From positions 1 through 64,000 of the forward strand of contig JAEINR010000017.1 of the NCBI GenBank assembly GCA_016342325.1: a stretch of DNA of 64,000 bases. Direction: 5' to 3'. The position numbers were made by a program, and so were the translations under genes. This document shows, in pieces, positions 1 through 64,000 of the stretch. Under the pieces are notes generated by a model, which had not been told where the DNA came from, searched no databases, and was given only the letters and a program-made list of their open reading frames with translations. Numbering within the stretch: position 1 is the first letter of the stretch; each line of letters opens with the position of its first letter. Origin of the DNA: Desulfobacterium sp. Lineage in GTDB: Bacteria; Desulfobacterota; Desulfobacteria; Desulfobacterales; Desulfobacteraceae.

Positions 1-2
1 AA

Positions 3-173
3 CGGACCTTCGCCTGGTATTTCGGGCGGCATAAATTGCATTTCAAATTATCAGATGTCAGGAGCTCTGAATTTACAGATTTAGAAATCTATCCGAGCTT
101 ATTTAGAACCTACAAACGAACCACTTACTTAAAGATTACTAAACGTATTTATGACATCCTTGAATTTATATAA
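3..173 (+). CDS. C-terminal fragment of an unidentified protein (5' end outside window)
   Basis: The third frame is open from the window edge to a TAA at 171-173, giving 56 residues rich in aromatic and basic amino acids. It overlaps the start of the Wzy-like gene by 23 bases, the tight packing expected inside a polysaccharide operon. The fragment is too short to assign; the context suggests another glycan enzyme such as a glycosyltransferase or polysaccharide deacetylase, but no diagnostic motif is visible. Confidence 0.5.
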   Translation, partial: RTFAWYFGRHKLHFKLSDVRSSEFTDLEIYPSLFRTYKRTTYLKITKRIYDILEFI

Positions 174-1605
174 CACTAAATTACTTGCAGTCGCAATAGT
201 ATTTATTGCTTCCTTTATTTTAGGAATGCTTTTTGTCTTTAATACTATTTCCCTTGCTGTAAATAAATATTTTTTAGCATATCTTTTTATTATGATTTCT
301 ACGATAGTGGTCTATTTTTCAACGTACCGTGGTGACGACGGTATTGATCTTTTATCTCCAATGCAATTTTATTTGCCTTTTTATATATTGTTTTTTTCTT
401 TTTTGTTATCATTCCCGATAATTTGGCATCGTGGAGCTATGAATCCGCTTGTTTTTTTTGTATTAATATTATCATATCTTGGATTGTTTATTGGATTAAA
501 CATTGGTAATTCCAAAAGGATTCCAAAAAATAATACAAATAATACAAATAATAATACCTCAACAGAGTTTATTAACTTCTTCACATTGAAAAATAGAAAA
601 GTACTTGGCTATACACTATATCTTGTTGGGGGCTTATCGCTTTTGATATTGATTCTAATGCGCGGTTCTGCAATCTGGGGTGAAGATATCGTTGGGAAAA
701 GATTTCAATCACATTTTTCCGGAGCAGGATATTTGTTTTATCTTGGAACCCTAATCAATGTAGGCGTAGGTATCTTATTAATTGATTATTATACCTCAAA
801 TAAAAAAAATATTGGTAAAATAAAAATTTATAGTATAGTGTCTCTTGCGATTTTATTAGGGGCTCTGTACGGTTCCCGAGCAGTAATATTTCCCATTATG
901 TTTCAAGTTATTATATATAGGCATCTTATAAAAAAAAAAATCACATTGAAAACCCTTCTTCAATCCTTATTTATATTAACTGGAATGTGCATTCTTGTTT
1001 TATATTCCAGATTGCTTGCACTAGGTTATCAAGAGTGGTATTTACCATACCTCATTCGTTTAAATTTCCCTCTAAGCCTAAAATTTATTGCACCTTTGGT
1101 ACTTTCTTTGAGATCTCCCATAGAAAATTTAAGCCTATTGCTACATATTTTCCCAGCTAAGCATGATTACTTTTATGGATGGCTTCTATCCTCACCTTTC
1201 CTGACGGTGTTGCCTGGCAAACAAATTTTAGGTCAAGAATATATTCAAATCCTACTGGGAAATGATCCAAGAATGGTTGGTTTAGCGGCTGTAACATTGC
1301 CAGGTTCATTATTTTGCGAATTGGGGTGGGTGGCTGTTTTTTTCGGTTCAATCTTTATTGGAATATCTTTGAAATATGTGTATGCGCTTATGATCAATAA
1401 TCGCTCTATGATAACGTTGCTGATTTACGGGAATCTTCTTCCGCAATATGTGATTTGGATTTATGGTGGATTTATGCCGATCATCGTTATGGTGATAACT
1501 TCGTACATCCTTTTTCTAAAAATAATATCAGGAGAAACCCATGCCGTCAAGCTGCCCAACGAAGGTGCTTTGTTTTCCATCATATCCAATAAGAGACGCT
1601 TCTAG
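151..1605 (+). CDS. Wzy-like oligosaccharide repeat-unit polymerase
   Basis: A 484-residue, very hydrophobic inner-membrane protein with roughly ten to twelve predicted membrane segments and a large periplasmic-type loop in the second half (about residues 290-400), the layout of O-antigen/exopolysaccharide polymerases. These polymerise undecaprenyl-linked repeat units in the periplasm. An Asn/Thr-rich stretch around residues 127-137 lies between two membrane segments. Sequence conservation in this family is low, so the call rests on topology and on the glycosyltransferases that follow. Base composition is strongly AT-rich, like the next five genes. No good ribosome binding site precedes the ATG at 151; translational coupling to the upstream gene is likely. 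Confidence 0.6.
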   Translation: MTSLNLYNTKLLAVAIVFIASFILGMLFVFNTISLAVNKYFLAYLFIMISTIVVYFSTYRGDDGIDLLSPMQFYLPFYILFFSFLLSFPIIWHRGAMNPLVFFVLILSYLGLFIGLNIGNSKRIPKNNTNNTNNNTSTEFINFFTLKNRKVLGYTLYLVGGLSLLILILMRGSAIWGEDIVGKRFQSHFSGAGYLFYLGTLINVGVGILLIDYYTSNKKNIGKIKIYSIVSLAILLGALYGSRAVIFPIMFQVIIYRHLIKKKITLKTLLQSLFILTGMCILVLYSRLLALGYQEWYLPYLIRLNFPLSLKFIAPLVLSLRSPIENLSLLLHIFPAKHDYFYGWLLSSPFLTVLPGKQILGQEYIQILLGNDPRMVGLAAVTLPGSLFCELGWVAVFFGSIFIGISLKYVYALMINNRSMITLLIYGNLLPQYVIWIYGGFMPIIVMVITSYILFLKIISGETHAVKLPNEGALFSIISNKRRF

Positions 1606-2641
1606 CAGACATCGAATTTATAATTACAAAGAACCTCTTGAGCAGTTAGGGTACATAGTTCACATATCACCCTCCAGTAGTGAATTTTTATTCAACCTTT
1701 TTTATAAAATTCTTCTTAAAAGACCTAAAAACAAATTTAAGGAGAGGTTCTATAAAGTACTCCGTGGATTATATTACTCTCATGTTTTTTTGAAAAGATT
1801 CGTCGTTATTTCTCTTCGCTCTTCTAATTACGATGTGATTTTCATTCATAGATCTCTGGTCCCAAATGGTATTGGATATTTGGAAAGATTATTACAAAAA
1901 TATAACCATAATATCCTCTTTGATTTTGACGATGCGATTTTTGAGTTTCCTCGTAACAAGAAGAATATGCCTGTCTTTTTAAGACAGGCCAAACATATAA
2001 TATCTGGGAGTCCTTTTTTAAAAAGATATGCGATTCAATTTAATACTAATGTTCACGAAATTCCGACGTGCTTAAAACTAAGTGACTTAAAAAATAAAGT
2101 TCAACAGAAAAATACGGATATCGTTTTAGGTTGGATTGGAAGTCCTATGAATCTTAAACATCTAAAACTTGTCTCAAAGTCAATTAAGAAAATAATGCTA
2201 AAGTATAACACTGTACAATTCAAAATCATATGTGACGGTCAAGCATATAGTATTGATAACCGTATTAATCATAGAATTGAAGGGATACAGTGGACGTTAG
2301 ACAAAGAGATAGACCTTATAGATACCATTGATATTGGTATTATGCCTCTTTACGAAGATAATTATAGCAAGGGTAAATGTGGTTTTAAATTAATTCAATA
2401 TATGTCTATGGGGAAAGCTGTTATTTGTTCACCAGTTGGGATTAATGCAAATATTGTTGAACATAATATTAATGGTTTCCATGCTTCAAATGATGAAGAA
2501 TGGGAACTCTATTTAGATAAACTGATTTCCAACACAACTAAAAGAAATGATATGGGGAAATATGGACGACAAAAAGTGGAAAAACTATTTTCTTTAGATG
2601 TCTGTCTAAAGAAAATTGACTTGATATTAAAAGAAATGTAA
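1541..2641 (+). CDS. GT-B fold glycosyltransferase (family 4-like)
   Basis: A 366-residue soluble-type protein. The C-terminal half has the nucleotide-sugar-binding layout of GT-B enzymes: GWIGSP near residue 198, then GFKLIQYMSMGKAVICSPVG near residues 284-303, where a Lys-rich loop replaces the usual EGLP and is followed by the helix contacting the donor. It probably adds one sugar to the lipid-linked repeat unit at the cytoplasmic face. The start at 1541 has AGGAG close upstream and overlaps the polymerase gene by 65 bases in another frame. Donor and acceptor cannot be deduced. Confidence 0.72.
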   Translation: MPSSCPTKVLCFPSYPIRDASSRHRIYNYKEPLEQLGYIVHISPSSSEFLFNLFYKILLKRPKNKFKERFYKVLRGLYYSHVFLKRFVVISLRSSNYDVIFIHRSLVPNGIGYLERLLQKYNHNILFDFDDAIFEFPRNKKNMPVFLRQAKHIISGSPFLKRYAIQFNTNVHEIPTCLKLSDLKNKVQQKNTDIVLGWIGSPMNLKHLKLVSKSIKKIMLKYNTVQFKIICDGQAYSIDNRINHRIEGIQWTLDKEIDLIDTIDIGIMPLYEDNYSKGKCGFKLIQYMSMGKAVICSPVGINANIVEHNINGFHASNDEEWELYLDKLISNTTKRNDMGKYGRQKVEKLFSLDVCLKKIDLILKEM

Positions 2642-2783
2642 GCCTTATGACGACTAAGCCTCTGGCCGAATATTTTTACCTATATAAAAAGTTAGAGATA
2701 GCCTAATTTAAAGAGTTTGGAGTCTGCAGGAATAGGTAAATATATATAGACACCTACTTTATTAATGTGAATAGGAATTTATT

Positions 2784-4025
2784 ATGAAAATACTTTTCAT
2801 AAATAATTATATGTATCTTAGAGGTGGAGCAGAAGTTTCTTTGATGCAAACTGCAGACTTGTTAATAAAAAATGGTCATGAGGTTTGTTTTGTTGGTACC
2901 GACTTTAATGAAGATACGTTAATTTACAATCCAAAACATACAATTTCAAACATAGAACAAAGTAATAGATCTAATTTAATTAAAAAGATTCAAGAAGGAA
3001 GCAGGATATTCTACTGTGCCAGTGCAGTCAAGACTATAAGGCACGTTATTAGTAAAGAAAAACCTGACATTGTACATCTCAACAACATACACAATAAATT
3101 GTCTCCAGCTGTTGTATGGGAAATAAAAAGAGCTAAAATTCCTATGGTTTGGAGTTTACGTGATTTTAAACTAGTATGTCCGAGTTATTCTTTAAGCCTT
3201 AAAGGACAAACCTGCAATGCATGTCGGAAAGGCAATTATATAAATGCCGTTATAAACAGATGTCAAAAAAAATCATTTGTTATGAGTGCCCTTGTATTTT
3301 TTCAATCGCATTTATTTAACACTTGTTTAAAAATAGACTCTCAAATAAGTTGCTTTTTGCCAACGAGCAAATTTATGTATGATATGTTTGTTCATATGGG
3401 ATTTGAAGGCAAAATGAAAATTTTACCTAATTTTCTTGATTTAGACAAATGTATACCAAATTATAACGTTAATTCAAACAAAGCACTTTATTTCGGCAGG
3501 TTATCGCATGAAAAAGGTCTCTATACACTGGTGGATGCAATATTAGATTTAGATATTGACTTTGAATTTATTGGTGATGGCCCTGAAAAAAATAAGCTTA
3601 TTTCAATTGTGAAATGCAAAACAAAAGGCAACCGAATCACCTTTTTAGGGCATATCTCGCAAAAAAAATTAAGAGAAAAAATCAAAAATTCCCTTTTTGT
3701 AGTATTACCTTCTGAATGTTCTGAAACATTTGGGAGAACGATAATAGAGTCGTTTGCCATGGGACGACCTGTTGTTGGCTCAAGAATTGGCGGCATCCCT
3801 GAATTAGTTATTGATAATGAGACCGGTCTAACTTTCATTCCGGGGGATACCAATGATTTGAAGAAGAAAATGCTTAAATTAATAAACGACAAAGAATTGG
3901 CTAATAAACTTGGACAAAATGCGAGAAAGCTTATCGAGAAAAAGTTCCAGGCAACTATTGTTTATCAACGCCTTATAGGAATCTATAAGAATGTCATCGA
4001 AAATTACTACACATCAAAAAAATAA
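2784..4025 (+). CDS. Family 4 glycosyltransferase
   Basis: A 413-residue GT-B enzyme. The N-terminal domain begins with MKILFINNYMYLRGGAE, the donor/acceptor loop GGAE of GT4 proteins. The C-terminal domain carries YFGRLSHEKG near residue 236 and the E-x7-E signature in ETFGRTIIESFAMGRPVV near residue 315. A cysteine-containing insertion (about residues 133-158) is common in one GT4 subgroup. It should transfer a hexose or derivative to the growing repeat unit. A 142-base spacer with no recognisable promoter separates it from the previous gene; AGGA lies seven bases before the ATG. Confidence 0.82.
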   Translation: MKILFINNYMYLRGGAEVSLMQTADLLIKNGHEVCFVGTDFNEDTLIYNPKHTISNIEQSNRSNLIKKIQEGSRIFYCASAVKTIRHVISKEKPDIVHLNNIHNKLSPAVVWEIKRAKIPMVWSLRDFKLVCPSYSLSLKGQTCNACRKGNYINAVINRCQKKSFVMSALVFFQSHLFNTCLKIDSQISCFLPTSKFMYDMFVHMGFEGKMKILPNFLDLDKCIPNYNVNSNKALYFGRLSHEKGLYTLVDAILDLDIDFEFIGDGPEKNKLISIVKCKTKGNRITFLGHISQKKLREKIKNSLFVVLPSECSETFGRTIIESFAMGRPVVGSRIGGIPELVIDNETGLTFIPGDTNDLKKKMLKLINDKELANKLGQNARKLIEKKFQATIVYQRLIGIYKNVIENYYTSKK

Positions 4026-5097
4026 AATGATGCCAACGGATTTATCACTCATAGTGACGTATAGATGTCAGATGCGTTGTCAGATGTGCAATATTTGGAA
4101 AAATCCAACTCAAAAAGAAAAGGAAATATCTGCAAAAGATTTAGAATTCTTACCACAGTTTAAATTTATAAATATTACTGGAGGTGAGCCTTTTTTAAGA
4201 GATGATCTTGAAGATATCATCTCCGTGGTATCAAAAAAAACAGAGCGAATTGTTATTTCTACATCGGGATATCATAATAAAAGAATCATCGACCTTGCGA
4301 AAAAATTCCCCAAAATTGGCTTCCGTATCAGTATCGAAGGACTTTCCTTGAAAAATGACGAATTAAGAGGGCGTAAAGGTGGATTTGACAGGGGACTAAA
4401 AACCCTCTTGGGGCTCAAGAAACAAGGTGTTAAAGATATTGGCTTTGGGATCACGGTTTCCAATCATAACTCTGAAGATATGCTTTGGTTATATGTACTT
4501 GGCAAATCAATGAAAATGGAATTTGCAACAGCTGCTTTTCACAATTCATACTATTTTCATAAAGATGATAATCATATTATCAACATTGATGAAGTTTGTA
4601 GTAACTTTCAGAATCTTGCAAGTCTTCAAATGAAAGAGATGAATCCTAAATCATGGTTTAGAGCTCTCTTCAATATAGGCCTTATTAATTATGTTAGAGG
4701 CGGAAAACGAATGTTGCCCTGTGAAGCGGGATCGATAAATTTTTTTATAGATCCCTATGGGGAAGTATATCCTTGTAATGGGCTTGAGGAAAAATACTGG
4801 AAAGAAAGTTTTGGTAACATTAATGAATTTTCGTCATTTGAAAAAATTTGGTTAAGTGAAGCTGCCGACAGAATAAGAACAAAAGTAAGGACTTGCCCAA
4901 AAAATTGCTGGATGGTCGGAACAGCATCACCAGTAATGCATAAATATCTAAAAAGTATATTTCCTTGGATTTTGAAAAATAAGATTAAAAGTTTGTTAAA
5001 AATGAAAATTGACACTTCTCCACCATATTTTGATGTCGGGCAGGATATCAAGCAAGGAGATTTAAGAATTCCATGCAAGGATGTCAAAAGAATATAA
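3991..5097 (+). CDS. Radical SAM/SPASM domain protein
   Basis: A 368-residue protein. The radical SAM cluster motif CxxxCxxC is present as RCQMRCQMCNIW near residue 30, followed by the SAM-binding NITGGEPFLR. The C-terminal region has spaced cysteines (CEAGSINFF near 244, YPCNG, then CPKNCW) typical of SPASM auxiliary iron-sulfur clusters. SPASM enzymes modify peptides or sugars; in glycan loci they can act on nucleotide sugars. It overlaps the preceding glycosyltransferase by 35 bases. A second possible start is the ATG pair at 4027. Because PqqD-like and leader-peptide genes lie 6-8 kb downstream, a peptide substrate is possible, but distance and intervening glycan genes make that speculative. 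Confidence 0.8.
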   Translation: MSSKITTHQKNKMMPTDLSLIVTYRCQMRCQMCNIWKNPTQKEKEISAKDLEFLPQFKFINITGGEPFLRDDLEDIISVVSKKTERIVISTSGYHNKRIIDLAKKFPKIGFRISIEGLSLKNDELRGRKGGFDRGLKTLLGLKKQGVKDIGFGITVSNHNSEDMLWLYVLGKSMKMEFATAAFHNSYYFHKDDNHIINIDEVCSNFQNLASLQMKEMNPKSWFRALFNIGLINYVRGGKRMLPCEAGSINFFIDPYGEVYPCNGLEEKYWKESFGNINEFSSFEKIWLSEAADRIRTKVRTCPKNCWMVGTASPVMHKYLKSIFPWILKNKIKSLLKMKIDTSPPYFDVGQDIKQGDLRIPCKDVKRI

Positions 5098-6200
5098 TGA
5101 AAATATTTATTACAGGAACACGTGGAATTCCAGACATCCCAGGTGGAGTTGAAAAACACTGCCAGGAGCTTTATCCCTTGATAGCCAATATGGGGCATGA
5201 CGTCCATGTTGCTACACGCAAGCCTTATGTAGCAAAAAAACATGATAGATGGAAAGATGTTAGCCTCGTTCACATTTATGCTCCCCGAAAAAAGAGTTTT
5301 GAAGCAATTACTCATACCTTTCTGGCGGTTATTAAAGCAAAAAAACTGGATTTTGATATTATACATATCCACGCTGTTGGCCCCGGGGTTATGGTTCCTT
5401 TTGCAAAGATACTTGGATTGAAAGTCGTTTTTACCACCCATGGCCCTGATTATGACAGACAGAAATGGGGAAAAATTGCAAAAACAGTGTTACAGTTTGG
5501 TGAATATTTTGGAAGTAAATTCGCAGATAATGTGATTGTGATCTCAACTGTTATTCAAAATATTATTAAAATACGATGTAATACAAAATCTCACATCATT
5601 TTTAATGGTGTTCCTCTGCCAAAACTTTCAAAACAAACTGATTTCCTTACCAAAATTGGTGTGAAGTCTGGGAACTATATTATTGCTGTCTCCAGATTTG
5701 TACCTGAAAAAGGTCTTGACCTTCTTATCAAGAGTTACCAATCTATAGAAACTAAATGTAAGCTCGTTATTGCTGGCGATGCAGATCATGAAACCGCATA
5801 TAGTAAAAAACTTAAAAAGATGATTGATAAAGATGAGAATATAATCAGAACAGGATATATATTAGGAGAACCTTTAGGGCAGCTTTTTTCACATGCGAAG
5901 CTCTTTGTTATGCCATCCTACCATGAAGGTTTGCCCATTTCCTTGCTTGAAGCCATGAGTTACGGACTGTCTGTTCTGGTGTCTGACATTCCGGCAAATC
6001 TTGAAGTTGATCTTCCAAAAAATCGATTTTTTAAGTGCGGTGATATGAATGATTTGAAAGATAAAATGGAACATCATCTTGCCGGTACTATTTCGAAAAA
6101 TGAAAAAATGAATTTTAGACTCCAGATAGAAGAAAAATATAATTGGGAGAAAATTGCAAAACAAATTGTCAATATCTATGAAAACACACTCGAAAAATAA
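5097..6200 (+). CDS. Family 4 glycosyltransferase
   Basis: The start at 5097 is chosen because TAATG couples it to the previous stop and gives the standard N-terminus MKIFITGTRGIPDIPGGVEK, the G-rich acceptor loop of GT4 enzymes; an in-frame ATG 24 bases upstream is less likely. The donor domain has AVSRFVPEKGLD near residue 193 and the E-x7-E motif in HEGLPISLLEAMSYG near residue 275. About 367 residues, normal for GT4. It acts in the cytoplasm on undecaprenyl-linked glycan. The substrate is unknown. Confidence 0.82.
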   Translation: MKIFITGTRGIPDIPGGVEKHCQELYPLIANMGHDVHVATRKPYVAKKHDRWKDVSLVHIYAPRKKSFEAITHTFLAVIKAKKLDFDIIHIHAVGPGVMVPFAKILGLKVVFTTHGPDYDRQKWGKIAKTVLQFGEYFGSKFADNVIVISTVIQNIIKIRCNTKSHIIFNGVPLPKLSKQTDFLTKIGVKSGNYIIAVSRFVPEKGLDLLIKSYQSIETKCKLVIAGDADHETAYSKKLKKMIDKDENIIRTGYILGEPLGQLFSHAKLFVMPSYHEGLPISLLEAMSYGLSVLVSDIPANLEVDLPKNRFFKCGDMNDLKDKMEHHLAGTISKNEKMNFRLQIEEKYNWEKIAKQIVNIYENTLEK

Positions 6201-7356
6201 AAGACTTGAAATCATTCTCTGTTGCGCAAGTACAAAACTTGAGACTTCTCAAATTAAAAGGCTCGAAAAACTTGTTAAAGATGCGGTTGATTGGCAGCCC
6301 ATTCTTGATCTTGCGATTGAACACGGATTGATCAATTTTTTATATTATCATTTGAAAAATACTTGCAAAGAACTTGTACCTAAAAATTTTTTTATCCTCT
6401 TACAAAGGTATTATTTTCAAAACAGCGCCAGAAATCTCTCCTTAAGTGCAAGCCTTATTAAATTAGTGAATCTGCTAAAGAAAAATAATATTACTGTTGT
6501 ACCGTTCAAAGGACCTGTTCAAGCTCAAATATTGTATAAAGATCCTGGTCTTAGATCTTTTTCAGATCTTGATATTCTTGTAAAAAGGGAGGATGCCGTT
6601 AACGCGCGAAATCTACTTTTTCAAAATGGGTTCACGACAGATATTATTATTCCAGACAACCAGTTAATTAAATATCTTGCAAAGGAAAATTTTTTCACTT
6701 TAATAAGCAGATCCGGTTCAATTGTAATTGATCTTCACTGGGAGATGACAGGTCGGTATTCACTATACCCGTTATATCTTGAAGATTTACCAGGATCTCT
6801 TGAAAATGCGAAACTCGTTGACATTAATATCCTCTCTCTTTCCTGTGAAGACATGCTGATTCAATTATGTATTCACGGAACAAGTCACTGTTGGGATAAA
6901 TTGGAGATGGTCTGTTCGGTTGCAGAAATAGTGAAATCCAACAGGATCAAGGACTGGGATGGTATAATACGAAGAGCCAGCAGATTCAAATGCAGAAGAA
7001 TGATTTATCTAGGGCTTCTACTTGCTAAACATTTGTTTGATATTGTTTTACCCGGTGAAATTGAAGCCAGTATGAAGAATGACCTTAGAATTAATAAACT
7101 GTCAAAGCGTATTCTTCAAAATATTTTAAAAGAAAAAACGGCTTATACTGAAAGTTTAAGCTGGAGATTTTCGCCAACACATTTCCTTGTACGGGATAAT
7201 CTATTTGACATGGTTCACTATTTCTTCAGGCTTTTGTTTCGTCCAACTGTTCGGGAATGGATCAAGTATCCCCTGCCGGATTCTTTGTTGTTTCTTTATT
7301 ATATTTTGCGGCCGTACAGATTAATAAAGGACGGGCTCAGGGGAAAAAATGCTTAG
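6178..7356 (+). CDS. Nucleotidyltransferase-fold protein (NTP_transf_5-like)
   Basis: About 392 residues. The central region has the family pattern VPFKGPVQAQILY followed by LRSFSDLDILV (near residues 105-140), in which the two Asp residues of DLD belong to a Pol-beta-like metal site. Members of this uncharacterised family recur beside PqqD-like and HPr-kinase-like genes in exosortase-associated glycan loci and in some lasso-peptide clusters, as here. It may nucleotidylate or otherwise modify a peptide, lipid or sugar; no reaction is established. The ATG at 6178 lies inside the previous gene; a TTG at 6154 with GGGAG just upstream is an alternative start. Confidence 0.75.
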   Translation: MKTHSKNKRLEIILCCASTKLETSQIKRLEKLVKDAVDWQPILDLAIEHGLINFLYYHLKNTCKELVPKNFFILLQRYYFQNSARNLSLSASLIKLVNLLKKNNITVVPFKGPVQAQILYKDPGLRSFSDLDILVKREDAVNARNLLFQNGFTTDIIIPDNQLIKYLAKENFFTLISRSGSIVIDLHWEMTGRYSLYPLYLEDLPGSLENAKLVDINILSLSCEDMLIQLCIHGTSHCWDKLEMVCSVAEIVKSNRIKDWDGIIRRASRFKCRRMIYLGLLLAKHLFDIVLPGEIEASMKNDLRINKLSKRILQNILKEKTAYTESLSWRFSPTHFLVRDNLFDMVHYFFRLLFRPTVREWIKYPLPDSLLFLYYILRPYRLIKDGLRGKNA

Positions 7357-8788
7357 GGAACATGGAACAATAACCACAGAGGTACAGAAGGTTCTGGATA
7401 TTGCGATAACTGCTTCATCGTTCATAGCAGCCTATTATATCAAAAGGAATCTACCGGGAGCGTGGGGCCATCTTTCCATCGAACCCAATTATTACGTTGT
7501 CCTCCTGATGATAATCATTACCTGGTACATCTCATTTCAATGGACGGGAATGTATATATCCTACCGGATATCCACTTTCTGGGAATTTTTATCCATAATT
7601 ATCAAATCCGTATTTTTGGGGTTGGTGCTTTTGAATATTGGGCTGTATGTCATTCATCTCCAGGACATCAGCCGGCTTTTAATGGGCATTTTTCTGGCGC
7701 TCAACATCTTTTTGCTGACCCTCTCCAAATTCATGGTTTTCATGCTCTTGAGAAGATTGAGGGCAAGGGGAGTCAACACCAGGAATGTTCTGGTCATTGG
7801 AAGCCGTGAGCGGGCCATTGATTTGATCCGATCCGTTGAAAACCACAGAGGGACAGGGTATAAAATCCTGGGTTGTTTCGATCTGACTGCTGATATGGTT
7901 GGCAACACGGTTGTCAACGGTCACAAGGTTATCGGATCCATGGGGGAACTGGAACAATATCTGATTGATAATGTTGTAGATGAACTTGTTTTTGCAATAC
8001 CCCTAAGATTGATCGTGTATGCGGACAGGTACCTTTCAATGGCTGAGAGCATGGGCGTAAAGGTGAGAATCATTCCGGACTGGCAGATCCACTATCTCAT
8101 GTATCAACCGGGCATTGCCCATATCCAATTTGAAGATTTTCTTGGCGTCTCGACCATGGCGCTTCAGACAACGCCACAAAATGAGGGGAAACTGTTTATT
8201 AAGACCCTCATGGATTACGGCGCCGGTTTCTTTTTTCTGGTGCTCTCTCTTCCGCTGTTAATCGTGATTTCTGCAGCAATCAAGCTGATCTCCAAAGGCC
8301 CTGTTCTTTACAAACAGGAAAGGCTTGGACTCAACGGTCGCAAATTCATGGTCTATAAATTCAGGACAATGGTGGATAACGCCGATGAGCTTCAAAAAGA
8401 ACTCATGGAAATGAATGAGGCGGATGGGCCGGTATTTAAGATTAAAAATGACCCGCGAATCATTACCTGGGTGGGTGTTTTACTGCGCAAAACCAGTCTT
8501 GACGAGTTGCCCCAGTTGATTAACGTCCTAAGGGGAGAAATGAGCCTTGTGGGCCCGAGACCCCCCATTCCTTCTGAGGTGGGTGAATATTCAATCTGGC
8601 AGCGACGGCGACTCTCCATGAAGCCGGGCCTTACCTGTATCTGGCAGATCTCCCCCCGGAGAAATGATTTGAGTTTTGACGACTGGATGAAGATGGATCT
8701 TAAATATATTGACACCTGGTCCCTTTTTAACGATGTTAAGCTTTTGGTGCTCACAGCAAAGGCTGTACTTATGGGTTCCGGCCGATAG
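7349..8788 (+). CDS. Undecaprenyl-phosphate sugar-1-phosphate transferase (WbaP/EpsE-like)
   Basis: A 479-residue polyisoprenyl-phosphate hexose-1-phosphate transferase that starts repeat-unit assembly. The N-terminal half has four or five membrane segments and a NAD-binding-like CoA-binding-type fold ([10 protein letters not shown] near residue 150). The C-terminal catalytic domain shows a membrane re-entrant helix, then [39 protein letters not shown] and a PG(L/I)TCIWQ block, all hallmarks of the family. AGGGG precedes the ATG and the gene overlaps the nucleotidyltransferase by eight bases. From here on the GC content rises compared with the glycosyltransferase genes upstream. Confidence 0.92.
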
Positions 8789-8802
8789 GGCAGGGCATTG
8801 AT

Positions 8803-9885
8803 TTGGATTGCGTGTTTTCATACAAGACAAAAATTATTGTTTTTCTAATTCTGGGTTTTGTTACGGTATTTTCGGCGCTTTTTTTTGATCGTTACCAGGA
8901 TTGCGGTCCAGAAATGCTTAAAGACGCTGATTTTGAACAGGGCTCTGCATATTGGAAGGTGGAAAAGGGAGCGGGGTGCCAGGTGAATCTGGATGACGGA
9001 GTGCTGCATATTGCATCTTCTGAATCGAACCGGAACATATTGGTATGGCAACCTGTTAAAGGGTTGGAACAGGTTTTCGCTGTAAGGGTAAAGGCGTTGA
9101 TTCGTTGCAAAGATGTCGTTCCCGGCAATAAGGTTTGGAACAAAGCTCGCATGATCATGACGCAGCATGATGGCACAACAACCCAATGGAAACGGCCCCA
9201 CACCGTCGCTCTTTTTTCCGGCACAAGCAACTGGGAGCGTTACAACAGTTCCTTTGTCATTGCGCCAGACACAAGGGAGCTGAGGGTTGCGGCACAATTA
9301 GCCCATTGCACAGGCGCCATTGAGATCAAGGACTTGAGTCTCACTCCTGTGCGCCAGACACCATGGTATGGTTGGGCACAGAAAATGATATTATCTGCAT
9401 GGGGTATCTATCTTGTTCATATTTTTGGTTCGTGTATCGGTTCCGGCAAAAAGAATTTTCCCAGGATCCTGTTTGTTCTCTCCTTTGCTTTGATTCTGTT
9501 TGGTACATCAATGCCGGGTCGGATTAAAAAACAGATTTCTCAAGATTTTAAAGAACAGGTGTACGCTTACTCGTCAGAATCAATTGATACCGTGCAAAAT
9601 ATTGAACAAATATTTCATAATTTAATACCGTGGGATATTTCAAAGATCGCCCATTTGGTATTATTTATAGGGTTTGGTCTTATCTTGTCATCTATTATGC
9701 CCTCTGGCTCCGGGGCTTATGTTATGCTCAATCTCATGTTTTTTGCCGGTGCCACGGAATTTATTCAATTTTATATTGACGGTCGAACGCCTCTGCCGGG
9801 TGATTTTGTAATTGACAGCACAGGCGGTTTGGTTGGACTTTTCTTGGCAAAAAGCATTCAAGTATTCAGCGATAGGAAGAGATGA
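8803..9885 (+). CDS. VanZ-like membrane protein with an extracytoplasmic jelly-roll-like domain
   Basis: About 360 residues. A first membrane segment (residues 9-28) is followed by an approximately 150-residue beta-rich domain that looks like a carbohydrate-binding jelly roll ([16 protein letters not shown] onward). Several membrane helices then end in a VanZ-type core: SKIAHLVLF, then [12 protein letters not shown] and [13 protein letters not shown], which keep the E-Q-R-D pattern of VanZ proteins. The role is unknown; VanZ-like proteins are frequent in exosortase/exopolysaccharide loci. The start is a TTG at 8803 with a weak ribosome binding site; a GTG at 8812 is another candidate. Its stop overlaps the next gene in ATGA. 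Confidence 0.65.
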
Positions 9886-10802
9886 ATTCAAAATTTTATA
9901 GAGTTGCCGGAATAACGATTGAGGTACGGTCTGATTATTCAATAACCGAGAACACCTTTCATCCCAAGTTCAAGCAGTTTGCAGTTGATGGACCTGGAGA
10001 CGACAATGTGATGATAAACCATCATTTTTACTTGCCCGATTCCATAGAAGAAAGATGTGAACACGAAATCTATAATAAATCTCAATGGCAGGTTTTCAAA
10101 ACCGACAAAGCATGGAAATTTAAATATCATCCTGTTTTACCGGAAGATCCCCCCCATTCTGTAATGGGAATTTTTAATCTGAGTTACACGGCACTGGATA
10201 TATATACCGATGAGATCAGTGAAGAAGCCTATAAAAACAGCAGGTTCAATGGGGTAACTCTTTTTAACACCGACCAGATTCTTTTTGCAAAGCTTCTCTG
10301 CGATAGAAACGGGTTGATAATTCATTCAAACGGTTTTGATGTGAACGGAAATGGTATCCTGCTTGCCGGAGATTCAGGTGCAGGTAAGAGTACCTTATCC
10401 CGAATGTTAAAGAAACGTGGGTTTGACATCCTCTGTGATGATAGAATGTTCGTAAGAAAATTACAGTCCGGTTTTGGGCTGTATGGCAATTGGTGTCATG
10501 GCACGGTGCCTGATACGTCATCCATTTCCGTGCCATTGAAAGCAATTTTTTTTCTTGAACAATCAAAAACAAACAGGGCAATCCTTATGGATGATAAAAA
10601 GCAGATTGCCAGAAAACTTGTTCAGTCCATGGTAAAACCGTTTCTTACCCCAGAAGACTGGGAGAAAACCCTTACAGTCATAGAACATCTTGGACGGACT
10701 GTGAGGTGTTATATTTTAAAATTTGATTTGTCCGGCGAAATATGCGACATGATAGAAAAATTATTTCAAGGAAATAAGAACCTGTTTAAAGAGGACAACT
10801 GA
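9882..10802 (+). CDS. HPr kinase/phosphorylase-related kinase
   Basis: A 306-residue protein. Residues about 150-172 contain the P-loop GILLAGDSGAGKSTLSRML, followed by FDILCDDR, where an acidic patch follows a strand as in HprK. The N-terminal half is unlike true HprK. No HPr-like phosphocarrier is nearby. Related kinases sit next to PqqD-like genes in exopolysaccharide loci (the HPr-rel-A arrangement) and in lasso-peptide clusters, where one studied family member phosphorylates a precursor peptide. By context it may act on the 45-residue peptide encoded at 11717. Its start overlaps the preceding stop (ATGA) and its stop abuts the PqqD-like gene. Confidence 0.78.
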   Translation: MNSKFYRVAGITIEVRSDYSITENTFHPKFKQFAVDGPGDDNVMINHHFYLPDSIEERCEHEIYNKSQWQVFKTDKAWKFKYHPVLPEDPPHSVMGIFNLSYTALDIYTDEISEEAYKNSRFNGVTLFNTDQILFAKLLCDRNGLIIHSNGFDVNGNGILLAGDSGAGKSTLSRMLKKRGFDILCDDRMFVRKLQSGFGLYGNWCHGTVPDTSSISVPLKAIFFLEQSKTNRAILMDDKKQIARKLVQSMVKPFLTPEDWEKTLTVIEHLGRTVRCYILKFDLSGEICDMIEKLFQGNKNLFKEDN

Positions 10803-11117
10803 TTGAATCATACTATGAGCATGAAAATCGATACAAAAAGATGTTATTGTGTTTCTGGGAATGTTATTGCAAAAGAGATTGAAGGTGAACTTGTCATCGT
10901 CCCAATGATCGCAGATGTGGGCAACCTTGATGCGGAGATGTACTCGTTAAACAGCACTGGGTTGGCTGTGTGGAAACAGCTTGATGGGAAAAATGATCTC
11001 GAGCATGTGATAACGGCTCTTTCTGAAGAGTTTGCCACACCCTATGACCAGATTAAGGATGATGTTGTTGAAGTCCTAGAACAATTATTGAAAAAAGAGT
11101 TGATTGTTGAAGCATAG
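10803..11117 (+). CDS. PqqD-like peptide-recognition protein
   Basis: A 104-residue protein of PqqD fold. The pattern VIVPMIADVGNLDAEMYSLN, then TGLAVWKQLDG and YDQIKDDVVEVLEQLLKKELI matches the winged-helix RiPP recognition element, which binds leader peptides and presents them to modifying enzymes. The TTG start at 10803 directly follows the kinase stop and has GAGG eight bases upstream; ATG codons at 10815 and 10821 are alternatives. A nearby leader-like peptide at 11717 is the obvious candidate ligand, though this is inference. Confidence 0.85.
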   Translation: MNHTMSMKIDTKRCYCVSGNVIAKEIEGELVIVPMIADVGNLDAEMYSLNSTGLAVWKQLDGKNDLEHVITALSEEFATPYDQIKDDVVEVLEQLLKKELIVEA

Positions 11118-11616
11118 GTCCCTGGACATTGGCCCTAGGGTCAGACAGATCGATAAAATTGAATTTTCGAGCATAAATATGGGAACCCTTGTCAGTGAAT
11201 TTGTTGATAAAAGAAAAAATTTAAAGTTCAAGGCAACAGGCAACAGTATGTTCCCGTTTATCAAAGATGGAGATGGTATAAAAATTTCTCCATATATTGA
11301 GAACAAACCAGAAATCGGTGACATTGTTGCCTATTTAGATTCCAATACCAGGAATCTCATCGTACACAGGATAATCAAATTGTCTGCCAATCAATTTATT
11401 GCAAAGGGAGATAGCTGTTTACACAGTGATGGGACTCAGTCCAAGGATGATATCCTTGGATATGTTGCTGAGATTAATCAAAGGTTGGGGCTTCCTAATC
11501 GTTTATTGGTTCCCAGATTTAAAAAGATAGTTACTTTGTTGTCCTTGATTCGATTTACTGTGATTTTGAGCATTCTGTTGAAGCCATTGATTCGTCAGAA
11601 TCGATCGTTTATGTAA
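11104..11616 (+). CDS. S26/S24-type signal-peptidase-like protein
   Basis: A 170-residue protein with the signal-peptidase core: GNSMFPFI (Ser about residue 48), GDIVAYLD, VHRII (His about residue 88), FIAKGDS and LGYV. The His in VHRI points to the Ser-His archaeal/eukaryotic-like branch, although the lysine of AKGDS also lies in a conserved block. There is no clear N-terminal membrane anchor; a hydrophobic stretch lies near residues 135-155. It overlaps the PqqD-like gene by 14 bases. In this context it could process the small peptide or the sorted proteins. The start is uncertain: TTG at 11104 or 11107, or ATG at 11179. Confidence 0.72.
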   Translation: MLKHRSLDIGPRVRQIDKIEFSSINMGTLVSEFVDKRKNLKFKATGNSMFPFIKDGDGIKISPYIENKPEIGDIVAYLDSNTRNLIVHRIIKLSANQFIAKGDSCLHSDGTQSKDDILGYVAEINQRLGLPNRLLVPRFKKIVTLLSLIRFTVILSILLKPLIRQNRSFM

Positions 11617-11621
11617 AAACG

Positions 11622-11637
11622 TGGCATGTTTTTTGCA
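11622..11637 (+). promoter_or_regulatory. Sigma-54 (RpoN) promoter
   Basis: TGGCATG, four bases, then TTGCA, with the invariant GG and GC exactly one helical turn apart, is a near-perfect -24/-12 element. It starts six bases after the stop of the S26-like gene and about 80 bases before the leader-peptide gene. Control of PEP-CTERM genes by RpoN with the PrsK/PrsR two-component system is known in other bacteria, and the next genes here are the small peptide and a VPLPA-CTERM protein. A short GATTC/GAATC inverted repeat lies about 30 bases upstream. Confidence 0.75.
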
Positions 11638-11716
11638 TTGTTAACTTGCTGAATCTAATTTGTTTATTTAAACGAACAACTAAAAATATGGTGTTTAATT
11701 CCAAAGGGGATTTGAT

Positions 11717-11854
11717 ATGAAAAATGAAAGAAAATGGGAAAAACCTCGTCTAACTGTGATATCGACGGGCGGTATCAAAGAGAACATACTGGAATTCAGC
11801 AGGCCGAAATCACGGCGAATTCAGGAAACTCCTCCGGATTCAAAACTCAAGTAA
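11717..11854 (+). CDS. Small lasso-leader-like peptide, candidate RiPP precursor
   Basis: A 45-codon reading frame with AAGGGG eight bases before the ATG. The N-terminus MKNERKWEKPRLTVISTGG carries the aromatic-x-x-P-x-L pattern (W7, P10, L12) by which PqqD-type domains recognise lasso leader peptides. After it comes Thr17-Gly18-Gly19. If the core began at Gly19 the preceding residues would be Thr at -2 and Gly at -1, and Glu would fall at core position 8, the spacing used for a lasso macrolactam. The C-terminal half is basic and polar with several Ser/Thr. No lasso cyclase or B2-type protease is present, so the product is unknown. It sits alone behind a sigma-54 promoter, next to a VPLPA-CTERM gene. 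Confidence 0.68.
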   Translation: MKNERKWEKPRLTVISTGGIKENILEFSRPKSRRIQETPPDSKLK

Positions 11855-11902
11855 ATGCCTAATTTTAAAGAGTTCATTTTACATGGATTCATGAGGTGAA
11901 AT

Positions 11903-12580
11903 ATGAAAAAAGTTTTATTGGTACTTTTACTGGCAGTAATTCTCCCTATTGGGCAGGCTGGTGCCGCATACTGGGTCATTCCAACCGTAAACTGGGACAA
12001 CTGGTCTTCCCAGGTGCATTTTAGCGACGATGCTGATGGTAAGTGGCATGAAGCCGGCTTGATAGACTTGACTTTTTATGAGTCACAAAGCGATTACGAC
12101 AATGGAAAACAAAGGCTATTTAGCTCATCTGGATTCTGTATCGAACTAGGCCAATGGGCAACCCTCGGAGAGGCGAATACAAAAAGCCTTACAAGCTACT
12201 CAAGCTCATCCTACGGCCAAACCGAACTATACAACGCTGCATGGTTGATCAACGAGTTCTGGTCTGATACCAATAACAACTATCAAAATGGCGCATTGCA
12301 GATCGCAATATGGGATACACTATATTCAGGAAAGACTGTTTCAGAGATTATGGATTATGGATCTCCTGGTACTTCTCATACTGAAGGTTATTATAATAAT
12401 TACATTAATGCTCTTAATAATTCGAATTACCAGGGAAGTGGTTTGGAAATTGTCGAATTTACAAATCCAAATTTACAGAATATTATAAAACCCGTGCCCC
12501 TACCTGCAACCTTCCTTTTGATGGGGCTTGGATTGGCCGGCCTCACTACGGCCAGAAGAAAAAAGATATTTAATACCTGA
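11903..12580 (+). CDS. VPLPA-CTERM sorted surface/secreted protein
   Basis: A 225-residue secreted protein. Signal peptide: MKKVLLVLLLAVILPIGQAGA. The mature part is rich in Asn, Ser, Tyr and Trp. The C-terminus has the tripartite exosortase signal: VPLPATFLLMGLGLAGL followed by a basic ARRKK tail (residues about 197-222). VPLPA-type signals are cleaved by dedicated exosortases; none is encoded in the window. GAGGTG precedes the ATG, and the gene lies 48 bases after the leader-peptide gene, so both probably share the sigma-54 promoter. It is followed by a terminator hairpin. The biological role is unknown; such proteins often accompany floc or matrix formation. Confidence 0.85.
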   Translation: MKKVLLVLLLAVILPIGQAGAAYWVIPTVNWDNWSSQVHFSDDADGKWHEAGLIDLTFYESQSDYDNGKQRLFSSSGFCIELGQWATLGEANTKSLTSYSSSSYGQTELYNAAWLINEFWSDTNNNYQNGALQIAIWDTLYSGKTVSEIMDYGSPGTSHTEGYYNNYINALNNSNYQGSGLEIVEFTNPNLQNIIKPVPLPATFLLMGLGLAGLTTARRKKIFNT

Positions 12581-12611
12581 ATATTTAAGGTATAGTCTGT
12601 GTGGCATTTAG

Positions 12612-12651
12612 GGCAGGGAGCTGAGATAACAGCGCTCCCTGTCTTTTTTTT
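12612..12651 (+). terminator. Rho-independent terminator after the VPLPA-CTERM gene
   Basis: A ten-base-pair stem, GGCAGGGAGC pairing with GCTCCCTGTC (one G-U pair), is followed by eight T residues. It would end the sigma-54-driven transcript just ahead of the ABC transporter gene. Confidence 0.85.
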
Positions 12652-12671
12652 AGCCCCAGGCTTCAAATTGA

Positions 12672-14504
12672 ATGAATCCCAACCCTTTAAAAACCAAACT
12701 TAAGAACGCCCTTCGCATTGACAGGGCCCTGGGCTTTGTATGGCAGGCAGGCCCGGGATGGACCGTTGCGTCTGCCGTTCTTGTGGTTGTCCAGGGCGCG
12801 CTGCCGCTATTGTCCCTCTATCTTTTAAAATTGATCATTGATTCTGTTTCAGAGGCCATGCCCGGCAGCAGTTTAAGTATTGAATTCGTTACGGGTGAAG
12901 GGTTTTCCAAGGTTGTATGGTATATTGCTTTTGCCGGCGGGGTAGGGCTTTTCGCGGCCTTGTGCAGCTTCTTTTCCGAGTATGTCAAAAAGGCCCAGTC
13001 ACTGACGGTGACAGACCATGTGTTCTCCGTGCTCCATGAAAAATCGACATCTGTGGACCTGGCTTACTATGAATCCCCAAAATACAGGGACACTCTGCAC
13101 AGGGCCCAGCAAGAAGGACCCTACAGACCCACAAGCATCGTGAACGGATTGATCTTGACCGGACAGAGCGGTGCGTCGCTTATCGCCGTCATGTGGTTGC
13201 TGGTTCTGTTCAACCCGGTTCTCTCCCTTGTGATGCTTGCGGCTGCGATTCCCGGGGTTTTGATGCGGTTTCAATACTCGGATCAAATCTATTCCTGGCA
13301 GAAAAAAAGAACGGAGGATGAAAGGAGAATCCATTATCTGAACTGGATGTTGACCGGAGATGCCCATGCCCGGGAGTTCAGGCTTTTCGGACTTGGGGAT
13401 CATTTTATAAAGCAGTTCAAGACCCTTAGAGCCGTGTTAAGGCGCGAAAAACTCAGCTTTGAAAAGAAGCGTGCCTTTGGAGACCTTGTGGCCCAGTCAA
13501 GTACCACCATTGCAGTGTTCGGGTCGTTCGTTTACATCGCATCACGGACGGTCCAGGGAACGATCACACTGGGGGACATGGTCATGTACTTCCAGGCGTT
13601 TCAAAAGGGGCTCCTGTATCTGAGATCTTTTTTGGAAGGCGTTGCCGGGCTGTACGAGGATAATCTTTTTTTACTGAATTTTTATGAGTTTCTCGATGTT
13701 GAGCCAACAATAGAAGAGTCTGAAAGTTCAAACTGTGTTCCTGAAACAATACAGTCTGGATTTGAAATGACCGGTGTTACATTTAAGTATCAAAACTGTG
13801 AAAAAAATGTGATAAAGTGTGTAAACTTTTACATAAAACCCGGCGAAGTTGTGGCACTTGTAGGAGAAAATGGTTCGGGGAAAAGTACCCTTGTGAAACT
13901 TTTATGCCGGCTTTACGATCCGGACAGGGGAACTGTTTTTCTGGATGGAACCGATATCAAACACTTCAGCCCTAAAAAATACAGAAAAAGGATCAGTGTT
14001 GTTTTCCAGGATTATATCCGTTACAACCTGACGGTACGGGATAATATCCGGCTGGGGGACATTGATAGCAACCCCGATCCGGACAGGATCAAGACGGCCG
14101 CACAAAAGGCTGGAATAAAGGCGTATATTGACTCCCTTCATTCGGGATTTGATACGCCCCTAGGCAGAATGTTCAAGGGCGGAGAGGAACTGAGCGTAGG
14201 GCAGTGGCAAATGACGGCACTGGCCCGTGCCTTTTTCAGGGATGCAGATCTTGTGATACTGGATGAACCGGCAAGCTCCCTTGACGTAAAGAGTGAGTAT
14301 GAGGTGTTTAACAGGTTTAAAGATCTTGTGAGGGATAAAGCCGCCCTCATTATCAGTCACCGATTTTCAACGGTTAAGAGGGCTGACAGGATTTGTCTGT
14401 TAAAGGATGGAAAAATTGCAGAGCAGGGGAACCATGATGAGCTCATGGCGTTGGATAAAGAATATGCCGCTCTTTTTCGCAAACAAGCCAATCAATACTT
14501 ATAA
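12672..14504 (+). CDS. ABC transporter, fused membrane and ATPase domains (peptide/lipid exporter type)
   Basis: A 610-residue half-transporter that would work as a homodimer in the inner membrane. Residues about 25-330 form the six-helix type IV exporter domain; residues about 355-605 form the ATPase, with Walker A GENGSGKST, Q-loop VFQDY, signature LSVGQWQMTALARAFF, Walker B LVILDEP and H-loop ISHR. The LSVGQWQ signature resembles that of lasso-peptide and microcin exporters such as McjD. The closeness of a PqqD-like protein and a leader-like peptide makes peptide export plausible, but a glycolipid substrate cannot be excluded. No strong ribosome binding site is seen. Confidence 0.85.
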   Translation: MNPNPLKTKLKNALRIDRALGFVWQAGPGWTVASAVLVVVQGALPLLSLYLLKLIIDSVSEAMPGSSLSIEFVTGEGFSKVVWYIAFAGGVGLFAALCSFFSEYVKKAQSLTVTDHVFSVLHEKSTSVDLAYYESPKYRDTLHRAQQEGPYRPTSIVNGLILTGQSGASLIAVMWLLVLFNPVLSLVMLAAAIPGVLMRFQYSDQIYSWQKKRTEDERRIHYLNWMLTGDAHAREFRLFGLGDHFIKQFKTLRAVLRREKLSFEKKRAFGDLVAQSSTTIAVFGSFVYIASRTVQGTITLGDMVMYFQAFQKGLLYLRSFLEGVAGLYEDNLFLLNFYEFLDVEPTIEESESSNCVPETIQSGFEMTGVTFKYQNCEKNVIKCVNFYIKPGEVVALVGENGSGKSTLVKLLCRLYDPDRGTVFLDGTDIKHFSPKKYRKRISVVFQDYIRYNLTVRDNIRLGDIDSNPDPDRIKTAAQKAGIKAYIDSLHSGFDTPLGRMFKGGEELSVGQWQMTALARAFFRDADLVILDEPASSLDVKSEYEVFNRFKDLVRDKAALIISHRFSTVKRADRICLLKDGKIAEQGNHDELMALDKEYAALFRKQANQYL

Positions 14505-14538
14505 TTAGAATTTTATAAAATGAACACTGTATGATTGT

Positions 14539-14555
14539 TCGGCATTGATATTGCA
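14539..14555 (+). promoter_or_regulatory. Sigma-54 (RpoN) promoter
   Basis: TCGGCATTGATATTGCA keeps the GG and GC pairs at the exact spacing of -24/-12 promoters. It lies in the 137-base gap after the ABC transporter and about 87 bases before the next start codon. With the element at 11622 it suggests that RpoN and an enhancer-binding protein control this exopolysaccharide/exosortase region. Confidence 0.7.
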
Positions 14556-14641
14556 CAAAAAACATGCTAATAAAAATCTGGATTCAATTTCTTTTCCGGG
14601 ATTAAACAGAACTCAACTATTTTCAATAGGATTGGAGGGTA

Positions 14642-15244
14642 ATGATGAAAAACATATTATCTGTCGTAGCAACACTCGCTATACTTACCGGTTTAACCAC
14701 CAATCTCTTTGCTGCTGAACCTGCTGCCAAAGAGGCTTGGCAGATCGCTTATACCGCTGCCCTGGTAGATGGGAAAGCAAATCCGCCCCCCCAGGGGCAG
14801 GCCCTAAAAGAGGGACTTGCCTACACCCCTCCCGAGGAGATGGTTCTAAAAGAGGCTGTTTCAAAAGCCATGGAGAAGGAGGCGTCGGCCTGTGAATGTA
14901 TGAAGATCGCAATCGACCTTGAATATAATCCATACGCTGTTTTAAAGGCAATTTATTCATCCGAGGGCAATGTTCAGCTTGACCAGCTCTGCATGTGCGC
15001 AACCGAGGCCGGAATAATGAAAGCGATTACAGCCAAAGCCGCCGTAGATTCTCTTTCGTCTTCGGGTGCCCCTCTGTTTCAGCAAGATGAAATCACACAA
15101 TCCCAATGCCTCGGTGGAGAGGAAGGTCGTATAAATACCCCTCCTGAAGAGGGGTTGGCCTATACGGCACCTGTAGTCCCTTTGAAAACCATTTCCACCG
15201 ATGCAAATAAAAATAGAAATTTTGCGACCTCCACCACTTTTTAA
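14642..15244 (+). CDS. Secreted protein of unknown function with CxC motifs
   Basis: About 200 residues with a signal peptide (MKNILSVVATLAILTGLTTNLFA). The mature part has two closely spaced cysteine pairs (ACECM near residue 84 and LCMCA near residue 120) and a further cysteine near 155. A short motif is repeated, GLAYTPPEE near residue 59 and PPEEGLAYTAP near residue 168. The family was not recognised. It follows a sigma-54 promoter and has GGAGGG before a double ATG (14642/14645). It is the first gene of the run leading into the outer-membrane and export genes, so a periplasmic or surface role in glycan export is likely. Confidence 0.7.
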   Translation: MMKNILSVVATLAILTGLTTNLFAAEPAAKEAWQIAYTAALVDGKANPPPQGQALKEGLAYTPPEEMVLKEAVSKAMEKEASACECMKIAIDLEYNPYAVLKAIYSSEGNVQLDQLCMCATEAGIMKAITAKAAVDSLSSSGAPLFQQDEITQSQCLGGEEGRINTPPEEGLAYTAPVVPLKTISTDANKNRNFATSTTF

Positions 15245-15281
15245 GCTATTGTTCTTGCACTCAAACGACTAAGGAGCTGTC

Positions 15282-16622
15282 ATGATTATGCGAGCATCGA
15301 TTCGGATTTTTGTCGTGTTACTTTTTTTATGCGGATCCACAACGGTAAGCGCTGCCGATCTAGCCGATCCGGCAGCATCAAATGCACCCATCGGACAGGA
15401 AGAGATCGAACTTCCATCCGGACAAGAGGGGATTGGGGCTGACATTTTCGGTAAAAAGGGCGGTTTTATTCATCCTTTTTTATTGTTTGAGGAGACCTAC
15501 ACAGATAACCTCTACAATACAAACACAAATGAAAAAGAGGACTTTATCACAACCATCAGCCCTGGATTGTGGCTTGCATTGCCGGCAAACAGAGAGAAGC
15601 TTCTGGATATCGGAACAACAAACACCTCTCCGGGCGGCCTCAACCTGAGCCGTATCAAACCCGATACCACACGACGTGCCCAGGGCTATTTCCTTTATGC
15701 ACCCGAGTTTGTCCTTTATGCTGATGAATCCGATCATAATACCGTCAATCACAAGGCAGAAGGACTTTTTCAATATAACTTCAATATGGGACTCTCCATT
15801 GACGTTGTTGATCAGTTCAATAGAAGAAGTGAAGTGAATGATAACGGTATTTCCGAGCGTCTTGACGAATACCAGGACAACCTGCTCAATTTCATCATGG
15901 CCTATGACCCTTCGGAAAAAATCAGATTCAGGGTTGATTATTCAAATTATGACCTTGAATATGATGATAGTGTCAACGATTACAGGAACAGGAATGACAA
16001 TTCCTTTTCAGCCTATGTTTTCTACAGGATAAAACCAAAGACATCCGTCTTTGTGGAGTATGAGTTCGCCGACATCAGTTTTGATACCAATTCAGATTCG
16101 GACAGTGTTGAGAACAGGTACTATACCGGCCTTGAATGGGCAATTACCGCAAAGACCAAGGGCAGGGTAAAAGCCGGTTATATTAAGAAGGACTTTGACA
16201 AGGAAGGCATGGATGACCAGGATGGCTTCTCCTATGAGATCCAGGCCCAGCACAACTTTACTCCGAAAAGGGCGTTGCAGGTAAACGGTTTCCGTAGATT
16301 CAACGAATCAACCATGATTACCTCAGCCACCTATCTGTCAACCGGGCTGTCTGCGGCATGGCTTCAGCGTTTTGCCGAGAAGTGGTCCGGCACATTGAAT
16401 GTCTCATACACCAACGAAGAGTATAAAGGCAACATTACCTTCAACGGCGTCACAGGCGAAAGGGATGATGATCTGTTCAGCATCGCACCCGCCGTGAGAT
16501 ATGAGTTCAGGGACTGGATGCTGTTTGATCTGGGATACATTTTCGCACAAAGGGATTCAAATTTCGCCCCTTTTGATTATAACAACAACACCATATTTTT
16601 CAGGATTGATATTTCCCTTTAA
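15282..16622 (+). CDS. Outer-membrane beta-barrel protein of the exopolysaccharide locus
   Basis: A 446-residue protein with a signal peptide ending near SAA (residue 24) and alternating amphipathic strands throughout (for example LSIDVVDQFNRRSE, SAYVFYRIKPKTSVFVEYEF, GRVKAGYIKKDF), ending in an aromatic-rich last strand FFRIDISL typical of outer-membrane insertion. Such barrels accompany PEP-CTERM/exosortase glycan loci and may form the outer-membrane pore or a surface anchor. AAGGAG precedes the ATG. The next gene starts directly after its stop. Confidence 0.8.
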   Translation: MIMRASIRIFVVLLFLCGSTTVSAADLADPAASNAPIGQEEIELPSGQEGIGADIFGKKGGFIHPFLLFEETYTDNLYNTNTNEKEDFITTISPGLWLALPANREKLLDIGTTNTSPGGLNLSRIKPDTTRRAQGYFLYAPEFVLYADESDHNTVNHKAEGLFQYNFNMGLSIDVVDQFNRRSEVNDNGISERLDEYQDNLLNFIMAYDPSEKIRFRVDYSNYDLEYDDSVNDYRNRNDNSFSAYVFYRIKPKTSVFVEYEFADISFDTNSDSDSVENRYYTGLEWAITAKTKGRVKAGYIKKDFDKEGMDDQDGFSYEIQAQHNFTPKRALQVNGFRRFNESTMITSATYLSTGLSAAWLQRFAEKWSGTLNVSYTNEEYKGNITFNGVTGERDDDLFSIAPAVRYEFRDWMLFDLGYIFAQRDSNFAPFDYNNNTIFFRIDISL

Positions 16623-17423
16623 ATGAGACTCAAACTGGTTTTAAACGTTTTTTTAATCTGTCTGGTGCTTGGGACAGGTCCTCTGTATGCAGTCGAAGCG
16701 GAGTATTTTGTAGGTAATGGAGATGTTCTTGACATTAACGTGTATGAGAACGAAGACCTTTCAACAACGGTAAGGGTAACTGCGGATAAAACAATTCGTG
16801 TGCCCCTTATCGGCGAGGTCAGTGTCAATAGCCTTACTGTGTCACAGGTTTCAAGAAAACTCGAAGGGCTCTTTGCCGATGGATATCTGGTCAACCCCCA
16901 GGTGGATGTCTTTATCAAGGAGTACAGGAGCAAGAAGGCCACCATCCTGGGGCAGGTCAGAAATCCGGGTCTGTTTGAGCTTCGGGGTGAAACCACCTTG
17001 CTTGAGTTTATTTCCAAGGCGGGTGGGATGATGATCGATGCGGGAAATGTTGCAACGATCAAGCGAAAAAAAATTGGAAAAGTCCAAGAGGATAACATAA
17101 CAATTGACCTTAAACATCTCATCGAAGAAGGGGATACGTCTCTTAACATTCCCATCAAAGACGGAGACAGTGTATACATTGCCAAGGCAGATAATTTCTA
17201 TGTCTCGGGTGAGATCAAAAAGCCCGACTCTTATAAATTGGATTCAGATGTAACCGTAATAAAAGCCATTACCAGGGCAGGCGGGTTCTCCAAGATCGCG
17301 GCCAAGGGAAAGGTTCGGATCATCAGAATCATTGATGGGAAGAAACAGGTACTTGAAAACGTGAATATGGATGAGGCGGTTCTACCTGATGATGTTATTG
17401 TTGTTCCTGAGAGTTTTTTTTAA
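16623..17423 (+). CDS. Polysaccharide export protein (Wza-like, SLBB domains)
   Basis: A 266-residue periplasmic protein with a signal peptide (residues 1-20, no lipobox cysteine seen). The polysaccharide-export domain begins YFVGNGDVLDINVYENEDLS and continues VRVPLIGEVSV; two SLBB-type repeats follow, near residues 95-150 (ATILGQVRNPGLFEL) and 190-245 (FYVSGEIKKPDSYKL). Members form the periplasmic/outer-membrane conduit for exported glycan together with the co-polymerase encoded next. Lacking a lipidated N-terminus and long C-terminal helix, it may need the preceding beta-barrel as its outer-membrane pore. Confidence 0.9.
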   Translation: MRLKLVLNVFLICLVLGTGPLYAVEAEYFVGNGDVLDINVYENEDLSTTVRVTADKTIRVPLIGEVSVNSLTVSQVSRKLEGLFADGYLVNPQVDVFIKEYRSKKATILGQVRNPGLFELRGETTLLEFISKAGGMMIDAGNVATIKRKKIGKVQEDNITIDLKHLIEEGDTSLNIPIKDGDSVYIAKADNFYVSGEIKKPDSYKLDSDVTVIKAITRAGGFSKIAAKGKVRIIRIIDGKKQVLENVNMDEAVLPDDVIVVPESFF

Positions 17424-17425
17424 AC

Positions 17426-19600
17426 ATGGATGAAAAAGAGATTCACCTGCGGGACTATTTTCGAATCGTAAACAAACGGAGAAACACCGTATTTACGTTC
17501 TTTATTATTACTTTTACCCTCGTTGTCATCGCCACATTCACAGCGACCCCCATATACCGGGCAGCCACAAAGGTGATGGTTGAAAGGAACACATCAACCG
17601 CCCTTGGTGGCGGGTACCGATATACTCCCTACGACCCTGAATTCCTTGAGACACAATACCAGATCATTAAAAGTGTCGCTGTTACCCAAAAGGTTGTTCA
17701 GGGGTTTAATGTTGAAAAAATATATGACACCTTTTTCAGCAAAGAGGGTTCAAAGCAATCTGTTATGGCGACGTCGGTCTCCTGGCTTAAAGGGCTCTAT
17801 TCATCCTTTAAGGAGATGATCGGCATTGAAGAATTCGCGCCGGAGTCACAAACGCCAGACAACGACCCGATCCCCCTGACCAAAACAGAACAGTTGGAAC
17901 ACGTCATCCAAGGGGGTATCGATGTCCAGCCGGTTCAAAACTCCCGGGTGGTTGAAATAAGTTTCATGTCCGATAATCCGGCCCTTGCCATGAAAATCTC
18001 AAACTCCATTGCCAGGGCATATATTGACAAACTCCTTGACATGCGAATGGAGACCTCCAGCTACAGCATCAGATGGATGACCAAAAAATCTGAAGCACAG
18101 AGAATAAAACTCGAAGATTCTGAGCGGGACCTTAATAAATATCAGAAGGACAATGATATCATCACCATCGAAGACCGAATGACGGTTCTTCCTGAACGGT
18201 TGTCCGAACTGAGCCGGCGACTTACCAAATCTGAAACCGATAAGAAGGAGCTTGGCGCGGTTTACAATCAGATCAAAAGCATCAACCGGAATGACCTTGA
18301 GACCATACCGGCCATTGCAGACAATCTATCCATTGATTCCATAAAAAAGCAGATCATTACGTCGGAACAGAAGATCTCTGAGCTTTCAAAAAAATACGGC
18401 CGAAAACACCCGACAATGATTTCGGCGAAAGATGAATTAAAAGGGCTTCAAGGGAAAAAAAAGAGCGAGATCCGAAAGGCTGTCCAGACCATTGAGAATC
18501 AATTTCAGCTCGCAATATCCAATGAGAATAATTTAAGAACCCTCTTAAATGAAACCAAATTTGAGGCCACTACCCTTAATGAAAAATATATACAGCTTAA
18601 GATTCTGAAAAGAGAGGTTGAAACAAACAGATACCTTTATGATGCCCTTGTGAAAAAGATGAAAGAAAAGGGGCTCACAGAGGAGAATTCCTCCGTTAAT
18701 GTGTGGGTTATAGAAAAAGCGGTGCTTCCCCAGTTCGCTGCCAGCCCGAATAAGAAGAGAAATCTGCTGCTTGCGATTATCCTGGGAATCTTCGGAGGGG
18801 TTGGGCTTGCGTTTTTTCTTGAATACCTTGATAACACGGTGAAAAGCCCTGAAGATATTGAAGAGAGATATGACATCCCCGTCATTGGCACCATTGGATT
18901 ATTTAAAAACAAAAAAGAGACCGTTGTTGAAACCATATTAAAGCAATCGAGCTCTCCGCTGTCAGAGAACTTTAAATCCTTAAGAACGTCGGTGTTTCTC
19001 TCCTCTGCCGACAGGCCTCCAAAAACCCTTCTGGTGACGAGCATGTCGCCAGGAGAGGGGAAATCTTCAGTAAGTGCATCCTTTGCTGCAACCGTTGCTG
19101 AGACCGGAAAAAAGACCCTGCTCATCGACGCCGACATGAGAAGACCTGTTCAGCATAACAACTTCCGCATTGAAAACACATCGGGGTTGAGCTTGTTCCT
19201 GGCCGGTGTGAGTTCAAAAAATCTTATCCATAAAGGGAGCGTGCAAAACCTGGACATTATCAGTTCCGGACCGATTCCGCCAAATCCGTCAGAGCTTTTG
19301 AGCTCGGATCGGATCGTAAAGATGATGAAAAAACTCTATCAAACCTATGACATGATCATCATCGACTCGCCTCCGCTGATCAGCGTGAGCGATGCCCTCA
19401 TTCTCAGCAAATACGTTGAGGGAACCCTCATCGTATCCTCTGCCGGTTCAACCACCTATGAGATGCTGAACAAGGGGTTGAAACTTTTTAATGAAAACAA
19501 TACAAACCTCACGGGGATGGTGATCAACAAGTTTGATGCAAAAAAGAGCGGGTACTATTATGGCTATGGTGACTACTACTACTCATCAGCACAATCATAA
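17426..19600 (+). CDS. Polysaccharide co-polymerase with bacterial tyrosine kinase domain (Wzc/GumC-like)
   Basis: A 724-residue inner-membrane protein. A Wzz domain with membrane segments near residues 20-42 and 445-465 encloses a coiled-coil periplasmic region. The C-terminal BY-kinase has Walker A TSMSPGEGKSS near residue 540, Walker A' LLIDADMRRP and Walker B MIIIDSPPL, and ends in a tyrosine cluster (GYYYGYGDYYYSS) that is the autophosphorylation site in the family. It controls chain length and export, cycling between phosphorylated and dephosphorylated forms. No cognate phosphatase was seen in the window. It starts two bases after the export-protein gene. Confidence 0.93.
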   Translation: MDEKEIHLRDYFRIVNKRRNTVFTFFIITFTLVVIATFTATPIYRAATKVMVERNTSTALGGGYRYTPYDPEFLETQYQIIKSVAVTQKVVQGFNVEKIYDTFFSKEGSKQSVMATSVSWLKGLYSSFKEMIGIEEFAPESQTPDNDPIPLTKTEQLEHVIQGGIDVQPVQNSRVVEISFMSDNPALAMKISNSIARAYIDKLLDMRMETSSYSIRWMTKKSEAQRIKLEDSERDLNKYQKDNDIITIEDRMTVLPERLSELSRRLTKSETDKKELGAVYNQIKSINRNDLETIPAIADNLSIDSIKKQIITSEQKISELSKKYGRKHPTMISAKDELKGLQGKKKSEIRKAVQTIENQFQLAISNENNLRTLLNETKFEATTLNEKYIQLKILKREVETNRYLYDALVKKMKEKGLTEENSSVNVWVIEKAVLPQFAASPNKKRNLLLAIILGIFGGVGLAFFLEYLDNTVKSPEDIEERYDIPVIGTIGLFKNKKETVVETILKQSSSPLSENFKSLRTSVFLSSADRPPKTLLVTSMSPGEGKSSVSASFAATVAETGKKTLLIDADMRRPVQHNNFRIENTSGLSLFLAGVSSKNLIHKGSVQNLDIISSGPIPPNPSELLSSDRIVKMMKKLYQTYDMIIIDSPPLISVSDALILSKYVEGTLIVSSAGSTTYEMLNKGLKLFNENNTNLTGMVINKFDAKKSGYYYGYGDYYYSSAQS

Positions 19601-19615
19601 TCCGGGCGCCTCTCT

Positions 19616-21946
19616 TTGAAACTGGTTAACAGAACATTCTTTTTTCTAATTATTTTTACTCCCCTTGCATTTGGTACGGTGCATACCTGGTCCGTTGCTG
19701 CCATGGAGATCCTCGGGTTTTCAGCCCTTGTCCTTTTTCTGTTCCAGGCCGTAAAAAACAGGGATTCGATCTATTTACCCCCCGGCACCCTCCCTTTACT
19801 CCTTTTTCTCGCGTTTATTCTCCTGCAGATCATTCCGTTGCCTTCCCCGTTGGTGAAATGGCTCTCTCCTTCGGCATTCATGATCCATCAGAATGCCGGC
19901 GCTTATTCCGCACCCGGTGATTTTCTGACCCTTTCCATACATCCCAAAGCCACCCTGTCCGAGTTTTTCCGATATCTTTCCTATGGGGCTTTCTACCTGC
20001 TTACGGTTCAGCTTTTAAAAGAAAAGGATATGCTCAGAAGAACCATTGTTGTGATAACCCTTTTTGGCGCGCTGCTCTCCTTTTCATCCATTCTCCAGTT
20101 TTACCTGACCAAGGATATGGCGCTCTGGTTCTGGCATGTTCCTATAAACTCCATGATCGTCGGTCCCTACATCTGTCACAATCATTATGCCGGCCTCATG
20201 GAGATGATATTCCCCGTTGTTCTTGCCCTCTTCTTTTTTTACCGGCCACGGATGGGTAACACTTCTGTGTTAAAAGGAATTGTTGAGATTGTAAGCCAGG
20301 AAAAGGCCAACATCCATCTACTGATAGGTCTGGCAGCACTGCTGATCATCACCTCTGTATTTGTGAGTCTCTCAAGGGGGGGAATGATCAGTCTTTGCCT
20401 CTCCCTTGTTTTTTTTACCTTTCTTCTCTTTAGGAGAAAAATAAGCCGGGGCAACACCCTTGCAATTATAGGAATTGTTGTGCTGGCTGCCCTGTCCATT
20501 GGATGGTTTGGTTGGGATCAGATTTTTGACAGGTTTGCACGGCTCAAAAACGCCCAGGGGGTCATCCATGAATTGCGTTTCGATTTCTGGCTGGACAGCC
20601 TGAATATCATCAGGGATTTTTCCATAACCGGGTCAGGATTTGGAACCTATATCGATATTTACCCCTCCTACCAGACAGTATCCGGGTATTTAACCATCGA
20701 CCACGCCCACAACGACTATATTGAAATGGCCATTGAAGGCGGCATGATCGGCTTTCTTTTTGCCGCATCCTTTCTTGTCACCCTCTTTTTCAAGACATAT
20801 CGGGTCTTCATACAGAGAAGGGATGCCTATTGCGTGTATATTTACATGGGCAGCATCACCGGTGTTCTGTCCATGCTCTTCCATGGTTTTACCGATTTTA
20901 ATCTTCACATAGGCGCCAATGGACTCTGGATCTTTTTCATGGCCGGCGTGGCCGTATCAGCTGCCAATACGGCCATGGCATCAGGATCCCGGACAACCCG
21001 GCTTCTTCCGGTAAAATCACTTTTTTTAAAAAGAGTGATGCTGCCTGTGGTTTTAATTGTGATGGCCGGTGGCGTCGTCTATAACCTCTCATCATTGACC
21101 GGATACTACTATTTTTCTCATATCAGGCATTTCTCCCCGGGAGCTAGAATGCCTGCCGAAGACCTGAAAAAGATTATAAAGATCGCAGGCCTTGCCGTAA
21201 AAGCCGATCCCCTGAATGCGGATTACCGTTTTGCCCTGGCCAATGCCGCTCTTTTTTTGAAAGACGGTGAAACAGCCCTGGGTAATTTTACAAGGGCTGT
21301 CTGCCTCAATCCAACAAACAGCCTTTATCTGAAGCGGATTGGACTCTATCTTGAAAAAACAGGGGAGAAAGAGGCGGCAGGCAGACTTCTCAAGGCCGGC
21401 GTCGAATGTGACATCAGTGATCCTGAAAATGCATTGCAGTATGGGGCATGGCTTTTGTCCCAGGGCAAGGCAGGGCAGGGGACAGGGTATATCCGAACAG
21501 CGGTTGAACTCAACCCTAAAATGATCGGTAAAGCCCTTACCACCATGGCCATTTTCGCTTTGAGTGACGCAGATATGGAAAAAGCGGTTCCTGAAATCCC
21601 AGGCCCCTATATTTCCTGGGCAGCTTTCCTCTACGGCCAGGGGAAAAGAACGCTTGCGGAAGCGAAATATCTCAAGGCCCTTGACTATATCGAGGAACAA
21701 AAAAAGATTGACCGATGGGCGTTTTACAGAATTTATCAATTCTTTCGTACACGGGGAAAGATCGAACAGTCGCTGAAGGTGATGCAGAAAGCCGCCACCG
21801 TTCTTCCCATGGATGTCGGGATCAGAATCACCCTGGGAGATCTATACAGGCAAATGGGGATAAGCTACCGGGCGGAGCAGGAGTATGAGCAGGCACTTCT
21901 CATGGATCCCGGCAACCGTGAGGCTAAAAAGCGACTCAGTCGCTAA
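19616..21946 (+). CDS. O-antigen ligase/polymerase (Wzy_C) with C-terminal TPR repeats
   Basis: A 776-residue protein. About a dozen membrane helices surround the Wzy_C region, whose periplasmic loop ends in DHAHNDYIEMAIEGG near residue 362, a ligase/polymerase signature. From about residue 520 the protein is a soluble TPR domain (for example ADPLNADYRFALANAALFL, then YRAEQEYEQALLMDPGN). This layout occurs in ligases that transfer glycan from undecaprenyl pyrophosphate. Having both this and the Wzy-like gene at 151 suggests one polymerises and the other ligates, or that each serves a different glycan. The start is a TTG at 19616. The 3' end overlaps the convergent HExxH gene by 11 bases. Confidence 0.85.
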   Translation: MKLVNRTFFFLIIFTPLAFGTVHTWSVAAMEILGFSALVLFLFQAVKNRDSIYLPPGTLPLLLFLAFILLQIIPLPSPLVKWLSPSAFMIHQNAGAYSAPGDFLTLSIHPKATLSEFFRYLSYGAFYLLTVQLLKEKDMLRRTIVVITLFGALLSFSSILQFYLTKDMALWFWHVPINSMIVGPYICHNHYAGLMEMIFPVVLALFFFYRPRMGNTSVLKGIVEIVSQEKANIHLLIGLAALLIITSVFVSLSRGGMISLCLSLVFFTFLLFRRKISRGNTLAIIGIVVLAALSIGWFGWDQIFDRFARLKNAQGVIHELRFDFWLDSLNIIRDFSITGSGFGTYIDIYPSYQTVSGYLTIDHAHNDYIEMAIEGGMIGFLFAASFLVTLFFKTYRVFIQRRDAYCVYIYMGSITGVLSMLFHGFTDFNLHIGANGLWIFFMAGVAVSAANTAMASGSRTTRLLPVKSLFLKRVMLPVVLIVMAGGVVYNLSSLTGYYYFSHIRHFSPGARMPAEDLKKIIKIAGLAVKADPLNADYRFALANAALFLKDGETALGNFTRAVCLNPTNSLYLKRIGLYLEKTGEKEAAGRLLKAGVECDISDPENALQYGAWLLSQGKAGQGTGYIRTAVELNPKMIGKALTTMAIFALSDADMEKAVPEIPGPYISWAAFLYGQGKRTLAEAKYLKALDYIEEQKKIDRWAFYRIYQFFRTRGKIEQSLKVMQKAATVLPMDVGIRITLGDLYRQMGISYRAEQEYEQALLMDPGNREAKKRLSR

Positions 21947-22469
21947 CGTGGGTCTCAGCGTATTGCGCCAGAACTTCGTGTATTTTGGGGGGAGGGGAGA
22001 TGGCAAAATATTTCTCAGCCACCACATGACCGATTTCATGGGCCACAACCCTTAACTTGGCATTATCGGCCGAATAAAAAACCGTATTTGTCCCCGGAGA
22101 AAAAAAGGCGATATAGTTGACCGTTCTTTTGTAAAGCCGTTGGTAATCCGTTTGGATCCCTTGTTTTGACGGATGAATTACAATATTGAATTTAAGGGGA
22201 GACGGATACATATCCAGGACCGTTTCAACTTTTTCAACGATGAGATCGATTTTGCTTTTCACCTCATCTTCAATGGTTTCGCTTTTTTTGTTCAAAAGAT
22301 ATTTGAGCCGGCCCATGTATAACTTGTTGTTGAACTTGCGCAGGCTCTCCATGTCAGTGTAGGTTATGGTGGCATACCTTGTTCTGATCTCCTGGCCGTA
22401 CAATGGTCCGGAAACCACCAGAAGGAGGAGAAGGGCGCTTATAAAATATTTTATTCTCTCAAGATGCAT
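21936..22469 (-). CDS. Secreted small HExxH metallopeptidase-like protein
   Basis: A 177-residue protein with a signal peptide (MHLERIKYFISALLLLLVVSGPLYG). Near residue 143 it has VAHEIGHVVAEKYF, a zinc-binding HExxH motif, followed about 20 residues later by HEVLAQYAE, which could give the third ligand as in gluzincin-like peptidases. The family was not recognised. It is the last gene of a three-gene minus-strand operon downstream of a parvulin-like and a HAMP protein, suggesting envelope protein quality control or processing linked to the exopolysaccharide locus. Confidence 0.7.
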   Translation of the reverse strand: MHLERIKYFISALLLLLVVSGPLYGQEIRTRYATITYTDMESLRKFNNKLYMGRLKYLLNKKSETIEDEVKSKIDLIVEKVETVLDMYPSPLKFNIVIHPSKQGIQTDYQRLYKRTVNYIAFFSPGTNTVFYSADNAKLRVVAHEIGHVVAEKYFAISPPPKIHEVLAQYAETHVSD

Positions 22470-22471
22470 AT

Positions 22472-23041
22472 TTAATCGGTCTTTAAGCAGTTAAATTCAT
22501 CAAGTATTGTAATTGTTCCCTGATTGATCTTGTTAATTTTATCGAGGGTGTCCGGATCCGCTTTTTCGCAACACCGTTTTATCTTTTCAGCATTCTTCAG
22601 CATTTGATTCACGTCTGATGAGAGCATCCCGTTAAACCCGTTTATCTGTTTTGCAAGCGCTTTGCCCTCATCTTTTTCCCTGAGAACTATAATTTGGGAC
22701 AGATCTTTTTCAACCATTGCATCCAGGGTCTTTTCAAACCGGTAAAAGGGACCTGCAATGCGATGGGTTAAAAACAGGGTGAAGACAATGGTCCCACCGC
22801 CGCCGATAACAATGAAAAACCATTGTGTACTCAGCATTTTGGTCAGGAGTATTCCCGGGGTCGTGCCGATTTTCAGGTGATAGTTCTCATAAACAATGGA
22901 AAGGGTATTTGATGAAAAAAAACTAAAGATCAGAGAAAAAAGAATGCTTCCCAGGGCCACCAGTAAAAAATATTTAAATATGTACTTTCCTTGGAACTCT
23001 TTATTAATGAAATAATTTCTGCGCTTAATTCCCTGACTCAT
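22472..23041 (-). CDS. Membrane protein with two transmembrane segments and a HAMP-like domain
   Basis: A 189-residue protein. Membrane helices lie near residues 24-46 and 73-92; the second is followed by HRIAGPFYRFEKTLDAM and a DEGKALAKQINGF helix, the two-helix HAMP pattern. No kinase, cyclase or chemoreceptor output domain follows; the C-terminus is a short charged helical stretch. It may transmit a signal to a partner or act as a membrane scaffold. It is separated by two bases from the HExxH gene and overlaps the parvulin-like gene in ATGA. Confidence 0.7.
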   Translation of the reverse strand: MSQGIKRRNYFINKEFQGKYIFKYFLLVALGSILFSLIFSFFSSNTLSIVYENYHLKIGTTPGILLTKMLSTQWFFIVIGGGGTIVFTLFLTHRIAGPFYRFEKTLDAMVEKDLSQIIVLREKDEGKALAKQINGFNGMLSSDVNQMLKNAEKIKRCCEKADPDTLDKINKINQGTITILDEFNCLKTD

Positions 23042-23790
23042 TTTGCCCCCTGATCAAATCGCCTGTCCGTAAGAATCCGGATATCAGCATCTGTATTTAA
23101 CGTCTCCATCCATTTGGCAAACAGGACACCCTTTTCCTGGTGGGTCAAAAACTCTTTTATTTCTTCCACATCTGTTACAGGATCGGCATCAGATGACGGC
23201 TTCGAAGAAATCAGCCGCCAGCGGACATAATTTGTCCCCATATTTAACGGGGCCGATGTCTGGCCGGGTTCCAATGGGACAAAGATGTATTTCAATTCGG
23301 CTGACAGGTCTTCAAAGTTGTTAGTGATTGTTTCCGATGTATCTGGTTTACCTCGCTTCGCATTTTCAAGCTTTGGATAGGTCATTTTAGCGTAGGTAAC
23401 ATCTTTTCCTGAAAGTGCCTGATATCTGTCAACCATATCTTGGGTTATGCTGGGGTTCAGGGAATCGAATTTTCGATCAATGAGAATTTTGACCAAAGAC
23501 TGCTCGTAAAAATTTTCCACAGACGCCCTGAAAAGCTCCTCCTTGTTGATACCCTGGGCAATGGCTTCCTGAATGAGAAGTTGATTGGTAATCAAAGAAT
23601 CTATAACGCCGGCCATGTGATTGCTGTATGGCGATGATTTAAAAAGCCTGTCCAATTCCTTTTCAGATATAACCCTGTCATTGATGACAATGGCAGGGTC
23701 TGACATTTCAACCCTGATACCTGAGTATCGGACCGCCGCAGCAACGGTTAACAGAACCATAATTGCTATGATATAATAGATGTACTTCAT
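23038..23790 (-). CDS. Membrane-anchored peptidyl-prolyl isomerase/SurA-like chaperone
   Basis: A 250-residue protein. An N-terminal signal anchor (residues 3-20) is followed by a SurA-N-like helical segment (VINDRVISEKELDRLF, then VIDSLITNQLLIQEAIAQG). The middle and C-terminus resemble a degenerate parvulin region (LKYIFVPLEPGQTSAPLNMG). EpsD-type isomerases are regular members of exosortase-associated glycan loci. It is the first gene of the minus-strand trio. Catalytic isomerase residues cannot be confirmed by eye, so it could be a chaperone only. Confidence 0.68.
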   Translation of the reverse strand: MKYIYYIIAIMVLLTVAAAVRYSGIRVEMSDPAIVINDRVISEKELDRLFKSSPYSNHMAGVIDSLITNQLLIQEAIAQGINKEELFRASVENFYEQSLVKILIDRKFDSLNPSITQDMVDRYQALSGKDVTYAKMTYPKLENAKRGKPDTSETITNNFEDLSAELKYIFVPLEPGQTSAPLNMGTNYVRWRLISSKPSSDADPVTDVEEIKEFLTHQEKGVLFAKWMETLNTDADIRILTDRRFDQGAK

Positions 23791-23814
23791 TCACCACCCC
23801 GTGGTCCTATATTC

Positions 23815-23863
23815 CCTAATCGAATAAAAAGGGAACGATTCATATGCGAAGAGCTATAATTTC
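23815..23863. repeat. Dispersed intergenic repeat, copy 1
   Basis: On the minus strand the repeat begins at the last codons of the HAD gene (Lys-Leu-stop) and continues with a motif including CTTCGCATATGAA, then a TTCCCT/AGGGAA inverted repeat. A clearly related sequence occurs at 37536-37586, also overlapping the Lys-Leu-stop end of a minus-strand gene. By hand alignment about three quarters of the positions agree with two single-base gaps. Confidence 0.5.
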
Positions 23864-24285
23864 AGCTTATCATCCCTGACGATCTCACCTGTGTTTGCAA
23901 TCACCTGTACGGCACGATCATCGTACAGGCGAATCATGTCGTAATCCTTGACATTTGTGACTTCAAGATTTGGAATCTCATTCTCCCTGAGCCACGCTTG
24001 AATGAGTAGAACCTGGTCCGGATCGCCGGCCCTGGCAGTGAAAATTTTCACCCGTGTACCGTGTTCGATCATGGATTTGACCCGGTCAAGCATCTTTGGA
24101 ACCGGGTCACCGATCCTGTTCAAGGTTGTAAGGGTATCGGACCTTGCAAGGGTTCCGTCGAGATCGACACCGATCCAACCCTTTGAACGGTTTTCTTCTT
24201 CCCCAGATGACGGAAAGGAATATTCCCTCACAGCCTCCTGTTTGGCCTTTTTAATAAAATCGTGTAGAATGCGAATCAGTTTCAT
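23854..24285 (-). CDS. Small HAD-superfamily hydrolase-like protein
   Basis: A 143-residue protein. Residues about 36-50 have the HAD motif I pattern WIGVDLDGTLARSD with both catalytic aspartates; VKIFTARAG is motif II; motif III/IV residues may be supplied by DYDMIRLYDDRAV. It is short and has no cap domain, as in minimal phosphatases of the polynucleotide-kinase or NagD-like type. The substrate is unknown. It sits between a terminator and the parvulin operon, with only a weak ribosome binding site. Confidence 0.75.
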   Translation of the reverse strand: MKLIRILHDFIKKAKQEAVREYSFPSSGEEENRSKGWIGVDLDGTLARSDTLTTLNRIGDPVPKMLDRVKSMIEHGTRVKIFTARAGDPDQVLLIQAWLRENEIPNLEVTNVKDYDMIRLYDDRAVQVIANTGEIVRDDKLKL

Positions 24286-24334
24286 CTTTATTTTATAGCC
24301 ACTTTACTGGGTTGAATCAAACATATTTTAATAA

Positions 24335-24387
24335 AAAAGCCCGGCAAGGGTTCCCCTGACAAGGGCAGGGGAGGTTGCCGGGCTTTT
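24335..24387 (-). terminator. Terminator of the Bax-inhibitor-1-family gene
   Basis: A long stem, AAAAGCCCGGCAA pairing with TTGCCGGGCTTTT, encloses a GGGTTCCCCTGA-type loop that itself can pair. On the minus strand the stem ends in a run of T residues, giving a strong Rho-independent terminator 36 bases after the stop of the Bax-inhibitor-1-like gene. It may also work on the plus strand. Confidence 0.9.
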
Positions 24388-24422
24388 GTTTTTACGACCG
24401 GGTGCGGTCTAAAGAACGATTC

Positions 24423-25130
24423 CTAGTCCCTTGACACTCCGAAGATATGCAGCATCATGATAAACATGTTGATGAAGTCAAGATAGAGGGTGAGCGCTCC
24501 CATGATGGCGCCTTTTCGAACCATGGCGCCGGAGGCATTGTCCGGCTGGGTCATGGCCATTGTTTTGAGTTTCTGGGTGTCATAGGCCGTCAGTCCCACA
24601 AACACGACAACGCCGACATAGGAAATGAGCATTGTCATGGCAGGGCTTCGCAAAAACATGTTTACAACGGTTGCAATGATGATCCCGATGAGTCCCATCA
24701 TCATGAATCCGCCCATGGACGTGAGATCACGCTTTGTCACCATGCCGTAAACGCTGCAGGCAGAGAAAGTAAGGGCGCAGACAAAAAAGGTGGAGGCGAT
24801 GGACGCGCTTGTGTAGGCGAGGAACACCGCCGACAAGGTCGCTCCGTTTAGCACCGAGTATAGCACAAACAGGGCCGTGGCCGTGGATGCCTGGATCTTT
24901 TGAACCCTGGCGCTCAGGTAAAAGACCAGCCCGAGTTCGCCAATGATCAATCCAAAAAAGACCATCCGGTTTCCGAAAATTATCTGGAGCAACGCCTGGC
25001 TGTTTGACACATAAAAGGCGGTGAAGGCTGTGAGACCAAGTCCGATTGCCATCCAGTTGTAAACGCTTCTGATGAACGTGTTTACCCTGACAAGGGAAGT
25101 GGCATTGCTAAATGCTGATTGGGTTACCAT
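24423..25130 (-). CDS. Bax inhibitor-1/YccA family membrane protein
   Basis: A 235-residue inner-membrane protein with seven predicted helices. It shows the family features VYNWMAIGLGLTAFTAFYVSN near residue 23, a central AYTSASIASTFFVCALTF, and the C-terminal FVGLTAYDTQKLKTMA with the paired acidic residue of BI-1 proteins. Members are proton/calcium-leak-type channels or regulators of membrane protein turnover; the function in this organism is unknown. AGGAGG lies nine bases before the ATG, and a good sigma-70 promoter is seen upstream. It is a monocistronic unit. Confidence 0.92.
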   Translation of the reverse strand: MVTQSAFSNATSLVRVNTFIRSVYNWMAIGLGLTAFTAFYVSNSQALLQIIFGNRMVFFGLIIGELGLVFYLSARVQKIQASTATALFVLYSVLNGATLSAVFLAYTSASIASTFFVCALTFSACSVYGMVTKRDLTSMGGFMMMGLIGIIIATVVNMFLRSPAMTMLISYVGVVVFVGLTAYDTQKLKTMAMTQPDNASGAMVRKGAIMGALTLYLDFINMFIMMLHIFGVSRD

Positions 25131-25175
25131 GTATTAAAACCTCCTATAGTTAATGTTTTTAAGTTCAATGGAACA

Positions 25176-25203
25176 AATATAACACAGCTAAATCACATTT
25201 CAA
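25176..25203 (-). promoter_or_regulatory. Sigma-70-type promoter for the Bax-inhibitor-1-family gene
   Basis: Read on the minus strand, TTGAAA (25203-25198) and TATATT (25181-25176) are separated by 16 bases, about 46 bases ahead of the start codon. It lies in the 282-base divergent region shared with the PEP-CTERM gene; no equally clear promoter is seen for the plus-strand gene. Confidence 0.5.
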
Positions 25204-25412
25204 GAAAATTGCGTGTAAATCAGAAAACGTCCATGCCCTGTTACTTTATAAAAAAGTATGTTATTGATTTCCTATATGCGTCATCTGTATGGACTTTTTT
25301 TCATAAAATAATCGATTTTATAGGTCCTCGTACTTGAAATGATCTCATTTCTTACCAACAAAAGAAGAGTGAGCATCTGTTCAAGTGCGAACATCTATAG
25401 GAGGAGAAGAGC

Positions 25413-26078
25413 ATGAACCTTATCAGTAAGGTATTGGGAATCGTTTTCTTGGGCCTGGGATTGGCAAGTGCCGCAGGTGCTGCCACGTTTAATCTGAACA
25501 ATGATTCCAACAATTCTGAATGGGACAGTTATGGTTATGATAGTTTAACCTATACGAAAGATGGTATTGGCCTGACCGTCACGGCCTGGAGAGACACGGA
25601 TTCTTTAACTGACGGCCCATGGGTTTATAAAAGTTCCAAGAATAATGGACTTGGCGTTAACAACGGTCTCTGGGATAACTCGGTGGATATCGAATACAGC
25701 GGAAGTTCACGGTGGGATGAGGGCCTTCTTTTTACGTTTGATCAGGCTGTTACGTTAACGAAGATGGAGTTTCGTTATGTCGATGAAGAAGATGACATGG
25801 TGATTTTTGAAGGTGTCGGCGGAAAATCTTTTGGTACTTATGGGATCGAGCTTTATGGTTCCAACGAGCATGGCAAGGTTGAATTTGACTCCCCCCTGAA
25901 CGGCACCACATTTTTGGTTAAGGCACCGGAGGGGGATGACGACTTCTTTGTTAACAGTATTAAAGCCACAGCGAGAACCCAGGTGCCTGCGCCTACTGTG
26001 CCGGTACCTTCAACCGTGCTTTTGTTAGGGGCGGGGCTGGCAGGATTTGTTGGAATCAGAAAACGAGTAGCCGTATAA
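25413..26078 (+). CDS. PEP-CTERM-type sorted secreted protein
   Basis: A 221-residue protein with a signal peptide (MNLISKVLGIVFLGLGLASAAGA) and a beta-rich mature part. The C-terminus has a PEP-CTERM sorting signal, VPVPSTVLLLGAGLAGFVGI, with a basic RKR tail. The signal has VPVP where the other sorted protein has VPLP. GGAGGAG precedes the ATG and a terminator follows, so it is monocistronic. An exosortase outside the window would be needed for its processing. The mature domain was not assigned. Confidence 0.83.
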   Translation: MNLISKVLGIVFLGLGLASAAGAATFNLNNDSNNSEWDSYGYDSLTYTKDGIGLTVTAWRDTDSLTDGPWVYKSSKNNGLGVNNGLWDNSVDIEYSGSSRWDEGLLFTFDQAVTLTKMEFRYVDEEDDMVIFEGVGGKSFGTYGIELYGSNEHGKVEFDSPLNGTTFLVKAPEGDDDFFVNSIKATARTQVPAPTVPVPSTVLLLGAGLAGFVGIRKRVAV

Positions 26079-26081
26079 TAC

Positions 26082-26123
26082 AAACAAGCCTTTCTTGTTC
26101 CAAGAGAAGGGCTTGTTTTTTTT
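26082..26123 (+). terminator. Terminator of the PEP-CTERM gene
   Basis: AAACAAGCC pairs with GGCTTGTTT, the stem extending through TTTCTT/AAGAGAA with wobble pairs, and is followed by a T-run. It lies three bases after the stop codon. Confidence 0.85.
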
Positions 26124-26149
26124 GACTTCTATAAAAGTTTACATAATAT
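26122..26149 (+). promoter_or_regulatory. Putative sigma-70 promoter for the xseA operon
   Basis: TTGACT at 26122 and TAATAT at 26144 are 16 bases apart, immediately after the upstream terminator and about 115 bases before xseA. It is a moderate match only; nothing better is seen in the 187-base gap. Confidence 0.4.
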
Positions 26150-26185
26150 ATATTATCAAACAACTACATAAAAAGATTTGATTTC

Positions 26186-26200
26186 TGGGGCCGGACCCCA
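26186..26200. repeat. Short GC-rich palindrome in the xseA leader
   Basis: TGGGGCCGGACCCCA is a 15-base near-palindrome (TGGGG/CCCCA arms). Elements of this GGGGxCGGACCCC type recur in intergenic regions of Desulfobacterota and other proteobacteria as REP-like sequences; only one copy is in this window. Confidence 0.4.
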
Positions 26201-26265
26201 TTAATCATTGTTATTCTTCCGTGTCTGTTCTATAAATAACACTCTGTTGATGGATCAAGGAAAAC

Positions 26266-27633
26266 ATGGAGACAATGGCTCAAACAAAGGATTTCAGACA
26301 AATATTTACCGTTTCAACTCTCACGAGGGAGATCAAGACCCTCATCGAAGCGCGATTCCCTTTGGTGTGGATCTCAGGTGAGATTTCAAATCTTTCCCTG
26401 CCAGCTTCGGGTCACGCCTACTTTTCCCTAAAGGATGCCAACGCCGTCATTTCCGGTGTCATGTTCAAGAACCAGAGACGCAGGCTTCGGTTTGCTCCTG
26501 AAAACGGCATGAAGATCACCGGCATGGGACGGCTCAGCCTCTACGAGCCCAGGGGTTCCTACCAGCTCATCTTTGAGCACATGGAGCCGGAAGGCGCCGG
26601 TGCCCTCCAGGCAGCCTTTGAACAGCTCAAGAAAAAGCTTTCCCAGCAAGGCCTGTTTGATGAGGCCCGGAAAAAAGCGATTCCTTTTCTTCCGGGGAAA
26701 ATCAGCATTGTAACCTCTCCCACCGGTGCCGTTGTCAGGGATATCATCACGGTGGCAAAAAGACGCTTTCCAAACATTCCCCTTGAGATCCTTCCGGTAA
26801 AGGTCCAGGGACACGGGGCTGATTTAGAAATCTCAAGGGCCATGGCGCTGATCAACGACCGGGCCGGATCGGATCTCATCATCGTTGCCCGGGGCGGCGG
26901 TTCCCTTGAGGATCTTTCCGCCTTTAATTCAGAAACCGTTGCCATGGCAATCTTCAACTCTGAGATTCCTGTGATATCCGCCGTGGGCCATGAGACCGAT
27001 TATACCATTGCGGATTTTGTTGCGGACTTAAGGGCGCCGACGCCCTCGGCCGCGGCCGAACTTGCCCTGCCGGAAAAACGGGCCTTGGAACAACGGCTCA
27101 ACCAGCTGGAATCGACCCTTGTCAACGGGCTGTATGCCAATGTTGCCTCCTTAAGAGAGCGCATCAATGGGCTCACCTCACGGCTTCGGGATCCTAAACG
27201 AGTGGTGGACGACATGCGGTTCAGGCTTGCCGACCTTGATTCCCGTATGACCCGTCAGATGAAAAAACAGGTGACGTCCTGGAACGAACGGCTGGACTGG
27301 TTCACCCATGCCCTGTATGCCAACAGCCCTGAAACCACGATTGTAAAGGGCCGAAACGATCTCAACACCCTGGTCACCCGTCTTAGGGGTTCAATGACCT
27401 CAATCCTGACGGAATGCAGGGGCCGGACCAACGGGGAAACCCTGAGGCTCGAGGCCTTAAGCCCCATGTCCGTGCTTGACCGGGGGTACAGTATTGCAAG
27501 GAAGTATCCGGAAAAAACCATCCTCATGGATTCAACAATGACCCATAAAAACGAGACCATCGAAGTGATCCTTGCCCAGGGAAGGCTTCGGTGTCAGGTA
27601 AAAGAGACCTATGGCAAAAAAGAAGACATTTGA
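26266..27633 (+). CDS. xseA: Exodeoxyribonuclease VII large subunit
   Basis: A 455-residue protein of normal length. The N-terminal OB-fold begins FTVSTLTREIKTLIEARFP and contains VWISGEISNL. The catalytic region carries IVTSPTGAVVRDIITVAKRRFP, LIIVARGGGSLEDLSAFN and VISAVGHETDYTIADFVADLRAPTPSAAAE (listed in two parts of the family signature around residues 145-265). With XseB it degrades single-stranded DNA into oligonucleotides in the cytoplasm. It overlaps xseB by 23 bases and leads the isoprenoid-precursor operon. AAGG precedes the ATG at 26266. Confidence 0.97.
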   Translation: METMAQTKDFRQIFTVSTLTREIKTLIEARFPLVWISGEISNLSLPASGHAYFSLKDANAVISGVMFKNQRRRLRFAPENGMKITGMGRLSLYEPRGSYQLIFEHMEPEGAGALQAAFEQLKKKLSQQGLFDEARKKAIPFLPGKISIVTSPTGAVVRDIITVAKRRFPNIPLEILPVKVQGHGADLEISRAMALINDRAGSDLIIVARGGGSLEDLSAFNSETVAMAIFNSEIPVISAVGHETDYTIADFVADLRAPTPSAAAELALPEKRALEQRLNQLESTLVNGLYANVASLRERINGLTSRLRDPKRVVDDMRFRLADLDSRMTRQMKKQVTSWNERLDWFTHALYANSPETTIVKGRNDLNTLVTRLRGSMTSILTECRGRTNGETLRLEALSPMSVLDRGYSIARKYPEKTILMDSTMTHKNETIEVILAQGRLRCQVKETYGKKEDI

Positions 27634-27838
27634 AGACTCGATGACCCAGCTCGAGGAGATCGTAAAAGAGCTTGAATCCGGTAATCTTTCCCTGGAAAAC
27701 GCGGTGAAGCTTTTTGAGCAGGGAATAAAATGTTCCGGTTTCTGCCTGAAGAAGCTGGATGAGACCGAGGAGAAGATCACCCTTCTTTTAAAGGATAGCA
27801 AAGGAAACGTGAAGGAAGAGCTGTTTGACAATGAGTGA
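27611..27838 (+). CDS. xseB: Exodeoxyribonuclease VII small subunit
   Basis: A 75-residue helical protein with the family pattern FEDSMTQLEEIVKELESGNL, then SLENAVKLFEQGI and LDETEEKI. It forms the multimeric stalk around XseA. It overlaps both xseA and the prenyl-synthase gene, the usual order xseA-xseB-ispA-dxs. Confidence 0.97.
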   Translation: MAKKKTFEDSMTQLEEIVKELESGNLSLENAVKLFEQGIKCSGFCLKKLDETEEKITLLLKDSKGNVKEELFDNE

Positions 27839-28748
27839 TTTTGATTTTAGAGCCTATTTAACCGAGCGCCAGGCGGTTGTCAACCAACAGCTGGAAACGA
27901 TCCTTGAATCCCTTGGCACCCAGCGGGAACTCACCCGGGCAATGGGGCATTCCCTCATGGCCGGTGGAAAAAGGTTGCGCCCTATTCTCTGCCTTGCCGC
28001 CTGCGAGGCATGTGGCAAGGATCCGGCCCATGCCCTGGCCCCAGCCAGCGCATTGGAGATGGTCCACACCTATTCCTTGATCCATGACGACCTTCCTGCC
28101 ATGGACGACGATGATCTGAGACGGGGTATTCCCACCTGTCACAGGGCGTTTTCCGAAGCCACGGCCATCCTGGCCGGAGACGGGCTTCTCACCCACGCGT
28201 TCCAGGTGCTGACCCGGCCGGGAAATCTGTTTACGCTTTTACCCGACCCGGCTGTGCGCCTTGAACTTACGGCGATTCTTTCCGAAGCCGCCGGTGTCAA
28301 CGGCATGATCGAAGGCCAGATGCTGGACATGCTCTCCCAGGAACAGGAGGCCACCGCCCTTCCCTCTTCCCTTGACCGTCTGGAGAAAATCCACCGGTTG
28401 AAGACCGGAAAGATGATCCAGGCCAGTGTCCTTTCAGGAGCGGTTTCTGCCAATGCCGACCCGGCCATGCAGGAACATCTTGCCGTGTATGCGGATAAGC
28501 TGGGCCTGGCGTTCCAGGTAAAGGACGACATCCTGGATGTGGAAGGGGATACGGCTGTCATGGGAAAGCCTGCCGGATCCGATGAGGCCAACCACAAGAT
28601 GACCTACCCTGCCCTCATGGGCCTTGAACCATCAAAGCGCTATGCCGAGACCCTGGTGAATGACGCGGTTGACGCGCTGGCATTTTTTGACGAAAAAGCG
28701 TTGCCCCTCAGGGCAATCGCAGCGTACATTCTACAACGGAGACGTTGA
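27831..28748 (+). CDS. ispA: Farnesyl/geranyl diphosphate synthase
   Basis: A roughly 305-residue trans-prenyltransferase. The first aspartate-rich motif is LIHDDLPAMDDDDLRRG near residue 84, the second is FQVKDDILDVEGD near residue 225, and GKPAGSDEANHKMTYP follows. It condenses dimethylallyl and isopentenyl diphosphates to C15 (possibly C20) products for quinones and undecaprenyl phosphate. The ATG at 27831 overlaps the xseB stop; a TTG at 27825 has a better-spaced AAGGAAG. It is followed by dxs, linking it to the methylerythritol pathway. Confidence 0.93.
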   Translation: MSDFDFRAYLTERQAVVNQQLETILESLGTQRELTRAMGHSLMAGGKRLRPILCLAACEACGKDPAHALAPASALEMVHTYSLIHDDLPAMDDDDLRRGIPTCHRAFSEATAILAGDGLLTHAFQVLTRPGNLFTLLPDPAVRLELTAILSEAAGVNGMIEGQMLDMLSQEQEATALPSSLDRLEKIHRLKTGKMIQASVLSGAVSANADPAMQEHLAVYADKLGLAFQVKDDILDVEGDTAVMGKPAGSDEANHKMTYPALMGLEPSKRYAETLVNDAVDALAFFDEKALPLRAIAAYILQRRR

Positions 28749-28768
28749 TGATACAGGAGAGAGAGTAA

Positions 28769-30694
28769 TTGAGTCTGCTTAAAAACATCAGGACCGGAGA
28801 AGATTTAAAGAAACTGTCAAGAAAGGAGCTTCCGATCCTTGCAAAGGAGATACGGGAGCGAATCATCTCTGTTGTATCAAAGAACGGGGGCCATTTGGCA
28901 TCCAGCCTTGGCGCTGTGGAGCTGACCCTTGCCATCCACTACGTGTTTGACCTGCCCACGGACACCCTGGTCTGGGATGTCGGCCACCAGGCCTATGCCC
29001 ACAAGCTTTTGACCGGAAGGAATGAGACGTTTGACACCCTCCGGACCCACAAGGGAATCACAGGCTTTACCAAAATGAGCGAAAGCCCCTGTGACGGGTT
29101 CACCGTGGGCCACTCCAGCACCTCCATTTCTGCGGGGCTCGGCATTGCCAGCGGCCGGCACCTGAACAAGGAAACCGGCAAGGTGCTCTCTGTCATCGGC
29201 GACGGTTCCCTCACCGCAGGCCTTGCCTTTGAAGGACTCAACCAGGCCGGGGACTCCAAGCGGGATCTCATCGTTATCCTCAATGACAACGACATGTCCA
29301 TCTCCCCCAATGTGGGGGCCTTGTCCTCTTTCCTGAGCCGCACCTTTTCCTCCAAATATCTTCAGAACCTTAAAAAGGAGTTCGGTACCTTTTTAAAGTC
29401 CCTGCCCGGCATCGGGGATGACATCTACAAGATTGCAAAGCGCTCCGAGGATTCGTTCAAGACCTTTGTCACCCCGGGCATGCTGTTTGAGGCCTTTAAC
29501 TTCGATTACTTCGGTCCCATCAACGGCCACAATCTCACCCACCTGGTGGACATCCTGGAGAATATCAAAAAGCTTGACGAGCCCGTGCTGCTCCATGTGA
29601 TCACCAAAAAGGGGAAAGGGTATCCGCCAGCCGAGGAAAACCCGGTCTATTTCCACGGGGTCGGCTCGTTCAACATTGATACGGGAAGTTGCGCAAAAAA
29701 AGGAGGCACCGTCCCCTCTTATACCGATGTGTTCGGGTGTACCATGGTCGACCTTGCAAAAACCGACCCACGGATCGTCGCTGTTACGGCAGCCATGCCC
29801 GAAGGAACAGGGCTCAACACGTTTGCCGAGCGCTATCCGGACCGGTTCTTTGATGTGGGGATCGCAGAGCAGCACGCGGTCACCTTTGCCGCAGGCCTGG
29901 CCTCCCAGGGGTTGAAGCCTGTGGTTGCCATCTATTCGACCTTTATGCAGCGGGCCTACGACCAGATACTCCATGACGCCTGTATCGAATCCCATCCCGT
30001 GGTGTTTGCCCTGGATCGGGGCGGCATTGTGGGTGAGGACGGCCCAACCCACCACGGTCTGTTCGATTTTGCCTTTCTTCGAAACATTCCCAACCTCACC
30101 ATCATGGCTCCACGGGATGAAAACCAGCTGGCCAGAATGCTCAAGACCGCCATCGACCACGACGGTCCCATCGCCCTTCGCTACCCCAGGGGCAAGGGGG
30201 AAGGCGTTGTTGTGGACCCGGAGATCAAGCCCCTTCCCTTGGGGAAAGGGGAACTTGTCAGAAACGGTGAAGACATTGCCATCATCGCGGTGGGCCGGAT
30301 GGTGGGTGAGGCGATCAAGGCCGCCTGTGAACTTGAAACCCTTGGCATTTCCTGTGCAGTGGTGGATGCGCGATTTATAAAACCCCTGGACAAACAACTT
30401 TTGCTTGACACAGTAGACAGAACACGCGCTATAGTCACGGTGGAGGAACATGTACTGGACGGCGGGTTCGGAAGCGCGGTTCTGGAACTTCTGGCAGACA
30501 ACGATCGCTTCAACTGCAAGATCAGAAGAGTCGGCATCCGGGACACCTTTGTCGAGCATGGTTCCCAGGAAATATTGAGAAGCGAATATGGGGTTGATGA
30601 TAAAGCCATTGTCAAAGCCGCCAGGGAGATCGTGGGAAGTAAAGACGGGGCGGAAGGGAAAGACATTGTCAATGCAGACAGGGAGAGATGTTAA
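28769..30694 (+). CDS. dxs: 1-deoxy-D-xylulose-5-phosphate synthase
   Basis: A 641-residue thiamine-diphosphate enzyme of usual length that makes deoxyxylulose phosphate from pyruvate and glyceraldehyde 3-phosphate. Visible motifs are DVGHQAYAHKLLTGR, the ThDP/metal site VIGDGSLTAGLAFEGLNQAG, the transketolase-domain VGIAEQHAVTFAAGLASQG and DRGGIVGEDGPTHHG. The start is TTG at 28769 with AGGAG upstream. It follows the prenyl-synthase gene by 20 bases and runs directly into tlyA. Confidence 0.97.
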   Translation: MSLLKNIRTGEDLKKLSRKELPILAKEIRERIISVVSKNGGHLASSLGAVELTLAIHYVFDLPTDTLVWDVGHQAYAHKLLTGRNETFDTLRTHKGITGFTKMSESPCDGFTVGHSSTSISAGLGIASGRHLNKETGKVLSVIGDGSLTAGLAFEGLNQAGDSKRDLIVILNDNDMSISPNVGALSSFLSRTFSSKYLQNLKKEFGTFLKSLPGIGDDIYKIAKRSEDSFKTFVTPGMLFEAFNFDYFGPINGHNLTHLVDILENIKKLDEPVLLHVITKKGKGYPPAEENPVYFHGVGSFNIDTGSCAKKGGTVPSYTDVFGCTMVDLAKTDPRIVAVTAAMPEGTGLNTFAERYPDRFFDVGIAEQHAVTFAAGLASQGLKPVVAIYSTFMQRAYDQILHDACIESHPVVFALDRGGIVGEDGPTHHGLFDFAFLRNIPNLTIMAPRDENQLARMLKTAIDHDGPIALRYPRGKGEGVVVDPEIKPLPLGKGELVRNGEDIAIIAVGRMVGEAIKAACELETLGISCAVVDARFIKPLDKQLLLDTVDRTRAIVTVEEHVLDGGFGSAVLELLADNDRFNCKIRRVGIRDTFVEHGSQEILRSEYGVDDKAIVKAAREIVGSKDGAEGKDIVNADRERC

Positions 30695-30696
30695 CC

Positions 30697-31452
30697 ATGG
30701 AGAAGAAACGCCTTGATCTGTTACTTGTGGAGAAAAACATGGTCAAGTCCAGGGAACGCGCCCGGGCATTGATCATGGCCGGCAGAATCCTTGTGAACGA
30801 CGTTCCGGTTGACAAGGCCGGCACCAAGGTTTCATTGGATGCCCCCATCATTCTTAAAGGAGAGGACATCCCCTTTGTCAGCCGGGGGGGGCTTAAGCTC
30901 GACCACGCCGTTAAGGGCCTTGACCTGACGGTTACCGGACTCACCTGCCTGGATATCGGTGCCTCCACCGGCGGGTTCACCGACTGTCTGCTCCAGCACG
31001 GCGCCGGCAAAGTCTATGCGGTGGATGTGGGCTATGGCCAGCTGGCCTGGTCCCTGCGCCAGGATCCACGGGTGGTGGTCATTGAGCGGACTAACATCCG
31101 TCACATAGAATATGACACGATCGGCGAAAACGTGGACCTTATCGTGGTGGATACTTCGTTCATTTCCCTTAAGCTGGTTGTTCCGGCAGCAGAGCAGTTT
31201 ATGAAAAAAGGCACCCTCATCCTGGCCCTCATCAAACCCCAGTTTGAAGCCGGCAGGGATCGCATCGGCAAGGGCGGCGTAGTTCGAGACCCGGGAGTCA
31301 GGGAAGAAATTGTCGGGGAAATAAAAGATTTTTTTAACAACCGTGGCTATGAAATAGGCGAGGTGATCCCCTCCCCTGTTCCGGGCCCAAAGGGAAATCA
31401 GGAGTTTATAATATCCTTGCGATATTTAAATAATATATGTAACAAAACATAG
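30697..31452 (+). CDS. tlyA: TlyA family rRNA (cytidine-2'-O)-methyltransferase
   Basis: A roughly 251-residue protein: an S4 RNA-binding domain (MEKKRLDLLLVEKNMVKSRE and ILVNDVPVDKAG) followed by an FtsJ-like SAM methyltransferase domain with LDIGASTGGFTDCLLQHGA and DLIVVDTSFISLK. TlyA enzymes 2'-O-methylate cytidines in 16S/23S rRNA. The ATG at 30697 is preferred because it gives the canonical N-terminus two bases after the dxs stop; an in-frame ATG at 30688 is possible. Confidence 0.92.
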   Translation: MEKKRLDLLLVEKNMVKSRERARALIMAGRILVNDVPVDKAGTKVSLDAPIILKGEDIPFVSRGGLKLDHAVKGLDLTVTGLTCLDIGASTGGFTDCLLQHGAGKVYAVDVGYGQLAWSLRQDPRVVVIERTNIRHIEYDTIGENVDLIVVDTSFISLKLVVPAAEQFMKKGTLILALIKPQFEAGRDRIGKGGVVRDPGVREEIVGEIKDFFNNRGYEIGEVIPSPVPGPKGNQEFIISLRYLNNICNKT

Positions 31453-31485
31453 TGTTATTTATTAATCACTGGAAAAGGAGCTCTT

Positions 31486-33555
31486 ATGACTGAACAAATC
31501 AAGCAAATGAGAAATGTCGTTCTGGCTGGTCATGGAGGTGCGGGTAAGACTTCTTTGGCTGAAGCAATACTCTTTAAGGCGGGAGCTGTCAAGCGCTTCG
31601 GAAAGATCGAAGAGGGCAACACCGCCATGGATTTTCAGCCTGAAGAAGTTAAGAAACAGCAAAGTGTCAGCTCTGCCTTTCACAAATTTTCCTGGAAAAA
31701 ACATTCAGTAACCCTCATGGACACCCCTGGCGACCAGAACTTCTTCTCCGCTGCAAAAACCTGCATGCCTGCCGCCGACGGCGTCATTCTGGTCATAGAC
31801 GGTGTCAGCGGCCCCGCTGCCATCACCGAAGAGGCCGCCGCCTGTGTCCGTGCCGACAAACTGCCTTCGATTCTTTTCATCAACAAGCTTGACCGGGAGC
31901 GATCCGATTTCCAGGCTGCCGTGGATGCCTCCGTGCAGGCACTCAAACTTAAGACCGTCATCACCCACCTTCCCATCGGCACCGAGGAAAATTTCAAGGG
32001 CGTGGTCGATATCATCGCCAACAGGGCCTACCTCTATGATGATGACGGAAACTGTGAGCTCTCGGATGTCCCTTCCGAGATGGGAGAGGAAGTAGAGCTT
32101 GCCAAAGAGACCTTTATCGAAAGTGTTGCAGAACTTGACGACGATCTTCTTGAACGCTATCTGGAGGGCGAGACCCTGCCCTTGGAAGATCTTAAAAAAG
32201 CCTTTAGAAAGGGGATTATTGAGGCCCGGTTTTCACCGGTCCTCTGCGGTGCTGCAGTCAAGTCCATGGGCATCGATCTCCTGTGTGACTTTATCAACGA
32301 CTATATGCCTTCTCCCCTGGACAGGGGGCCGTGGATCGCCCTTGACGCCAATGGAGACGAGGTTGAAATATCCCCGGATCCTGAAGCACCCTTTGCAGGA
32401 TTTGTGTTTAACACCATTGTCGACCCCTATGCAGGAAGGCTTTCCCTGTTCCGGGTGATTTCAGGAACCCTTGGCAAGGAAGGCAACTTCCTTAACGTCA
32501 ACAAGGACGCAAAGGAACGGTTTACCCAGCTCCTGGAGATCGTGGGAAAAGAACAGAAACCCATCACTGAAGCTGTGCCGGGCGCCATCGTGGCCGTTGC
32601 CAAGCTCAAGGAGACCCAGACCGGCGACACCCTGACCATTGACCAGGAGATCAAGTTCACCCCGCCTGCCCCCATGCCGCCGGTGATCTCATTTGCCATC
32701 TCTTCAAAGAACAAGGGGGATGAGGATAAGATCCACGGTGCCCTGAGAAAAATCATGGAGGAGGACACGGCCCTTCAGATGAGACGGGAGGTGGAAACCA
32801 ACGAGACCATCCTCTCCGGCCGGGGCCTGGTTCACATCGAGACCACCATTGAAAAGATCAAGCGTAAATTCAATGTGGACATGGCCATCAGCACCCCCAA
32901 GGTGCCCTACCGGGAAACCTTCAAGAAAAAGGTGCGGGTCCAGGGTCGGCACAAGAAACAGTCCGGCGGCCACGGTCAGTTCGGAGACTGCTGGATCATT
33001 CTTGAGCCCCTTCCAAAGGGCAAAGGGTTTGAGTTTGTCGACAAGATCGTGGGTGGCTCAATTCCCAAGACCTATATCCCCGCCGTTGAAAAAGGCGTCC
33101 TCGAAGCGTGCCAGAAAGGCGTCCTTGCCGGATTTCCCTGTGTGGACTTTAAGGTTACCCTGGACGACGGCTCCTATCATTCCGTGGATTCCTCGGAAAT
33201 GGCCTTCAAGGTCGCAGGATCTGTTGCCTTTAAAAAGGCAGCCGTGGATGCAAGGGCGGTTCTTCTGGAGCCCATCCTGAAAATCTCGATCCTGGTTCCG
33301 GACGAGTATACCGGTGATATCATGGGGGATCTCAACTCCAGGCGTGGCCGGGTCCTTGGCATGGATACCGAAGGAGACAAACAGATTATCAACGCCAACG
33401 TCCCCATGGCAGAGATCCTGAGGTATGCCCCGGATCTTCGCTCCATGACCGGTGGACGGGGAACCTTTGAAATGGCATTCGATCACTATGATGAGGTGCC
33501 GTCGGACCTTTCGGCAAAGGTGATCGAAAAGGTGCTTAGCGAACGGGAAAATTAA
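31486..33555 (+). CDS. fusA: Elongation factor G paralogue (EF-G-like GTPase)
   Basis: A 689-residue translational GTPase. The G1 motif reads GHGGAGKTS instead of the AHIDAGKTT of main EF-G; G3 is DTPGDQNFF, G4 NKLDRE. Domains II to V follow in order (FVFNTIVDPYAGRLSLFRV, then the ribosome-contacting domain IV with KKQSGGHGQFGDC). The altered G1 and Phe-containing G3 place it among EF-G-like or EF-G2 paralogues rather than the str-operon EF-G, and no ribosomal-protein genes flank it. AAGGAG precedes the ATG. A strong terminator follows. Confidence 0.85.
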   Translation: MTEQIKQMRNVVLAGHGGAGKTSLAEAILFKAGAVKRFGKIEEGNTAMDFQPEEVKKQQSVSSAFHKFSWKKHSVTLMDTPGDQNFFSAAKTCMPAADGVILVIDGVSGPAAITEEAAACVRADKLPSILFINKLDRERSDFQAAVDASVQALKLKTVITHLPIGTEENFKGVVDIIANRAYLYDDDGNCELSDVPSEMGEEVELAKETFIESVAELDDDLLERYLEGETLPLEDLKKAFRKGIIEARFSPVLCGAAVKSMGIDLLCDFINDYMPSPLDRGPWIALDANGDEVEISPDPEAPFAGFVFNTIVDPYAGRLSLFRVISGTLGKEGNFLNVNKDAKERFTQLLEIVGKEQKPITEAVPGAIVAVAKLKETQTGDTLTIDQEIKFTPPAPMPPVISFAISSKNKGDEDKIHGALRKIMEEDTALQMRREVETNETILSGRGLVHIETTIEKIKRKFNVDMAISTPKVPYRETFKKKVRVQGRHKKQSGGHGQFGDCWIILEPLPKGKGFEFVDKIVGGSIPKTYIPAVEKGVLEACQKGVLAGFPCVDFKVTLDDGSYHSVDSSEMAFKVAGSVAFKKAAVDARAVLLEPILKISILVPDEYTGDIMGDLNSRRGRVLGMDTEGDKQIINANVPMAEILRYAPDLRSMTGGRGTFEMAFDHYDEVPSDLSAKVIEKVLSEREN

Positions 33556-33571
33556 GCAAACCAAAGTTTAA

Positions 33572-33596
33572 GGGGACAGATTATAAATCTGTCCCC
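33572..33596. repeat. Perfect hairpin after the EF-G-like gene
   Basis: GGGGACAGATT and AATCTGTCCCC form an 11-base-pair stem with a three-base loop. GGGGACAGATT-type palindromes are common REP-like intergenic elements in deltaproteobacteria. There is no T-run, so it is more likely an mRNA-end stabiliser or repeat than the terminator itself. Confidence 0.6.
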
Positions 33597-33600
33597 ATTG

Positions 33601-33646
33601 AAAAAAGCTGCAACTGCCAGCCAATCAGCAGTTGCAGCTTTTTTTT
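33601..33646 (+). terminator. Strong terminator between housekeeping and polyketide-type regions
   Basis: A 17-base-pair perfect stem (AAAAAAGCTGCAACTGC with its complement) around a ten-base loop ends in eight T residues. The A/T-flanked stem should work in both directions and isolates the next operon. Confidence 0.92.
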
Positions 33647-33737
33647 GTACGGTTCAATGGTGAATATTGAAAGAGCACTTGATAATCTTTTAAAAAATAG
33701 ATAATAACTCTCAATAAACTGAACAAATAGCGTTCCA

Positions 33738-33743
33738 TATAAT
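33738..33743 (+). promoter_or_regulatory. Possible -10 element ahead of the first acyl-carrier-protein gene
   Basis: A perfect TATAAT lies 27 bases before the ATG of the acyl carrier protein gene. No convincing -35 hexamer is seen at the expected distance, so the promoter may need an activator. No other candidate is seen in the 117 bases after the terminator. Confidence 0.35.
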
Positions 33744-33769
33744 CAATTTACAAGTAGGGAATTTTGCAG

Positions 33770-34030
33770 ATGGAAAAAATTATAACAGCGGTCAACCAAT
33801 TACTCGAACAGGAATTTGAAATTGACCCCGACCTGCTGAAACCCGAAGCGTTGTTAAAAGAGGATCTTGATCTGGACAGCCTGGATGCGGTTGACATGAT
33901 CGTTGCCATTGATCATGAGTTCGGTATCCGTATCGAAGAGGAGCAGGCCAAGAACCTGCGCATCCTCAAAGACATATACGATATCATTCACGACTTGGCC
34001 ACCGCCGAGGTCGGAGATACGGACCGTTGA
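33770..34030 (+). CDS. Acyl carrier protein
   Basis: An 86-residue acidic protein with the phosphopantetheine-attachment sequence DLDLDSLDAVDMIV (Ser near residue 37) and a recognition helix following it. It would carry growing acyl chains as thioesters. It begins the left, plus-strand arm of the polyene-like cluster. The ATG at 33770 gives the natural N-terminus MEKII; a TTG six bases upstream is also possible. Its stop overlaps the TTG start of the radical SAM gene. Confidence 0.93.
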   Translation: MEKIITAVNQLLEQEFEIDPDLLKPEALLKEDLDLDSLDAVDMIVAIDHEFGIRIEEEQAKNLRILKDIYDIIHDLATAEVGDTDR

Positions 34031-35331
34031 AAGTTCTGCTGATCAACCCTCCCAACCATGGGAGAAGCATTCCCGAAGAAGAGTACGGGATCACATCCAT
34101 TAAGGCGATTTTCAAGGGAGAACCCCTGGCCCTTGAGGTGATTGCAGGTAACCTATATGACCACGACGTCATGATCCTGGACTTAAAGGTGGATCCCCTT
34201 TCAATCCTCATGGAGACCGTCAACCGGTTCCAGCCGGACATTGTGGGAATCACTTCGGTCACCTGTGAAGCAGACGCCCTCATCGACATTGCAACCACCA
34301 TCAAAAGGGAGCTATCCGGGGATGCCCCGATTGTGGTGGCAGGCGGCCACCACGCCTCCTGTGATCCCGACTATTTTAACATCGAGTCCATTGATTACAT
34401 TGTTTGCGGTGTGGGCAAGGCAAGCTTTAGAACGCTTATCAACGCCATTGAAAAACAGTGCCCGGTATCCATTCCCGGGGTGGCCAAGACCGATCCCTCG
34501 ACCCGGCTTGATCTTACGCCCAGAAAATACACGTTTGAGGACCTGGTGGATCATCGACCGCCAAGGTACGACCTTGTAGAGCGCTACCGGGATACCTATG
34601 TCATGGGGGGGATAGGCAAGGCAGGGTTTGTGGTCACGGCCTATGGATGTGTCCATGCCTGCTCGTTTTGTTCCATTCCCGCCATCACCCAAGGCAGTTA
34701 TCTTACCCATTCCATCGCTGCTTCCATCGCTAACATGAAAACCCTGGATTCGGTTTCCCTCATCCGATGTGTTGACGCCAACACCTTTGGGAATATTCCC
34801 TTTGCCAATAAGTTTGCAAGGGCAATCATTGAATCAAAGGTGAACAAGAAGATCGTTGCAGATGTCCGGGCAGATACCGTTGTCAACCATCCCGAAGTGA
34901 TCGACCTGTGGCAACAGGCGGGCCTTGTAGCCGTTGTGATCGGTTTTGAAGAGATCGATGACCGGCGCCTGGCGTTTTTCAACAAAAAAAGCAGTGTCCA
35001 AACAAACATTAAGGCCCTGGACCATTTAAAAAAGACAGGACTCAAGGTTATTGGTGACTTTATCATCTCCCCGGACTACGATCGCCGGGATTTTAAGGCC
35101 CTTGAGACCTTTATCGACACCCATGACATTGAACTTCCCGTTCCTTCGATCCTTACCCCCATCCCGGGAACGCCCCTTTACCGGCATATGAAAGATAAAA
35201 TCGAAATCACGGATCTTTCCTATTATACGTTTTCCAATGCGGTGACGGAAACAACCCTTGGGAAAGCGGAATTTTATACCCTCTATGCCGACCTCTTCAA
35301 AAAATTTCACAGCCACATTTCCAAAAGCTAA
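34027..35331 (+). CDS. Cobalamin-binding-type radical SAM enzyme
   Basis: A 434-residue protein. An N-terminal Rossmann-like B12-binding-type domain (MKVLLINPPNHG, then VGITSVTCEADAL and VVAGGHHASCDP) is followed by the radical SAM domain with YGCVHACSFCSIPAITQG (CxxxCxxC near residue 213). Such class B enzymes methylate unactivated carbons or remodel rings without oxygen. Standing between an acyl carrier protein and a ketosynthase, it probably tailors a carrier-bound acyl or aryl group. The start is a TTG at 34027 overlapping the previous stop. The histidine ligand of base-off B12 binding is not clearly seen. Confidence 0.85.
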   Translation: MKVLLINPPNHGRSIPEEEYGITSIKAIFKGEPLALEVIAGNLYDHDVMILDLKVDPLSILMETVNRFQPDIVGITSVTCEADALIDIATTIKRELSGDAPIVVAGGHHASCDPDYFNIESIDYIVCGVGKASFRTLINAIEKQCPVSIPGVAKTDPSTRLDLTPRKYTFEDLVDHRPPRYDLVERYRDTYVMGGIGKAGFVVTAYGCVHACSFCSIPAITQGSYLTHSIAASIANMKTLDSVSLIRCVDANTFGNIPFANKFARAIIESKVNKKIVADVRADTVVNHPEVIDLWQQAGLVAVVIGFEEIDDRRLAFFNKKSSVQTNIKALDHLKKTGLKVIGDFIISPDYDRRDFKALETFIDTHDIELPVPSILTPIPGTPLYRHMKDKIEITDLSYYTFSNAVTETTLGKAEFYTLYADLFKKFHSHISKS

Positions 35332-35354
35332 TAACACGCCCCAGGAGAATCCCA

Positions 35355-36503
35355 ATGACAAACAATGTATATATAAATGACCTCGCCGGATTTTTGCCCA
35401 ACGATCCCGTGTCCAACGAGGAGATAGAAAACGTTCTTGGCAGAATCAATGAGATCCCCTCGTTGAGCAAGCAAAGAATGCTTGCCAACAACAAGATTCT
35501 CAAGCGTTACTATGCCATTGACCCGTCCACCGGAAAGTTCACCCACACCAATGCCCAGCTGACCGCCGAAGCCGTACGACGGCTTAATCCCCATGAAAAT
35601 TTTTCCATGGATGAGATCGAAACCCTCTGCTGCGGCACCACCAGTCCCGACCTGATCATGCCGGGCCATGGGCTGATGGTCTTGGGAGAGCTTGGGCTGA
35701 AGCCCTGTGAAGCGGTTTCAATGGCTGGTATCTGCCTGTCTGGAATGGCGGCGCTGAAGTACGGATATCTCTCCATTGCAAGCGGCGTCACTCAAAATGC
35801 CGTGGGAACTGGTTCCGAACTGTCCTCTTCGTTCATGCGGGCCGATTTTTTCACCCCATCGGTGGACCCCGAGGCCGATATTGCCGGCGAGCCCATCCTG
35901 GCATTTAATGCGGATTTCCTTCGCTGGATGCTATCGGACGGTGCAGGGGCGGCATTTCTTTCCAACACGCCCAATGAGAACGATATTTCCCTTAAAATCG
36001 AGTGGATCGATTCCCTGTCCTTTGCCGGGGAATTTCCCACCTGCATGTATGCCGGGGGAAAGCAGAACCCGGACGGCAGCATCTTTGGCTGGCGGGAGGC
36101 CGACTCCTGTGTGGCGGCGGCAGATGAGAATCTCATGGCTGTCAAGCAGGACACAAAACTGCTGGGAAGCCAGATTGTTAAAACCATGGGCAGGACCCTC
36201 AGTCACATGGTCGAGAAACACGGGCTCCGGGCCGATGACATCGACTGGTATCTTCCCCATTATTCGTCCCACTACTTCAGGGATAAATTCTATCAGGTCA
36301 TGGAGGAGGTGGGCTTTGAGATCCCCTATGAGCGCTGGTTCACCAACCTGCCCTACACGGGAAATATCGGCAGCGCTTCCATCTACATCATCATGGAGGA
36401 GATCTTCAAGTCGGGCAGATTGAAGCGGGGTGAAAAAATCCTCTGTTTCATTCCGGAGTCCGGCCGGTTTGCCCACTGTTTCATGCTGCTCACCGTTGTC
36501 TAA
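35355..36503 (+). CDS. Beta-ketoacyl-ACP synthase III-like enzyme
   Basis: A 382-residue thiolase-fold enzyme. The nucleophile lies in SMAGICLSGMAALKYG (Cys about residue 127), the His in WYLPHYSSHYF and the Asn in YTGNIGSASIY, the full KAS III triad. KAS III enzymes start chains from CoA or ACP substrates, and the DarB subgroup forms dialkylresorcinols, so it may either prime the chain or join two acyl chains. AGGAG precedes the ATG. It ends the left plus-strand arm and faces the convergent lipoprotein gene across a 101-base gap. Confidence 0.88.
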   Translation: MTNNVYINDLAGFLPNDPVSNEEIENVLGRINEIPSLSKQRMLANNKILKRYYAIDPSTGKFTHTNAQLTAEAVRRLNPHENFSMDEIETLCCGTTSPDLIMPGHGLMVLGELGLKPCEAVSMAGICLSGMAALKYGYLSIASGVTQNAVGTGSELSSSFMRADFFTPSVDPEADIAGEPILAFNADFLRWMLSDGAGAAFLSNTPNENDISLKIEWIDSLSFAGEFPTCMYAGGKQNPDGSIFGWREADSCVAAADENLMAVKQDTKLLGSQIVKTMGRTLSHMVEKHGLRADDIDWYLPHYSSHYFRDKFYQVMEEVGFEIPYERWFTNLPYTGNIGSASIYIIMEEIFKSGRLKRGEKILCFIPESGRFAHCFMLLTVV

Positions 36504-36510
36504 GATGAAA

Positions 36511-36550
36511 ACCGTAGTTTAAGGCAAAAAACTGTGGTCTAAGGCAAAAA
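36511..36550. repeat. Two tandem 20-base repeats after the KAS III gene
   Basis: Two adjacent 20-base units, both ending in AAGGCAAAAA, agree in 17 of 20 positions; the beginning of a third unit (ACCGT) runs into the following hairpin. The repeats lie in the convergent gap and their role is unknown. Confidence 0.6.
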
Positions 36551-36589
36551 ACCGTCCCGGGTGAATGATGCCCATGATCCCGGGACGGT
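36551..36589 (-). terminator. Terminator of the large minus-strand operon
   Basis: ACCGTCCCGGG and CCCGGGACGGT form a perfect 11-base-pair stem. Read on the minus strand the stem is followed by TTTTT, so it ends the long operon after the lipoprotein gene; it also separates it from the convergent KAS III gene. Confidence 0.8.
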
Positions 36590-36604
36590 AACCCGACCGA
36601 CCGT

Positions 36605-37189
36605 TTAATACTTTATGGATTTTACCTTGCCGGATGTGTTGAAGAAAACCACTTTGGATCCGTACCTGGACTTCCAATAAACCCACTGGTTGCTCTTGGT
36701 GGAGGGGGTCTTATGGGGGGCCGGATAGCCAAAGGCCGCCATCACCCCTTTTTTGGTCATGCCCTTGAAAACCTTTCCCTCTTTGATGCCCTTGCGGTCG
36801 ATCTTGGAAAAGGATTTCATGGAGACGGGGTTGGGGGAGGTAATCAAATCAATGTATTCATCAACGGACATTTCCACGCGCTTTTCATCATACTGAAAGT
36901 TAATTTTCTCGCCTGTTTCAACCATTAAAATGGTGAGTCCCCGCCCCTTGGGTGTCACCGTCACCTTGGTGTTCATGGGGACGACCATATGGCCCTGGAA
37001 GGGACCTGTCCAGTTTGCATAGCTTGCGTTGATGGTACTTCCTGATTTTTGCTGTCCATGGATGTTAAATTTTGTATACCTGGGAACCGCTGGGGGCCCC
37101 GGATCCTGGTTCATGGATTCCAGTGCCACACATCCGGTAAACAGAAACATCACTAGGACAAGCAAATGGACAATAAAAAATCGTTTCAT
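36605..37189 (-). CDS. Lipoprotein with BamE/SmpA-like C-terminal domain
   Basis: About 195 residues from the ATG at 37189 (a second ATG at 37192; GGAGG just upstream). The signal peptide ends in a lipobox LFTGC, so it should be a lipoprotein. The C-terminal portion GMTKKGVMAAFGYP and QWVYWKSRYGSKVVFF resembles the BamE fold. It closes the long minus-strand operon, so it may be an outer-membrane partner in delivery of the polyene product. The middle domain was not assigned. The longer upstream extension has no ribosome binding site. Confidence 0.78.
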   Translation of the reverse strand: MKRFFIVHLLVLVMFLFTGCVALESMNQDPGPPAVPRYTKFNIHGQQKSGSTINASYANWTGPFQGHMVVPMNTKVTVTPKGRGLTILMVETGEKINFQYDEKRVEMSVDEYIDLITSPNPVSMKSFSKIDRKGIKEGKVFKGMTKKGVMAAFGYPAPHKTPSTKSNQWVYWKSRYGSKVVFFNTSGKVKSIKY

Positions 37190-37208
37190 CATTCCTCCCA
37201 TGGTTAAA

Positions 37209-37487
37209 TTAATTGATGGTATCTCTCCTGCTTTCCGTTTTGATAAAATCTGCCAGGGTCTTGAGGGTATTGATAATCTCCCTGCCCTGTTCCTGGCCCT
37301 GGACCCTGACCCCGTATACATCCTGGATCATCACAACGATCTCAACCGCATCCAGGGAATCGAGTCCCAGGAGGGAATCCTGGCCGATCAAGGGGGTGTC
37401 CACGGACATTTCTTCGGGAATGGCTTCTCTAATGTCGCAAATTTCGATAATGGTATCAAGCAGTTCTTTTTCCAGATCTTCTATCAT
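37209..37487 (-). CDS. Acyl carrier protein (second)
   Basis: A 92-residue acidic protein with the attachment motif LLGLDSLDAVEIVVMIQ (Ser about residue 44). It is slightly longer than the first carrier protein and differs clearly in sequence, so two carriers with different loads (for example aryl-polyene and second-chain) are likely. It lies 19 bases upstream of the lipoprotein gene and 89 bases downstream of the ABC permease. Confidence 0.92.
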   Translation of the reverse strand: MIEDLEKELLDTIIEICDIREAIPEEMSVDTPLIGQDSLLGLDSLDAVEIVVMIQDVYGVRVQGQEQGREIINTLKTLADFIKTESRRDTIN

Positions 37488-37535
37488 GGGTTTATACTAT
37501 CCTAGGATGTTTGCATTCGAACGGATACCTGATCA

Positions 37536-37586
37536 CCTATTCTATTAATAAATGGGATCGGTTCATGTGCGAAGCGTTATAATTTT
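37536..37586. repeat. Dispersed intergenic repeat, copy 2
   Basis: Related to the sequence at 23815-23863. On the minus strand it covers the Lys-Leu-stop end of the ABC permease and continues CTTCGCACATGAACC into the gap before the acyl carrier protein gene. The same placement at the 3' end of an unrelated minus-strand gene in copy 1 suggests a mobile or functional 3'-end element. Confidence 0.5.
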
Positions 37587-38866
37587 CTGAATTTCATTGC
37601 AATCCACGCAATGGTTATGGTTATGGCCGAAAATGCAAGAAGGGACGCTGCTTCCGGAACAACAGCGTGTATATCTCCTCCCCGGAGAAAAATATCATAA
37701 AAGGCATCCAGGGCCCAGGAAAAGGGAGAGACATTGCTCAAGAGCTGCATGGGTTCGGGCATGAGATAAACCGGCACCATGACCCCGCCCAGGGCCGCAG
37801 CAATAACAATGGATATGGGGCCAAGGACAGCGGTTTGTTCATAGGTTCTTGCCACGGTTCCAAGCATGATCCCGTACCCGGTGGCAGCCAGGGTGGTGGC
37901 AACAACGATGAGGGCAATGGCCAGGGGTTGGTCCCCCAGGATAAAGGCCGAGGTACCGGCCAGGGGCAGCAAAAATTTTCCGATCAAAAAGATCATGGAA
38001 AATTGAACCCCGCACACAAGGATATAGGCCCCGATCTTGCCGGCCAGCAGGGTAACCCCTGAAACCGGCATGGACATGAGCCGGTCCAGGGTCTTGTTCT
38101 CCCGTTCTTTGATCAGGGAGCCTGCCAGGGGAACGGATATGAAAAAGATACCAAACAAGGCCCATGCAGGGACATTCTGCTGTACGGATGTCGGCATTGT
38201 GATGAACCCGAATTCCGTTGCATAGGTCTCCTGGATATCCAACCACGGGGAAAATTCAAAGGCGTCTTCATTGATAGGGCCGTCGAACCTGGCAACACCT
38301 GTTTTTCCCAGGGAGATGAGTTGGTCGATTTTAATCTGGTACTCCATGCACAACAGCACCTTTGAGAGGGAGCTGATGATGGCCGTTCGGAATCCCCCCT
38401 GGACCGAGGGATCGAAATAAACGATGATGCGCCCTGGCCCACCGACATCCGATGACATCTGATCAGCTGTTTTGGCAGTGGCCGGGGAGGTCACCACCAT
38501 GGAAACAAAGGATTCCACCCGCTTGCGCACAAACTCGGTGCACCCTTCGGGGATGACAATGGCGAACTGGTAATCCCCTTGGTTGACCGCTTTTTTGGCG
38601 TTTGTTCCGTCCTTATCCCCGGTTTCAGACCGTGTGTCCACGTTAATATAGGTTGAACTTCCCAGCCCCTCTGAGATGGTTTTGCCGATGACGCCCCTGT
38701 CATTGTCGACAACCAGCACCCGTGTGGTTGGGTCCAGCACCTTTTCCTGGACCAGGCAGACCACGAATACCAGGACTGCGGGCATGGCAAACAGCATGAG
38801 CAGTCCGGCCCGGTCCCGCATGAGAAGGAGGAGTTCTTTGTGAAAGGTTGTTATCGTTTTTCCCAT
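37577..38866 (-). CDS. ABC-2 type transporter permease
   Basis: A 429-residue inner-membrane protein. One N-terminal helix (about 20-38) is followed by an approximately 180-residue extracytoplasmic domain, then a block of five or six helices starting near residue 225 (VPAWALFGIFFISVPLAG, followed by RENKTLDRLMSMPVSG, the coupling region). This is the YhhJ/drug-exporter layout. It pairs with the adjacent ATPase for export of a lipid-like product. It begins eight bases after the ATPase gene. Confidence 0.9.
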   Translation of the reverse strand: MGKTITTFHKELLLLMRDRAGLLMLFAMPAVLVFVVCLVQEKVLDPTTRVLVVDNDRGVIGKTISEGLGSSTYINVDTRSETGDKDGTNAKKAVNQGDYQFAIVIPEGCTEFVRKRVESFVSMVVTSPATAKTADQMSSDVGGPGRIIVYFDPSVQGGFRTAIISSLSKVLLCMEYQIKIDQLISLGKTGVARFDGPINEDAFEFSPWLDIQETYATEFGFITMPTSVQQNVPAWALFGIFFISVPLAGSLIKERENKTLDRLMSMPVSGVTLLAGKIGAYILVCGVQFSMIFLIGKFLLPLAGTSAFILGDQPLAIALIVVATTLAATGYGIMLGTVARTYEQTAVLGPISIVIAAALGGVMVPVYLMPEPMQLLSNVSPFSWALDAFYDIFLRGGDIHAVVPEAASLLAFSAITITIAWIAMKFRKL

Positions 38867-38873
38867 ATCAGTC

Positions 38874-39635
38874 TCAATTTGGAAGATGTTTTCCGGTCAG
38901 GGTTAAGAACAGATCGCCAAGGTTCCGGCTTGATTTACTTTGTTGGATCAATTCCAAAGGCGGGCCTGAGGCCAGGTGAATGCCCTTGTCCATGATCAAC
39001 ACCCTGGAGCAGATCTTCTCTGCCTCCTCCATGTAATGGGTGGTGTAGAGGATGGTGCTGCCCCTGGCGCTAAGATTTTGTATCTGATCAAGCAATACAT
39101 TTCTTGAGTGGACATCCATGCCCACGGTGGGTTCGTCAAGGAAAACCAGGACCGGATCATGGAGGATGCCGCAGGCGATGTTGAAACGCCGTTTAATACC
39201 GCCTGAGCAGTGGGCAATGGGCTGGTCGGCAACACTGTCAAGGTTGAAGAATTCAAGGCCCATGGCGATTTTATGTTCAAGGGCAGCACCCTTGAGCCCG
39301 TACATGGTGCCAAAAAAGTGAAGGTTTTCCCGGCCGGTGAGCTCATGGTACAGGGCGATCTCCTGGGGAACCAGGCTGATCAGTTTCCGTGCCCGCAACG
39401 GATGTTTAACGATATCGATGCCGCAGATGCTGACGCTGCCCCGGGTGGGTTTCATCAAGGTTGCCATGATCGAGATGGTGGTGGTCTTGCCTGCGCCATT
39501 GGGACCCAGGAAACCGAAGATTTCACCTTTTTCCACGGTGAAATCAAGGTCGGCAACCGCAGGTTCCCTGGATTTTGCGTAGCACTTGGTCAAGGCGTTT
39601 ACCTGGAGAATATGATCGGCTTGATTAACTGACAA
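38874..39635 (-). CDS. ABC transporter ATP-binding protein (ABC-2 partner)
   Basis: About 253 residues from a TTG at 39635, chosen because it follows an AAGGAG and gives the normal N-terminus HILQVNALTKCY; a longer frame opens to 39716 inside the neighbouring gene. Motifs: Walker A FLGPNGAGKTTTIS, signature HCSGGIKRRFNIA, Walker B VLVFLDEPTVGMD, H-loop TTHYMEEAE. The signature LSGG is changed to CSGG. It powers the permease encoded next and overlaps the BtrH-type gene by 11 bases. Confidence 0.9.
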   Translation of the reverse strand: MSVNQADHILQVNALTKCYAKSREPAVADLDFTVEKGEIFGFLGPNGAGKTTTISIMATLMKPTRGSVSICGIDIVKHPLRARKLISLVPQEIALYHELTGRENLHFFGTMYGLKGAALEHKIAMGLEFFNLDSVADQPIAHCSGGIKRRFNIACGILHDPVLVFLDEPTVGMDVHSRNVLLDQIQNLSARGSTILYTTHYMEEAEKICSRVLIMDKGIHLASGPPLELIQQSKSSRNLGDLFLTLTGKHLPN

Positions 39636-40638
39636 TGTCCAACAGCTCCTTGAACGCTTCTGTTTCGATGCGTGAACAGGTACGAAGGGTATCTCCCATG
39701 GCTTCAAAGGAGTCATTCTCTGTGGCCCTGCCCTTGCAGTTTCTGGCGGCCTTTACGGCAAACCGCCGCCAGGTGTCTCCGGACTCGGTCAACTGGGTTG
39801 ATACCGATACCAGCCGCTGCTCCCCAAGAATGGCAGCCGCCTCCTGGAGAAATGCCGAGTACATGAATCGAAAGCCCCCGCCGCCGGTACCGATCTCCTC
39901 CTGCATTCGGATGTGTTGTCCAAGGAGAAGATGGGTGGTGTGGGTGTCAAATTTCCGGGGCCATCGCTCCAGGCGGTTTGCAAGGAAACCAATTCCCCGG
40001 GTGCCGAGGAAGGGAACCGGGTTTTTGACCATTGCGTTTGCAGCGCTCTTGATTCCGTAGCGGATGGCCGGCTCAAGGGCCAGGGTCTCCGGCGCCTTTG
40101 TTATCCGGTACATGCTGCCCTTGGGTGCCAGGGCTCCCTTGGCAAAACGGGCAATGGCCAGATCCTTGGCCGGACACTCGACCATGTCGGGAAAAACAGG
40201 ATCGCTGATCAGGTAGTTGTCTCCTTCTTTTCCAACCACAACCAGGTTGTGCATGTTAAAATGAAACCGAAGGGATGGCGGAAAATAGGGAAGCCAGTAT
40301 CCCCCGGTTCTGCACCCAACCGCATGGCCCATTTCTAGCTCCCGGTCAAGGGCGGCCATGGCCTTGTCCATGCTTCTGAATTTTTCCCATTTCACCGAGA
40401 TCCCAAGGCCGCTTGTCACCTGCTTAAAAATCTTCCCAACCGGGCAACGAAACGTGGTCAACGGCAGCTTGTTAATACGGATGAAGGGAAGATAGCCAAA
40501 AAAAATGCCGCTTCCCATGCCAAAGGTCAATGCCTCTGAAATGGTCTGGCCGGATTTTTTGAATTCATGGTTAATCAGATTGGATGTAACGCCGCATTCA
40601 CAATGGGCGGATTGTTTGTGTACAAAATCAAGTTTCAT
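39625..40638 (-). CDS. BtrH N-terminal domain protein, probable acyl-ACP acyltransferase
   Basis: A 337-residue protein. The N-terminus HCECGVTSNLINHEF, then ALTFGMGSGIFFGY, matches the BtrH_N/C39-like peptidase fold with a candidate catalytic Cys (13 or 15). His lies in FHFNMHNLVVVGKEGD and Asp in YLISDP near residue 160. BtrH moves an aminoacyl group from a carrier protein onto an aminoglycoside. By analogy this protein may transfer the finished chain from an acyl carrier protein to an amine or alcohol head group. It sits with a helix-turn-helix-like partner and an ABC-2 exporter. Confidence 0.8.
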   Translation of the reverse strand: MKLDFVHKQSAHCECGVTSNLINHEFKKSGQTISEALTFGMGSGIFFGYLPFIRINKLPLTTFRCPVGKIFKQVTSGLGISVKWEKFRSMDKAMAALDRELEMGHAVGCRTGGYWLPYFPPSLRFHFNMHNLVVVGKEGDNYLISDPVFPDMVECPAKDLAIARFAKGALAPKGSMYRITKAPETLALEPAIRYGIKSAANAMVKNPVPFLGTRGIGFLANRLERWPRKFDTHTTHLLLGQHIRMQEEIGTGGGGFRFMYSAFLQEAAAILGEQRLVSVSTQLTESGDTWRRFAVKAARNCKGRATENDSFEAMGDTLRTCSRIETEAFKELLDIVS

Positions 40639-40647
40639 TGAAAATAG

Positions 40648-41067
40648 TTACCTGGTGGTTGGCCCCGTTGATTCCGGGATTGATTTGAGCGCGGTGATTG
40701 AAACCTCAAAAAGGGAGGCGTAGGTCATGAGCGCCTTTTCCTTTAGTTTTTCGAAGACCTTGGGCTTTAAATGCCTTTTGACCTGCCATTGATAAAACCC
40801 GGTGTATTGGGAAAGAAGCCCCAGGTCCATCTGGTGCTTGGCCATGTAATAGGCAACAGGGCTGAGGGTGCCGTTCCTGACCCCTTCAAGGGCCTGGGCA
40901 ACGTCCTTGTCAATGACCTCCCAGGCCTGGTCGTTGGCGATGTTCTTCGGTTCCCACCCGATGCTTGGGACGAGATCATACGCGCCCTTGTTGTCCACGG
41001 CATAGCATAGCTCATATCCATAGTCTTCGATTATCCCAGGATCCTGGGGTACGTCTTGTTTTTTCAT
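40648..41067 (-). CDS. Small protein with helix-turn-helix-like C-terminus, function unknown
   Basis: A 139-residue protein. From about residue 70 the pattern LSPVAYYMAKHQMDLGLLSQ, then TGFYQWQVKRHLKP and FEKLKEKALMTYASLFEVSI resembles an XRE-type helix-turn-helix with the recognition helix at GFYQWQVKRH. The N-terminal 65 residues are acidic and unassigned. It could be a regulator of the cluster or an adaptor for the adjacent BtrH-type protein. AGGA lies seven bases before the ATG; the gap to the next gene is nine bases. Confidence 0.7.
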   Translation of the reverse strand: MKKQDVPQDPGIIEDYGYELCYAVDNKGAYDLVPSIGWEPKNIANDQAWEVIDKDVAQALEGVRNGTLSPVAYYMAKHQMDLGLLSQYTGFYQWQVKRHLKPKVFEKLKEKALMTYASLFEVSITALKSIPESTGPTTR

Positions 41068-41124
41068 GGTTTTTCCTGTTCAGGGATATTATAGCGATTC
41101 ACTTATGCCTAGCTCCCATTTTTT

Positions 41125-42192
41125 TTATAATAGATACTTTGATGCCAGGGTGACGGCACCCCAAAGGGTGTCGTTTCCAGGGCTCAGGCAGTGGATCCCT
41201 TTCAGTACGGCCGAAATCGTGCTCTTGTCCATGCCTGTCCCCTGGGGCGGTGGGAACAGATGCCTGTTTTTAAGGCAGAGGCAGGCCGCCCCCAGATCAA
41301 TGGCGGCTGCTGCGGGAAATTTCCCGTACAGCGAATCATAGCAGAGAAACGAATCATGGGAGAGATCTGAATCATCGACGCCATAGTCTTTGCCATGGCA
41401 CCCGCCATAGCCTTGGGATCCCACGATAACAGGGTGGGTATTGCTGGGCCTGGGTGCTTTGTCCTGGGCAACCATGTCCACCTCGGTGAGATAGCCGTAC
41501 CCTGCCCCATTGTTTGTGTCTTCCCGGGACAGGAGAAAAAAACAGCCCCCTTCCCCGGCAATGGTCGACGGGTCAGGGCTTTCGGCATTCAGGCCTGCCG
41601 TTGCATACCCCACCACCGGATTATACTCGTCAACGCCCCCCACCAGTACGGAGGTCACCCTCTCTTCTTGCAACCAGCTGACGGCGGTAAAAAGTGCCGA
41701 AGCCACCGAGAGATCGAACTGACTCACGGTGAGGCAGGGGCCTTTGATGCCAAGGAGAACGGTAATGTGGGCGGCTGCCGCATTGTGAACCGAATTTGAA
41801 AAGTGGGTGGGCACGCTCAGCCGGTCCCCCTTGTTGAGAAAGGAGTCGAGAAATGAAAACGTAGTGCCCGAAGCGCCATAGCCCGTGGCAACAATGATGC
41901 CGGTGTTTTCAAGGTCTTCCGGGCCGACCCCTGCATCGGCAATGGCAAGGTGGGCACCTAAAAGTGCCATGGTGGAAAAGCGATCGATCCTTCGAAGCTT
42001 TTTCCGGGGAATGAACGCCTCAAGTTTTGATGTCCGGGCCTTGAACCAGGGAAGTTCAAAGATGTTGCCGTCCCGCTCTATTTTGTCAATTTCAGGGGGA
42101 ACGACCCGTGTTCCGGTAAGGAGGGCTTCCAGATCTCCGGCCCCTGCTCCAAAACAACCGAAAGGCCCAATACCTTGAACTGAAATACGCAT
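41125..42192 (-). CDS. Ketosynthase-like chain-length-factor-type protein without catalytic cysteine
   Basis: A 355-residue thiolase-fold protein. Residues about 136-160 read SNSVHNAAAAHITVLLGIKG and then CLTVSQFDLSVASAL: where active ketosynthases have TVS-x-x-C, this one has Asp (about residue 160). The HGTGT and GHTLGA histidine blocks are also missing. Such inactive partners act as chain-length factors in heterodimers with a ketosynthase, here probably the adjacent product encoded at 42193-43395. AAGGAG precedes the ATG, which lies next to the stop of that gene. Confidence 0.82.
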   Translation of the reverse strand: MRISVQGIGPFGCFGAGAGDLEALLTGTRVVPPEIDKIERDGNIFELPWFKARTSKLEAFIPRKKLRRIDRFSTMALLGAHLAIADAGVGPEDLENTGIIVATGYGASGTTFSFLDSFLNKGDRLSVPTHFSNSVHNAAAAHITVLLGIKGPCLTVSQFDLSVASALFTAVSWLQEERVTSVLVGGVDEYNPVVGYATAGLNAESPDPSTIAGEGGCFFLLSREDTNNGAGYGYLTEVDMVAQDKAPRPSNTHPVIVGSQGYGGCHGKDYGVDDSDLSHDSFLCYDSLYGKFPAAAAIDLGAACLCLKNRHLFPPPQGTGMDKSTISAVLKGIHCLSPGNDTLWGAVTLASKYLL

Positions 42193-43395
42193 TTATTCTC
42201 CTTTCCCTTCAAGCACCAGGACCGAATTGTTTCCCCCAAAGGCCAGTGACTGTGAAATGGCCACATTGCCCTTGAACGCCAGGGTCGTGGAAACCGGGGA
42301 TGCGGGCATTTCACTCTCCTTTTCCGTAAACCCCGTGCTGGGCGGCATCCTGTGTTCATTGAGGCAGGCAACGGTGAACGCTGCCTCAAGGGCGCCTGCA
42401 GCTCCTAAAGTATGGCCGGTACATCCCTTGGTTGACCCAAAGGGAACCCCGGGCAGCAGGTCGGCAAGCACCATGCTTTCGACCCGGTCGTTGTCACGGG
42501 TACCGGTGCCATGGGCGTTGACAAACATGATCTCCTCCCTTGGCACCTTGCTGAAGGTCACGGCATGGTCAATGGCCTTTTTCAGTCCAAGTCCCTTGGG
42601 GTGGGGGGCAACAAGGTGGTGGCCGTCACATGACATGCCGTAACCAAGGATGCTTCCCAAAGGAACACGGCCACCTGCCAGGGCGTGCTCCTGGGATTCC
42701 AGAACCATGATCCCCGCGCCCTCCCCCAGGTTAAGTCCGTTCCGGGTGACGTCAAAGGGCCGTGACGGCTCATGGTCCGTGATCATGAGGGAGATGAATC
42801 CGTTGTAGGTGACCCGGGAAAGCTCGTCGGTGCCGCCGGCAATAACAATGTCACACAGTCCCTGTTGGATCCAGGAGGCCCCAATGCCCAGGGCATCGGT
42901 GCCTGAAGAGCAGGCATTGACCACGGTCTGGACAGGACCGTTTAATCCGTACCGCTTTGCAATGCAGGCGGCCGGATTGCTGTTGAGATAGCGACGCACC
43001 GGCGACAGGCCCGGGGAGCGGCGGGATCTTAAATCATCGTAAAATTGGATGCTGTTGAGGCTGCATCCGGTGGAGGTTCCCATGCACACCCCGATTCTTT
43101 TGGAAGAGAGATCTTCCCGGGTGAGCCCTGACTGGTCAACGGCTTCCCTTGCCGCAGCAAGGGCCAGCCGGGTGGTGCGTGTCAGCTCGGTACCGGCCTT
43201 GTCCACTGTTTCGTCCACCTGGCCTGGCACCTCAAACACGGGAAACCTGTGAACATGGTCCGTGGTAAACCGCTTGGATGGCCCAAGGTTGCGAACCTTG
43301 CTGAACAGGGACACCATGTTGCCGGCCAGGGTGGCACCGGCAGCGGACAAGCACCCCATTCCCGTGATCACTGTTTTTTTTGCTGTTTTGTTCAT
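42193..43395 (-). CDS. Beta-ketoacyl-ACP synthase II (FabF-like)
   Basis: About 400 residues with the complete triad: nucleophile in VVNACSSGTDALG, His in FVNAHGTGTRDND and His in KGCTGHTLGAAGALE. It elongates carrier-bound chains by decarboxylative condensation with malonyl-ACP. It is placed directly before the chain-length-factor-like gene, so the two probably form the heterodimeric condensing enzyme of polyene synthesis. The ATG at 43395 gives the N-terminus MNKTAKKTVITGMGCLS; a GTG at 43407 is an alternative. Confidence 0.9.
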   Translation of the reverse strand: MNKTAKKTVITGMGCLSAAGATLAGNMVSLFSKVRNLGPSKRFTTDHVHRFPVFEVPGQVDETVDKAGTELTRTTRLALAAAREAVDQSGLTREDLSSKRIGVCMGTSTGCSLNSIQFYDDLRSRRSPGLSPVRRYLNSNPAACIAKRYGLNGPVQTVVNACSSGTDALGIGASWIQQGLCDIVIAGGTDELSRVTYNGFISLMITDHEPSRPFDVTRNGLNLGEGAGIMVLESQEHALAGGRVPLGSILGYGMSCDGHHLVAPHPKGLGLKKAIDHAVTFSKVPREEIMFVNAHGTGTRDNDRVESMVLADLLPGVPFGSTKGCTGHTLGAAGALEAAFTVACLNEHRMPPSTGFTEKESEMPASPVSTTLAFKGNVAISQSLAFGGNNSVLVLEGKGE

Positions 43396-43433
43396 AATTT
43401 TTCCCACTCGTGGCTAGGGTCCATCCCCGGTGC

Positions 43434-44693
43434 TCAGGCCTTGACCTTTCTCCTTCGGGTGCGCTTGCCCGTGGCGTAGCGTCCATAGGTGCCGTCTGCG
43501 GCTTCTCTTTTTATCACTTTCATGAAAAGCTCTCCCATCTTCAGCTGGTATCCGCCGTCGGCATAAAAGGTGTCCCAGGCATAGTTGTAGAGCTCCTCAA
43601 GCTTTTCACAGGAAAGCTGTTTGGGTTGGAACACGGCCTTGCCACAGGTGTAGTCGATCCAGTTATTGCTCAGAATCCGGCCCTGTTTCTGAAATTTCTT
43701 CCTGATGGGAGATTTGGGAAACGGGGTAAGGATGGTGAATTCCGCCAGGTCCAGTTTCAACTCCATGAGAAAATCCACCAGGCGCTTGATATAGTCTTCA
43801 TCATGGTCATCCGTTCCAAGGAGGATGGTGCCTTCCACCCCGATACCGTGGTCATGGAGGCGCTTGATCCGATCCCTGATCACGTCCGAGGTATCAAAGA
43901 TCGCCTGGTAGACGTACCAGCACCCGGCTTCAGCCGCAAGTTTTATCACCTCGTCATCGTCCAGCAGGGGATGGGAAACCCATTTCTTTTTCAAGGGTTT
44001 CATGGCGGTGAACAGTTCCTTGAGCCAGGCCTTGTCATGGGCAAGGGAGTTGTCCACGATAAAGAGACGGTTGTTTTCAATGGCCTCCATCTCCTTGATG
44101 GTCTGTTCGACCGGTCTTGGCCTGAACACCCTGCCCCCGAGAAAGCCGTTGCAGCAAGGAAAACAATTGAATTTACACCCCCGGGAGGCATGGACAAGGT
44201 CCAGCATCTGAACCCCCCGGTAGTTGTAGAGATCCCTGTTAAGGATCTCCCGCCTGGCCGTTCCAATGGATGCGGTGTCCGGAAAATTGTTCATGTAATC
44301 ATAAACCTTTTTCAGCTCGCCCCGCTTGAAATCCGCTATAACCTTATCAAACCGGCCCTCTACCTCGCCGAGGAACACGGAGTCTGCGTGGCGGCTCACC
44401 TCTTCGGAATGGAGCATGGTGGCAATGCCGCCGAACATCACCGGCTTTCCAAGTTCCCGGTAGTGGTCGGCAATGGCAAACGCCCGGGGCAGCTGGCAGG
44501 TCAACAGGGTCGAGATGCAAACGAGATCGCAATCGGTGTCAAACACTATGGGTTCGACGTTTTCATCCACAAAGCTGAGATCGATATCCTTTGGAATTTC
44601 TGCTGCAAAAACCACCACACCATGGGGCGGCAGGTGGAATTCGGTCTGTTTGTCAAGTTTTGGCCAGGATGGAAAGACGATCTGGATCTTCAT
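43434..44693 (-). CDS. Cobalamin-binding-type radical SAM enzyme
   Basis: A 419-residue protein. The N-terminal domain (KIQIVFPSWPKLDKQ, then DLVCISTLLTCQLPRAF and VMFGGIATML) is of the B12-binding type. The radical SAM motif is SRGCKFNCFPCCNGFLGG near residue 173 (CxxxCxxC). Later segments VEGTILLGTDDHDEDY and FTILTPFPKSP are typical of class B enzymes. It is probably an anaerobic tailoring enzyme of the polyene or its head group. Its ATG overlaps the stop of the upstream ketosynthase-like gene (ATGA). Confidence 0.85.
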   Translation of the reverse strand: MKIQIVFPSWPKLDKQTEFHLPPHGVVVFAAEIPKDIDLSFVDENVEPIVFDTDCDLVCISTLLTCQLPRAFAIADHYRELGKPVMFGGIATMLHSEEVSRHADSVFLGEVEGRFDKVIADFKRGELKKVYDYMNNFPDTASIGTARREILNRDLYNYRGVQMLDLVHASRGCKFNCFPCCNGFLGGRVFRPRPVEQTIKEMEAIENNRLFIVDNSLAHDKAWLKELFTAMKPLKKKWVSHPLLDDDEVIKLAAEAGCWYVYQAIFDTSDVIRDRIKRLHDHGIGVEGTILLGTDDHDEDYIKRLVDFLMELKLDLAEFTILTPFPKSPIRKKFQKQGRILSNNWIDYTCGKAVFQPKQLSCEKLEELYNYAWDTFYADGGYQLKMGELFMKVIKREAADGTYGRYATGKRTRRRKVKA

Positions 44694-45430
44694 GGTTTTC
44701 TTCCTTTTAATGCGTTCTCGGCAAGTTCGACAATGTCACCCACCGTTTCCTGATTATAAATGATGGCTCCGGAATCATCGAACCCGAGGGTTCCGTAAGT
44801 CTTGCAAGGGTGTTGTTCTGTTTTTTCAAGGACCACGAACAAAGCGCCTTCAAACGCATTGCCTTGGTTTTTTACCTGGCTGGGTTGCGGTGTATCACAG
44901 ATGCCGCAGACCATGGCCTCTATAGACTCATCCCCCAGCAGGGATGTCATTGCCATGGAGAGCCCGGCCATTCCGGTTGAATCGTCATCACTGATCACAA
45001 ATCCCTCCCCGGTAAGCCCAAGAAGGATAGCCGCTTCTCCAAGAAAGCAGTTGGGCAGGGTATAGGCAAACAGGGCCGGGCTTGCAGCCATGCCGTGGTC
45101 AGGCTTCACCGTGGCAAAATAGTCGTGGTCGGTGCCAAGGCAGCCAAACCGTGTGGAAGCCACTAGGCCGATGTTTCGTTTCTTCTGCCAGTCCTTGCGG
45201 TCTGCGTCCACCATGGCCTTGTAAATTCCTGCAAGCCCGAGCTTTGAAAAATAATCCATTCGCCCAAAGGGTTTGTAGGGGTGGCCAAAGAGTCGTTTTG
45301 CCGTCAGTTTCCCGGGATCTTGCCCAGCCGCAATTTTTTGCTTAGTAGAAACTTGGCCAATGCCGGTTATCGCGATTGCTTGCCCGGTATACCCCTTACC
45401 TAGGCCTGTGATGGTGGTTGGCTGGGTCAT
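44690..45430 (-). CDS. Short ketosynthase-like protein lacking the catalytic cysteine
   Basis: A 246-residue protein corresponding roughly to the N-terminal half of a ketosynthase. KRNIGLVASTRFGCLGTDHDY and LPNCFLGEAAILLGLTGEG fit the fold, but the nucleophile block reads VISDDDSTGMAGLSMA, with Asp in place of Cys. The C-terminal His motifs are absent. Small ketosynthase-like proteins of this type occur in aryl polyene clusters; they may be scaffolds or carrier-protein docking partners. It overlaps neighbours on both sides (ATGA), showing it is a maintained gene rather than a decaying fragment. Confidence 0.75.
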   Translation of the reverse strand: MTQPTTITGLGKGYTGQAIAITGIGQVSTKQKIAAGQDPGKLTAKRLFGHPYKPFGRMDYFSKLGLAGIYKAMVDADRKDWQKKRNIGLVASTRFGCLGTDHDYFATVKPDHGMAASPALFAYTLPNCFLGEAAILLGLTGEGFVISDDDSTGMAGLSMAMTSLLGDESIEAMVCGICDTPQPSQVKNQGNAFEGALFVVLEKTEQHPCKTYGTLGFDDSGAIIYNQETVGDIVELAENALKGRKP

Positions 45431-46548
45431 GAAAGTGACTCTCCCCGACCCAGCACCAGGGCTGCGTTGATGCCGCCGAAGCCAGAATTTGTGGTCAAAA
45501 GATACTCCCCTTTAAAGTCCATGGGTTGGTTTGACACCAGGGTTTCGGCCCCGGGTTCCGGCAGGGACAATCCCACCGTGGGGGGCAACACCTGGTGGTC
45601 CAGCATCTTGATACCAAGGGCTGCCTCGATTCCGCCTCCAGCACCCAGGGTGTGGCCCAGGGCCCCTTTCACAGAATTGACCGGGGGGATTTTGTCCTGG
45701 AACACCCGCTTAAAGGCCGTGAGTTCCATGGCGTCATTGTAAACCGTTCCCGTACCATGGGCACTGATGGCCCCAATGGCGGGGATTTTTGTTCCATTGC
45801 CTTCCAGGGCCTTTGTGACCGCCCGGACAAGACCTGCGCCTTCCCGGTCCGGGGCGGTTATGTGGGAAGCGTCTCCGGCAATGCCCCAGCCTGAAACCTC
45901 AGCCAGAAGATTCATCCCCTTGGCCCGGGCCCTTGTTTCTCCGGTAAGCACCAGGGCCCCAGCACCCTCCCCTAGGGTGAGTCCCCTTCGATTCCGGTCA
46001 AAGGGCTTTGCCGGTTCCGGGGACATGGCCCTCAGGGCTGAAAAACCAGAAAATACGAACTCGGTCACCAGGTCCATGGAGCAGACCAGGGCCGATTGCG
46101 CCTGTCCAAGGGCAATGGCCTGGGCTGCCTTTGCAATGGCAATGGTGGATGATGCACAGGCAGCGCTGATGTTGATGCCCCTGTCCGCAAGATTCAATTG
46201 TTGTGAGATATAGCGGGCCATGGAACTGCACAAAAGGTCGGCCTCCCGCCCGGGGGTATCGATAAGATCGATGCAGGACTTGGTTGTCGCTGTAAACACC
46301 AGGGCATCCGGGTCCAGGGGACTGAGTTGGGAAACGAGGCGCTCCACCAGGGTGGTAAGCATGGACCTGTTGGCGTCGGGAACAAGGTCCCGGATCCAGG
46401 CGGCGCTGTCACTCAGATAGTTGCGGGTGTCAAACCGGTTGATTTTCCCAATGCCTGAGTTCCCGGCCATCAGCAGATGCCAGGTGTCGGAAAGTGTCGG
46501 ACCCAGGGCGGTCACCACCGCTGCATCGGTTATGTATACGCGCTCCAT
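45427..46548 (-). CDS. Beta-ketoacyl-ACP synthase (FabF-like)
   Basis: About 373 residues. Active-site Cys in NISAACASSTIAIAKA, His in AISAHGTGTVYND and His in KGALGHTLGAGGGIE. The start at 46548 is chosen because TAATG couples it to the thioesterase stop and gives MERVYITDAAVV; a longer frame begins seven codons earlier. It is one of four complete FabF-like ketosynthases in the operon, presumably each with a different chain or partner preference. Confidence 0.9.
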   Translation of the reverse strand: MERVYITDAAVVTALGPTLSDTWHLLMAGNSGIGKINRFDTRNYLSDSAAWIRDLVPDANRSMLTTLVERLVSQLSPLDPDALVFTATTKSCIDLIDTPGREADLLCSSMARYISQQLNLADRGINISAACASSTIAIAKAAQAIALGQAQSALVCSMDLVTEFVFSGFSALRAMSPEPAKPFDRNRRGLTLGEGAGALVLTGETRARAKGMNLLAEVSGWGIAGDASHITAPDREGAGLVRAVTKALEGNGTKIPAIGAISAHGTGTVYNDAMELTAFKRVFQDKIPPVNSVKGALGHTLGAGGGIEAALGIKMLDHQVLPPTVGLSLPEPGAETLVSNQPMDFKGEYLLTTNSGFGGINAALVLGRGESLS

Positions 46549-47006
46549 TAAAGGGTGCCTGCCTTCCATCGCTCACAAAAGTTTTTATAAAATTCCGGCT
46601 GGATCATGAAGAGCTGGTAGTCTTGATCCAGAAGCATCTGCACGGTAAATCCCGTGGCTGCGGTTTTTCCCTGGCTGTTGCGAATGATGAACTCGTTGTT
46701 TATGCGGGCGGCCTCGGTATAGTGAAGCCTGCCTTCGATGGTGATCTCCTCCTGGAATTTCAAGGGATGGAGGTAATCGATGTGAAGGGTCTTGATGGGG
46801 GCAAGGATACCATTGTTATAAAAATCCATGTATCCGATGTTATAAGCCTCCCCCATGGTGACCCTGGCATCTTCGAAGTAGGAGGTAAAATGACCATGCC
46901 AGGCGATTCCCAGGGAATCGACTTCCTGGAACCTTACTTTAGATGTCACGGTTCCGGACAGGGGGTCGGGATCATTTTCAGATCGCTTAAAATAGGGTTT
47001 TTTCAT
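46548..47006 (-). CDS. Hot-dog fold acyl-ACP/acyl-CoA thioesterase (4HBT family)
   Basis: A 152-residue protein. RFQEVDSLGIAWHGHFTSYF near residue 25 is the 4-hydroxybenzoyl-CoA thioesterase signature with the conserved Asp, followed by the long helix EDARVTMGEAYN. It may release or edit chains from the carrier protein, like the YbgC-type thioesterases of aryl polyene clusters. It overlaps the acyltransferase gene upstream (ATGA) and the ketosynthase gene downstream (TAATG). Confidence 0.88.
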   Translation of the reverse strand: MKKPYFKRSENDPDPLSGTVTSKVRFQEVDSLGIAWHGHFTSYFEDARVTMGEAYNIGYMDFYNNGILAPIKTLHIDYLHPLKFQEEITIEGRLHYTEAARINNEFIIRNSQGKTAATGFTVQMLLDQDYQLFMIQPEFYKNFCERWKAGTL

Positions 47007-47776
47007 CTGTTATTATCCTGGTGGTTCATGGATTTAATGTTCTGGGCCATGAGGGCGTGAACCTTTTTTTTCATCTCGCAATGGGGAAGATGGGAGTTAA
47101 AGGTTTCCGGGTGGACCGGGTCCAGCATCCTGATCTTGATGCGGCAGGGCGCGAACCATCCCCTGGCGGGCGGAAAAAAACAGTCTGTGCCGGTGATGCA
47201 GAGGGGCACCAGGGGCACCCCGGCTTCAACGGACATCTTAAACGCGCCGGAGTAGAACTTCTTCAAATTCCCGTCCCGGCTTCTGTGTCCTTCCGGAAAA
47301 AAAAGGATGGTACCGTTCTGTTCAAGAACTGCTTTTCCCGAGGCCAGGATCGATTCCCACGGCCTGGACTCCACATCCAGATAATTGGCAAGCTTCATAA
47401 AGGGTCCGTAAAAGGGCATTTTAAACGGCCAGGACCTGACGGCAAAGCAGACATTGAAGATGGGCAGCTGGTTCATGAAAAAGGTATCGAAAAACGAAAG
47501 ATGATTGACCACGAACACGCAAGGGACAGGAATCTTGCCATCAAATCCTGTGAGCTCCAGGTGCACAAAGGGTGAGATGATCCATTGCCAGATTCTGCCA
47601 TAGTACCAGACGAATTTTCGCATGATCAGCGCATTGTTCCAGGGGGTGGCGAGGCGAAACAACAGAAACACCAAGGGAAAAACAAGGATGCAGACCATTG
47701 TCATGAGGACCGTGGCCGGAATAACCGTTAAATTCATCACAAGGATTCTGAACCAGTGTGGGAAGGTTTTTCTCAT
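47003..47776 (-). CDS. PlsC-type lysophospholipid/glycerolipid acyltransferase
   Basis: A 257-residue membrane-associated protein with two N-terminal hydrophobic stretches and the acyltransferase motifs NHLSFFDTFF (NHx4D, near residue 91), FFPEGHRSRDG and PLVPLCITG. Enzymes of this type in aryl polyene clusters are thought to attach the polyene to a lipid anchor. Its start and stop both overlap neighbouring genes by four bases. Confidence 0.9.
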   Translation of the reverse strand: MRKTFPHWFRILVMNLTVIPATVLMTMVCILVFPLVFLLFRLATPWNNALIMRKFVWYYGRIWQWIISPFVHLELTGFDGKIPVPCVFVVNHLSFFDTFFMNQLPIFNVCFAVRSWPFKMPFYGPFMKLANYLDVESRPWESILASGKAVLEQNGTILFFPEGHRSRDGNLKKFYSGAFKMSVEAGVPLVPLCITGTDCFFPPARGWFAPCRIKIRMLDPVHPETFNSHLPHCEMKKKVHALMAQNIKSMNHQDNNR

Positions 47777-49017
47777 TGATTCTCCCGGAAATCAAACACA
47801 ACCGCGGCATTGGTGCCGCCGAATCCAAAGGAGTTGGAGATGGCATGGTTCATGGTGTGGTCCCGGGTCTGTTTGACGACATTGATGTCGGGAAAGCCCG
47901 GTTCAAACCCTTGGAAGTTGATATTGGGTGCCAAAAAACCATGGTGGGCCATGAGGAGGGTGTAAACGGCCTCGCTTGCCCCGGACATCCAGCATTCATG
48001 GCCGGTCATGGACTTTGTCGAAGACACGGGCACCCTATTGCCGAAAATGTTGTGAATGGCCAATGCCTCGATACGGTCACCGGATGGGGTCGATGTTGCA
48101 TGGGCATTGATGTAATCAATCCTGTCTGCATCAAGCCTGGCTGAAATCAAGGCATTTTCAATGGCCAGTCCCACCCCTTCGGCATTTGATTCCGAGAGGT
48201 TGGCGCCGATCTGGGATGAAAATCCGTAGCCCTGGATGATCCCGTAGATTTTGGCACCCCGTTTTCTTGCATGGTCAAGGTTTTCTACCACAAGGCTTGC
48301 CCCTCCTCCGCTGGGAACAAGACCGTCCCTTGCACCGTCAAAGGGCCGACAGGCCGAGGCAGGGTCGGGATGGGTTGAAAAGGCGCCAAGGCTGTCAAAC
48401 CCTGCAACCCCCATCCAGTTGGTCTCCTGGGCGCCGCCGGAAAGGACAATATCCTGGAGTCCGCTCTTGATGAGCATATAGGCCTGGCCCAATGCGTTTG
48501 ACCCCGAGGAGCAGGCGGAACTCACGGTCCAGTTGGCCCCCTTGACTTTGAATATCTGGGCAAGGTTCATGGTGATGGTTGAATTCATCAGCCGGAAGAT
48601 GGAACCGGTCCCGATATAGTGGGTTTCGTTGTATTTCCTTGCAGTGTCCAGGCAGTCGACCCCGGCCTTTACCGTGGAGTCGTTTCCAAAGACAATGCCG
48701 CATCGGGAGGATTCAAGGTCTTTGGGTTCAAGGCCTGCATCTGAAACAGCATCCCTGGCAGCCGAATAGGCGTAGAGGGAGGGTTCGCACATGGTGCGCA
48801 TCTGTTTTCGTTTCAACCCCAGATCCTTGGGAGAAAAGTTTTGGATCTGTCCGGTCAACGGGGAACGGAACCCCTTTTCCACCCGCAGTTCATCCCGGAC
48901 AATGCCGGAACGGCCCTGTTGAAGCGAACGTGTCACCTCCTCTTTGCTGTTTCCGATGCAAGAGAGAATGCCAAGGCCTGTTATCGCTACCCTGATTTCG
49001 TCAGAGCTTTTTCCCAT
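47773..49017 (-). CDS. Beta-ketoacyl-ACP synthase (FabF-like)
   Basis: A 414-residue ketosynthase with Cys in WTVSSACSSGSNALGQ, His in INAHATSTPSGD and His in TKSMTGHECWMSGASE. The second His block is less canonical (GHECWM) than in housekeeping FabF but matches the subgroup in aryl polyene clusters (FabB/ApeO-like). It follows the FabG gene immediately, suggesting a condensing-reducing pair. Confidence 0.9.
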   Translation of the reverse strand: MGKSSDEIRVAITGLGILSCIGNSKEEVTRSLQQGRSGIVRDELRVEKGFRSPLTGQIQNFSPKDLGLKRKQMRTMCEPSLYAYSAARDAVSDAGLEPKDLESSRCGIVFGNDSTVKAGVDCLDTARKYNETHYIGTGSIFRLMNSTITMNLAQIFKVKGANWTVSSACSSGSNALGQAYMLIKSGLQDIVLSGGAQETNWMGVAGFDSLGAFSTHPDPASACRPFDGARDGLVPSGGGASLVVENLDHARKRGAKIYGIIQGYGFSSQIGANLSESNAEGVGLAIENALISARLDADRIDYINAHATSTPSGDRIEALAIHNIFGNRVPVSSTKSMTGHECWMSGASEAVYTLLMAHHGFLAPNINFQGFEPGFPDINVVKQTRDHTMNHAISNSFGFGGTNAAVVFDFRENQ

Positions 49018-49779
49018 CTATACGATTCCCCCGTTTACCCCAAGCACCTGGCCAGTGATGTAGGAGGCCTGGTCGGAACAGAGGAATGTTACGGCTGAAG
49101 CAACCTCCTGGGGTGTGCCGGCCCGCTTCATGGGAATGGTTTTAGCGATCTCTTCCATGGGAAGATTCTCGACCATCTCGGTCTCGATAAAACCCGGGGA
49201 AACCGCATTAACGGTGATGTTTCTCGATGAGACCTCCCGGGAGAGCGCCTTTGTGGCACCGATCAGGCCCGCCTTGGAGGCGGAGTAGTTGATCTGGCCG
49301 GCCTGGCCCATCTGGCCTGCGGTCGAGGTGATGTTGACAATCCTGCCGAATCGCTTCCGGATCATGTTTTTCACCACAAGACGGGTGACATTATAAAACC
49401 CCGTGAGGTTTGTATCCAGGACACGCTGCCAGTTATCGCGTTTCATCCACACCATGAGCATGTCATCGGTGATCCCGGCATTGTTTACCAGGATTTCTAT
49501 TTTTTTGTGCTTTTCCAGGATGGCCTTTACCCCGGCTTCTGCCTGGTCCTGGTCTGCAACATCGAAGCAGATGATCTCCCCGCTTCCCCCGGCAGCTTCA
49601 ATGGCGGACAGGGTCTCCTGGGCGGCGGCTTCGTTCTTGACATAGTTGACAAACACGTGGCTGCCGGTTGCGGCAAGATCCAATGCAACCTGGCGTCCGA
49701 TGCCACGGCTTCCGCCTGTCACCAGGGCTACCTGTTTTAAAGCGATTGGGTCTGTTGGATCGTCGGATGATGTGGTCAT
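49018..49779 (-). CDS. fabG: 3-oxoacyl-ACP reductase
   Basis: A 253-residue short-chain dehydrogenase. NADPH site VTGGSRGIGRQVAL near residue 20, NNAG near 99, catalytic Ser in ITSTAG and Tyr-Lys in YSASKAG near 160. It reduces the beta-keto group after each condensation. The C-terminal FLCSDQASYITGQVLGVNGG is typical of FabG. It lies between two FabF-like genes in the operon. Confidence 0.94.
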   Translation of the reverse strand: MTTSSDDPTDPIALKQVALVTGGSRGIGRQVALDLAATGSHVFVNYVKNEAAAQETLSAIEAAGGSGEIICFDVADQDQAEAGVKAILEKHKKIEILVNNAGITDDMLMVWMKRDNWQRVLDTNLTGFYNVTRLVVKNMIRKRFGRIVNITSTAGQMGQAGQINYSASKAGLIGATKALSREVSSRNITVNAVSPGFIETEMVENLPMEEIAKTIPMKRAGTPQEVASAVTFLCSDQASYITGQVLGVNGGIV

Positions 49780-49784
49780 GGGCT

Positions 49785-51014
49785 TTACGCTCCTTTTATG
49801 GCGGTTAATATCAGACTGGCATTAACTCCGCCAAAGGCAAAATTACTGGTCAGGATATGTTTTAAGGTTTTCTCTGTCATTTGGGTCACATGATCGATGC
49901 CCAGGCAATCGGGATCGATCTCGTCCAGGTTAAGGGTCGGCACAATGATTCCTTTGTCCATCATCAAGAGACAGAAGATCACTTCGATGGCGCCGCTTGC
50001 GGCCAGGGTATGGCCGGTATACCCTTTGGTTCCGCTTACAGGAACCCTGCCCCGGGTAAGCGCGTTTAACGCATGGGCTTCGGCCACATCCCCGATGGTG
50101 GTTCCGGTGGCATGGGCGTTGATGTAGTCAAGATCCTCCGGGGTGATGCCCGCCACGGCAAGGGCCTGGTTCATGCAGTGACCCATGCCGCCGGGGCTGG
50201 GGGAGGTCATGTGACTGCCGTCGCTTGAGGTGCCGTAGCCGGTAATCTCTCCGTAGATGGGCGCATTTCTGGCCATGGCCCGGTCCATCTCTTCCAGGAT
50301 CACGACCCCTGCCCCCTCGCTCACGGCAAGGCCGTCCCGGTGCCGGTCAAAGGGCCTGGGGGTTTTATCCGGGGTGGTGTTGTAGGCCTTAGATGCGGCA
50401 TGGACAACATCAAATACCCCCGCAGTTGAGGGATGAAGCTCTTCGGTTCCCCCGCATACCATGATCTCCTGAATCCCGGCTCGGATGGTTTCAAATCCGG
50501 TTCCAATGGCCTGGGTTGAAGACGCACAGGCCGAACAGGGTGCCATCAGCCGTCCCCGGGTCTTGAGGAGTGCGCCAACATTTGCTGCTGCCGAATGGCT
50601 CATCACCTTCATGAAGGTGGTCCCTTCCAGGTAATTAATGCCGCCGGATGCCGAGTAATCAGCAAACATTTTTTCGATGGCCTGGGGAGACCCTGTGGTC
50701 GACCCCATGGAAACCCCGGCTTTTTCAGAGGCAAGTTCAAGGGGATCAAGCCCTGAATCCCGGACGGCATCAAGGGCGGCAAGGGCCGCCATGATGCCCA
50801 TGCGGCCCATGGTCCTGCGCTGTTTCCGGGCAATAAGGCGCGGATCGAAACCCTGGACCCTTCCCCCCACCCGGGTTTTCAACCCCTTTACCCCTTCCCA
50901 TTCGTCCATAAAAGAGATGCCGGAGCGGCCCTTGCTAAGTGCATCCCACACCGCTTCTACTGAATTTCCGATGGGAGAAAGTATCCCCATTCCGGTAATT
51001 ACCACACGTTTCAT
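49785..51014 (-). CDS. Beta-ketoacyl-ACP synthase (FabF-like)
   Basis: About 409 residues. Cys in APCSACASSTQAIGTG, His in INAHATGTTIGD and His in KGYTGHTLAASGAIE give the full triad. The start at 51014 overlaps the stop of the flavoprotein gene in ATGA and gives MKRVVITGMGILSP; an in-frame codon seven residues earlier is less likely. This is the fourth complete FabF-like enzyme of the cluster. Confidence 0.91.
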   Translation of the reverse strand: MKRVVITGMGILSPIGNSVEAVWDALSKGRSGISFMDEWEGVKGLKTRVGGRVQGFDPRLIARKQRRTMGRMGIMAALAALDAVRDSGLDPLELASEKAGVSMGSTTGSPQAIEKMFADYSASGGINYLEGTTFMKVMSHSAAANVGALLKTRGRLMAPCSACASSTQAIGTGFETIRAGIQEIMVCGGTEELHPSTAGVFDVVHAASKAYNTTPDKTPRPFDRHRDGLAVSEGAGVVILEEMDRAMARNAPIYGEITGYGTSSDGSHMTSPSPGGMGHCMNQALAVAGITPEDLDYINAHATGTTIGDVAEAHALNALTRGRVPVSGTKGYTGHTLAASGAIEVIFCLLMMDKGIIVPTLNLDEIDPDCLGIDHVTQMTEKTLKHILTSNFAFGGVNASLILTAIKGA

Positions 51015-52576
51015 TGATTCATACCTTGGTTGCATTCCGGAGAAGCCGGGTTCCGGTTATTGTCATCATCGACGTTTTCCTGGTCCCGGGGGCGGGTGGA
51101 CTCTCCATGGCTGCCGTTAAAATCGGTAATGGTCTGGACAAGGGACCCCATGCCCTCCATGGCCATGCAGGCCTGGACACTGCTGATCAATGCCCCGAGA
51201 ACGCCGGACACGGTGAGACTCTGGCCGGCAAGAAAGAGCCCCTTTATCCGGGTCACCGGATTGAGCTGGTTTTTCCAGAAGGTTTCAGCGCTCTTCTTTA
51301 TCCCGTAGGCAGTGCCAAGGGGAGAAAGGGTGTAACGGTTGAAGGTCAGGGGGGTATAGGTGGCAACAACCTGGATCTTATTTCGGGCATCCCCCCATCT
51401 GTCTGTAATGGACTCGACCACGGCGGTTGCCATGGCCTCCTTGGCTTTTAAATATCCGTCCCTGTCCCCACGCTTCAGGTCTGTCAACCTGCGGGTGTCG
51501 GCTTGTGAAACGGCAGTCAATGCCGTCATGGACCAGGCGTTGCCCTGCCTGCCAGGCAGGCCGGACAGATAAATGCTTTTCTTCGGGTGCTCCCGTGGCA
51601 AAGCGGCCGGGTATAGATACACATCCCCTAGGGCAAAAGGACAGTCGTCGCCCATCCACTGGGCTGCCAGACCAAAGATGCCGGTGGTATTTTCGGCCCG
51701 CTGGATCCTGTTTCTAAAGGCGGGGCGGAAGGACTGCCCAGGACAAAGATCGATGATGGCCTGGGGATGCCCGGTAAAGACCGCCTCGTTGCAGGCAATC
51801 TCTTCTCCTGTGGTGAGCCTGACACCCTTGATGCCGCTGGAATCACAATTCAGGCTGTCGACCCTGGCAGAACACCTTAAGTGGCCGCCGGCCTCGGTAA
51901 AGGCATCTGTAAACGCCTTTGCAAGGGGGGTCTTTGCTTCGTCAACCCGCCAGGAGCTGTTCAGGAAGGAGTCGGTCACCAGGAAATGAATGATAGCCGG
52001 GCACTCCTCCGGGGTCATGCCATGGAGGGGGTTGTTGGCCGTCAACACCTTTATCAACGCCTCTGAACACCCCAATTCCAGAAGGTGGGAATGGATAGAG
52101 GTGGAGGAATCCATTCCGTTGTCGCCGACGGGCCCGGGGTTTGCCAGATTATACAGTGGGAACTGCCTGACAGTGGTCGTCATGGAACGAAGATACGCTG
52201 TGATGGCTTTTTCTTCCCTTGGGAAGGCGTCAACCAAAGCGTTGAAAAGGGCAGTGTATCCCCTTGGGACGGTAAATGAAGATGTTGGAAACACGAACTG
52301 TTCATAACCTGAGTCGTCCATGGGAACAAGGTTGAGCCTGGAAAATACGCCAAGGAAACTAAAATAGTGCCTGAGAATCTCGCCGGGTCCCAGGGCGCCG
52401 AGCTTGTGAACCCCGGTGGGAAATACAGTTGATTTACGGACAAAGGTCTGCATCAGGCCGCCGGGCTTTTTATTTTGCTCAAGCACGAGGACACGTCTCC
52501 CGCTTTTGGCAAGGAGGATGCCGGCGGACATTCCGCTGACCCCGGACCCGATTATCACTGTGTCATAAAAAACCAT
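51011..52576 (-). CDS. Phytoene-desaturase-like FAD-dependent oxidoreductase
   Basis: About 521 residues from the ATG at 52576, which has AGGA eight bases upstream (a frame opening at 52606 lacks one). The N-terminus DTVIIGSGVSGMSAGILLAK is an FAD-binding dinucleotide fold, followed by VLEQNKKPGGLMQTF. The C-terminal GLFLAGQSLTVSGVLGALIS is the carotenoid-desaturase/isomerase FAD motif. In a polyene cluster it may desaturate or isomerise the chain. The extreme C-terminus is polar and Asp/Asn-rich. Related enzymes include carotenoid isomerase and retinol saturase; which reaction applies is unknown. Confidence 0.87.
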   Translation of the reverse strand: MVFYDTVIIGSGVSGMSAGILLAKSGRRVLVLEQNKKPGGLMQTFVRKSTVFPTGVHKLGALGPGEILRHYFSFLGVFSRLNLVPMDDSGYEQFVFPTSSFTVPRGYTALFNALVDAFPREEKAITAYLRSMTTTVRQFPLYNLANPGPVGDNGMDSSTSIHSHLLELGCSEALIKVLTANNPLHGMTPEECPAIIHFLVTDSFLNSSWRVDEAKTPLAKAFTDAFTEAGGHLRCSARVDSLNCDSSGIKGVRLTTGEEIACNEAVFTGHPQAIIDLCPGQSFRPAFRNRIQRAENTTGIFGLAAQWMGDDCPFALGDVYLYPAALPREHPKKSIYLSGLPGRQGNAWSMTALTAVSQADTRRLTDLKRGDRDGYLKAKEAMATAVVESITDRWGDARNKIQVVATYTPLTFNRYTLSPLGTAYGIKKSAETFWKNQLNPVTRIKGLFLAGQSLTVSGVLGALISSVQACMAMEGMGSLVQTITDFNGSHGESTRPRDQENVDDDNNRNPASPECNQGMNQ

Positions 52577-52671
52577 TTGCGCGTTCCTGTTAAGGGCTTT
52601 ACTCATTTTTTATTAAGGGTAAGAAAGAAAAATATCATGATCCGATAATATGTCAACCCTGGGGAGACATA

Positions 52672-53235
52672 TCACAGGACAAAGGGAACAAACATGCGGG
52701 TGCGTTGGATGTAGTCCTGGTATGGCGGTCCAAAAAATTCCAGGTTCTCACCCTCCTCTGTCCTGGCCGCCGTATAGAGCACCAGGGTGGTGGCAGCCAG
52801 GGGGATTGTCGTGTACAAGGCCGGGTGCTTGAAAAAAATACCCCAGGCAAGAAAAAGCAGGGACGCATACATGGGATGCCGGATATACCGATAAATGCCC
52901 TCTTCCACGAGATTGACCGTATTTTCAAAGGCAAAGTTTTCTGCATGCTTTGCCCTGTTTTCCTGGCCGCCCATTTTCTTGAGCAGGAACACGCCATGGA
53001 GGACCATGAAAATTGAGACCAGCAGAAGGAACCAGGAGAGGAGCTGAAACCCGGAAAATGGATCCTTGAACCAAACCGGGGCATTGATCAACAGCAGGAG
53101 CAGAATACCTTCAAAGGCAAAAAAACGGTAAAAACCGTGGCACTTGGGGTTGTGTAGGGGCTGCCAGGAGATCCGCACAAAGATCAGGGAGAACACGATA
53201 AACAGGATTACCCGTGTGGCCATGGTCAACGCCAT
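52672..53235 (-). CDS. Isoprenylcysteine carboxyl methyltransferase (ICMT)-like membrane methyltransferase
   Basis: A 187-residue membrane protein with four or five helices. The SAM-binding signature is present: EGIYRYIRHPMYASLLFLAW near residue 112, then LEFFGPPYQDYIQRTRMFVP at the C-terminus. Such enzymes methylate carboxylates, thiols or hydroxyls of membrane-embedded substrates. It probably O-methylates the polyene aryl ring or its carboxylate. GGGGAG precedes the ATG, directly after the ammonia-lyase stop. Confidence 0.82.
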   Translation of the reverse strand: MALTMATRVILFIVFSLIFVRISWQPLHNPKCHGFYRFFAFEGILLLLLINAPVWFKDPFSGFQLLSWFLLLVSIFMVLHGVFLLKKMGGQENRAKHAENFAFENTVNLVEEGIYRYIRHPMYASLLFLAWGIFFKHPALYTTIPLAATTLVLYTAARTEEGENLEFFGPPYQDYIQRTRMFVPFVL

Positions 53236-54831
53236 TTAGTTCTCCCCATGGTAAATGGTTAAATCATCAAACAACTGACTGGAAAACAGGAGTTTCCGGA
53301 ATTTTACAAGGCTGTCATGGAAAATGGTCGAATTGTCGTAGGGATCAAACTCCTGGCTGAGGATTTGATATATTTTTCCGGTACCGTGTCCGAGCCTGTC
53401 GGCGTTTCGAAACGAAAGCGCCTGGAGGTCTGCAAGGATCTCCAGGGTAATGATATGTTTTGCATTGCTGACCAGCTTGAATGCTTTTCTTGCTGCCACG
53501 GTTCCCATGCTGACCACGTCCTGGTTGGAAGCGTTACATGAAATGGAGTTGACACTCATGGGATTTGCCAGGTGCCTGTTTTCCGCCGTGGTTGAGGTGG
53601 CCAGGTATTGGGCACCCATAAACCCCATGGTCAGGCCGACCTCTCCTGGAATCAGATGCTCGGGAAGCCCTTCGTTGATATTTTTATCCAGGAGCTTGTT
53701 GAGCCGCCTTTCAGACAAATTGCAAAGGGTTGACATGGCGATGCAGAGGGCATCCATGGCAAAACTGATGCTTTGGCCGTGGAAGTTTCCGCCGTGGATG
53801 ATTTTTTTCTTTTCCGCAATGATGATGGGATTGTCATTGGAGGAGTTGGCTTCGATTTCAACGGTTCGAACGGCCTGGTCCAGGGCTTCTTTTACCGGTG
53901 CCAGGATTTGCGGGGTGCACCGGATGGAATAGACATCCTGGACATTGATGTTGGTTTCAAATACCGGGGTGTCCTGGAGGTCCTGACGTCGGATCCGGTC
54001 ATGCATCTCTTCCCTCCGGGTGATGTTGCCCGTGCCCGTGTAGAGTTTTTTTATGGCGTCGGATACGGCAATCTGGCCGGGATGGGGCTTGACAAGGTGA
54101 AGGTCCATATCAAAGGCATCATCGATTCCCCCGAATATTTCAATGGCAAAGGCGGCGTTGATGCAGGCGATATTCAACAATTTATTTGCACCGAACAGGG
54201 TGAATGCGGCAATGCCCGTCATGGCGGCGGTACCGTTGATCAAGGCAAGCCCTTCCTTGTAGCTCAGGGTAAGGGGAGCAAGTCCTGCTCGTTCAAGGGC
54301 AACCCCTGCCGGCATCAACTCTTTTTGATAATAAACCTGCCCTTTGCCGATGATGGCAAGGGACAGGTGGGCCAGATGGATCAAATCCCCGGATGCCCCG
54401 ACACTGCCGCATTCGGGGATATAGGGGGCGATCCCCTTGTTGATCATGTCCCGCATCATTTCCAGCAGTACCACCCTGACACCGGAGTGACCTTTAACCA
54501 GGGTATTGAGACGGATGGCCATGATCCCCATGGCGATATAGGGCAGGATGGGGGCGCCAAGCCCTGCCGCATGGCTGACAATGAGATTGTTCTGGAGGGT
54601 TTCGATCTCCCGTTCGTTGATAATCTTGTTGCACATGGGGCCAAATGAGGTATTCACCCCGTATATGATCTTCTTATCTTTGATGGCAGCTTCAAGAAAT
54701 TGCCTGGATGCCCGGCACTTCTCAAGGGCGGTTTTGTCCAACTCAACTTTTTTATCTCCAATGCCAATGGCAACAATATCCCTGAAGCTTAAGTCGTTTC
54801 CCGTCAGAACAATCGGTTGTTTTTCTTTCAT
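53236..54831 (-). CDS. Aromatic amino-acid ammonia-lyase (HAL/TAL family)
   Basis: A 531-residue MIO enzyme. The MIO cofactor forms from Ala-Ser-Gly (about residues 146-148) in GSVGASGDLIHLAHL; IIYGVNTSFGPM supplies the catalytic Tyr. The specificity pair is Ser-His (86-87, in IVSHAAGLG), as in histidine lyases but also in the tyrosine lyases of flexirubin-type clusters, which share the GVNTxFGPM block. Context favours making 4-coumarate (or cinnamate) as the aryl starter. There is no hut gene nearby. A weak ribosome binding site precedes the ATG. Substrate is inferred, not proven. Confidence 0.9.
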   Translation of the reverse strand: MKEKQPIVLTGNDLSFRDIVAIGIGDKKVELDKTALEKCRASRQFLEAAIKDKKIIYGVNTSFGPMCNKIINEREIETLQNNLIVSHAAGLGAPILPYIAMGIMAIRLNTLVKGHSGVRVVLLEMMRDMINKGIAPYIPECGSVGASGDLIHLAHLSLAIIGKGQVYYQKELMPAGVALERAGLAPLTLSYKEGLALINGTAAMTGIAAFTLFGANKLLNIACINAAFAIEIFGGIDDAFDMDLHLVKPHPGQIAVSDAIKKLYTGTGNITRREEMHDRIRRQDLQDTPVFETNINVQDVYSIRCTPQILAPVKEALDQAVRTVEIEANSSNDNPIIIAEKKKIIHGGNFHGQSISFAMDALCIAMSTLCNLSERRLNKLLDKNINEGLPEHLIPGEVGLTMGFMGAQYLATSTTAENRHLANPMSVNSISCNASNQDVVSMGTVAARKAFKLVSNAKHIITLEILADLQALSFRNADRLGHGTGKIYQILSQEFDPYDNSTIFHDSLVKFRKLLFSSQLFDDLTIYHGEN

Positions 54832-54875
54832 CTTTTTGTTTTACCCTAACCTGGCCAAGCCAGATTCAAATACGT

Positions 54876-56246
54876 TTATTCTTGCCTGAGATCAAAAAAC
54901 GTCAATCGTTTGCGTTTTTTGTTAAACTGGTACACTTTCCCATCTGCCGCTTCTTTGGTGATTCTTCTGATCTCAGGTACCACCCTGACGGTTGCACGCA
55001 ACCGGTCCCTCATCCAGTCGCCTTGATCGTCGGGCTGGGAAAGGGCCGCATAAAGGATAATTCGGTCTGTCCGGTCATCATGCTCCATGACCTCTATATA
55101 CCCGTTGTAAAACCGAGGGTCCCCTTCAAGGACGGCTAAAATGGCATTGGGGAAAACCGTGGTGCCCTTGTATTTGAGCATCTGTTTTTTCCGGCCGACA
55201 ATGGGGGCAAGCCGTTTGGTGGTCCGGCCGCAGGAACATTTTTCAGATATCAGGTAGGAAATATCCCCGGTTTTAAAGCGGATCAAGGGCATTCCGGTCA
55301 CGCCCAGGGGGGTCACCACCACCTCTCCTTTTTCTCCGTCCGGGACGGGCAACCCTCCATGGTCCAGGATCTCCACGACATTGAGTTCCGGTCTTAAATG
55401 ACCGCCGGATCTTGCCTCGCATTCACAGAAAGTGGTCGCAATCTCGGATGAGGCATAGGTGGAGTATATTTTGGCGTCCCACATCTGCTCAAGCTCCCTT
55501 GCAATGGGAAGCAGCGCAAGGTTTTCATCCTTTGTGGGCTCCCCGATGGCAATGAGTTTTTTGATGGTGCTGTGGGCTGGATCTTCCTGGTTTTCCCGGG
55601 CATACAGTCCGATTTTATGAATCAGGGAGGGAACCCCCACAATGGCGGTTGCCCGGGTGAATTTAATCATTTCCCAATGCTGGGAGGCGCTGCCGGCACC
55701 CGATCTCACCATGCGAGCCTTTAATTTGACCCCGCCGAGGAAATAGGCGATTCCGGCCATGAAGCATCGGTCCAACGCCGCACACACAAGCAGGGTATCG
55801 GTTTCATCGATGCCGGTCATGGCCAGGGCGATCTCCTCATTGTACGCAAGCCGGGAAAGATCACTGGTGGTCAGGGGGATGACCGTGGGGGTTGCGCCCG
55901 TGGTTGCCGACGTAAGGCAGACATCAACAATCTCCCTGGGATCGACGCACAACAACGGATCGGTGTTTGAAAGATCCTGCTTGCGGGTCAAAGGAAGCTG
56001 TCTGATGTCGTCCAGGTCTGTTATCCCGGAGATATCAATTCCTTTTTCCAGGTACAGTTCCCTGTAAAATGCGGAGTGGGTGACGGTGTGGTTCAGATGC
56101 CTGAGAAAAAGCCGTGTCTGGACGGTTTTAATTTCAGCCTCCCCTGCAAACTGAAGGGCAGCATGTTTTTTTGCCGAAAAATCGGTAACCAGGGGTTCGT
56201 CAGTACAAAAGTTCTGTTGATGGTCAGATGGTTTCATGGTATGCAT
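54876..56246 (-). CDS. PaaK-like AMP-dependent acyl/aryl ligase
   Basis: About 456 residues of the phenylacetate-CoA-ligase branch of ANL enzymes: P-loop LTSATTGATPTVIPL near residue 103, YASSEIATTFCECE near residue 273, LIRFKTGDISYL, and IVGRKKQMLKYKG. It should activate the aryl acid made by the ammonia-lyase and load it on an acyl carrier protein or CoA. It is the first gene of the long minus-strand operon. The ATG at 56246 is preferred; a TTG at 56258 and an ATG at 56237 are alternatives. Confidence 0.87.
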   Translation of the reverse strand: MHTMKPSDHQQNFCTDEPLVTDFSAKKHAALQFAGEAEIKTVQTRLFLRHLNHTVTHSAFYRELYLEKGIDISGITDLDDIRQLPLTRKQDLSNTDPLLCVDPREIVDVCLTSATTGATPTVIPLTTSDLSRLAYNEEIALAMTGIDETDTLLVCAALDRCFMAGIAYFLGGVKLKARMVRSGAGSASQHWEMIKFTRATAIVGVPSLIHKIGLYARENQEDPAHSTIKKLIAIGEPTKDENLALLPIARELEQMWDAKIYSTYASSEIATTFCECEARSGGHLRPELNVVEILDHGGLPVPDGEKGEVVVTPLGVTGMPLIRFKTGDISYLISEKCSCGRTTKRLAPIVGRKKQMLKYKGTTVFPNAILAVLEGDPRFYNGYIEVMEHDDRTDRIILYAALSQPDDQGDWMRDRLRATVRVVPEIRRITKEAADGKVYQFNKKRKRLTFFDLRQE

Positions 56247-56264
56247 TTTTATACACAAACTCCG

Positions 56265-56296
56265 TTAAAGTGCTGTGGGATCCAACCGCACTTTAA
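56265..56296. promoter_or_regulatory. Inverted repeat in the divergent promoter region (candidate operator)
   Basis: TTAAAGTGC and GCACTTTAA are perfect nine-base arms separated by 14 bases. They lie in the 102-base gap between the ligase gene, which starts the long minus-strand operon, and the divergent two-repeat protein gene. A dimeric regulator binding here could control both directions. No experimentally known operator is matched with certainty. Confidence 0.5.
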
Positions 56297-56348
56297 AACA
56301 CAATTCCCGTGTCATGAAAAGATAAAATTCAATCCAAAGGAGACAAAC

Positions 56349-57113
56349 ATGAAAAAAATCTATTTTGCACTTCTTGTTGTGTTCTTAACCGTGAATGCCA
56401 ATCCGGTCTCTGGTAACCCGGCACGTCCAGGCGAAATACAGAAATTCCTTACCATGCTGGAATCTTCTTCACAAAAGCACAGGATTGACGCTGCAAAGCT
56501 CATTACACGATCAGGGTTGTCCGATCCCGGGCTTTTCAACGTTATTAACACCCATCTGTTAAGTGAATATAATCTTCATCCCACGAACCAGGATCACATC
56601 GATGAGATGGCCTGGATGTGCAAAGCCCTGGCGTCCTCTGGTGTTTTAGAATATAAAACGACCCTGGAAAAAATCGCTCTAACCGCTTCAAGCACCAAAC
56701 TCAAGCGCTATGCCCAGCAGAGCCTTGATCTGGTTGATGAAAATGCCGAGAACAACCGGATAATGCGCAACAGCAGCACCTCTGATTCAGGCCTTTCTCC
56801 GGAGATCAACAAATATATAGGCATGCTGCAATCCCAGAAGCAGAAGCTTAAAAAAGATGCCGCCAAATCAATTTTCCGGGGAAACTATACCGAGGAAAAA
56901 CTGTTTGATGTGGTGCATGAAGAACTTCTCAGTGATTATAAAAACCTCTCTCTCAATGATAGAAACGGTATTGATACCATGGCATGGCTGTGTAAGGCAC
57001 TGGGGTCTTCCGGCAATAAAAAATACAGCAAAACCCTGGAACAGATCGTAAAAGAGACCGAGAGTCAAACCTTGAAAAGATATGCAAAGAAAGGTCTTGA
57101 AATGTTAGACTAA
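56349..57113 (+). CDS. Secreted protein made of two tandem helical repeats
   Basis: A 254-residue protein with a signal peptide (MKKIYFALLVVFLTVNANPVSG). Two copies of a roughly 95-residue unit follow: the first starts FLTMLESSSQKHRIDAAKLI and ends LKRYAQQSLDLVD, the second starts YIGMLQSQKQKLKKDAAKSI and ends LKRYAKKGLEMLD; both contain an MAW-CKAL-SSG block. They look HEAT/ARM-like. The family is unknown. GGAG precedes the ATG at 56349, which is preferred over a frame opening upstream inside the ligase gene because of the signal peptide. A hairpin follows the stop. Confidence 0.8.
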   Translation: MKKIYFALLVVFLTVNANPVSGNPARPGEIQKFLTMLESSSQKHRIDAAKLITRSGLSDPGLFNVINTHLLSEYNLHPTNQDHIDEMAWMCKALASSGVLEYKTTLEKIALTASSTKLKRYAQQSLDLVDENAENNRIMRNSSTSDSGLSPEINKYIGMLQSQKQKLKKDAAKSIFRGNYTEEKLFDVVHEELLSDYKNLSLNDRNGIDTMAWLCKALGSSGNKKYSKTLEQIVKETESQTLKRYAKKGLEMLD

Positions 57114-57139
57114 ATTCAATCTTCATCCCATTGCATTGG

Positions 57140-57187
57140 GGTTGAAAGTCCCGGGGGGCTGTTCTCAGATCCAAAGGACTTTCAACC
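57140..57187. repeat. Hairpin after the two-repeat protein gene
   Basis: GGTTGAAAGTCC and GGACTTTCAACC form a perfect 12-base-pair stem around a 24-base loop. No T-run follows, so it may be a factor-dependent terminator or mRNA-stabilising structure rather than an intrinsic terminator. Confidence 0.55.
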
Positions 57188-57209
57188 TCGGCCTATTGGT
57201 ACACTTCCC

Positions 57210-57238
57210 TTGACAACGAACAAATTTCTATCTTATAA
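57210..57238 (+). promoter_or_regulatory. Sigma-70-type promoter for the dehydratase-exporter operon
   Basis: A consensus TTGACA at 57210 and TTATAA at 57233 are 17 bases apart, about 90 bases before the dehydratase gene. The -10 element lies inside the left arm of a perfect inverted repeat, which suggests repression at this site. Confidence 0.55.
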
Positions 57239-57264
57239 AGCGACCTGGGCGAATCGCTTTATAA
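57233..57264. promoter_or_regulatory. Perfect 11-base inverted repeat overlapping the -10 element (candidate operator)
   Basis: TTATAAAGCGA and TCGCTTTATAA are separated by ten bases. One arm covers the -10 hexamer, the other the expected start region of the transcript. It could be an operator or an RNA hairpin at the 5' end of the message. Confidence 0.55.
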
Positions 57265-57326
57265 CACTGTTATTGGCCGAAGAATAAGGTTTGCCGTAAG
57301 CTGTCAAAATCAAAACAGGAAAATCA

Positions 57327-58166
57327 ATGCATCAGGATATCTTAAACTCCCTGGAAAAATGCCATCAGGACACGACCGGGCGTATTGAGGCGGTATTTCG
57401 GTTTGATCCGTGTCTGGCACTTTTTGCCGGACATTTTCCGGGAGCCCCCATGCTGCCGGGGGTGGTACAGATCGAAATGGTCAGGTCCCTGGTTGAGCGG
57501 GCCGAAAACAGGCCGTTGGAAATCAACCACATCAAAAAGACTAAATTCTTGAAGCCCATTGTCCCCGGCGATCAGATCACGGTTGAAATAGAGTCCTGTG
57601 TCAAGGCTGATGGCACGTCGGTCACGGCCAGGCTGTCGGTGGGTGATGTGACGGCGGGGACGCTTAGGATGACCCTTGGGCCAACGGAAATGACCCTTGG
57701 GCCAGTGGAAATGACCCTGGGGCCAAAGGGAAGCAGCGAGGGTGGCCCCATGACCGCCTACCCTGATGTCCTTGACCTGATTCCCCATAGACCCCCCTTT
57801 GTGATGATCGATCATATTCTTGAGATCACCAGTGATACCATTGTTGCGGAAAAGACCTTCTCTGAAAATGATTACGGCACCCGGGACCGGTTCGTCCTTG
57901 AAGGGATTCTGATCGAGGCTGCGGCCCAGTCCGTTGCCGCCAAGCAGGGGTACGACCACCTTGACGGTCAAGGGGATTCCGGCCGGGGAATGCTTGTGAG
58001 CGTCGGCAACCTGGATTTTTTTTCAAAGGCCAAAGCCAGCACTCCCTTGGGCATTCTTGTTGAAAAGCAGACCCAGGTAGGCAATTTTAAAATCCTGACT
58101 GTCTCCATCAGCCAGGACAAGGCCGCCGTTGCCAAGGGCACCATTCAACTCTTTGTGGAACCATGA
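57327..58166 (+). CDS. Fused double hot-dog 3-hydroxyacyl-ACP dehydratase
   Basis: A 279-residue protein of two hot-dog domains. Domain 1 (about residues 15-115) has the FabA/FabZ signature FAGHFPGAPMLPGVVQIEM. Domain 2 (about residues 145-279) starts LDLIPHRPPFVMIDHI and has the FVLEGILIEAAAQ helix, as in the ApeP-type dehydratase of aryl polyene clusters. The linker repeats Glu-Met-Thr-Leu-Gly-Pro three times. In known clusters the two dehydratases are separate genes, so this is a fusion. It removes water from the beta-hydroxyacyl chain to give the double bonds. The next gene overlaps its stop (ATGA). Confidence 0.87.
   Translation: MHQDILNSLEKCHQDTTGRIEAVFRFDPCLALFAGHFPGAPMLPGVVQIEMVRSLVERAENRPLEINHIKKTKFLKPIVPGDQITVEIESCVKADGTSVTARLSVGDVTAGTLRMTLGPTEMTLGPVEMTLGPKGSSEGGPMTAYPDVLDLIPHRPPFVMIDHILEITSDTIVAEKTFSENDYGTRDRFVLEGILIEAAAQSVAAKQGYDHLDGQGDSGRGMLVSVGNLDFFSKAKASTPLGILVEKQTQVGNFKILTVSISQDKAAVAKGTIQLFVEP
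57669..57731 (+). repeat. Three tandem 21-base repeats in the dehydratase linker
   Basis: Three in-frame copies of a 21-base unit starting ATGACCCT encode the linker between the two hot-dog domains. The first two units differ at only two or three bases, suggesting recent duplication; because the unit is a multiple of three, copy-number change would alter linker length without frameshift. Confidence 0.8.
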
Positions 58167-58924
58167 CCATGACCATAAACATGAACCGCCCCACCGGGTG
58201 TTTGTCCACCGCTCTTATTCTGTTGCTTGGGATGCTGTTTTCCATTCCGGTTTCTGCCCAGCCCGTTCCCTCTGCCGCCCGGGAAGATGTCGGTTTATCC
58301 ATGGCAAAACTCTCCCAGGCTGAGGTGGCAAGCCTTCTTTCCAAGATTGAAGTTACCTTTCTGACCACCACAAGTCTTGGCACCGCCTTTGAGCAGGAAA
58401 AAAAGATCTCGTTTTTTGACGATACCATCAGATCCACGGGTGCGCTTTTCTTCCAGAGCCCTGACAAAGTCCGCATGGATACGTTTACCCCGTTTAAGAC
58501 ATCGGCTGTTGCCAATGGTCCCTCCGCCATACAGTATGAGTTTGTCAACGGCGGCTGGAGAAGCCTTGACACGGCAACAAACGGTATGCTCCATGCCGTA
58601 ATGAAAAATATCATCTCCTGGCTCCAGGGCAAATTCAATGATGCATCCCTTTATCAGGTGACCGGCGCCAGGAAAGACCATGGCACCTGGCTGACCCTCA
58701 CACCCAAAAAATCGGAGTATCAAAAGCATATTAAGTATTTTGAGCTTGGCATCAACAAGGCTGTCAACGGACTTGATTCCATCTTGATCATGTTGCCGGA
58801 CGGCGACTACACACGCTACAAATTCTATAATGACCGGATCAATGTCCCGCTTTCCCCGGACCTGTTTGACGCAAAAGCCCCAGCACCCGCAGCCCTCCCC
58901 CCCTGGCTTGACCCGGCCCAATGA
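58163..58924 (+). CDS. LolA-like periplasmic lipid/lipoprotein carrier
   Basis: A 253-residue protein; the signal peptide ends SIPVSAQ. The mature part fits the LolA half-barrel: VASLLSKIEVTFLTTTSLGT, then TGALFFQSPDKVRMDTFTPF and QYEFVNGGWRSLD. Variant LolA proteins are standard in aryl polyene clusters and may ferry the lipid-like product across the periplasm. It overlaps the dehydratase and lipoprotein genes by four bases on each side. Confidence 0.83.
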   Translation: MTMTINMNRPTGCLSTALILLLGMLFSIPVSAQPVPSAAREDVGLSMAKLSQAEVASLLSKIEVTFLTTTSLGTAFEQEKKISFFDDTIRSTGALFFQSPDKVRMDTFTPFKTSAVANGPSAIQYEFVNGGWRSLDTATNGMLHAVMKNIISWLQGKFNDASLYQVTGARKDHGTWLTLTPKKSEYQKHIKYFELGINKAVNGLDSILIMLPDGDYTRYKFYNDRINVPLSPDLFDAKAPAPAALPPWLDPAQ

Positions 58925-59541
58925 AACCCCTGAACAACACCATACTTGCCCTGGCGGTCCTTATCGTGGCAAGCCTCAGCGCATGCGTCTCCGGGCCTGT
59001 GCCCCTGGCACCATCCCTTGGCCCTGCCCTGTCCCTGGACCAGACCATCTATCCTGAAAGGTTTAGAACCATCCATCGCTGCACCCTTTCCATTAAAGGC
59101 CGGACCATGGTTTTTAACGGGTACCTGAAGGTGGACAGGGCTTTAAACACGATCAAGTGCGTGGCCCAGACCGACATGGGGGCAACCTTGTTCAAATATG
59201 CCTACCGAGCCGGGGACCTCACGATCTCCTATGCCAGTCCCGGGTTCAAACCGGAGTGGATCGAGCAATTCGCCCTTCGGGATGCCACCCTGGTCTGCCT
59301 GGCCCGATCTTCGGCAACCCTTTCCAGGGGAACCGTCCAGGAGCGTATCCTGAACAATGCCCGACTGACCCGCTACCTTGTCCGCAGGGGCGATACCGAA
59401 ATATACACTGCTACATTCACCTATTCCAAAGCGGTGGGCCCCGGCATCCCTGACACCATAACCATAATCGACAAATCCCTGGATTACCGACTTGAAATCA
59501 GGGTGATGGACTTTAAATGTATCCCGGAAAACGACTCCTGA
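58921..59541 (+). CDS. Lipoprotein of the polyene export module (DUF3261-like)
   Basis: A 206-residue protein with a lipobox LSAC near residue 21. The mature part LSIKGRTMVFNGYLKVDRAL and QTDMGATLFKYAYRAGDLTI resembles the outer-membrane lipoproteins found between LolA-like and MMPL genes in aryl polyene clusters. It may receive the product from the LolA-like carrier, as LolB does for lipoproteins. It overlaps the exporter gene by 25 bases. Confidence 0.75.
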   Translation: MKPLNNTILALAVLIVASLSACVSGPVPLAPSLGPALSLDQTIYPERFRTIHRCTLSIKGRTMVFNGYLKVDRALNTIKCVAQTDMGATLFKYAYRAGDLTISYASPGFKPEWIEQFALRDATLVCLARSSATLSRGTVQERILNNARLTRYLVRRGDTEIYTATFTYSKAVGPGIPDTITIIDKSLDYRLEIRVMDFKCIPENDS

Positions 59542-61943
59542 CCATTGCAGGCATTGTCCTGCTCTACGCCCTTGCCCTGATCCTCTCCTTCAACCTCCAC
59601 CTGGACGAGAAGATCACCACTATGCTTCCGGACAACGATGCAGAGGTGGCGGATTTCACATTTACCATTGACAATCTTCCCCTGATGGATGCGCTTTATA
59701 TTGATATACAGGCGAACACGGACAGCCCTGACCCTTCAAACGAAACCGCAGATCGTCTTTTTGAGGACCTTGGCCAATCGGAATTTTTCACGGATGTTCT
59801 CTACAAAATCTCTGCCCGGGATCTCTTGAACCTTGTACAGCTCATGGATCGAAAAAATACCCTTCTCATCAATGAATCGGATCTTGCCGGCATCAAGGCA
59901 TCCCTTGAACCGGGAACCCTTTCCATGCGTTTTTCCGAAATCAAGCGGCAAATCATTGGGCCTGCCGGGCTGTTTTCCGTTAAAAATGTGAGAACCGACC
60001 CGTTGAATATTACCCAGGGGGTCATGGCGAAGCTTGAACCCTTGAAGGCCATGGCAACGGGTATCACCATCCGGGAAGGGCGGATCACAAGTCCCGACGG
60101 CAAACACATTCTTATGGTGGCCCACCCGGACTTTCCAGCGGTGGACACGGTAAAGGGAAAGGAGATGATTGGGTTCCTGAACCGCCTCAGGCAGGCCCAT
60201 GAGACCCAAGGGGTAACGATTGGGTTCAGCGGGGCCCATGTGGCCACCCTGGATAATTCCCTGACCATACAAAAGGATGTGAAGCGAACCGTGGTGGCCC
60301 TTTCCCTTGCCATCGTCCTCATGGGGGCGCTTTTTTTCAGACAGAAGCGCTTCCTGGTTCTTATCTTTTTTCCGGCAGGTTTCGGGCTGACCCTTGCCTC
60401 GGCCCTGGTCAGCCTCACCGACCCCTATGTCTCCGCCATTGCCCTGGGCTGCGGCGCGGTGCTCGTGGGAATCACCGTTGACTTTGGCATCCATCTTCTG
60501 TTTCACCTTGACCAGGTCGACCATACCCGGTCCCAGGCCCCGGCCCTGTTTGCCTCCCTGTCCCGGCCCCTGGCCACCTGCAGCGGCACCACGGCCCTTG
60601 CGCTTTTCTCCCTGTTGTTCTCGTCCATCCCCGGCCAGAGACAGATGGGGCTTTTTGCCGGCACCGGGGTGTTGGTGGCTGCTCTTTTTGCAGGCTTTGG
60701 CCTGATCCACTTTATCCCCAATCCACCCAGAAGAATTTCAAAACCGGTGATTCCCCTGGTGAAGTTCTGCGCGATCCTTCTCAAGACAAAACAAAAAAAC
60801 AGAACCGGGATTCTTTTCAGTGCCCTGGTTCTCCTGGTGCTTTCTTCCTGGGGCATCACCCGGTTTGAATTCCAGGGTAATATTTCGGCGTTGAACCATT
60901 TGAGTCCCCGGGTTGCGGCGGATCAAGCCCGTTTTATGGGAACCTGGGGAAACACAACTGCCGTAACTGCCCTTGTCCAGGCCGATACCACCCAGGAGGC
61001 CCTTGAAAAAAATGACCGGCTCCATGACTTCTGCAAAACCCTTGAACAAAAAGGGCTGATAAAAAAGACAGCCTCCCTTGCAGCCATTCTCCCCTCGATC
61101 AACACCCAGGAACACAACAGGAAACAATGGACGGCGTTCTGGAATCCTGACACGGTTGAAAAAACAAAAAAGGTTTTTGAAGAACTGGGAAGGCAACAGG
61201 GATTTGCTTCCCCTACCTTTGCCCCCTTTTTCGCGTCCATCCCACGGCCGGTCTCCTTTCTTTTGCCCGGGGATTACAAGGAGACCGCCATCCGGGACCT
61301 TATCGATTCACGGCTGGTCTTTACCAAGGCGGGGAAAACCATCGTGGTAACCACCTTTGAGGCCCTGCCTGCCACGGACATGGCCACGCTTAAATCCTTG
61401 TTTAAACAGGCCGTTCCAGGGGTCGTCGTATTTGATTCAAGTCATTTTACCCGCCATCTTGCAGGCACGGTATCGGCCGAGTTCATCAAAATAGCAGCCA
61501 TTGCCGTTTGTGCGATCCTGATCTCGTTGTTTTTTTTCCTGAAGGATCCACGGTTGGTGATGGCAGCGGTTATGCCGGTGATGGCAGGGGGCTATGTTAC
61601 CCTGGGCCTGCTGGGTCTGTTGAACATTCCCATCAATCTCATCAGCATTCTGTTTATCGTGTTTGTGTTTGGCGTGGGGGTGGATTTCAGCGTGTTCATG
61701 ATACACCAGCGGATCCGGGACATTGACGACACCCAAGGAGAAAGCCGGCTTGCCGTCACCTGCGGTTCCGTCATCATTTGCGCCATGACCACCATTGTGG
61801 CCTTTGGCTGTCTCATGACCGCAGACCACGCCGCCCTTGTTTCCATTGGGGCCGCTGGTCTCATGGGCATGGTCTCCTGCCTGGTTATCTCCCTTGTCAT
61901 GATCCCCATGCTGCCTGACAGCATGTTCAACCCAAAGCGATGA
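59517..61943 (+). CDS. MMPL/RND-family exporter
   Basis: An 808-residue inner-membrane protein with the two-fold RND layout: a first helix (residues 7-25), a periplasmic domain, five helices near residues 255-400, a second domain preceded by a helix near 435, and a last five-helix block from about residue 650 that contains VFGVGVDFSVFMIHQR, matching GAVLVGITVDFGIHLLFHL in the first half; both Asp residues are the proton-relay positions of MMPL proteins. It would extract the polyene lipid from the inner membrane using the proton gradient. It is the last gene of the right plus-strand arm. Confidence 0.92.
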   Translation: MYPGKRLLTIAGIVLLYALALILSFNLHLDEKITTMLPDNDAEVADFTFTIDNLPLMDALYIDIQANTDSPDPSNETADRLFEDLGQSEFFTDVLYKISARDLLNLVQLMDRKNTLLINESDLAGIKASLEPGTLSMRFSEIKRQIIGPAGLFSVKNVRTDPLNITQGVMAKLEPLKAMATGITIREGRITSPDGKHILMVAHPDFPAVDTVKGKEMIGFLNRLRQAHETQGVTIGFSGAHVATLDNSLTIQKDVKRTVVALSLAIVLMGALFFRQKRFLVLIFFPAGFGLTLASALVSLTDPYVSAIALGCGAVLVGITVDFGIHLLFHLDQVDHTRSQAPALFASLSRPLATCSGTTALALFSLLFSSIPGQRQMGLFAGTGVLVAALFAGFGLIHFIPNPPRRISKPVIPLVKFCAILLKTKQKNRTGILFSALVLLVLSSWGITRFEFQGNISALNHLSPRVAADQARFMGTWGNTTAVTALVQADTTQEALEKNDRLHDFCKTLEQKGLIKKTASLAAILPSINTQEHNRKQWTAFWNPDTVEKTKKVFEELGRQQGFASPTFAPFFASIPRPVSFLLPGDYKETAIRDLIDSRLVFTKAGKTIVVTTFEALPATDMATLKSLFKQAVPGVVVFDSSHFTRHLAGTVSAEFIKIAAIAVCAILISLFFFLKDPRLVMAAVMPVMAGGYVTLGLLGLLNIPINLISILFIVFVFGVGVDFSVFMIHQRIRDIDDTQGESRLAVTCGSVIICAMTTIVAFGCLMTADHAALVSIGAAGLMGMVSCLVISLVMIPMLPDSMFNPKR

Positions 61944-62017
61944 TCAGAAAACTTTTCTGGTTCCGGTTTGTTCGGGCTAAGAAAATAATGGTTTACCACG
62001 AAAACCAGGCATGAAAA

Positions 62018-63364
62018 TTAATTTCTAGGGGCAAGGAGAAAGTCCCACAGCAATCCCTTGAACCCGAACATGTTCAACGCCTTCATTCGTATTTCGCCTT
62101 TGGAAGGCGGATATATCCTGTCTTTTCTCTTGCCGAATCCTGCGAGGATTCGGGCGTTGATCTCCCGGGCGTCAATTTTTGGCGAGAAATAGTAAACCGG
62201 TTTTAACAGGGAATCCGTGTCCGAAAGAATGTTCTCCTTGATGGCCCGGGTATGAAGGTCTGTTCCGGGAAGGATTCGAATACCCGAATAGGCAAACACC
62301 ACACAGTGATTGAGGCCCTCGATGTTTCGAAGCCCTTCCTCCACTGTTTCGATACGCTCCCCAGGACCGCCGAACATGATGAAATGGGCTGCCGGGATCT
62401 CTTCTTTCCGGCAAAGTTCGTTGGTTTTCACCACATCCGAAAACGAGAACCCCTTGTTGATTCCTTCCAGGGTTTCATCACAGCCGGCATCGGTGCCAAG
62501 CTCCACGGCGTAAAGTCCCGAGCGTTTCATCACCCCCAGTCCTTCCTTTGATATCCCCTTTGGGGAAAAAAAGGCTGACCAGCGGACATCAAGGTCCCTG
62601 CGTATGATCTCCTCGGCAATCACAAGGTGATTGCCCTGGGCGTCGTTGAACAATGAGTCCGTGAAGAACAGGGAGCGGATGCCGTGGTCCTTTTTGAGGC
62701 GTTCAATGTCGTCCACCACGGCAATGGGATCCCGGAAACGAAACCGTGTTCCTTCAAGGGCGGGGTAACTGCAATAGGCGCACCTGTTTGGGCATCCTCT
62801 TTTGGTCTGGAGGTTCGCCATGGCGCTTTTTTCAACGTAAAATTGCAGAAGATCGTCATTGAAATCCGGGGAGATCATCTCGTCTCCCGGGATGAGCCTT
62901 GAAGCGGAGACAAGGATCCTTGGCTGGGGGATGTTTTGTTCCATGGCAGCGATGAATTGTGGAAAGCTGTTCTCTCCTTCTCCGACAATGCCGTGGTCGG
63001 CACCGGTGTAATCAAGGATTTCCTGGGGTAGCAGAGAAAACGCCGACCCGCCAAGCACGGTGGGTGAATTCGAGAGGGTTTTTACATGGGAGACAAGGGC
63101 TTTTACATCCTTTAAGAACCAGCCGTCATCACTTGTCGAATCCACATTGTCGATGTTGCGGATGGAAATGCCGATGAAATCCGGGTCAAATTCTTGAATG
63201 GCGGTATTCAGGCTCGCCAGGTTCTGCTGTTTTTCAAGAAAGTCAAATTGCGCCACGGTGTGGCCATGATTCTTCAGGGAGGCTGCGACAATGGCCATGC
63301 CAATGGGATAGACAGGGTTGGGACAGGTGCAGGTATTGGATGATATTAGAAAAATTCTACTCAT
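62018..63364 (-). CDS. Cobalamin-binding-type radical SAM enzyme
   Basis: About 448 residues. The N-terminal B12-binding-type region starts MSRIFLISSNTCTCPNPVYP and includes VLGGSAFSLLPQEIL. The radical SAM motif is KRGCPNRCAYCSYPALEG near residue 195. The C-terminal part has SLLKPVYYFSP and a helical tail. The ATG at 63364 overlaps the stop of the PagL-like gene in ATGA; a frame opening four codons earlier is less likely. It is the last gene of a minus-strand operon that includes an acyl carrier protein. This is the third radical SAM enzyme of this type within 30 kb. Confidence 0.85.
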   Translation of the reverse strand: MSRIFLISSNTCTCPNPVYPIGMAIVAASLKNHGHTVAQFDFLEKQQNLASLNTAIQEFDPDFIGISIRNIDNVDSTSDDGWFLKDVKALVSHVKTLSNSPTVLGGSAFSLLPQEILDYTGADHGIVGEGENSFPQFIAAMEQNIPQPRILVSASRLIPGDEMISPDFNDDLLQFYVEKSAMANLQTKRGCPNRCAYCSYPALEGTRFRFRDPIAVVDDIERLKKDHGIRSLFFTDSLFNDAQGNHLVIAEEIIRRDLDVRWSAFFSPKGISKEGLGVMKRSGLYAVELGTDAGCDETLEGINKGFSFSDVVKTNELCRKEEIPAAHFIMFGGPGERIETVEEGLRNIEGLNHCVVFAYSGIRILPGTDLHTRAIKENILSDTDSLLKPVYYFSPKIDAREINARILAGFGKRKDRIYPPSKGEIRMKALNMFGFKGLLWDFLLAPRN

Positions 63365-63948
63365 AGGGGGTTCCATGGGTTTAGATAGCGTCCGATTAAC
63401 AAGACAACGGCATTCGAACCCCGATTGTCGGAATGAAGATTACCATTTGACAGGTGCCAGAGTCCTAGGCTGCAGAAGAGCGGCGGATGGCCTTTGATCT
63501 TTATCTCGGTTCCGATCCCGGCCCTTGGGTTGAAATTCAGGTTCAACCCCTGGCCGTCAACCCTGTAGCCGGTGTAAGCAAGTCCAATGCCCGCCTCGAC
63601 ATAGGGCCGAAACCTTTGGGTCTCAAGTGTGTCCAGGTAAAGCAGTGCCTCTATTCCGGATGAGAGTATCAGGTCCTCTGTGTTCAAGGAGGAACCAATG
63701 CTCAGCTCAGTTTTGAATTTCAGGTTTTCCGGGGCCTGGTGACCCCAGATACGATCATAATCAAAAAGAAGAAAGGCGCTGACACCGACAAAATCCCTGG
63801 CACTTCCAGGATCGTAGGCCAAGCCGGCCATGGCACCGATTCCGACCCTGGGCTTTAGAGATGATAGATCCTGGGCACCGGCATCGGTCCCAACCAGGAA
63901 AACCTGGCCTAGCAGGAATATCAGAAGGAATAGGAGTCTGGCTCCCAT
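63361..63948 (-). CDS. PagL-like lipid A 3-O-deacylase (acyloxyacyl hydrolase family)
   Basis: A 195-residue outer-membrane barrel with a signal peptide ending DAGAQD. The catalytic pattern of PagL is present near residue 165: LWHLSNGNLHSDNRGSN, with His and Ser of the HxSNG motif. The last strand VVLLIGRYLNPWNPL has the aromatic end of barrel proteins. PagL removes an ester-linked acyl chain from lipid A. Located between an acyl carrier protein and a radical SAM gene, it may act on a cluster product or remodel lipid A to accommodate it. Confidence 0.82.
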   Translation of the reverse strand: MGARLLFLLIFLLGQVFLVGTDAGAQDLSSLKPRVGIGAMAGLAYDPGSARDFVGVSAFLLFDYDRIWGHQAPENLKFKTELSIGSSLNTEDLILSSGIEALLYLDTLETQRFRPYVEAGIGLAYTGYRVDGQGLNLNFNPRAGIGTEIKIKGHPPLFCSLGLWHLSNGNLHSDNRGSNAVVLLIGRYLNPWNPL

Positions 63949-63949
63949 A

Positions 63950-64000
63950 TCACCCTTGATTTTCCTGGATAAACCGGGCCAGGGTTTCGATTGACTGGAA
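63950..64000 (-). CDS. C-terminal end of an acyl carrier protein (rest outside window)
   Basis: Seventeen codons run in from the right edge on the minus strand, reading FQSIETLARFIQENQG then stop. SIETLARFI is the characteristic last helix of acyl carrier proteins (compare the final helices of the two complete carriers in the window). Its TGA lies one base before the start of the PagL-like gene. A third carrier protein therefore begins the operon that continues outside the window. Confidence 0.65.
   Translation of the reverse strand, partial: FQSIETLARFIQENQG

Follow-up and report, generated by a model that had tools for sequence, protein, structure and literature searches.

A candidate PqqD-guided peptide modification cassette in an exopolysaccharide operon of Desulfobacterium sp.

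A 64,000-nt stretch of a Desulfobacterium sp. genome (contig JAEINR010000017.1; here the window) carries genes for an NTP_transf_5 protein, an HPrK-fold kinase, a PqqD-like protein, an S26-type protease, a 45-aa peptide, a VPLPA-CTERM protein and an ABC exporter. HPr kinases occur within lasso peptide clusters (accessible parts of PMC4289311 and PMC7533575), and such clusters were also described with PqqD proteins, nucleotidyltransferases and EpsH (accessible part of PMC7533575). The question raised by this locus is what such a set does where neither a lasso cyclase nor a B2 protein is encoded, an absence first seen in an earlier note and confirmed here. We favour a PqqD-guided peptide-modification pathway of radical-SAM/kinase descent from which the radical SAM step is absent, with a probability of somewhat under 0.6.

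Features with coordinates written as start..end lie on the + strand of the window. The gene set listed in the earlier note was confirmed, and the glycan locus in which it had been placed proved to be an exopolysaccharide (EPS) operon. The NTP_transf_5 nucleotidyltransferase-family protein (6154..7356; PF14907, 194 bits versus a cut-off of 31.2, E 4e-57) is a proposed hexose or nucleotidyl transferase. Two context genes follow, encoding the polyprenyl glycosylphosphotransferase of the EPS operon (7349..8788; TIGR03025 over cut-off) and a VanZ-like membrane protein (8803..9885; PF04892 over cut-off). The HPrK/PEPCK-fold kinase (9882..10802) matched PF07475 with 32.7 bits, slightly below the cut-off of 33.3, with H148, K169, D186 and D187 conserved, and its modelled fold matched HprK/P and PEPCK. 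The PqqD-like predicted leader-binding protein (10803..11117; PF05402, 57.9 bits versus a cut-off of 23.4) probably starts at ATG 10815 or 10821. The S26-type (S26/S24-like) protease (11104..11616) has its Ser in GNSMFP and its His in VHRI, which we take to be an S26B-like dyad; all its family matches were below cut-offs. Downstream of a Shine-Dalgarno-like AAAGGGG in the sequence (11703..11709), the 45-aa precursor-like peptide (11717..11854) belongs to no family and shows a leader W7-x-x-P10-x-L12, E22-x-I-L and a tail without Cys; it was the sole match to the peptide pattern in the genome. The VPLPA-CTERM surface protein (11903..12580; TIGR03370 over cut-off) and an MsbA-like ABC exporter, in which no peptidase domain was matched (12672..14504), complete the set.

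The kinase belongs to a family spread widely across bacteria and archaea, 45/92 of whose members are fused to a radical SAM domain. In this wider family, kinase, PqqD and S26 protease stand alongside peptides that read W-x-x-P-x-L ... E-x-V-L ... C-K, and 89 of 90 C-K peptides end in Ser/Thr (the 90 do not include peptides that lack C-K/R, the L051 peptide among them). The window falls in a single 13-member clade nested among radical SAM loci (support 100/99), placed likewise in a tree of 92 rows, and no adjacent radical SAM maturase is found in this clade. Its next kin, the Desulfospira locus L051 (support 93/84, under the starred level), has an operon near-identical to that of the window and has kept an adjacent radical SAM gene. 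The clade appears to derive from radical-SAM/kinase peptide cassettes, the radical SAM enzyme having apparently been lost on the way.

The gene kept in L051 also speaks for an alternative that we judge unlikely, namely that a radical SAM enzyme encoded elsewhere still matures the peptide and the kinase is secondary, as in relatives. In the window this might be the product of a SPASM radical SAM gene at 3991-5097, 5.8 kb upstream, which was detected by a model built from cassette enzymes and had the peptide maturase PapB as its third-best NCBIfam match (59 versus a cut-off of 340). However, its best NCBIfam matches were PTO1314 and HpnH, with just 39 versus 400 bits for ScmE, and a radical SAM gene within 8 kb is missing from all six further clade loci whose upstream sequence extends for 7.4 kb or more. 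Cys-based cross-links have moreover been largely lost, since the tails of 12 clade peptides hold three Cys in total.

Among 12 clade loci, PqqD and the peptide were present in all, the S26 protease in 11 and NTP_transf_5 in 7. Four of the five loci missing NTP_transf_5 have less than 5.6 kb of upstream sequence; in the fifth, L081, it is missing despite 8 kb, and the S26 protease was not found either. The W-x-x-P-x-L peptide stood beside the kinase in 12/12 loci tested, window included (chance level: 13.7% of shuffled loci; 2/12 on the opposite strand). Conservation of the peptide beside PqqD/kinase pairs, the check proposed in the earlier note, thus held for 12 of the 13 clade members, whose peptides have kept W-x-x-P-x-L and lost C-K. 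The C-terminal Ser is present in 2/12 clade peptides and missing in 10/12, so that the known kinase acceptor site is mostly gone; the window peptide ends in Lys.

These losses would fit a cassette that is a mere remnant, decaying since the radical SAM enzyme was lost, as would the thirteenth clade kinase, L085, an orphan on a 5.3-kb contig without PqqD or S26 in its neighbourhood (its single loose-pattern peptide ORF was judged noise), and loci L059 and L176, where only the tail of the PEP-CTERM gene is left. We hold decay to be rather improbable, as catalytic residues are invariant. H-K-D-D is intact in the kinase of 12/12 clade loci (motif from the accessible part of PMC9266682; PadeK itself is outside the alignment), in keeping with the HPr-kinase-like enzyme proposed earlier, and the protease Ser and His are both present in 11/11 clade proteins found. 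The dN/dS of the kinase was 0.12 to 0.16 in three clade pairs, two of them with high dS (1.3 and 2.6), and values for PqqD and S26 in computed pairs were likewise below 0.4 (for L046/L047, no PqqD value could be calculated). The leader motif and the sigma-54 element are both present in 12/12 loci. Between L059 and L176, the leader is identical over 96/96 nt, the core has diverged and the following 60 nt are again identical; the peptide tail abuts the leftover PEP-CTERM end in a different frame, so the core change may be a deletion junction and not selection.

The sigma-54 type -24/-12 element of the window, TGGCATGTTTTTTGCA (11622..11637), lies 95 nt 5' of the peptide ATG, and no other place in the 64 kb fits the strict pattern, for which 0.06 matches were expected. 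With a relaxed pattern, an element was found 49-95 nt 5' of the peptide gene in 12/12 clade loci (0.04 expected, an estimate made for 120 nt with the final pattern, which had been fixed after viewing other sites; inner ATGs were taken as peptide starts in L046 and L083). The initial patterns had matched 6/12 (strict) and 8/12 (relaxed) clade loci. Upstream of the peptide gene in other relatives, the element was found in 0/81, a comparison that covered the 200 nt ahead of the start of the longest ORF. The ten radical SAM loci of the EPS clade were chosen by hand, several being closely related. Upstream of genes of ten further types, scanned in 18 loci, the element was found in 0/137. A terminator-like hairpin with a T8 run (12610..12653; -22.3 kcal/mol) lies 3' of the VPLPA-CTERM gene; its z was -2.6, 4/200 shuffles folded equally well, and it was missing from the list of a consensus terminator scan. 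No PrsR-type activator was over cut-off in the 12/12 genomes searched.

In the PqqD-guided pathway that we favour, sigma-54 RNA polymerase would transcribe the peptide and VPLPA-CTERM genes together, as the observed motif and hairpin suggest. The W-x-x-P-x-L leader would then dock on PqqD. The five best PDB matches of the PqqD structure model were lasso B1 (TbiB1) with bound leader peptides (5v1v/5v1u), which agrees with the recognition protein postulated earlier, and from fold and motif we infer that PqqD binds the leader as lasso B1 does. The HPrK-fold kinase, its catalytic residues intact, would phosphorylate the peptide. Because the C-terminal Ser of relatives is mostly missing, the likeliest new acceptor would be the Ser/Thr three residues past E-x-V-L. 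This position is Cys in relatives and Ser/Thr in 9/12 clade peptides (binomial tail 6e-5 versus tail composition), a pattern picked post hoc in phylogenetically dependent sequences and therefore a hint only. NTP_transf_5 may put a sugar or nucleotide on the phosphate, as proposed for PsmN; homology to PadeK/PsmK/PsmN, whose chemistry is described in the accessible part of PMC9266682, makes it plausible that the peptide is phosphorylated or nucleotidylated. The S26 protease would cut off the leader and the ABC protein export the product, which, to judge from gene order and shared control, might work with the PEP-CTERM protein in the EPS matrix.

Kinase and PqqD both appear to be soluble, and a Wzc-type tyrosine autokinase is encoded in the EPS operon as well. 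Both observations would suit a phosphorylation switch, in which PqqD, kinase and peptide control EPS assembly and the peptide stays unexported. We consider this quite improbable, as a protease of the S26 type accompanies nearly every set (11/12 loci) and the precursor-like peptides of relatives combine a conserved leader with a variable tail. A true lasso peptide with its cyclase in trans can practically be dismissed: the spacing of the window peptide is lasso-like by eye (T at -2, G1, E8), but that E is part of the E-x-V-L motif common to non-lasso relatives, the genome has no B2 over cut-off, its two full-length Asn synthases (on other contigs) score best as asparagine synthases, and a real lasso cluster (L060) beside a cassette locus clearly differs, a cassette peptide being absent from L060.

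Cyclase and B2 searches covered 9/12 clade genomes (L081, L083 and L176 lay outside). On the contig of the clade kinase, no Asn-synthase-like cyclase was found at a distance of up to 150 kb in any of these nine, and B2 (PF13471) was under cut-off in all nine and in the window genome. With the paeninodin/pseudomycoidin lasso clusters, the window shares a predicted B1-type leader binding by PqqD, to a leader of the YxxPxL type with W for Y, an HPrK-like kinase with its His-Lys-Asp-Asp, the nucleotidyltransferase family and an ABC exporter. In contrast to them, it has no cyclase, B2 or lasso core, and the C-terminal Ser acceptor is absent, as in most of the clade. Of the lasso-accessory likeness noted earlier, the B1-type match of PqqD stands, whereas the nearest kin are radical-SAM/kinase peptide cassettes; a broken lasso cluster was rejected. 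Those radical-SAM/kinase/PqqD/S26 cassettes share kinase, PqqD, S26, leader motif, E-x-V-L and often NTP_transf_5 with the window clade, which differs by its sigma-54 element and by having no adjacent radical SAM gene, no C-K and mostly no C-terminal Ser. Among named models, NCBIfam SynChlorMet ScmC/D/E/F come closest to them, and these scored far below cut-offs on window proteins and scanned representatives. Membership in SynChlorMet was rejected (ScmC 51 versus 125 bits, ScmD 29 versus 100, ScmE as above), as was membership in HPr-rel-A (TIGR04352, HprK-related kinase A; 29 versus 200 bits); for the wider-family representatives L138 and L051, no NCBIfam cut-off was reached among the matches listed. 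In general terms, an encoded precursor, a predicted leader-binding protein and a candidate tailoring enzyme are together, as in PqqD-guided RiPP systems. No paper on a cassette of the window type was found in the open-access literature (PMC).

If these predictions hold, this is a RiPP-like system apparently without its signature enzyme that has kept leader binding, kinase and protease. With that enzyme apparently shed and the rest kept, kinase-only peptide maturation becomes directly testable. Operon and promoter type tie the peptide to EPS/PEP-CTERM matrix genes, which would be a first concrete hint at the biological role of PqqD/kinase pairs. More speculatively, and in this detail doubtful, PqqD, kinase, NTP_transf_5 and S26 protease alone might yield a phosphorylated, possibly phospho-glycosylated, Ser-Gly/Pro-rich peptide serving as a sigma-54-controlled primer, terminal group or cross-linker of the exopolysaccharide. 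An EPS-linked phosphopeptide of this sort would define a new class, be it of peptide natural products or of matrix components.

An RpoN-dependent PEP-CTERM gene is known from a flocculating bacterium (accessible part of PMC9850573). Like the PEP-CTERM/RpoN EPS loci (PepA, PrsK/R), the window combines EPS genes with a sigma-54-type unit that includes a PEP-CTERM gene and is followed by a predicted terminator; unlike them, it has the PqqD/kinase peptide first in the unit and no exosortase found in the genome. The exosortase-type locus of the earlier note was thus not upheld, as neither TIGR02602 nor PF09721 matched in the window genome, although PEP-CTERM proteins occur there. PF09721 was over cut-off in 9/12 genomes searched, in each case either on a contig other than that of the kinase or over 600 kb away from it. 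By alignment, the VPLPA-CTERM protein has a Cys and an ALQIAIW motif like thioester domains, with a Pfam TED match, at cut-off, in homologue L043 only. VanZ-like genes are also present in some clade loci; a protease identity for the window's 8803-9885 was ruled out, its product being VanZ-like. Downstream, EPS outer-membrane, export, chain-length and polymerase-type genes form the context (15282..21946; only the tyrosine-autokinase model TIGR01007 over cut-off). They are preceded by a gene conserved in the EPS operon for a 200-aa protein of no known family with a signal-peptide-like start (14642..15244). A second sigma-54 type element, CGGCATTGATATTGCA (14540..14555; relaxed pattern), lies 5' of this secreted protein gene, and a match of this type was found at the same place in 9/13 loci, window included.

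The window covers the first 64 kb of a 90.7-kb contig from a genome of 6.67 Mb (205 contigs); relatives in the family of this bacterium include Desulfospira and Desulfobacula. Genes at 6154-14504 (+) encode, in order, an NTP_transf_5 protein, a glycosylphosphotransferase, a VanZ-like protein, an HPrK-like kinase, PqqD, an S26-type protease, a 45-aa peptide (11717-11854), a VPLPA-CTERM protein and an ABC exporter. A 200-aa secreted-type protein and then EPS export and polymerase genes follow downstream. Annotation of this stretch bore out the gene list of the earlier note and its observation of the gene set as a whole. The product of the VanZ-like gene is no protease. The description of the setting as an exosortase-type locus had to be dropped, since no exosortase was found in the window's genome with two models (TIGR02602 and PF09721). 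PEP-CTERM-type proteins are nevertheless encoded there (11903-12580 and 25413-26078). By PF09721 search, exosortase was present in 9 of 12 genomes, each on another contig or >600 kb from the kinase.

The window kinase was matched in 29 of 116 genomes at E 1e-6 and in 27 of 389 genomes of the class at 1e-50 (own genome included in both); weaker matches at 1e-6 may represent other HPrK families. Scanning 84,980 species genomes with a pattern gave 86 relatives, of which 80 were kept (Desulfobacterota, Omnitrophota, Aminicenantes, Chlorobiaceae, Acidobacteria, Planctomycetes, Methanomicrobiales and others). Once identical domains had been discarded, 92 kinase domains were left, with PqqD, S26 and often NTP_transf_5 as neighbors. 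A radical SAM domain precedes the kinase in the same protein in 45 of the 92. Such fused kinases occur in loci L088-L160 (e.g. L138:1949-3901), and the family extends over bacteria and methanogens. For the one fused protein scanned, no NCBIfam cut-off was reached among the matches listed. Ninety distinct peptides from 62 loci carry W/Y-x-x-P/T-x-L, E-x-V-L and C-K/R, and end in Ser (81), Thr (8) or Pro (1). Representative precursors (L138 and L051) matched no NCBIfam family and reached no Pfam cut-off.

Thirteen kinases, including that of the window, form one clade (SH-aLRT 99; bootstrap/SH-aLRT 100/99 in a 38-row tree), which is nested when the tree is rooted on distant radical SAM relatives. 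Its sister is L051, a radical SAM locus of Desulfospira joergensenii (93/84, branch not starred). PqqD and peptide were found at 12 of the 13 loci (window, L043, L044, L045, L046, L047, L048, L058, L059, L081, L083 and L176; L059 and L176 are near copies). Both were missing from L085, a 5.3-kb contig on which a single loose-pattern ORF was judged noise. At L081, two PqqD genes (9693 and 10927) flank the kinase, no S26 or NTP_transf_5 is nearby, and EPS export genes lie upstream, not downstream. No radical SAM gene was detectable within 8 kb at the eleven other clade loci (at least 7.4 kb of upstream sequence in six, less in the rest). In the window one lies 5.8 kb upstream, with best scores to other radical SAM families and PapB maturases third. 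Clade peptides lack C-K in 12/12 cases and the C-terminal Ser in 10/12 (clade vs C-K peptides, Fisher p 3e-11, relatedness ignored). A single loss of the radical SAM gene in clade history is the simplest explanation.

Identity of the window's locus as a lasso cluster was rejected: neither cyclase nor B2 is present in it, and the genome's two full-length Asn synthases match asparagine synthase best, over cut-off (lasso model, 227 and 240 bits). B2 (PF13471) exceeded its cut-off in 2 of 14 genomes searched (G018 and G082). In G018, ~0.6 kb separates it from a kinase gene that belongs to the same family as the window's, and an Asn-synthase match is 2.5 kb off. This region (L060:5651-9366, contig C64) scores as a paeninodin-type lasso cluster with kinase, adjoining an EPS-embedded radical SAM cassette. 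Its cyclase matches the lasso model best (413 bits, below the cut-off of 525); B2 is over cut-off, lasso-type PqqD reaches 69 (cut-off 80), the precursor (5651-5827) 26.4 bits (cut-off 27), and a second kinase is present. A search for the cassette peptide at L060 found none. The lasso cluster is clearly distinct from the neighboring cassette and was recognized as such, so the search does find lasso genes where present. In the 9 of 12 clade genomes searched for both families, no B2 exceeded cut-off, and any Asn-synthase match was on another contig than the clade kinase or more than 150 kb from it.

Kinase residues H148, K169, D186 and D187 are kept in 12/12 clade members; in non-clade kinases the first three are kept in 78/79 and D187 in 74/79. 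The kinase model (pLDDT 91) matched PEPCK and HprK/P structures; the correspondence with the lasso-cluster kinase PadeK is one of residue order and fold. Kinase dN/dS was 0.12 to 0.16 in three pairs (dS high in two), and a fourth pair was saturated. Ser and His of S26 are kept in all 11 clade proteins found. For the PqqD model (pLDDT 81), the five top PDB matches were TbiB1-leader complexes. Conservation of the small peptide beside PqqD and kinase, a check suggested in the earlier note, was upheld, with the pattern at 12/12 clade loci vs 13.7% of shuffled loci.

In the 64 kb, TGGCATGTTTTTTGCA at 11622-11637 (+) is the only site that fits the strict sigma-54 pattern (0.06 expected). With a relaxed pattern (N-GG-Y-A-Y-N5-TTGC-W), fixed only after sites were known, matches lay 49-95 nt upstream of 12/12 clade peptides (0.04 expected), at 5 of 10 related radical SAM loci chosen by hand, and before 0/81 other C-K peptides. 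The 200-aa protein was preceded by a match in 9/13 loci, including the window, where a second element (14540-14555, +) precedes 14642-15244, an EPS-operon protein without known family. Ten other gene types gave 0 matches at 137 starts (18 loci). Because the element precedes the peptide and 200-aa genes and not the enzyme genes, the peptide with the surface protein, plus the 200-aa protein, are the likely regulated outputs. A hairpin with T run lies 3' of the VPLPA-CTERM gene, absent from the list of the consensus scan. In a flocculating Aquincola, a PEP-CTERM gene that has -24/-12 motifs was shown to depend on RpoN and is followed by a putative terminator (PMC9850573). PrsR did not exceed cut-off in any of the 12 genomes searched.

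The proposal of a distinct peptide-modification system tied to EPS is partly supported, in a sharper form. The nearest kin of the locus are not lasso clusters; it is read as a derived branch within a radical-SAM/kinase family, under sigma-54-type control of its own. PsmK and PsmN of pseudomycoidin are a precedent for the kinase and NTP_transf_5 pair. According to PMC9266682, PsmK phosphorylates the C-terminal Ser and a hexose on the phosphate needs PsmN, either as glycosyltransferase itself or as nucleotidyltransferase followed by a host enzyme, a choice the review leaves open. Since the C-terminal acceptor is mostly lost and Ser/Thr occupies the former Cys position in 9/12 clade peptides, phosphorylation is proposed at that position. 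All chemical steps of the pathway are inferred: the phosphorylated peptide would receive a sugar or nucleotide, S26 would cut off the leader, and the product would be exported.

A Cys and an [AG]LQ[LI]AIW motif occur in 6/7 aligned clade members of the VPLPA-CTERM protein (11903-12580) and are reminiscent of thioester-domain adhesins; a Pfam TED match, at cut-off, was obtained for L043 only. At L059 (4666-4900) and L176 (near 2123-2266), a PEP-CTERM tail follows the peptide gene in another frame; an overlapping +1 ORF reads as a hydrophobic segment and a PEP-CTERM tail. The peptide core differs between these near-identical loci.
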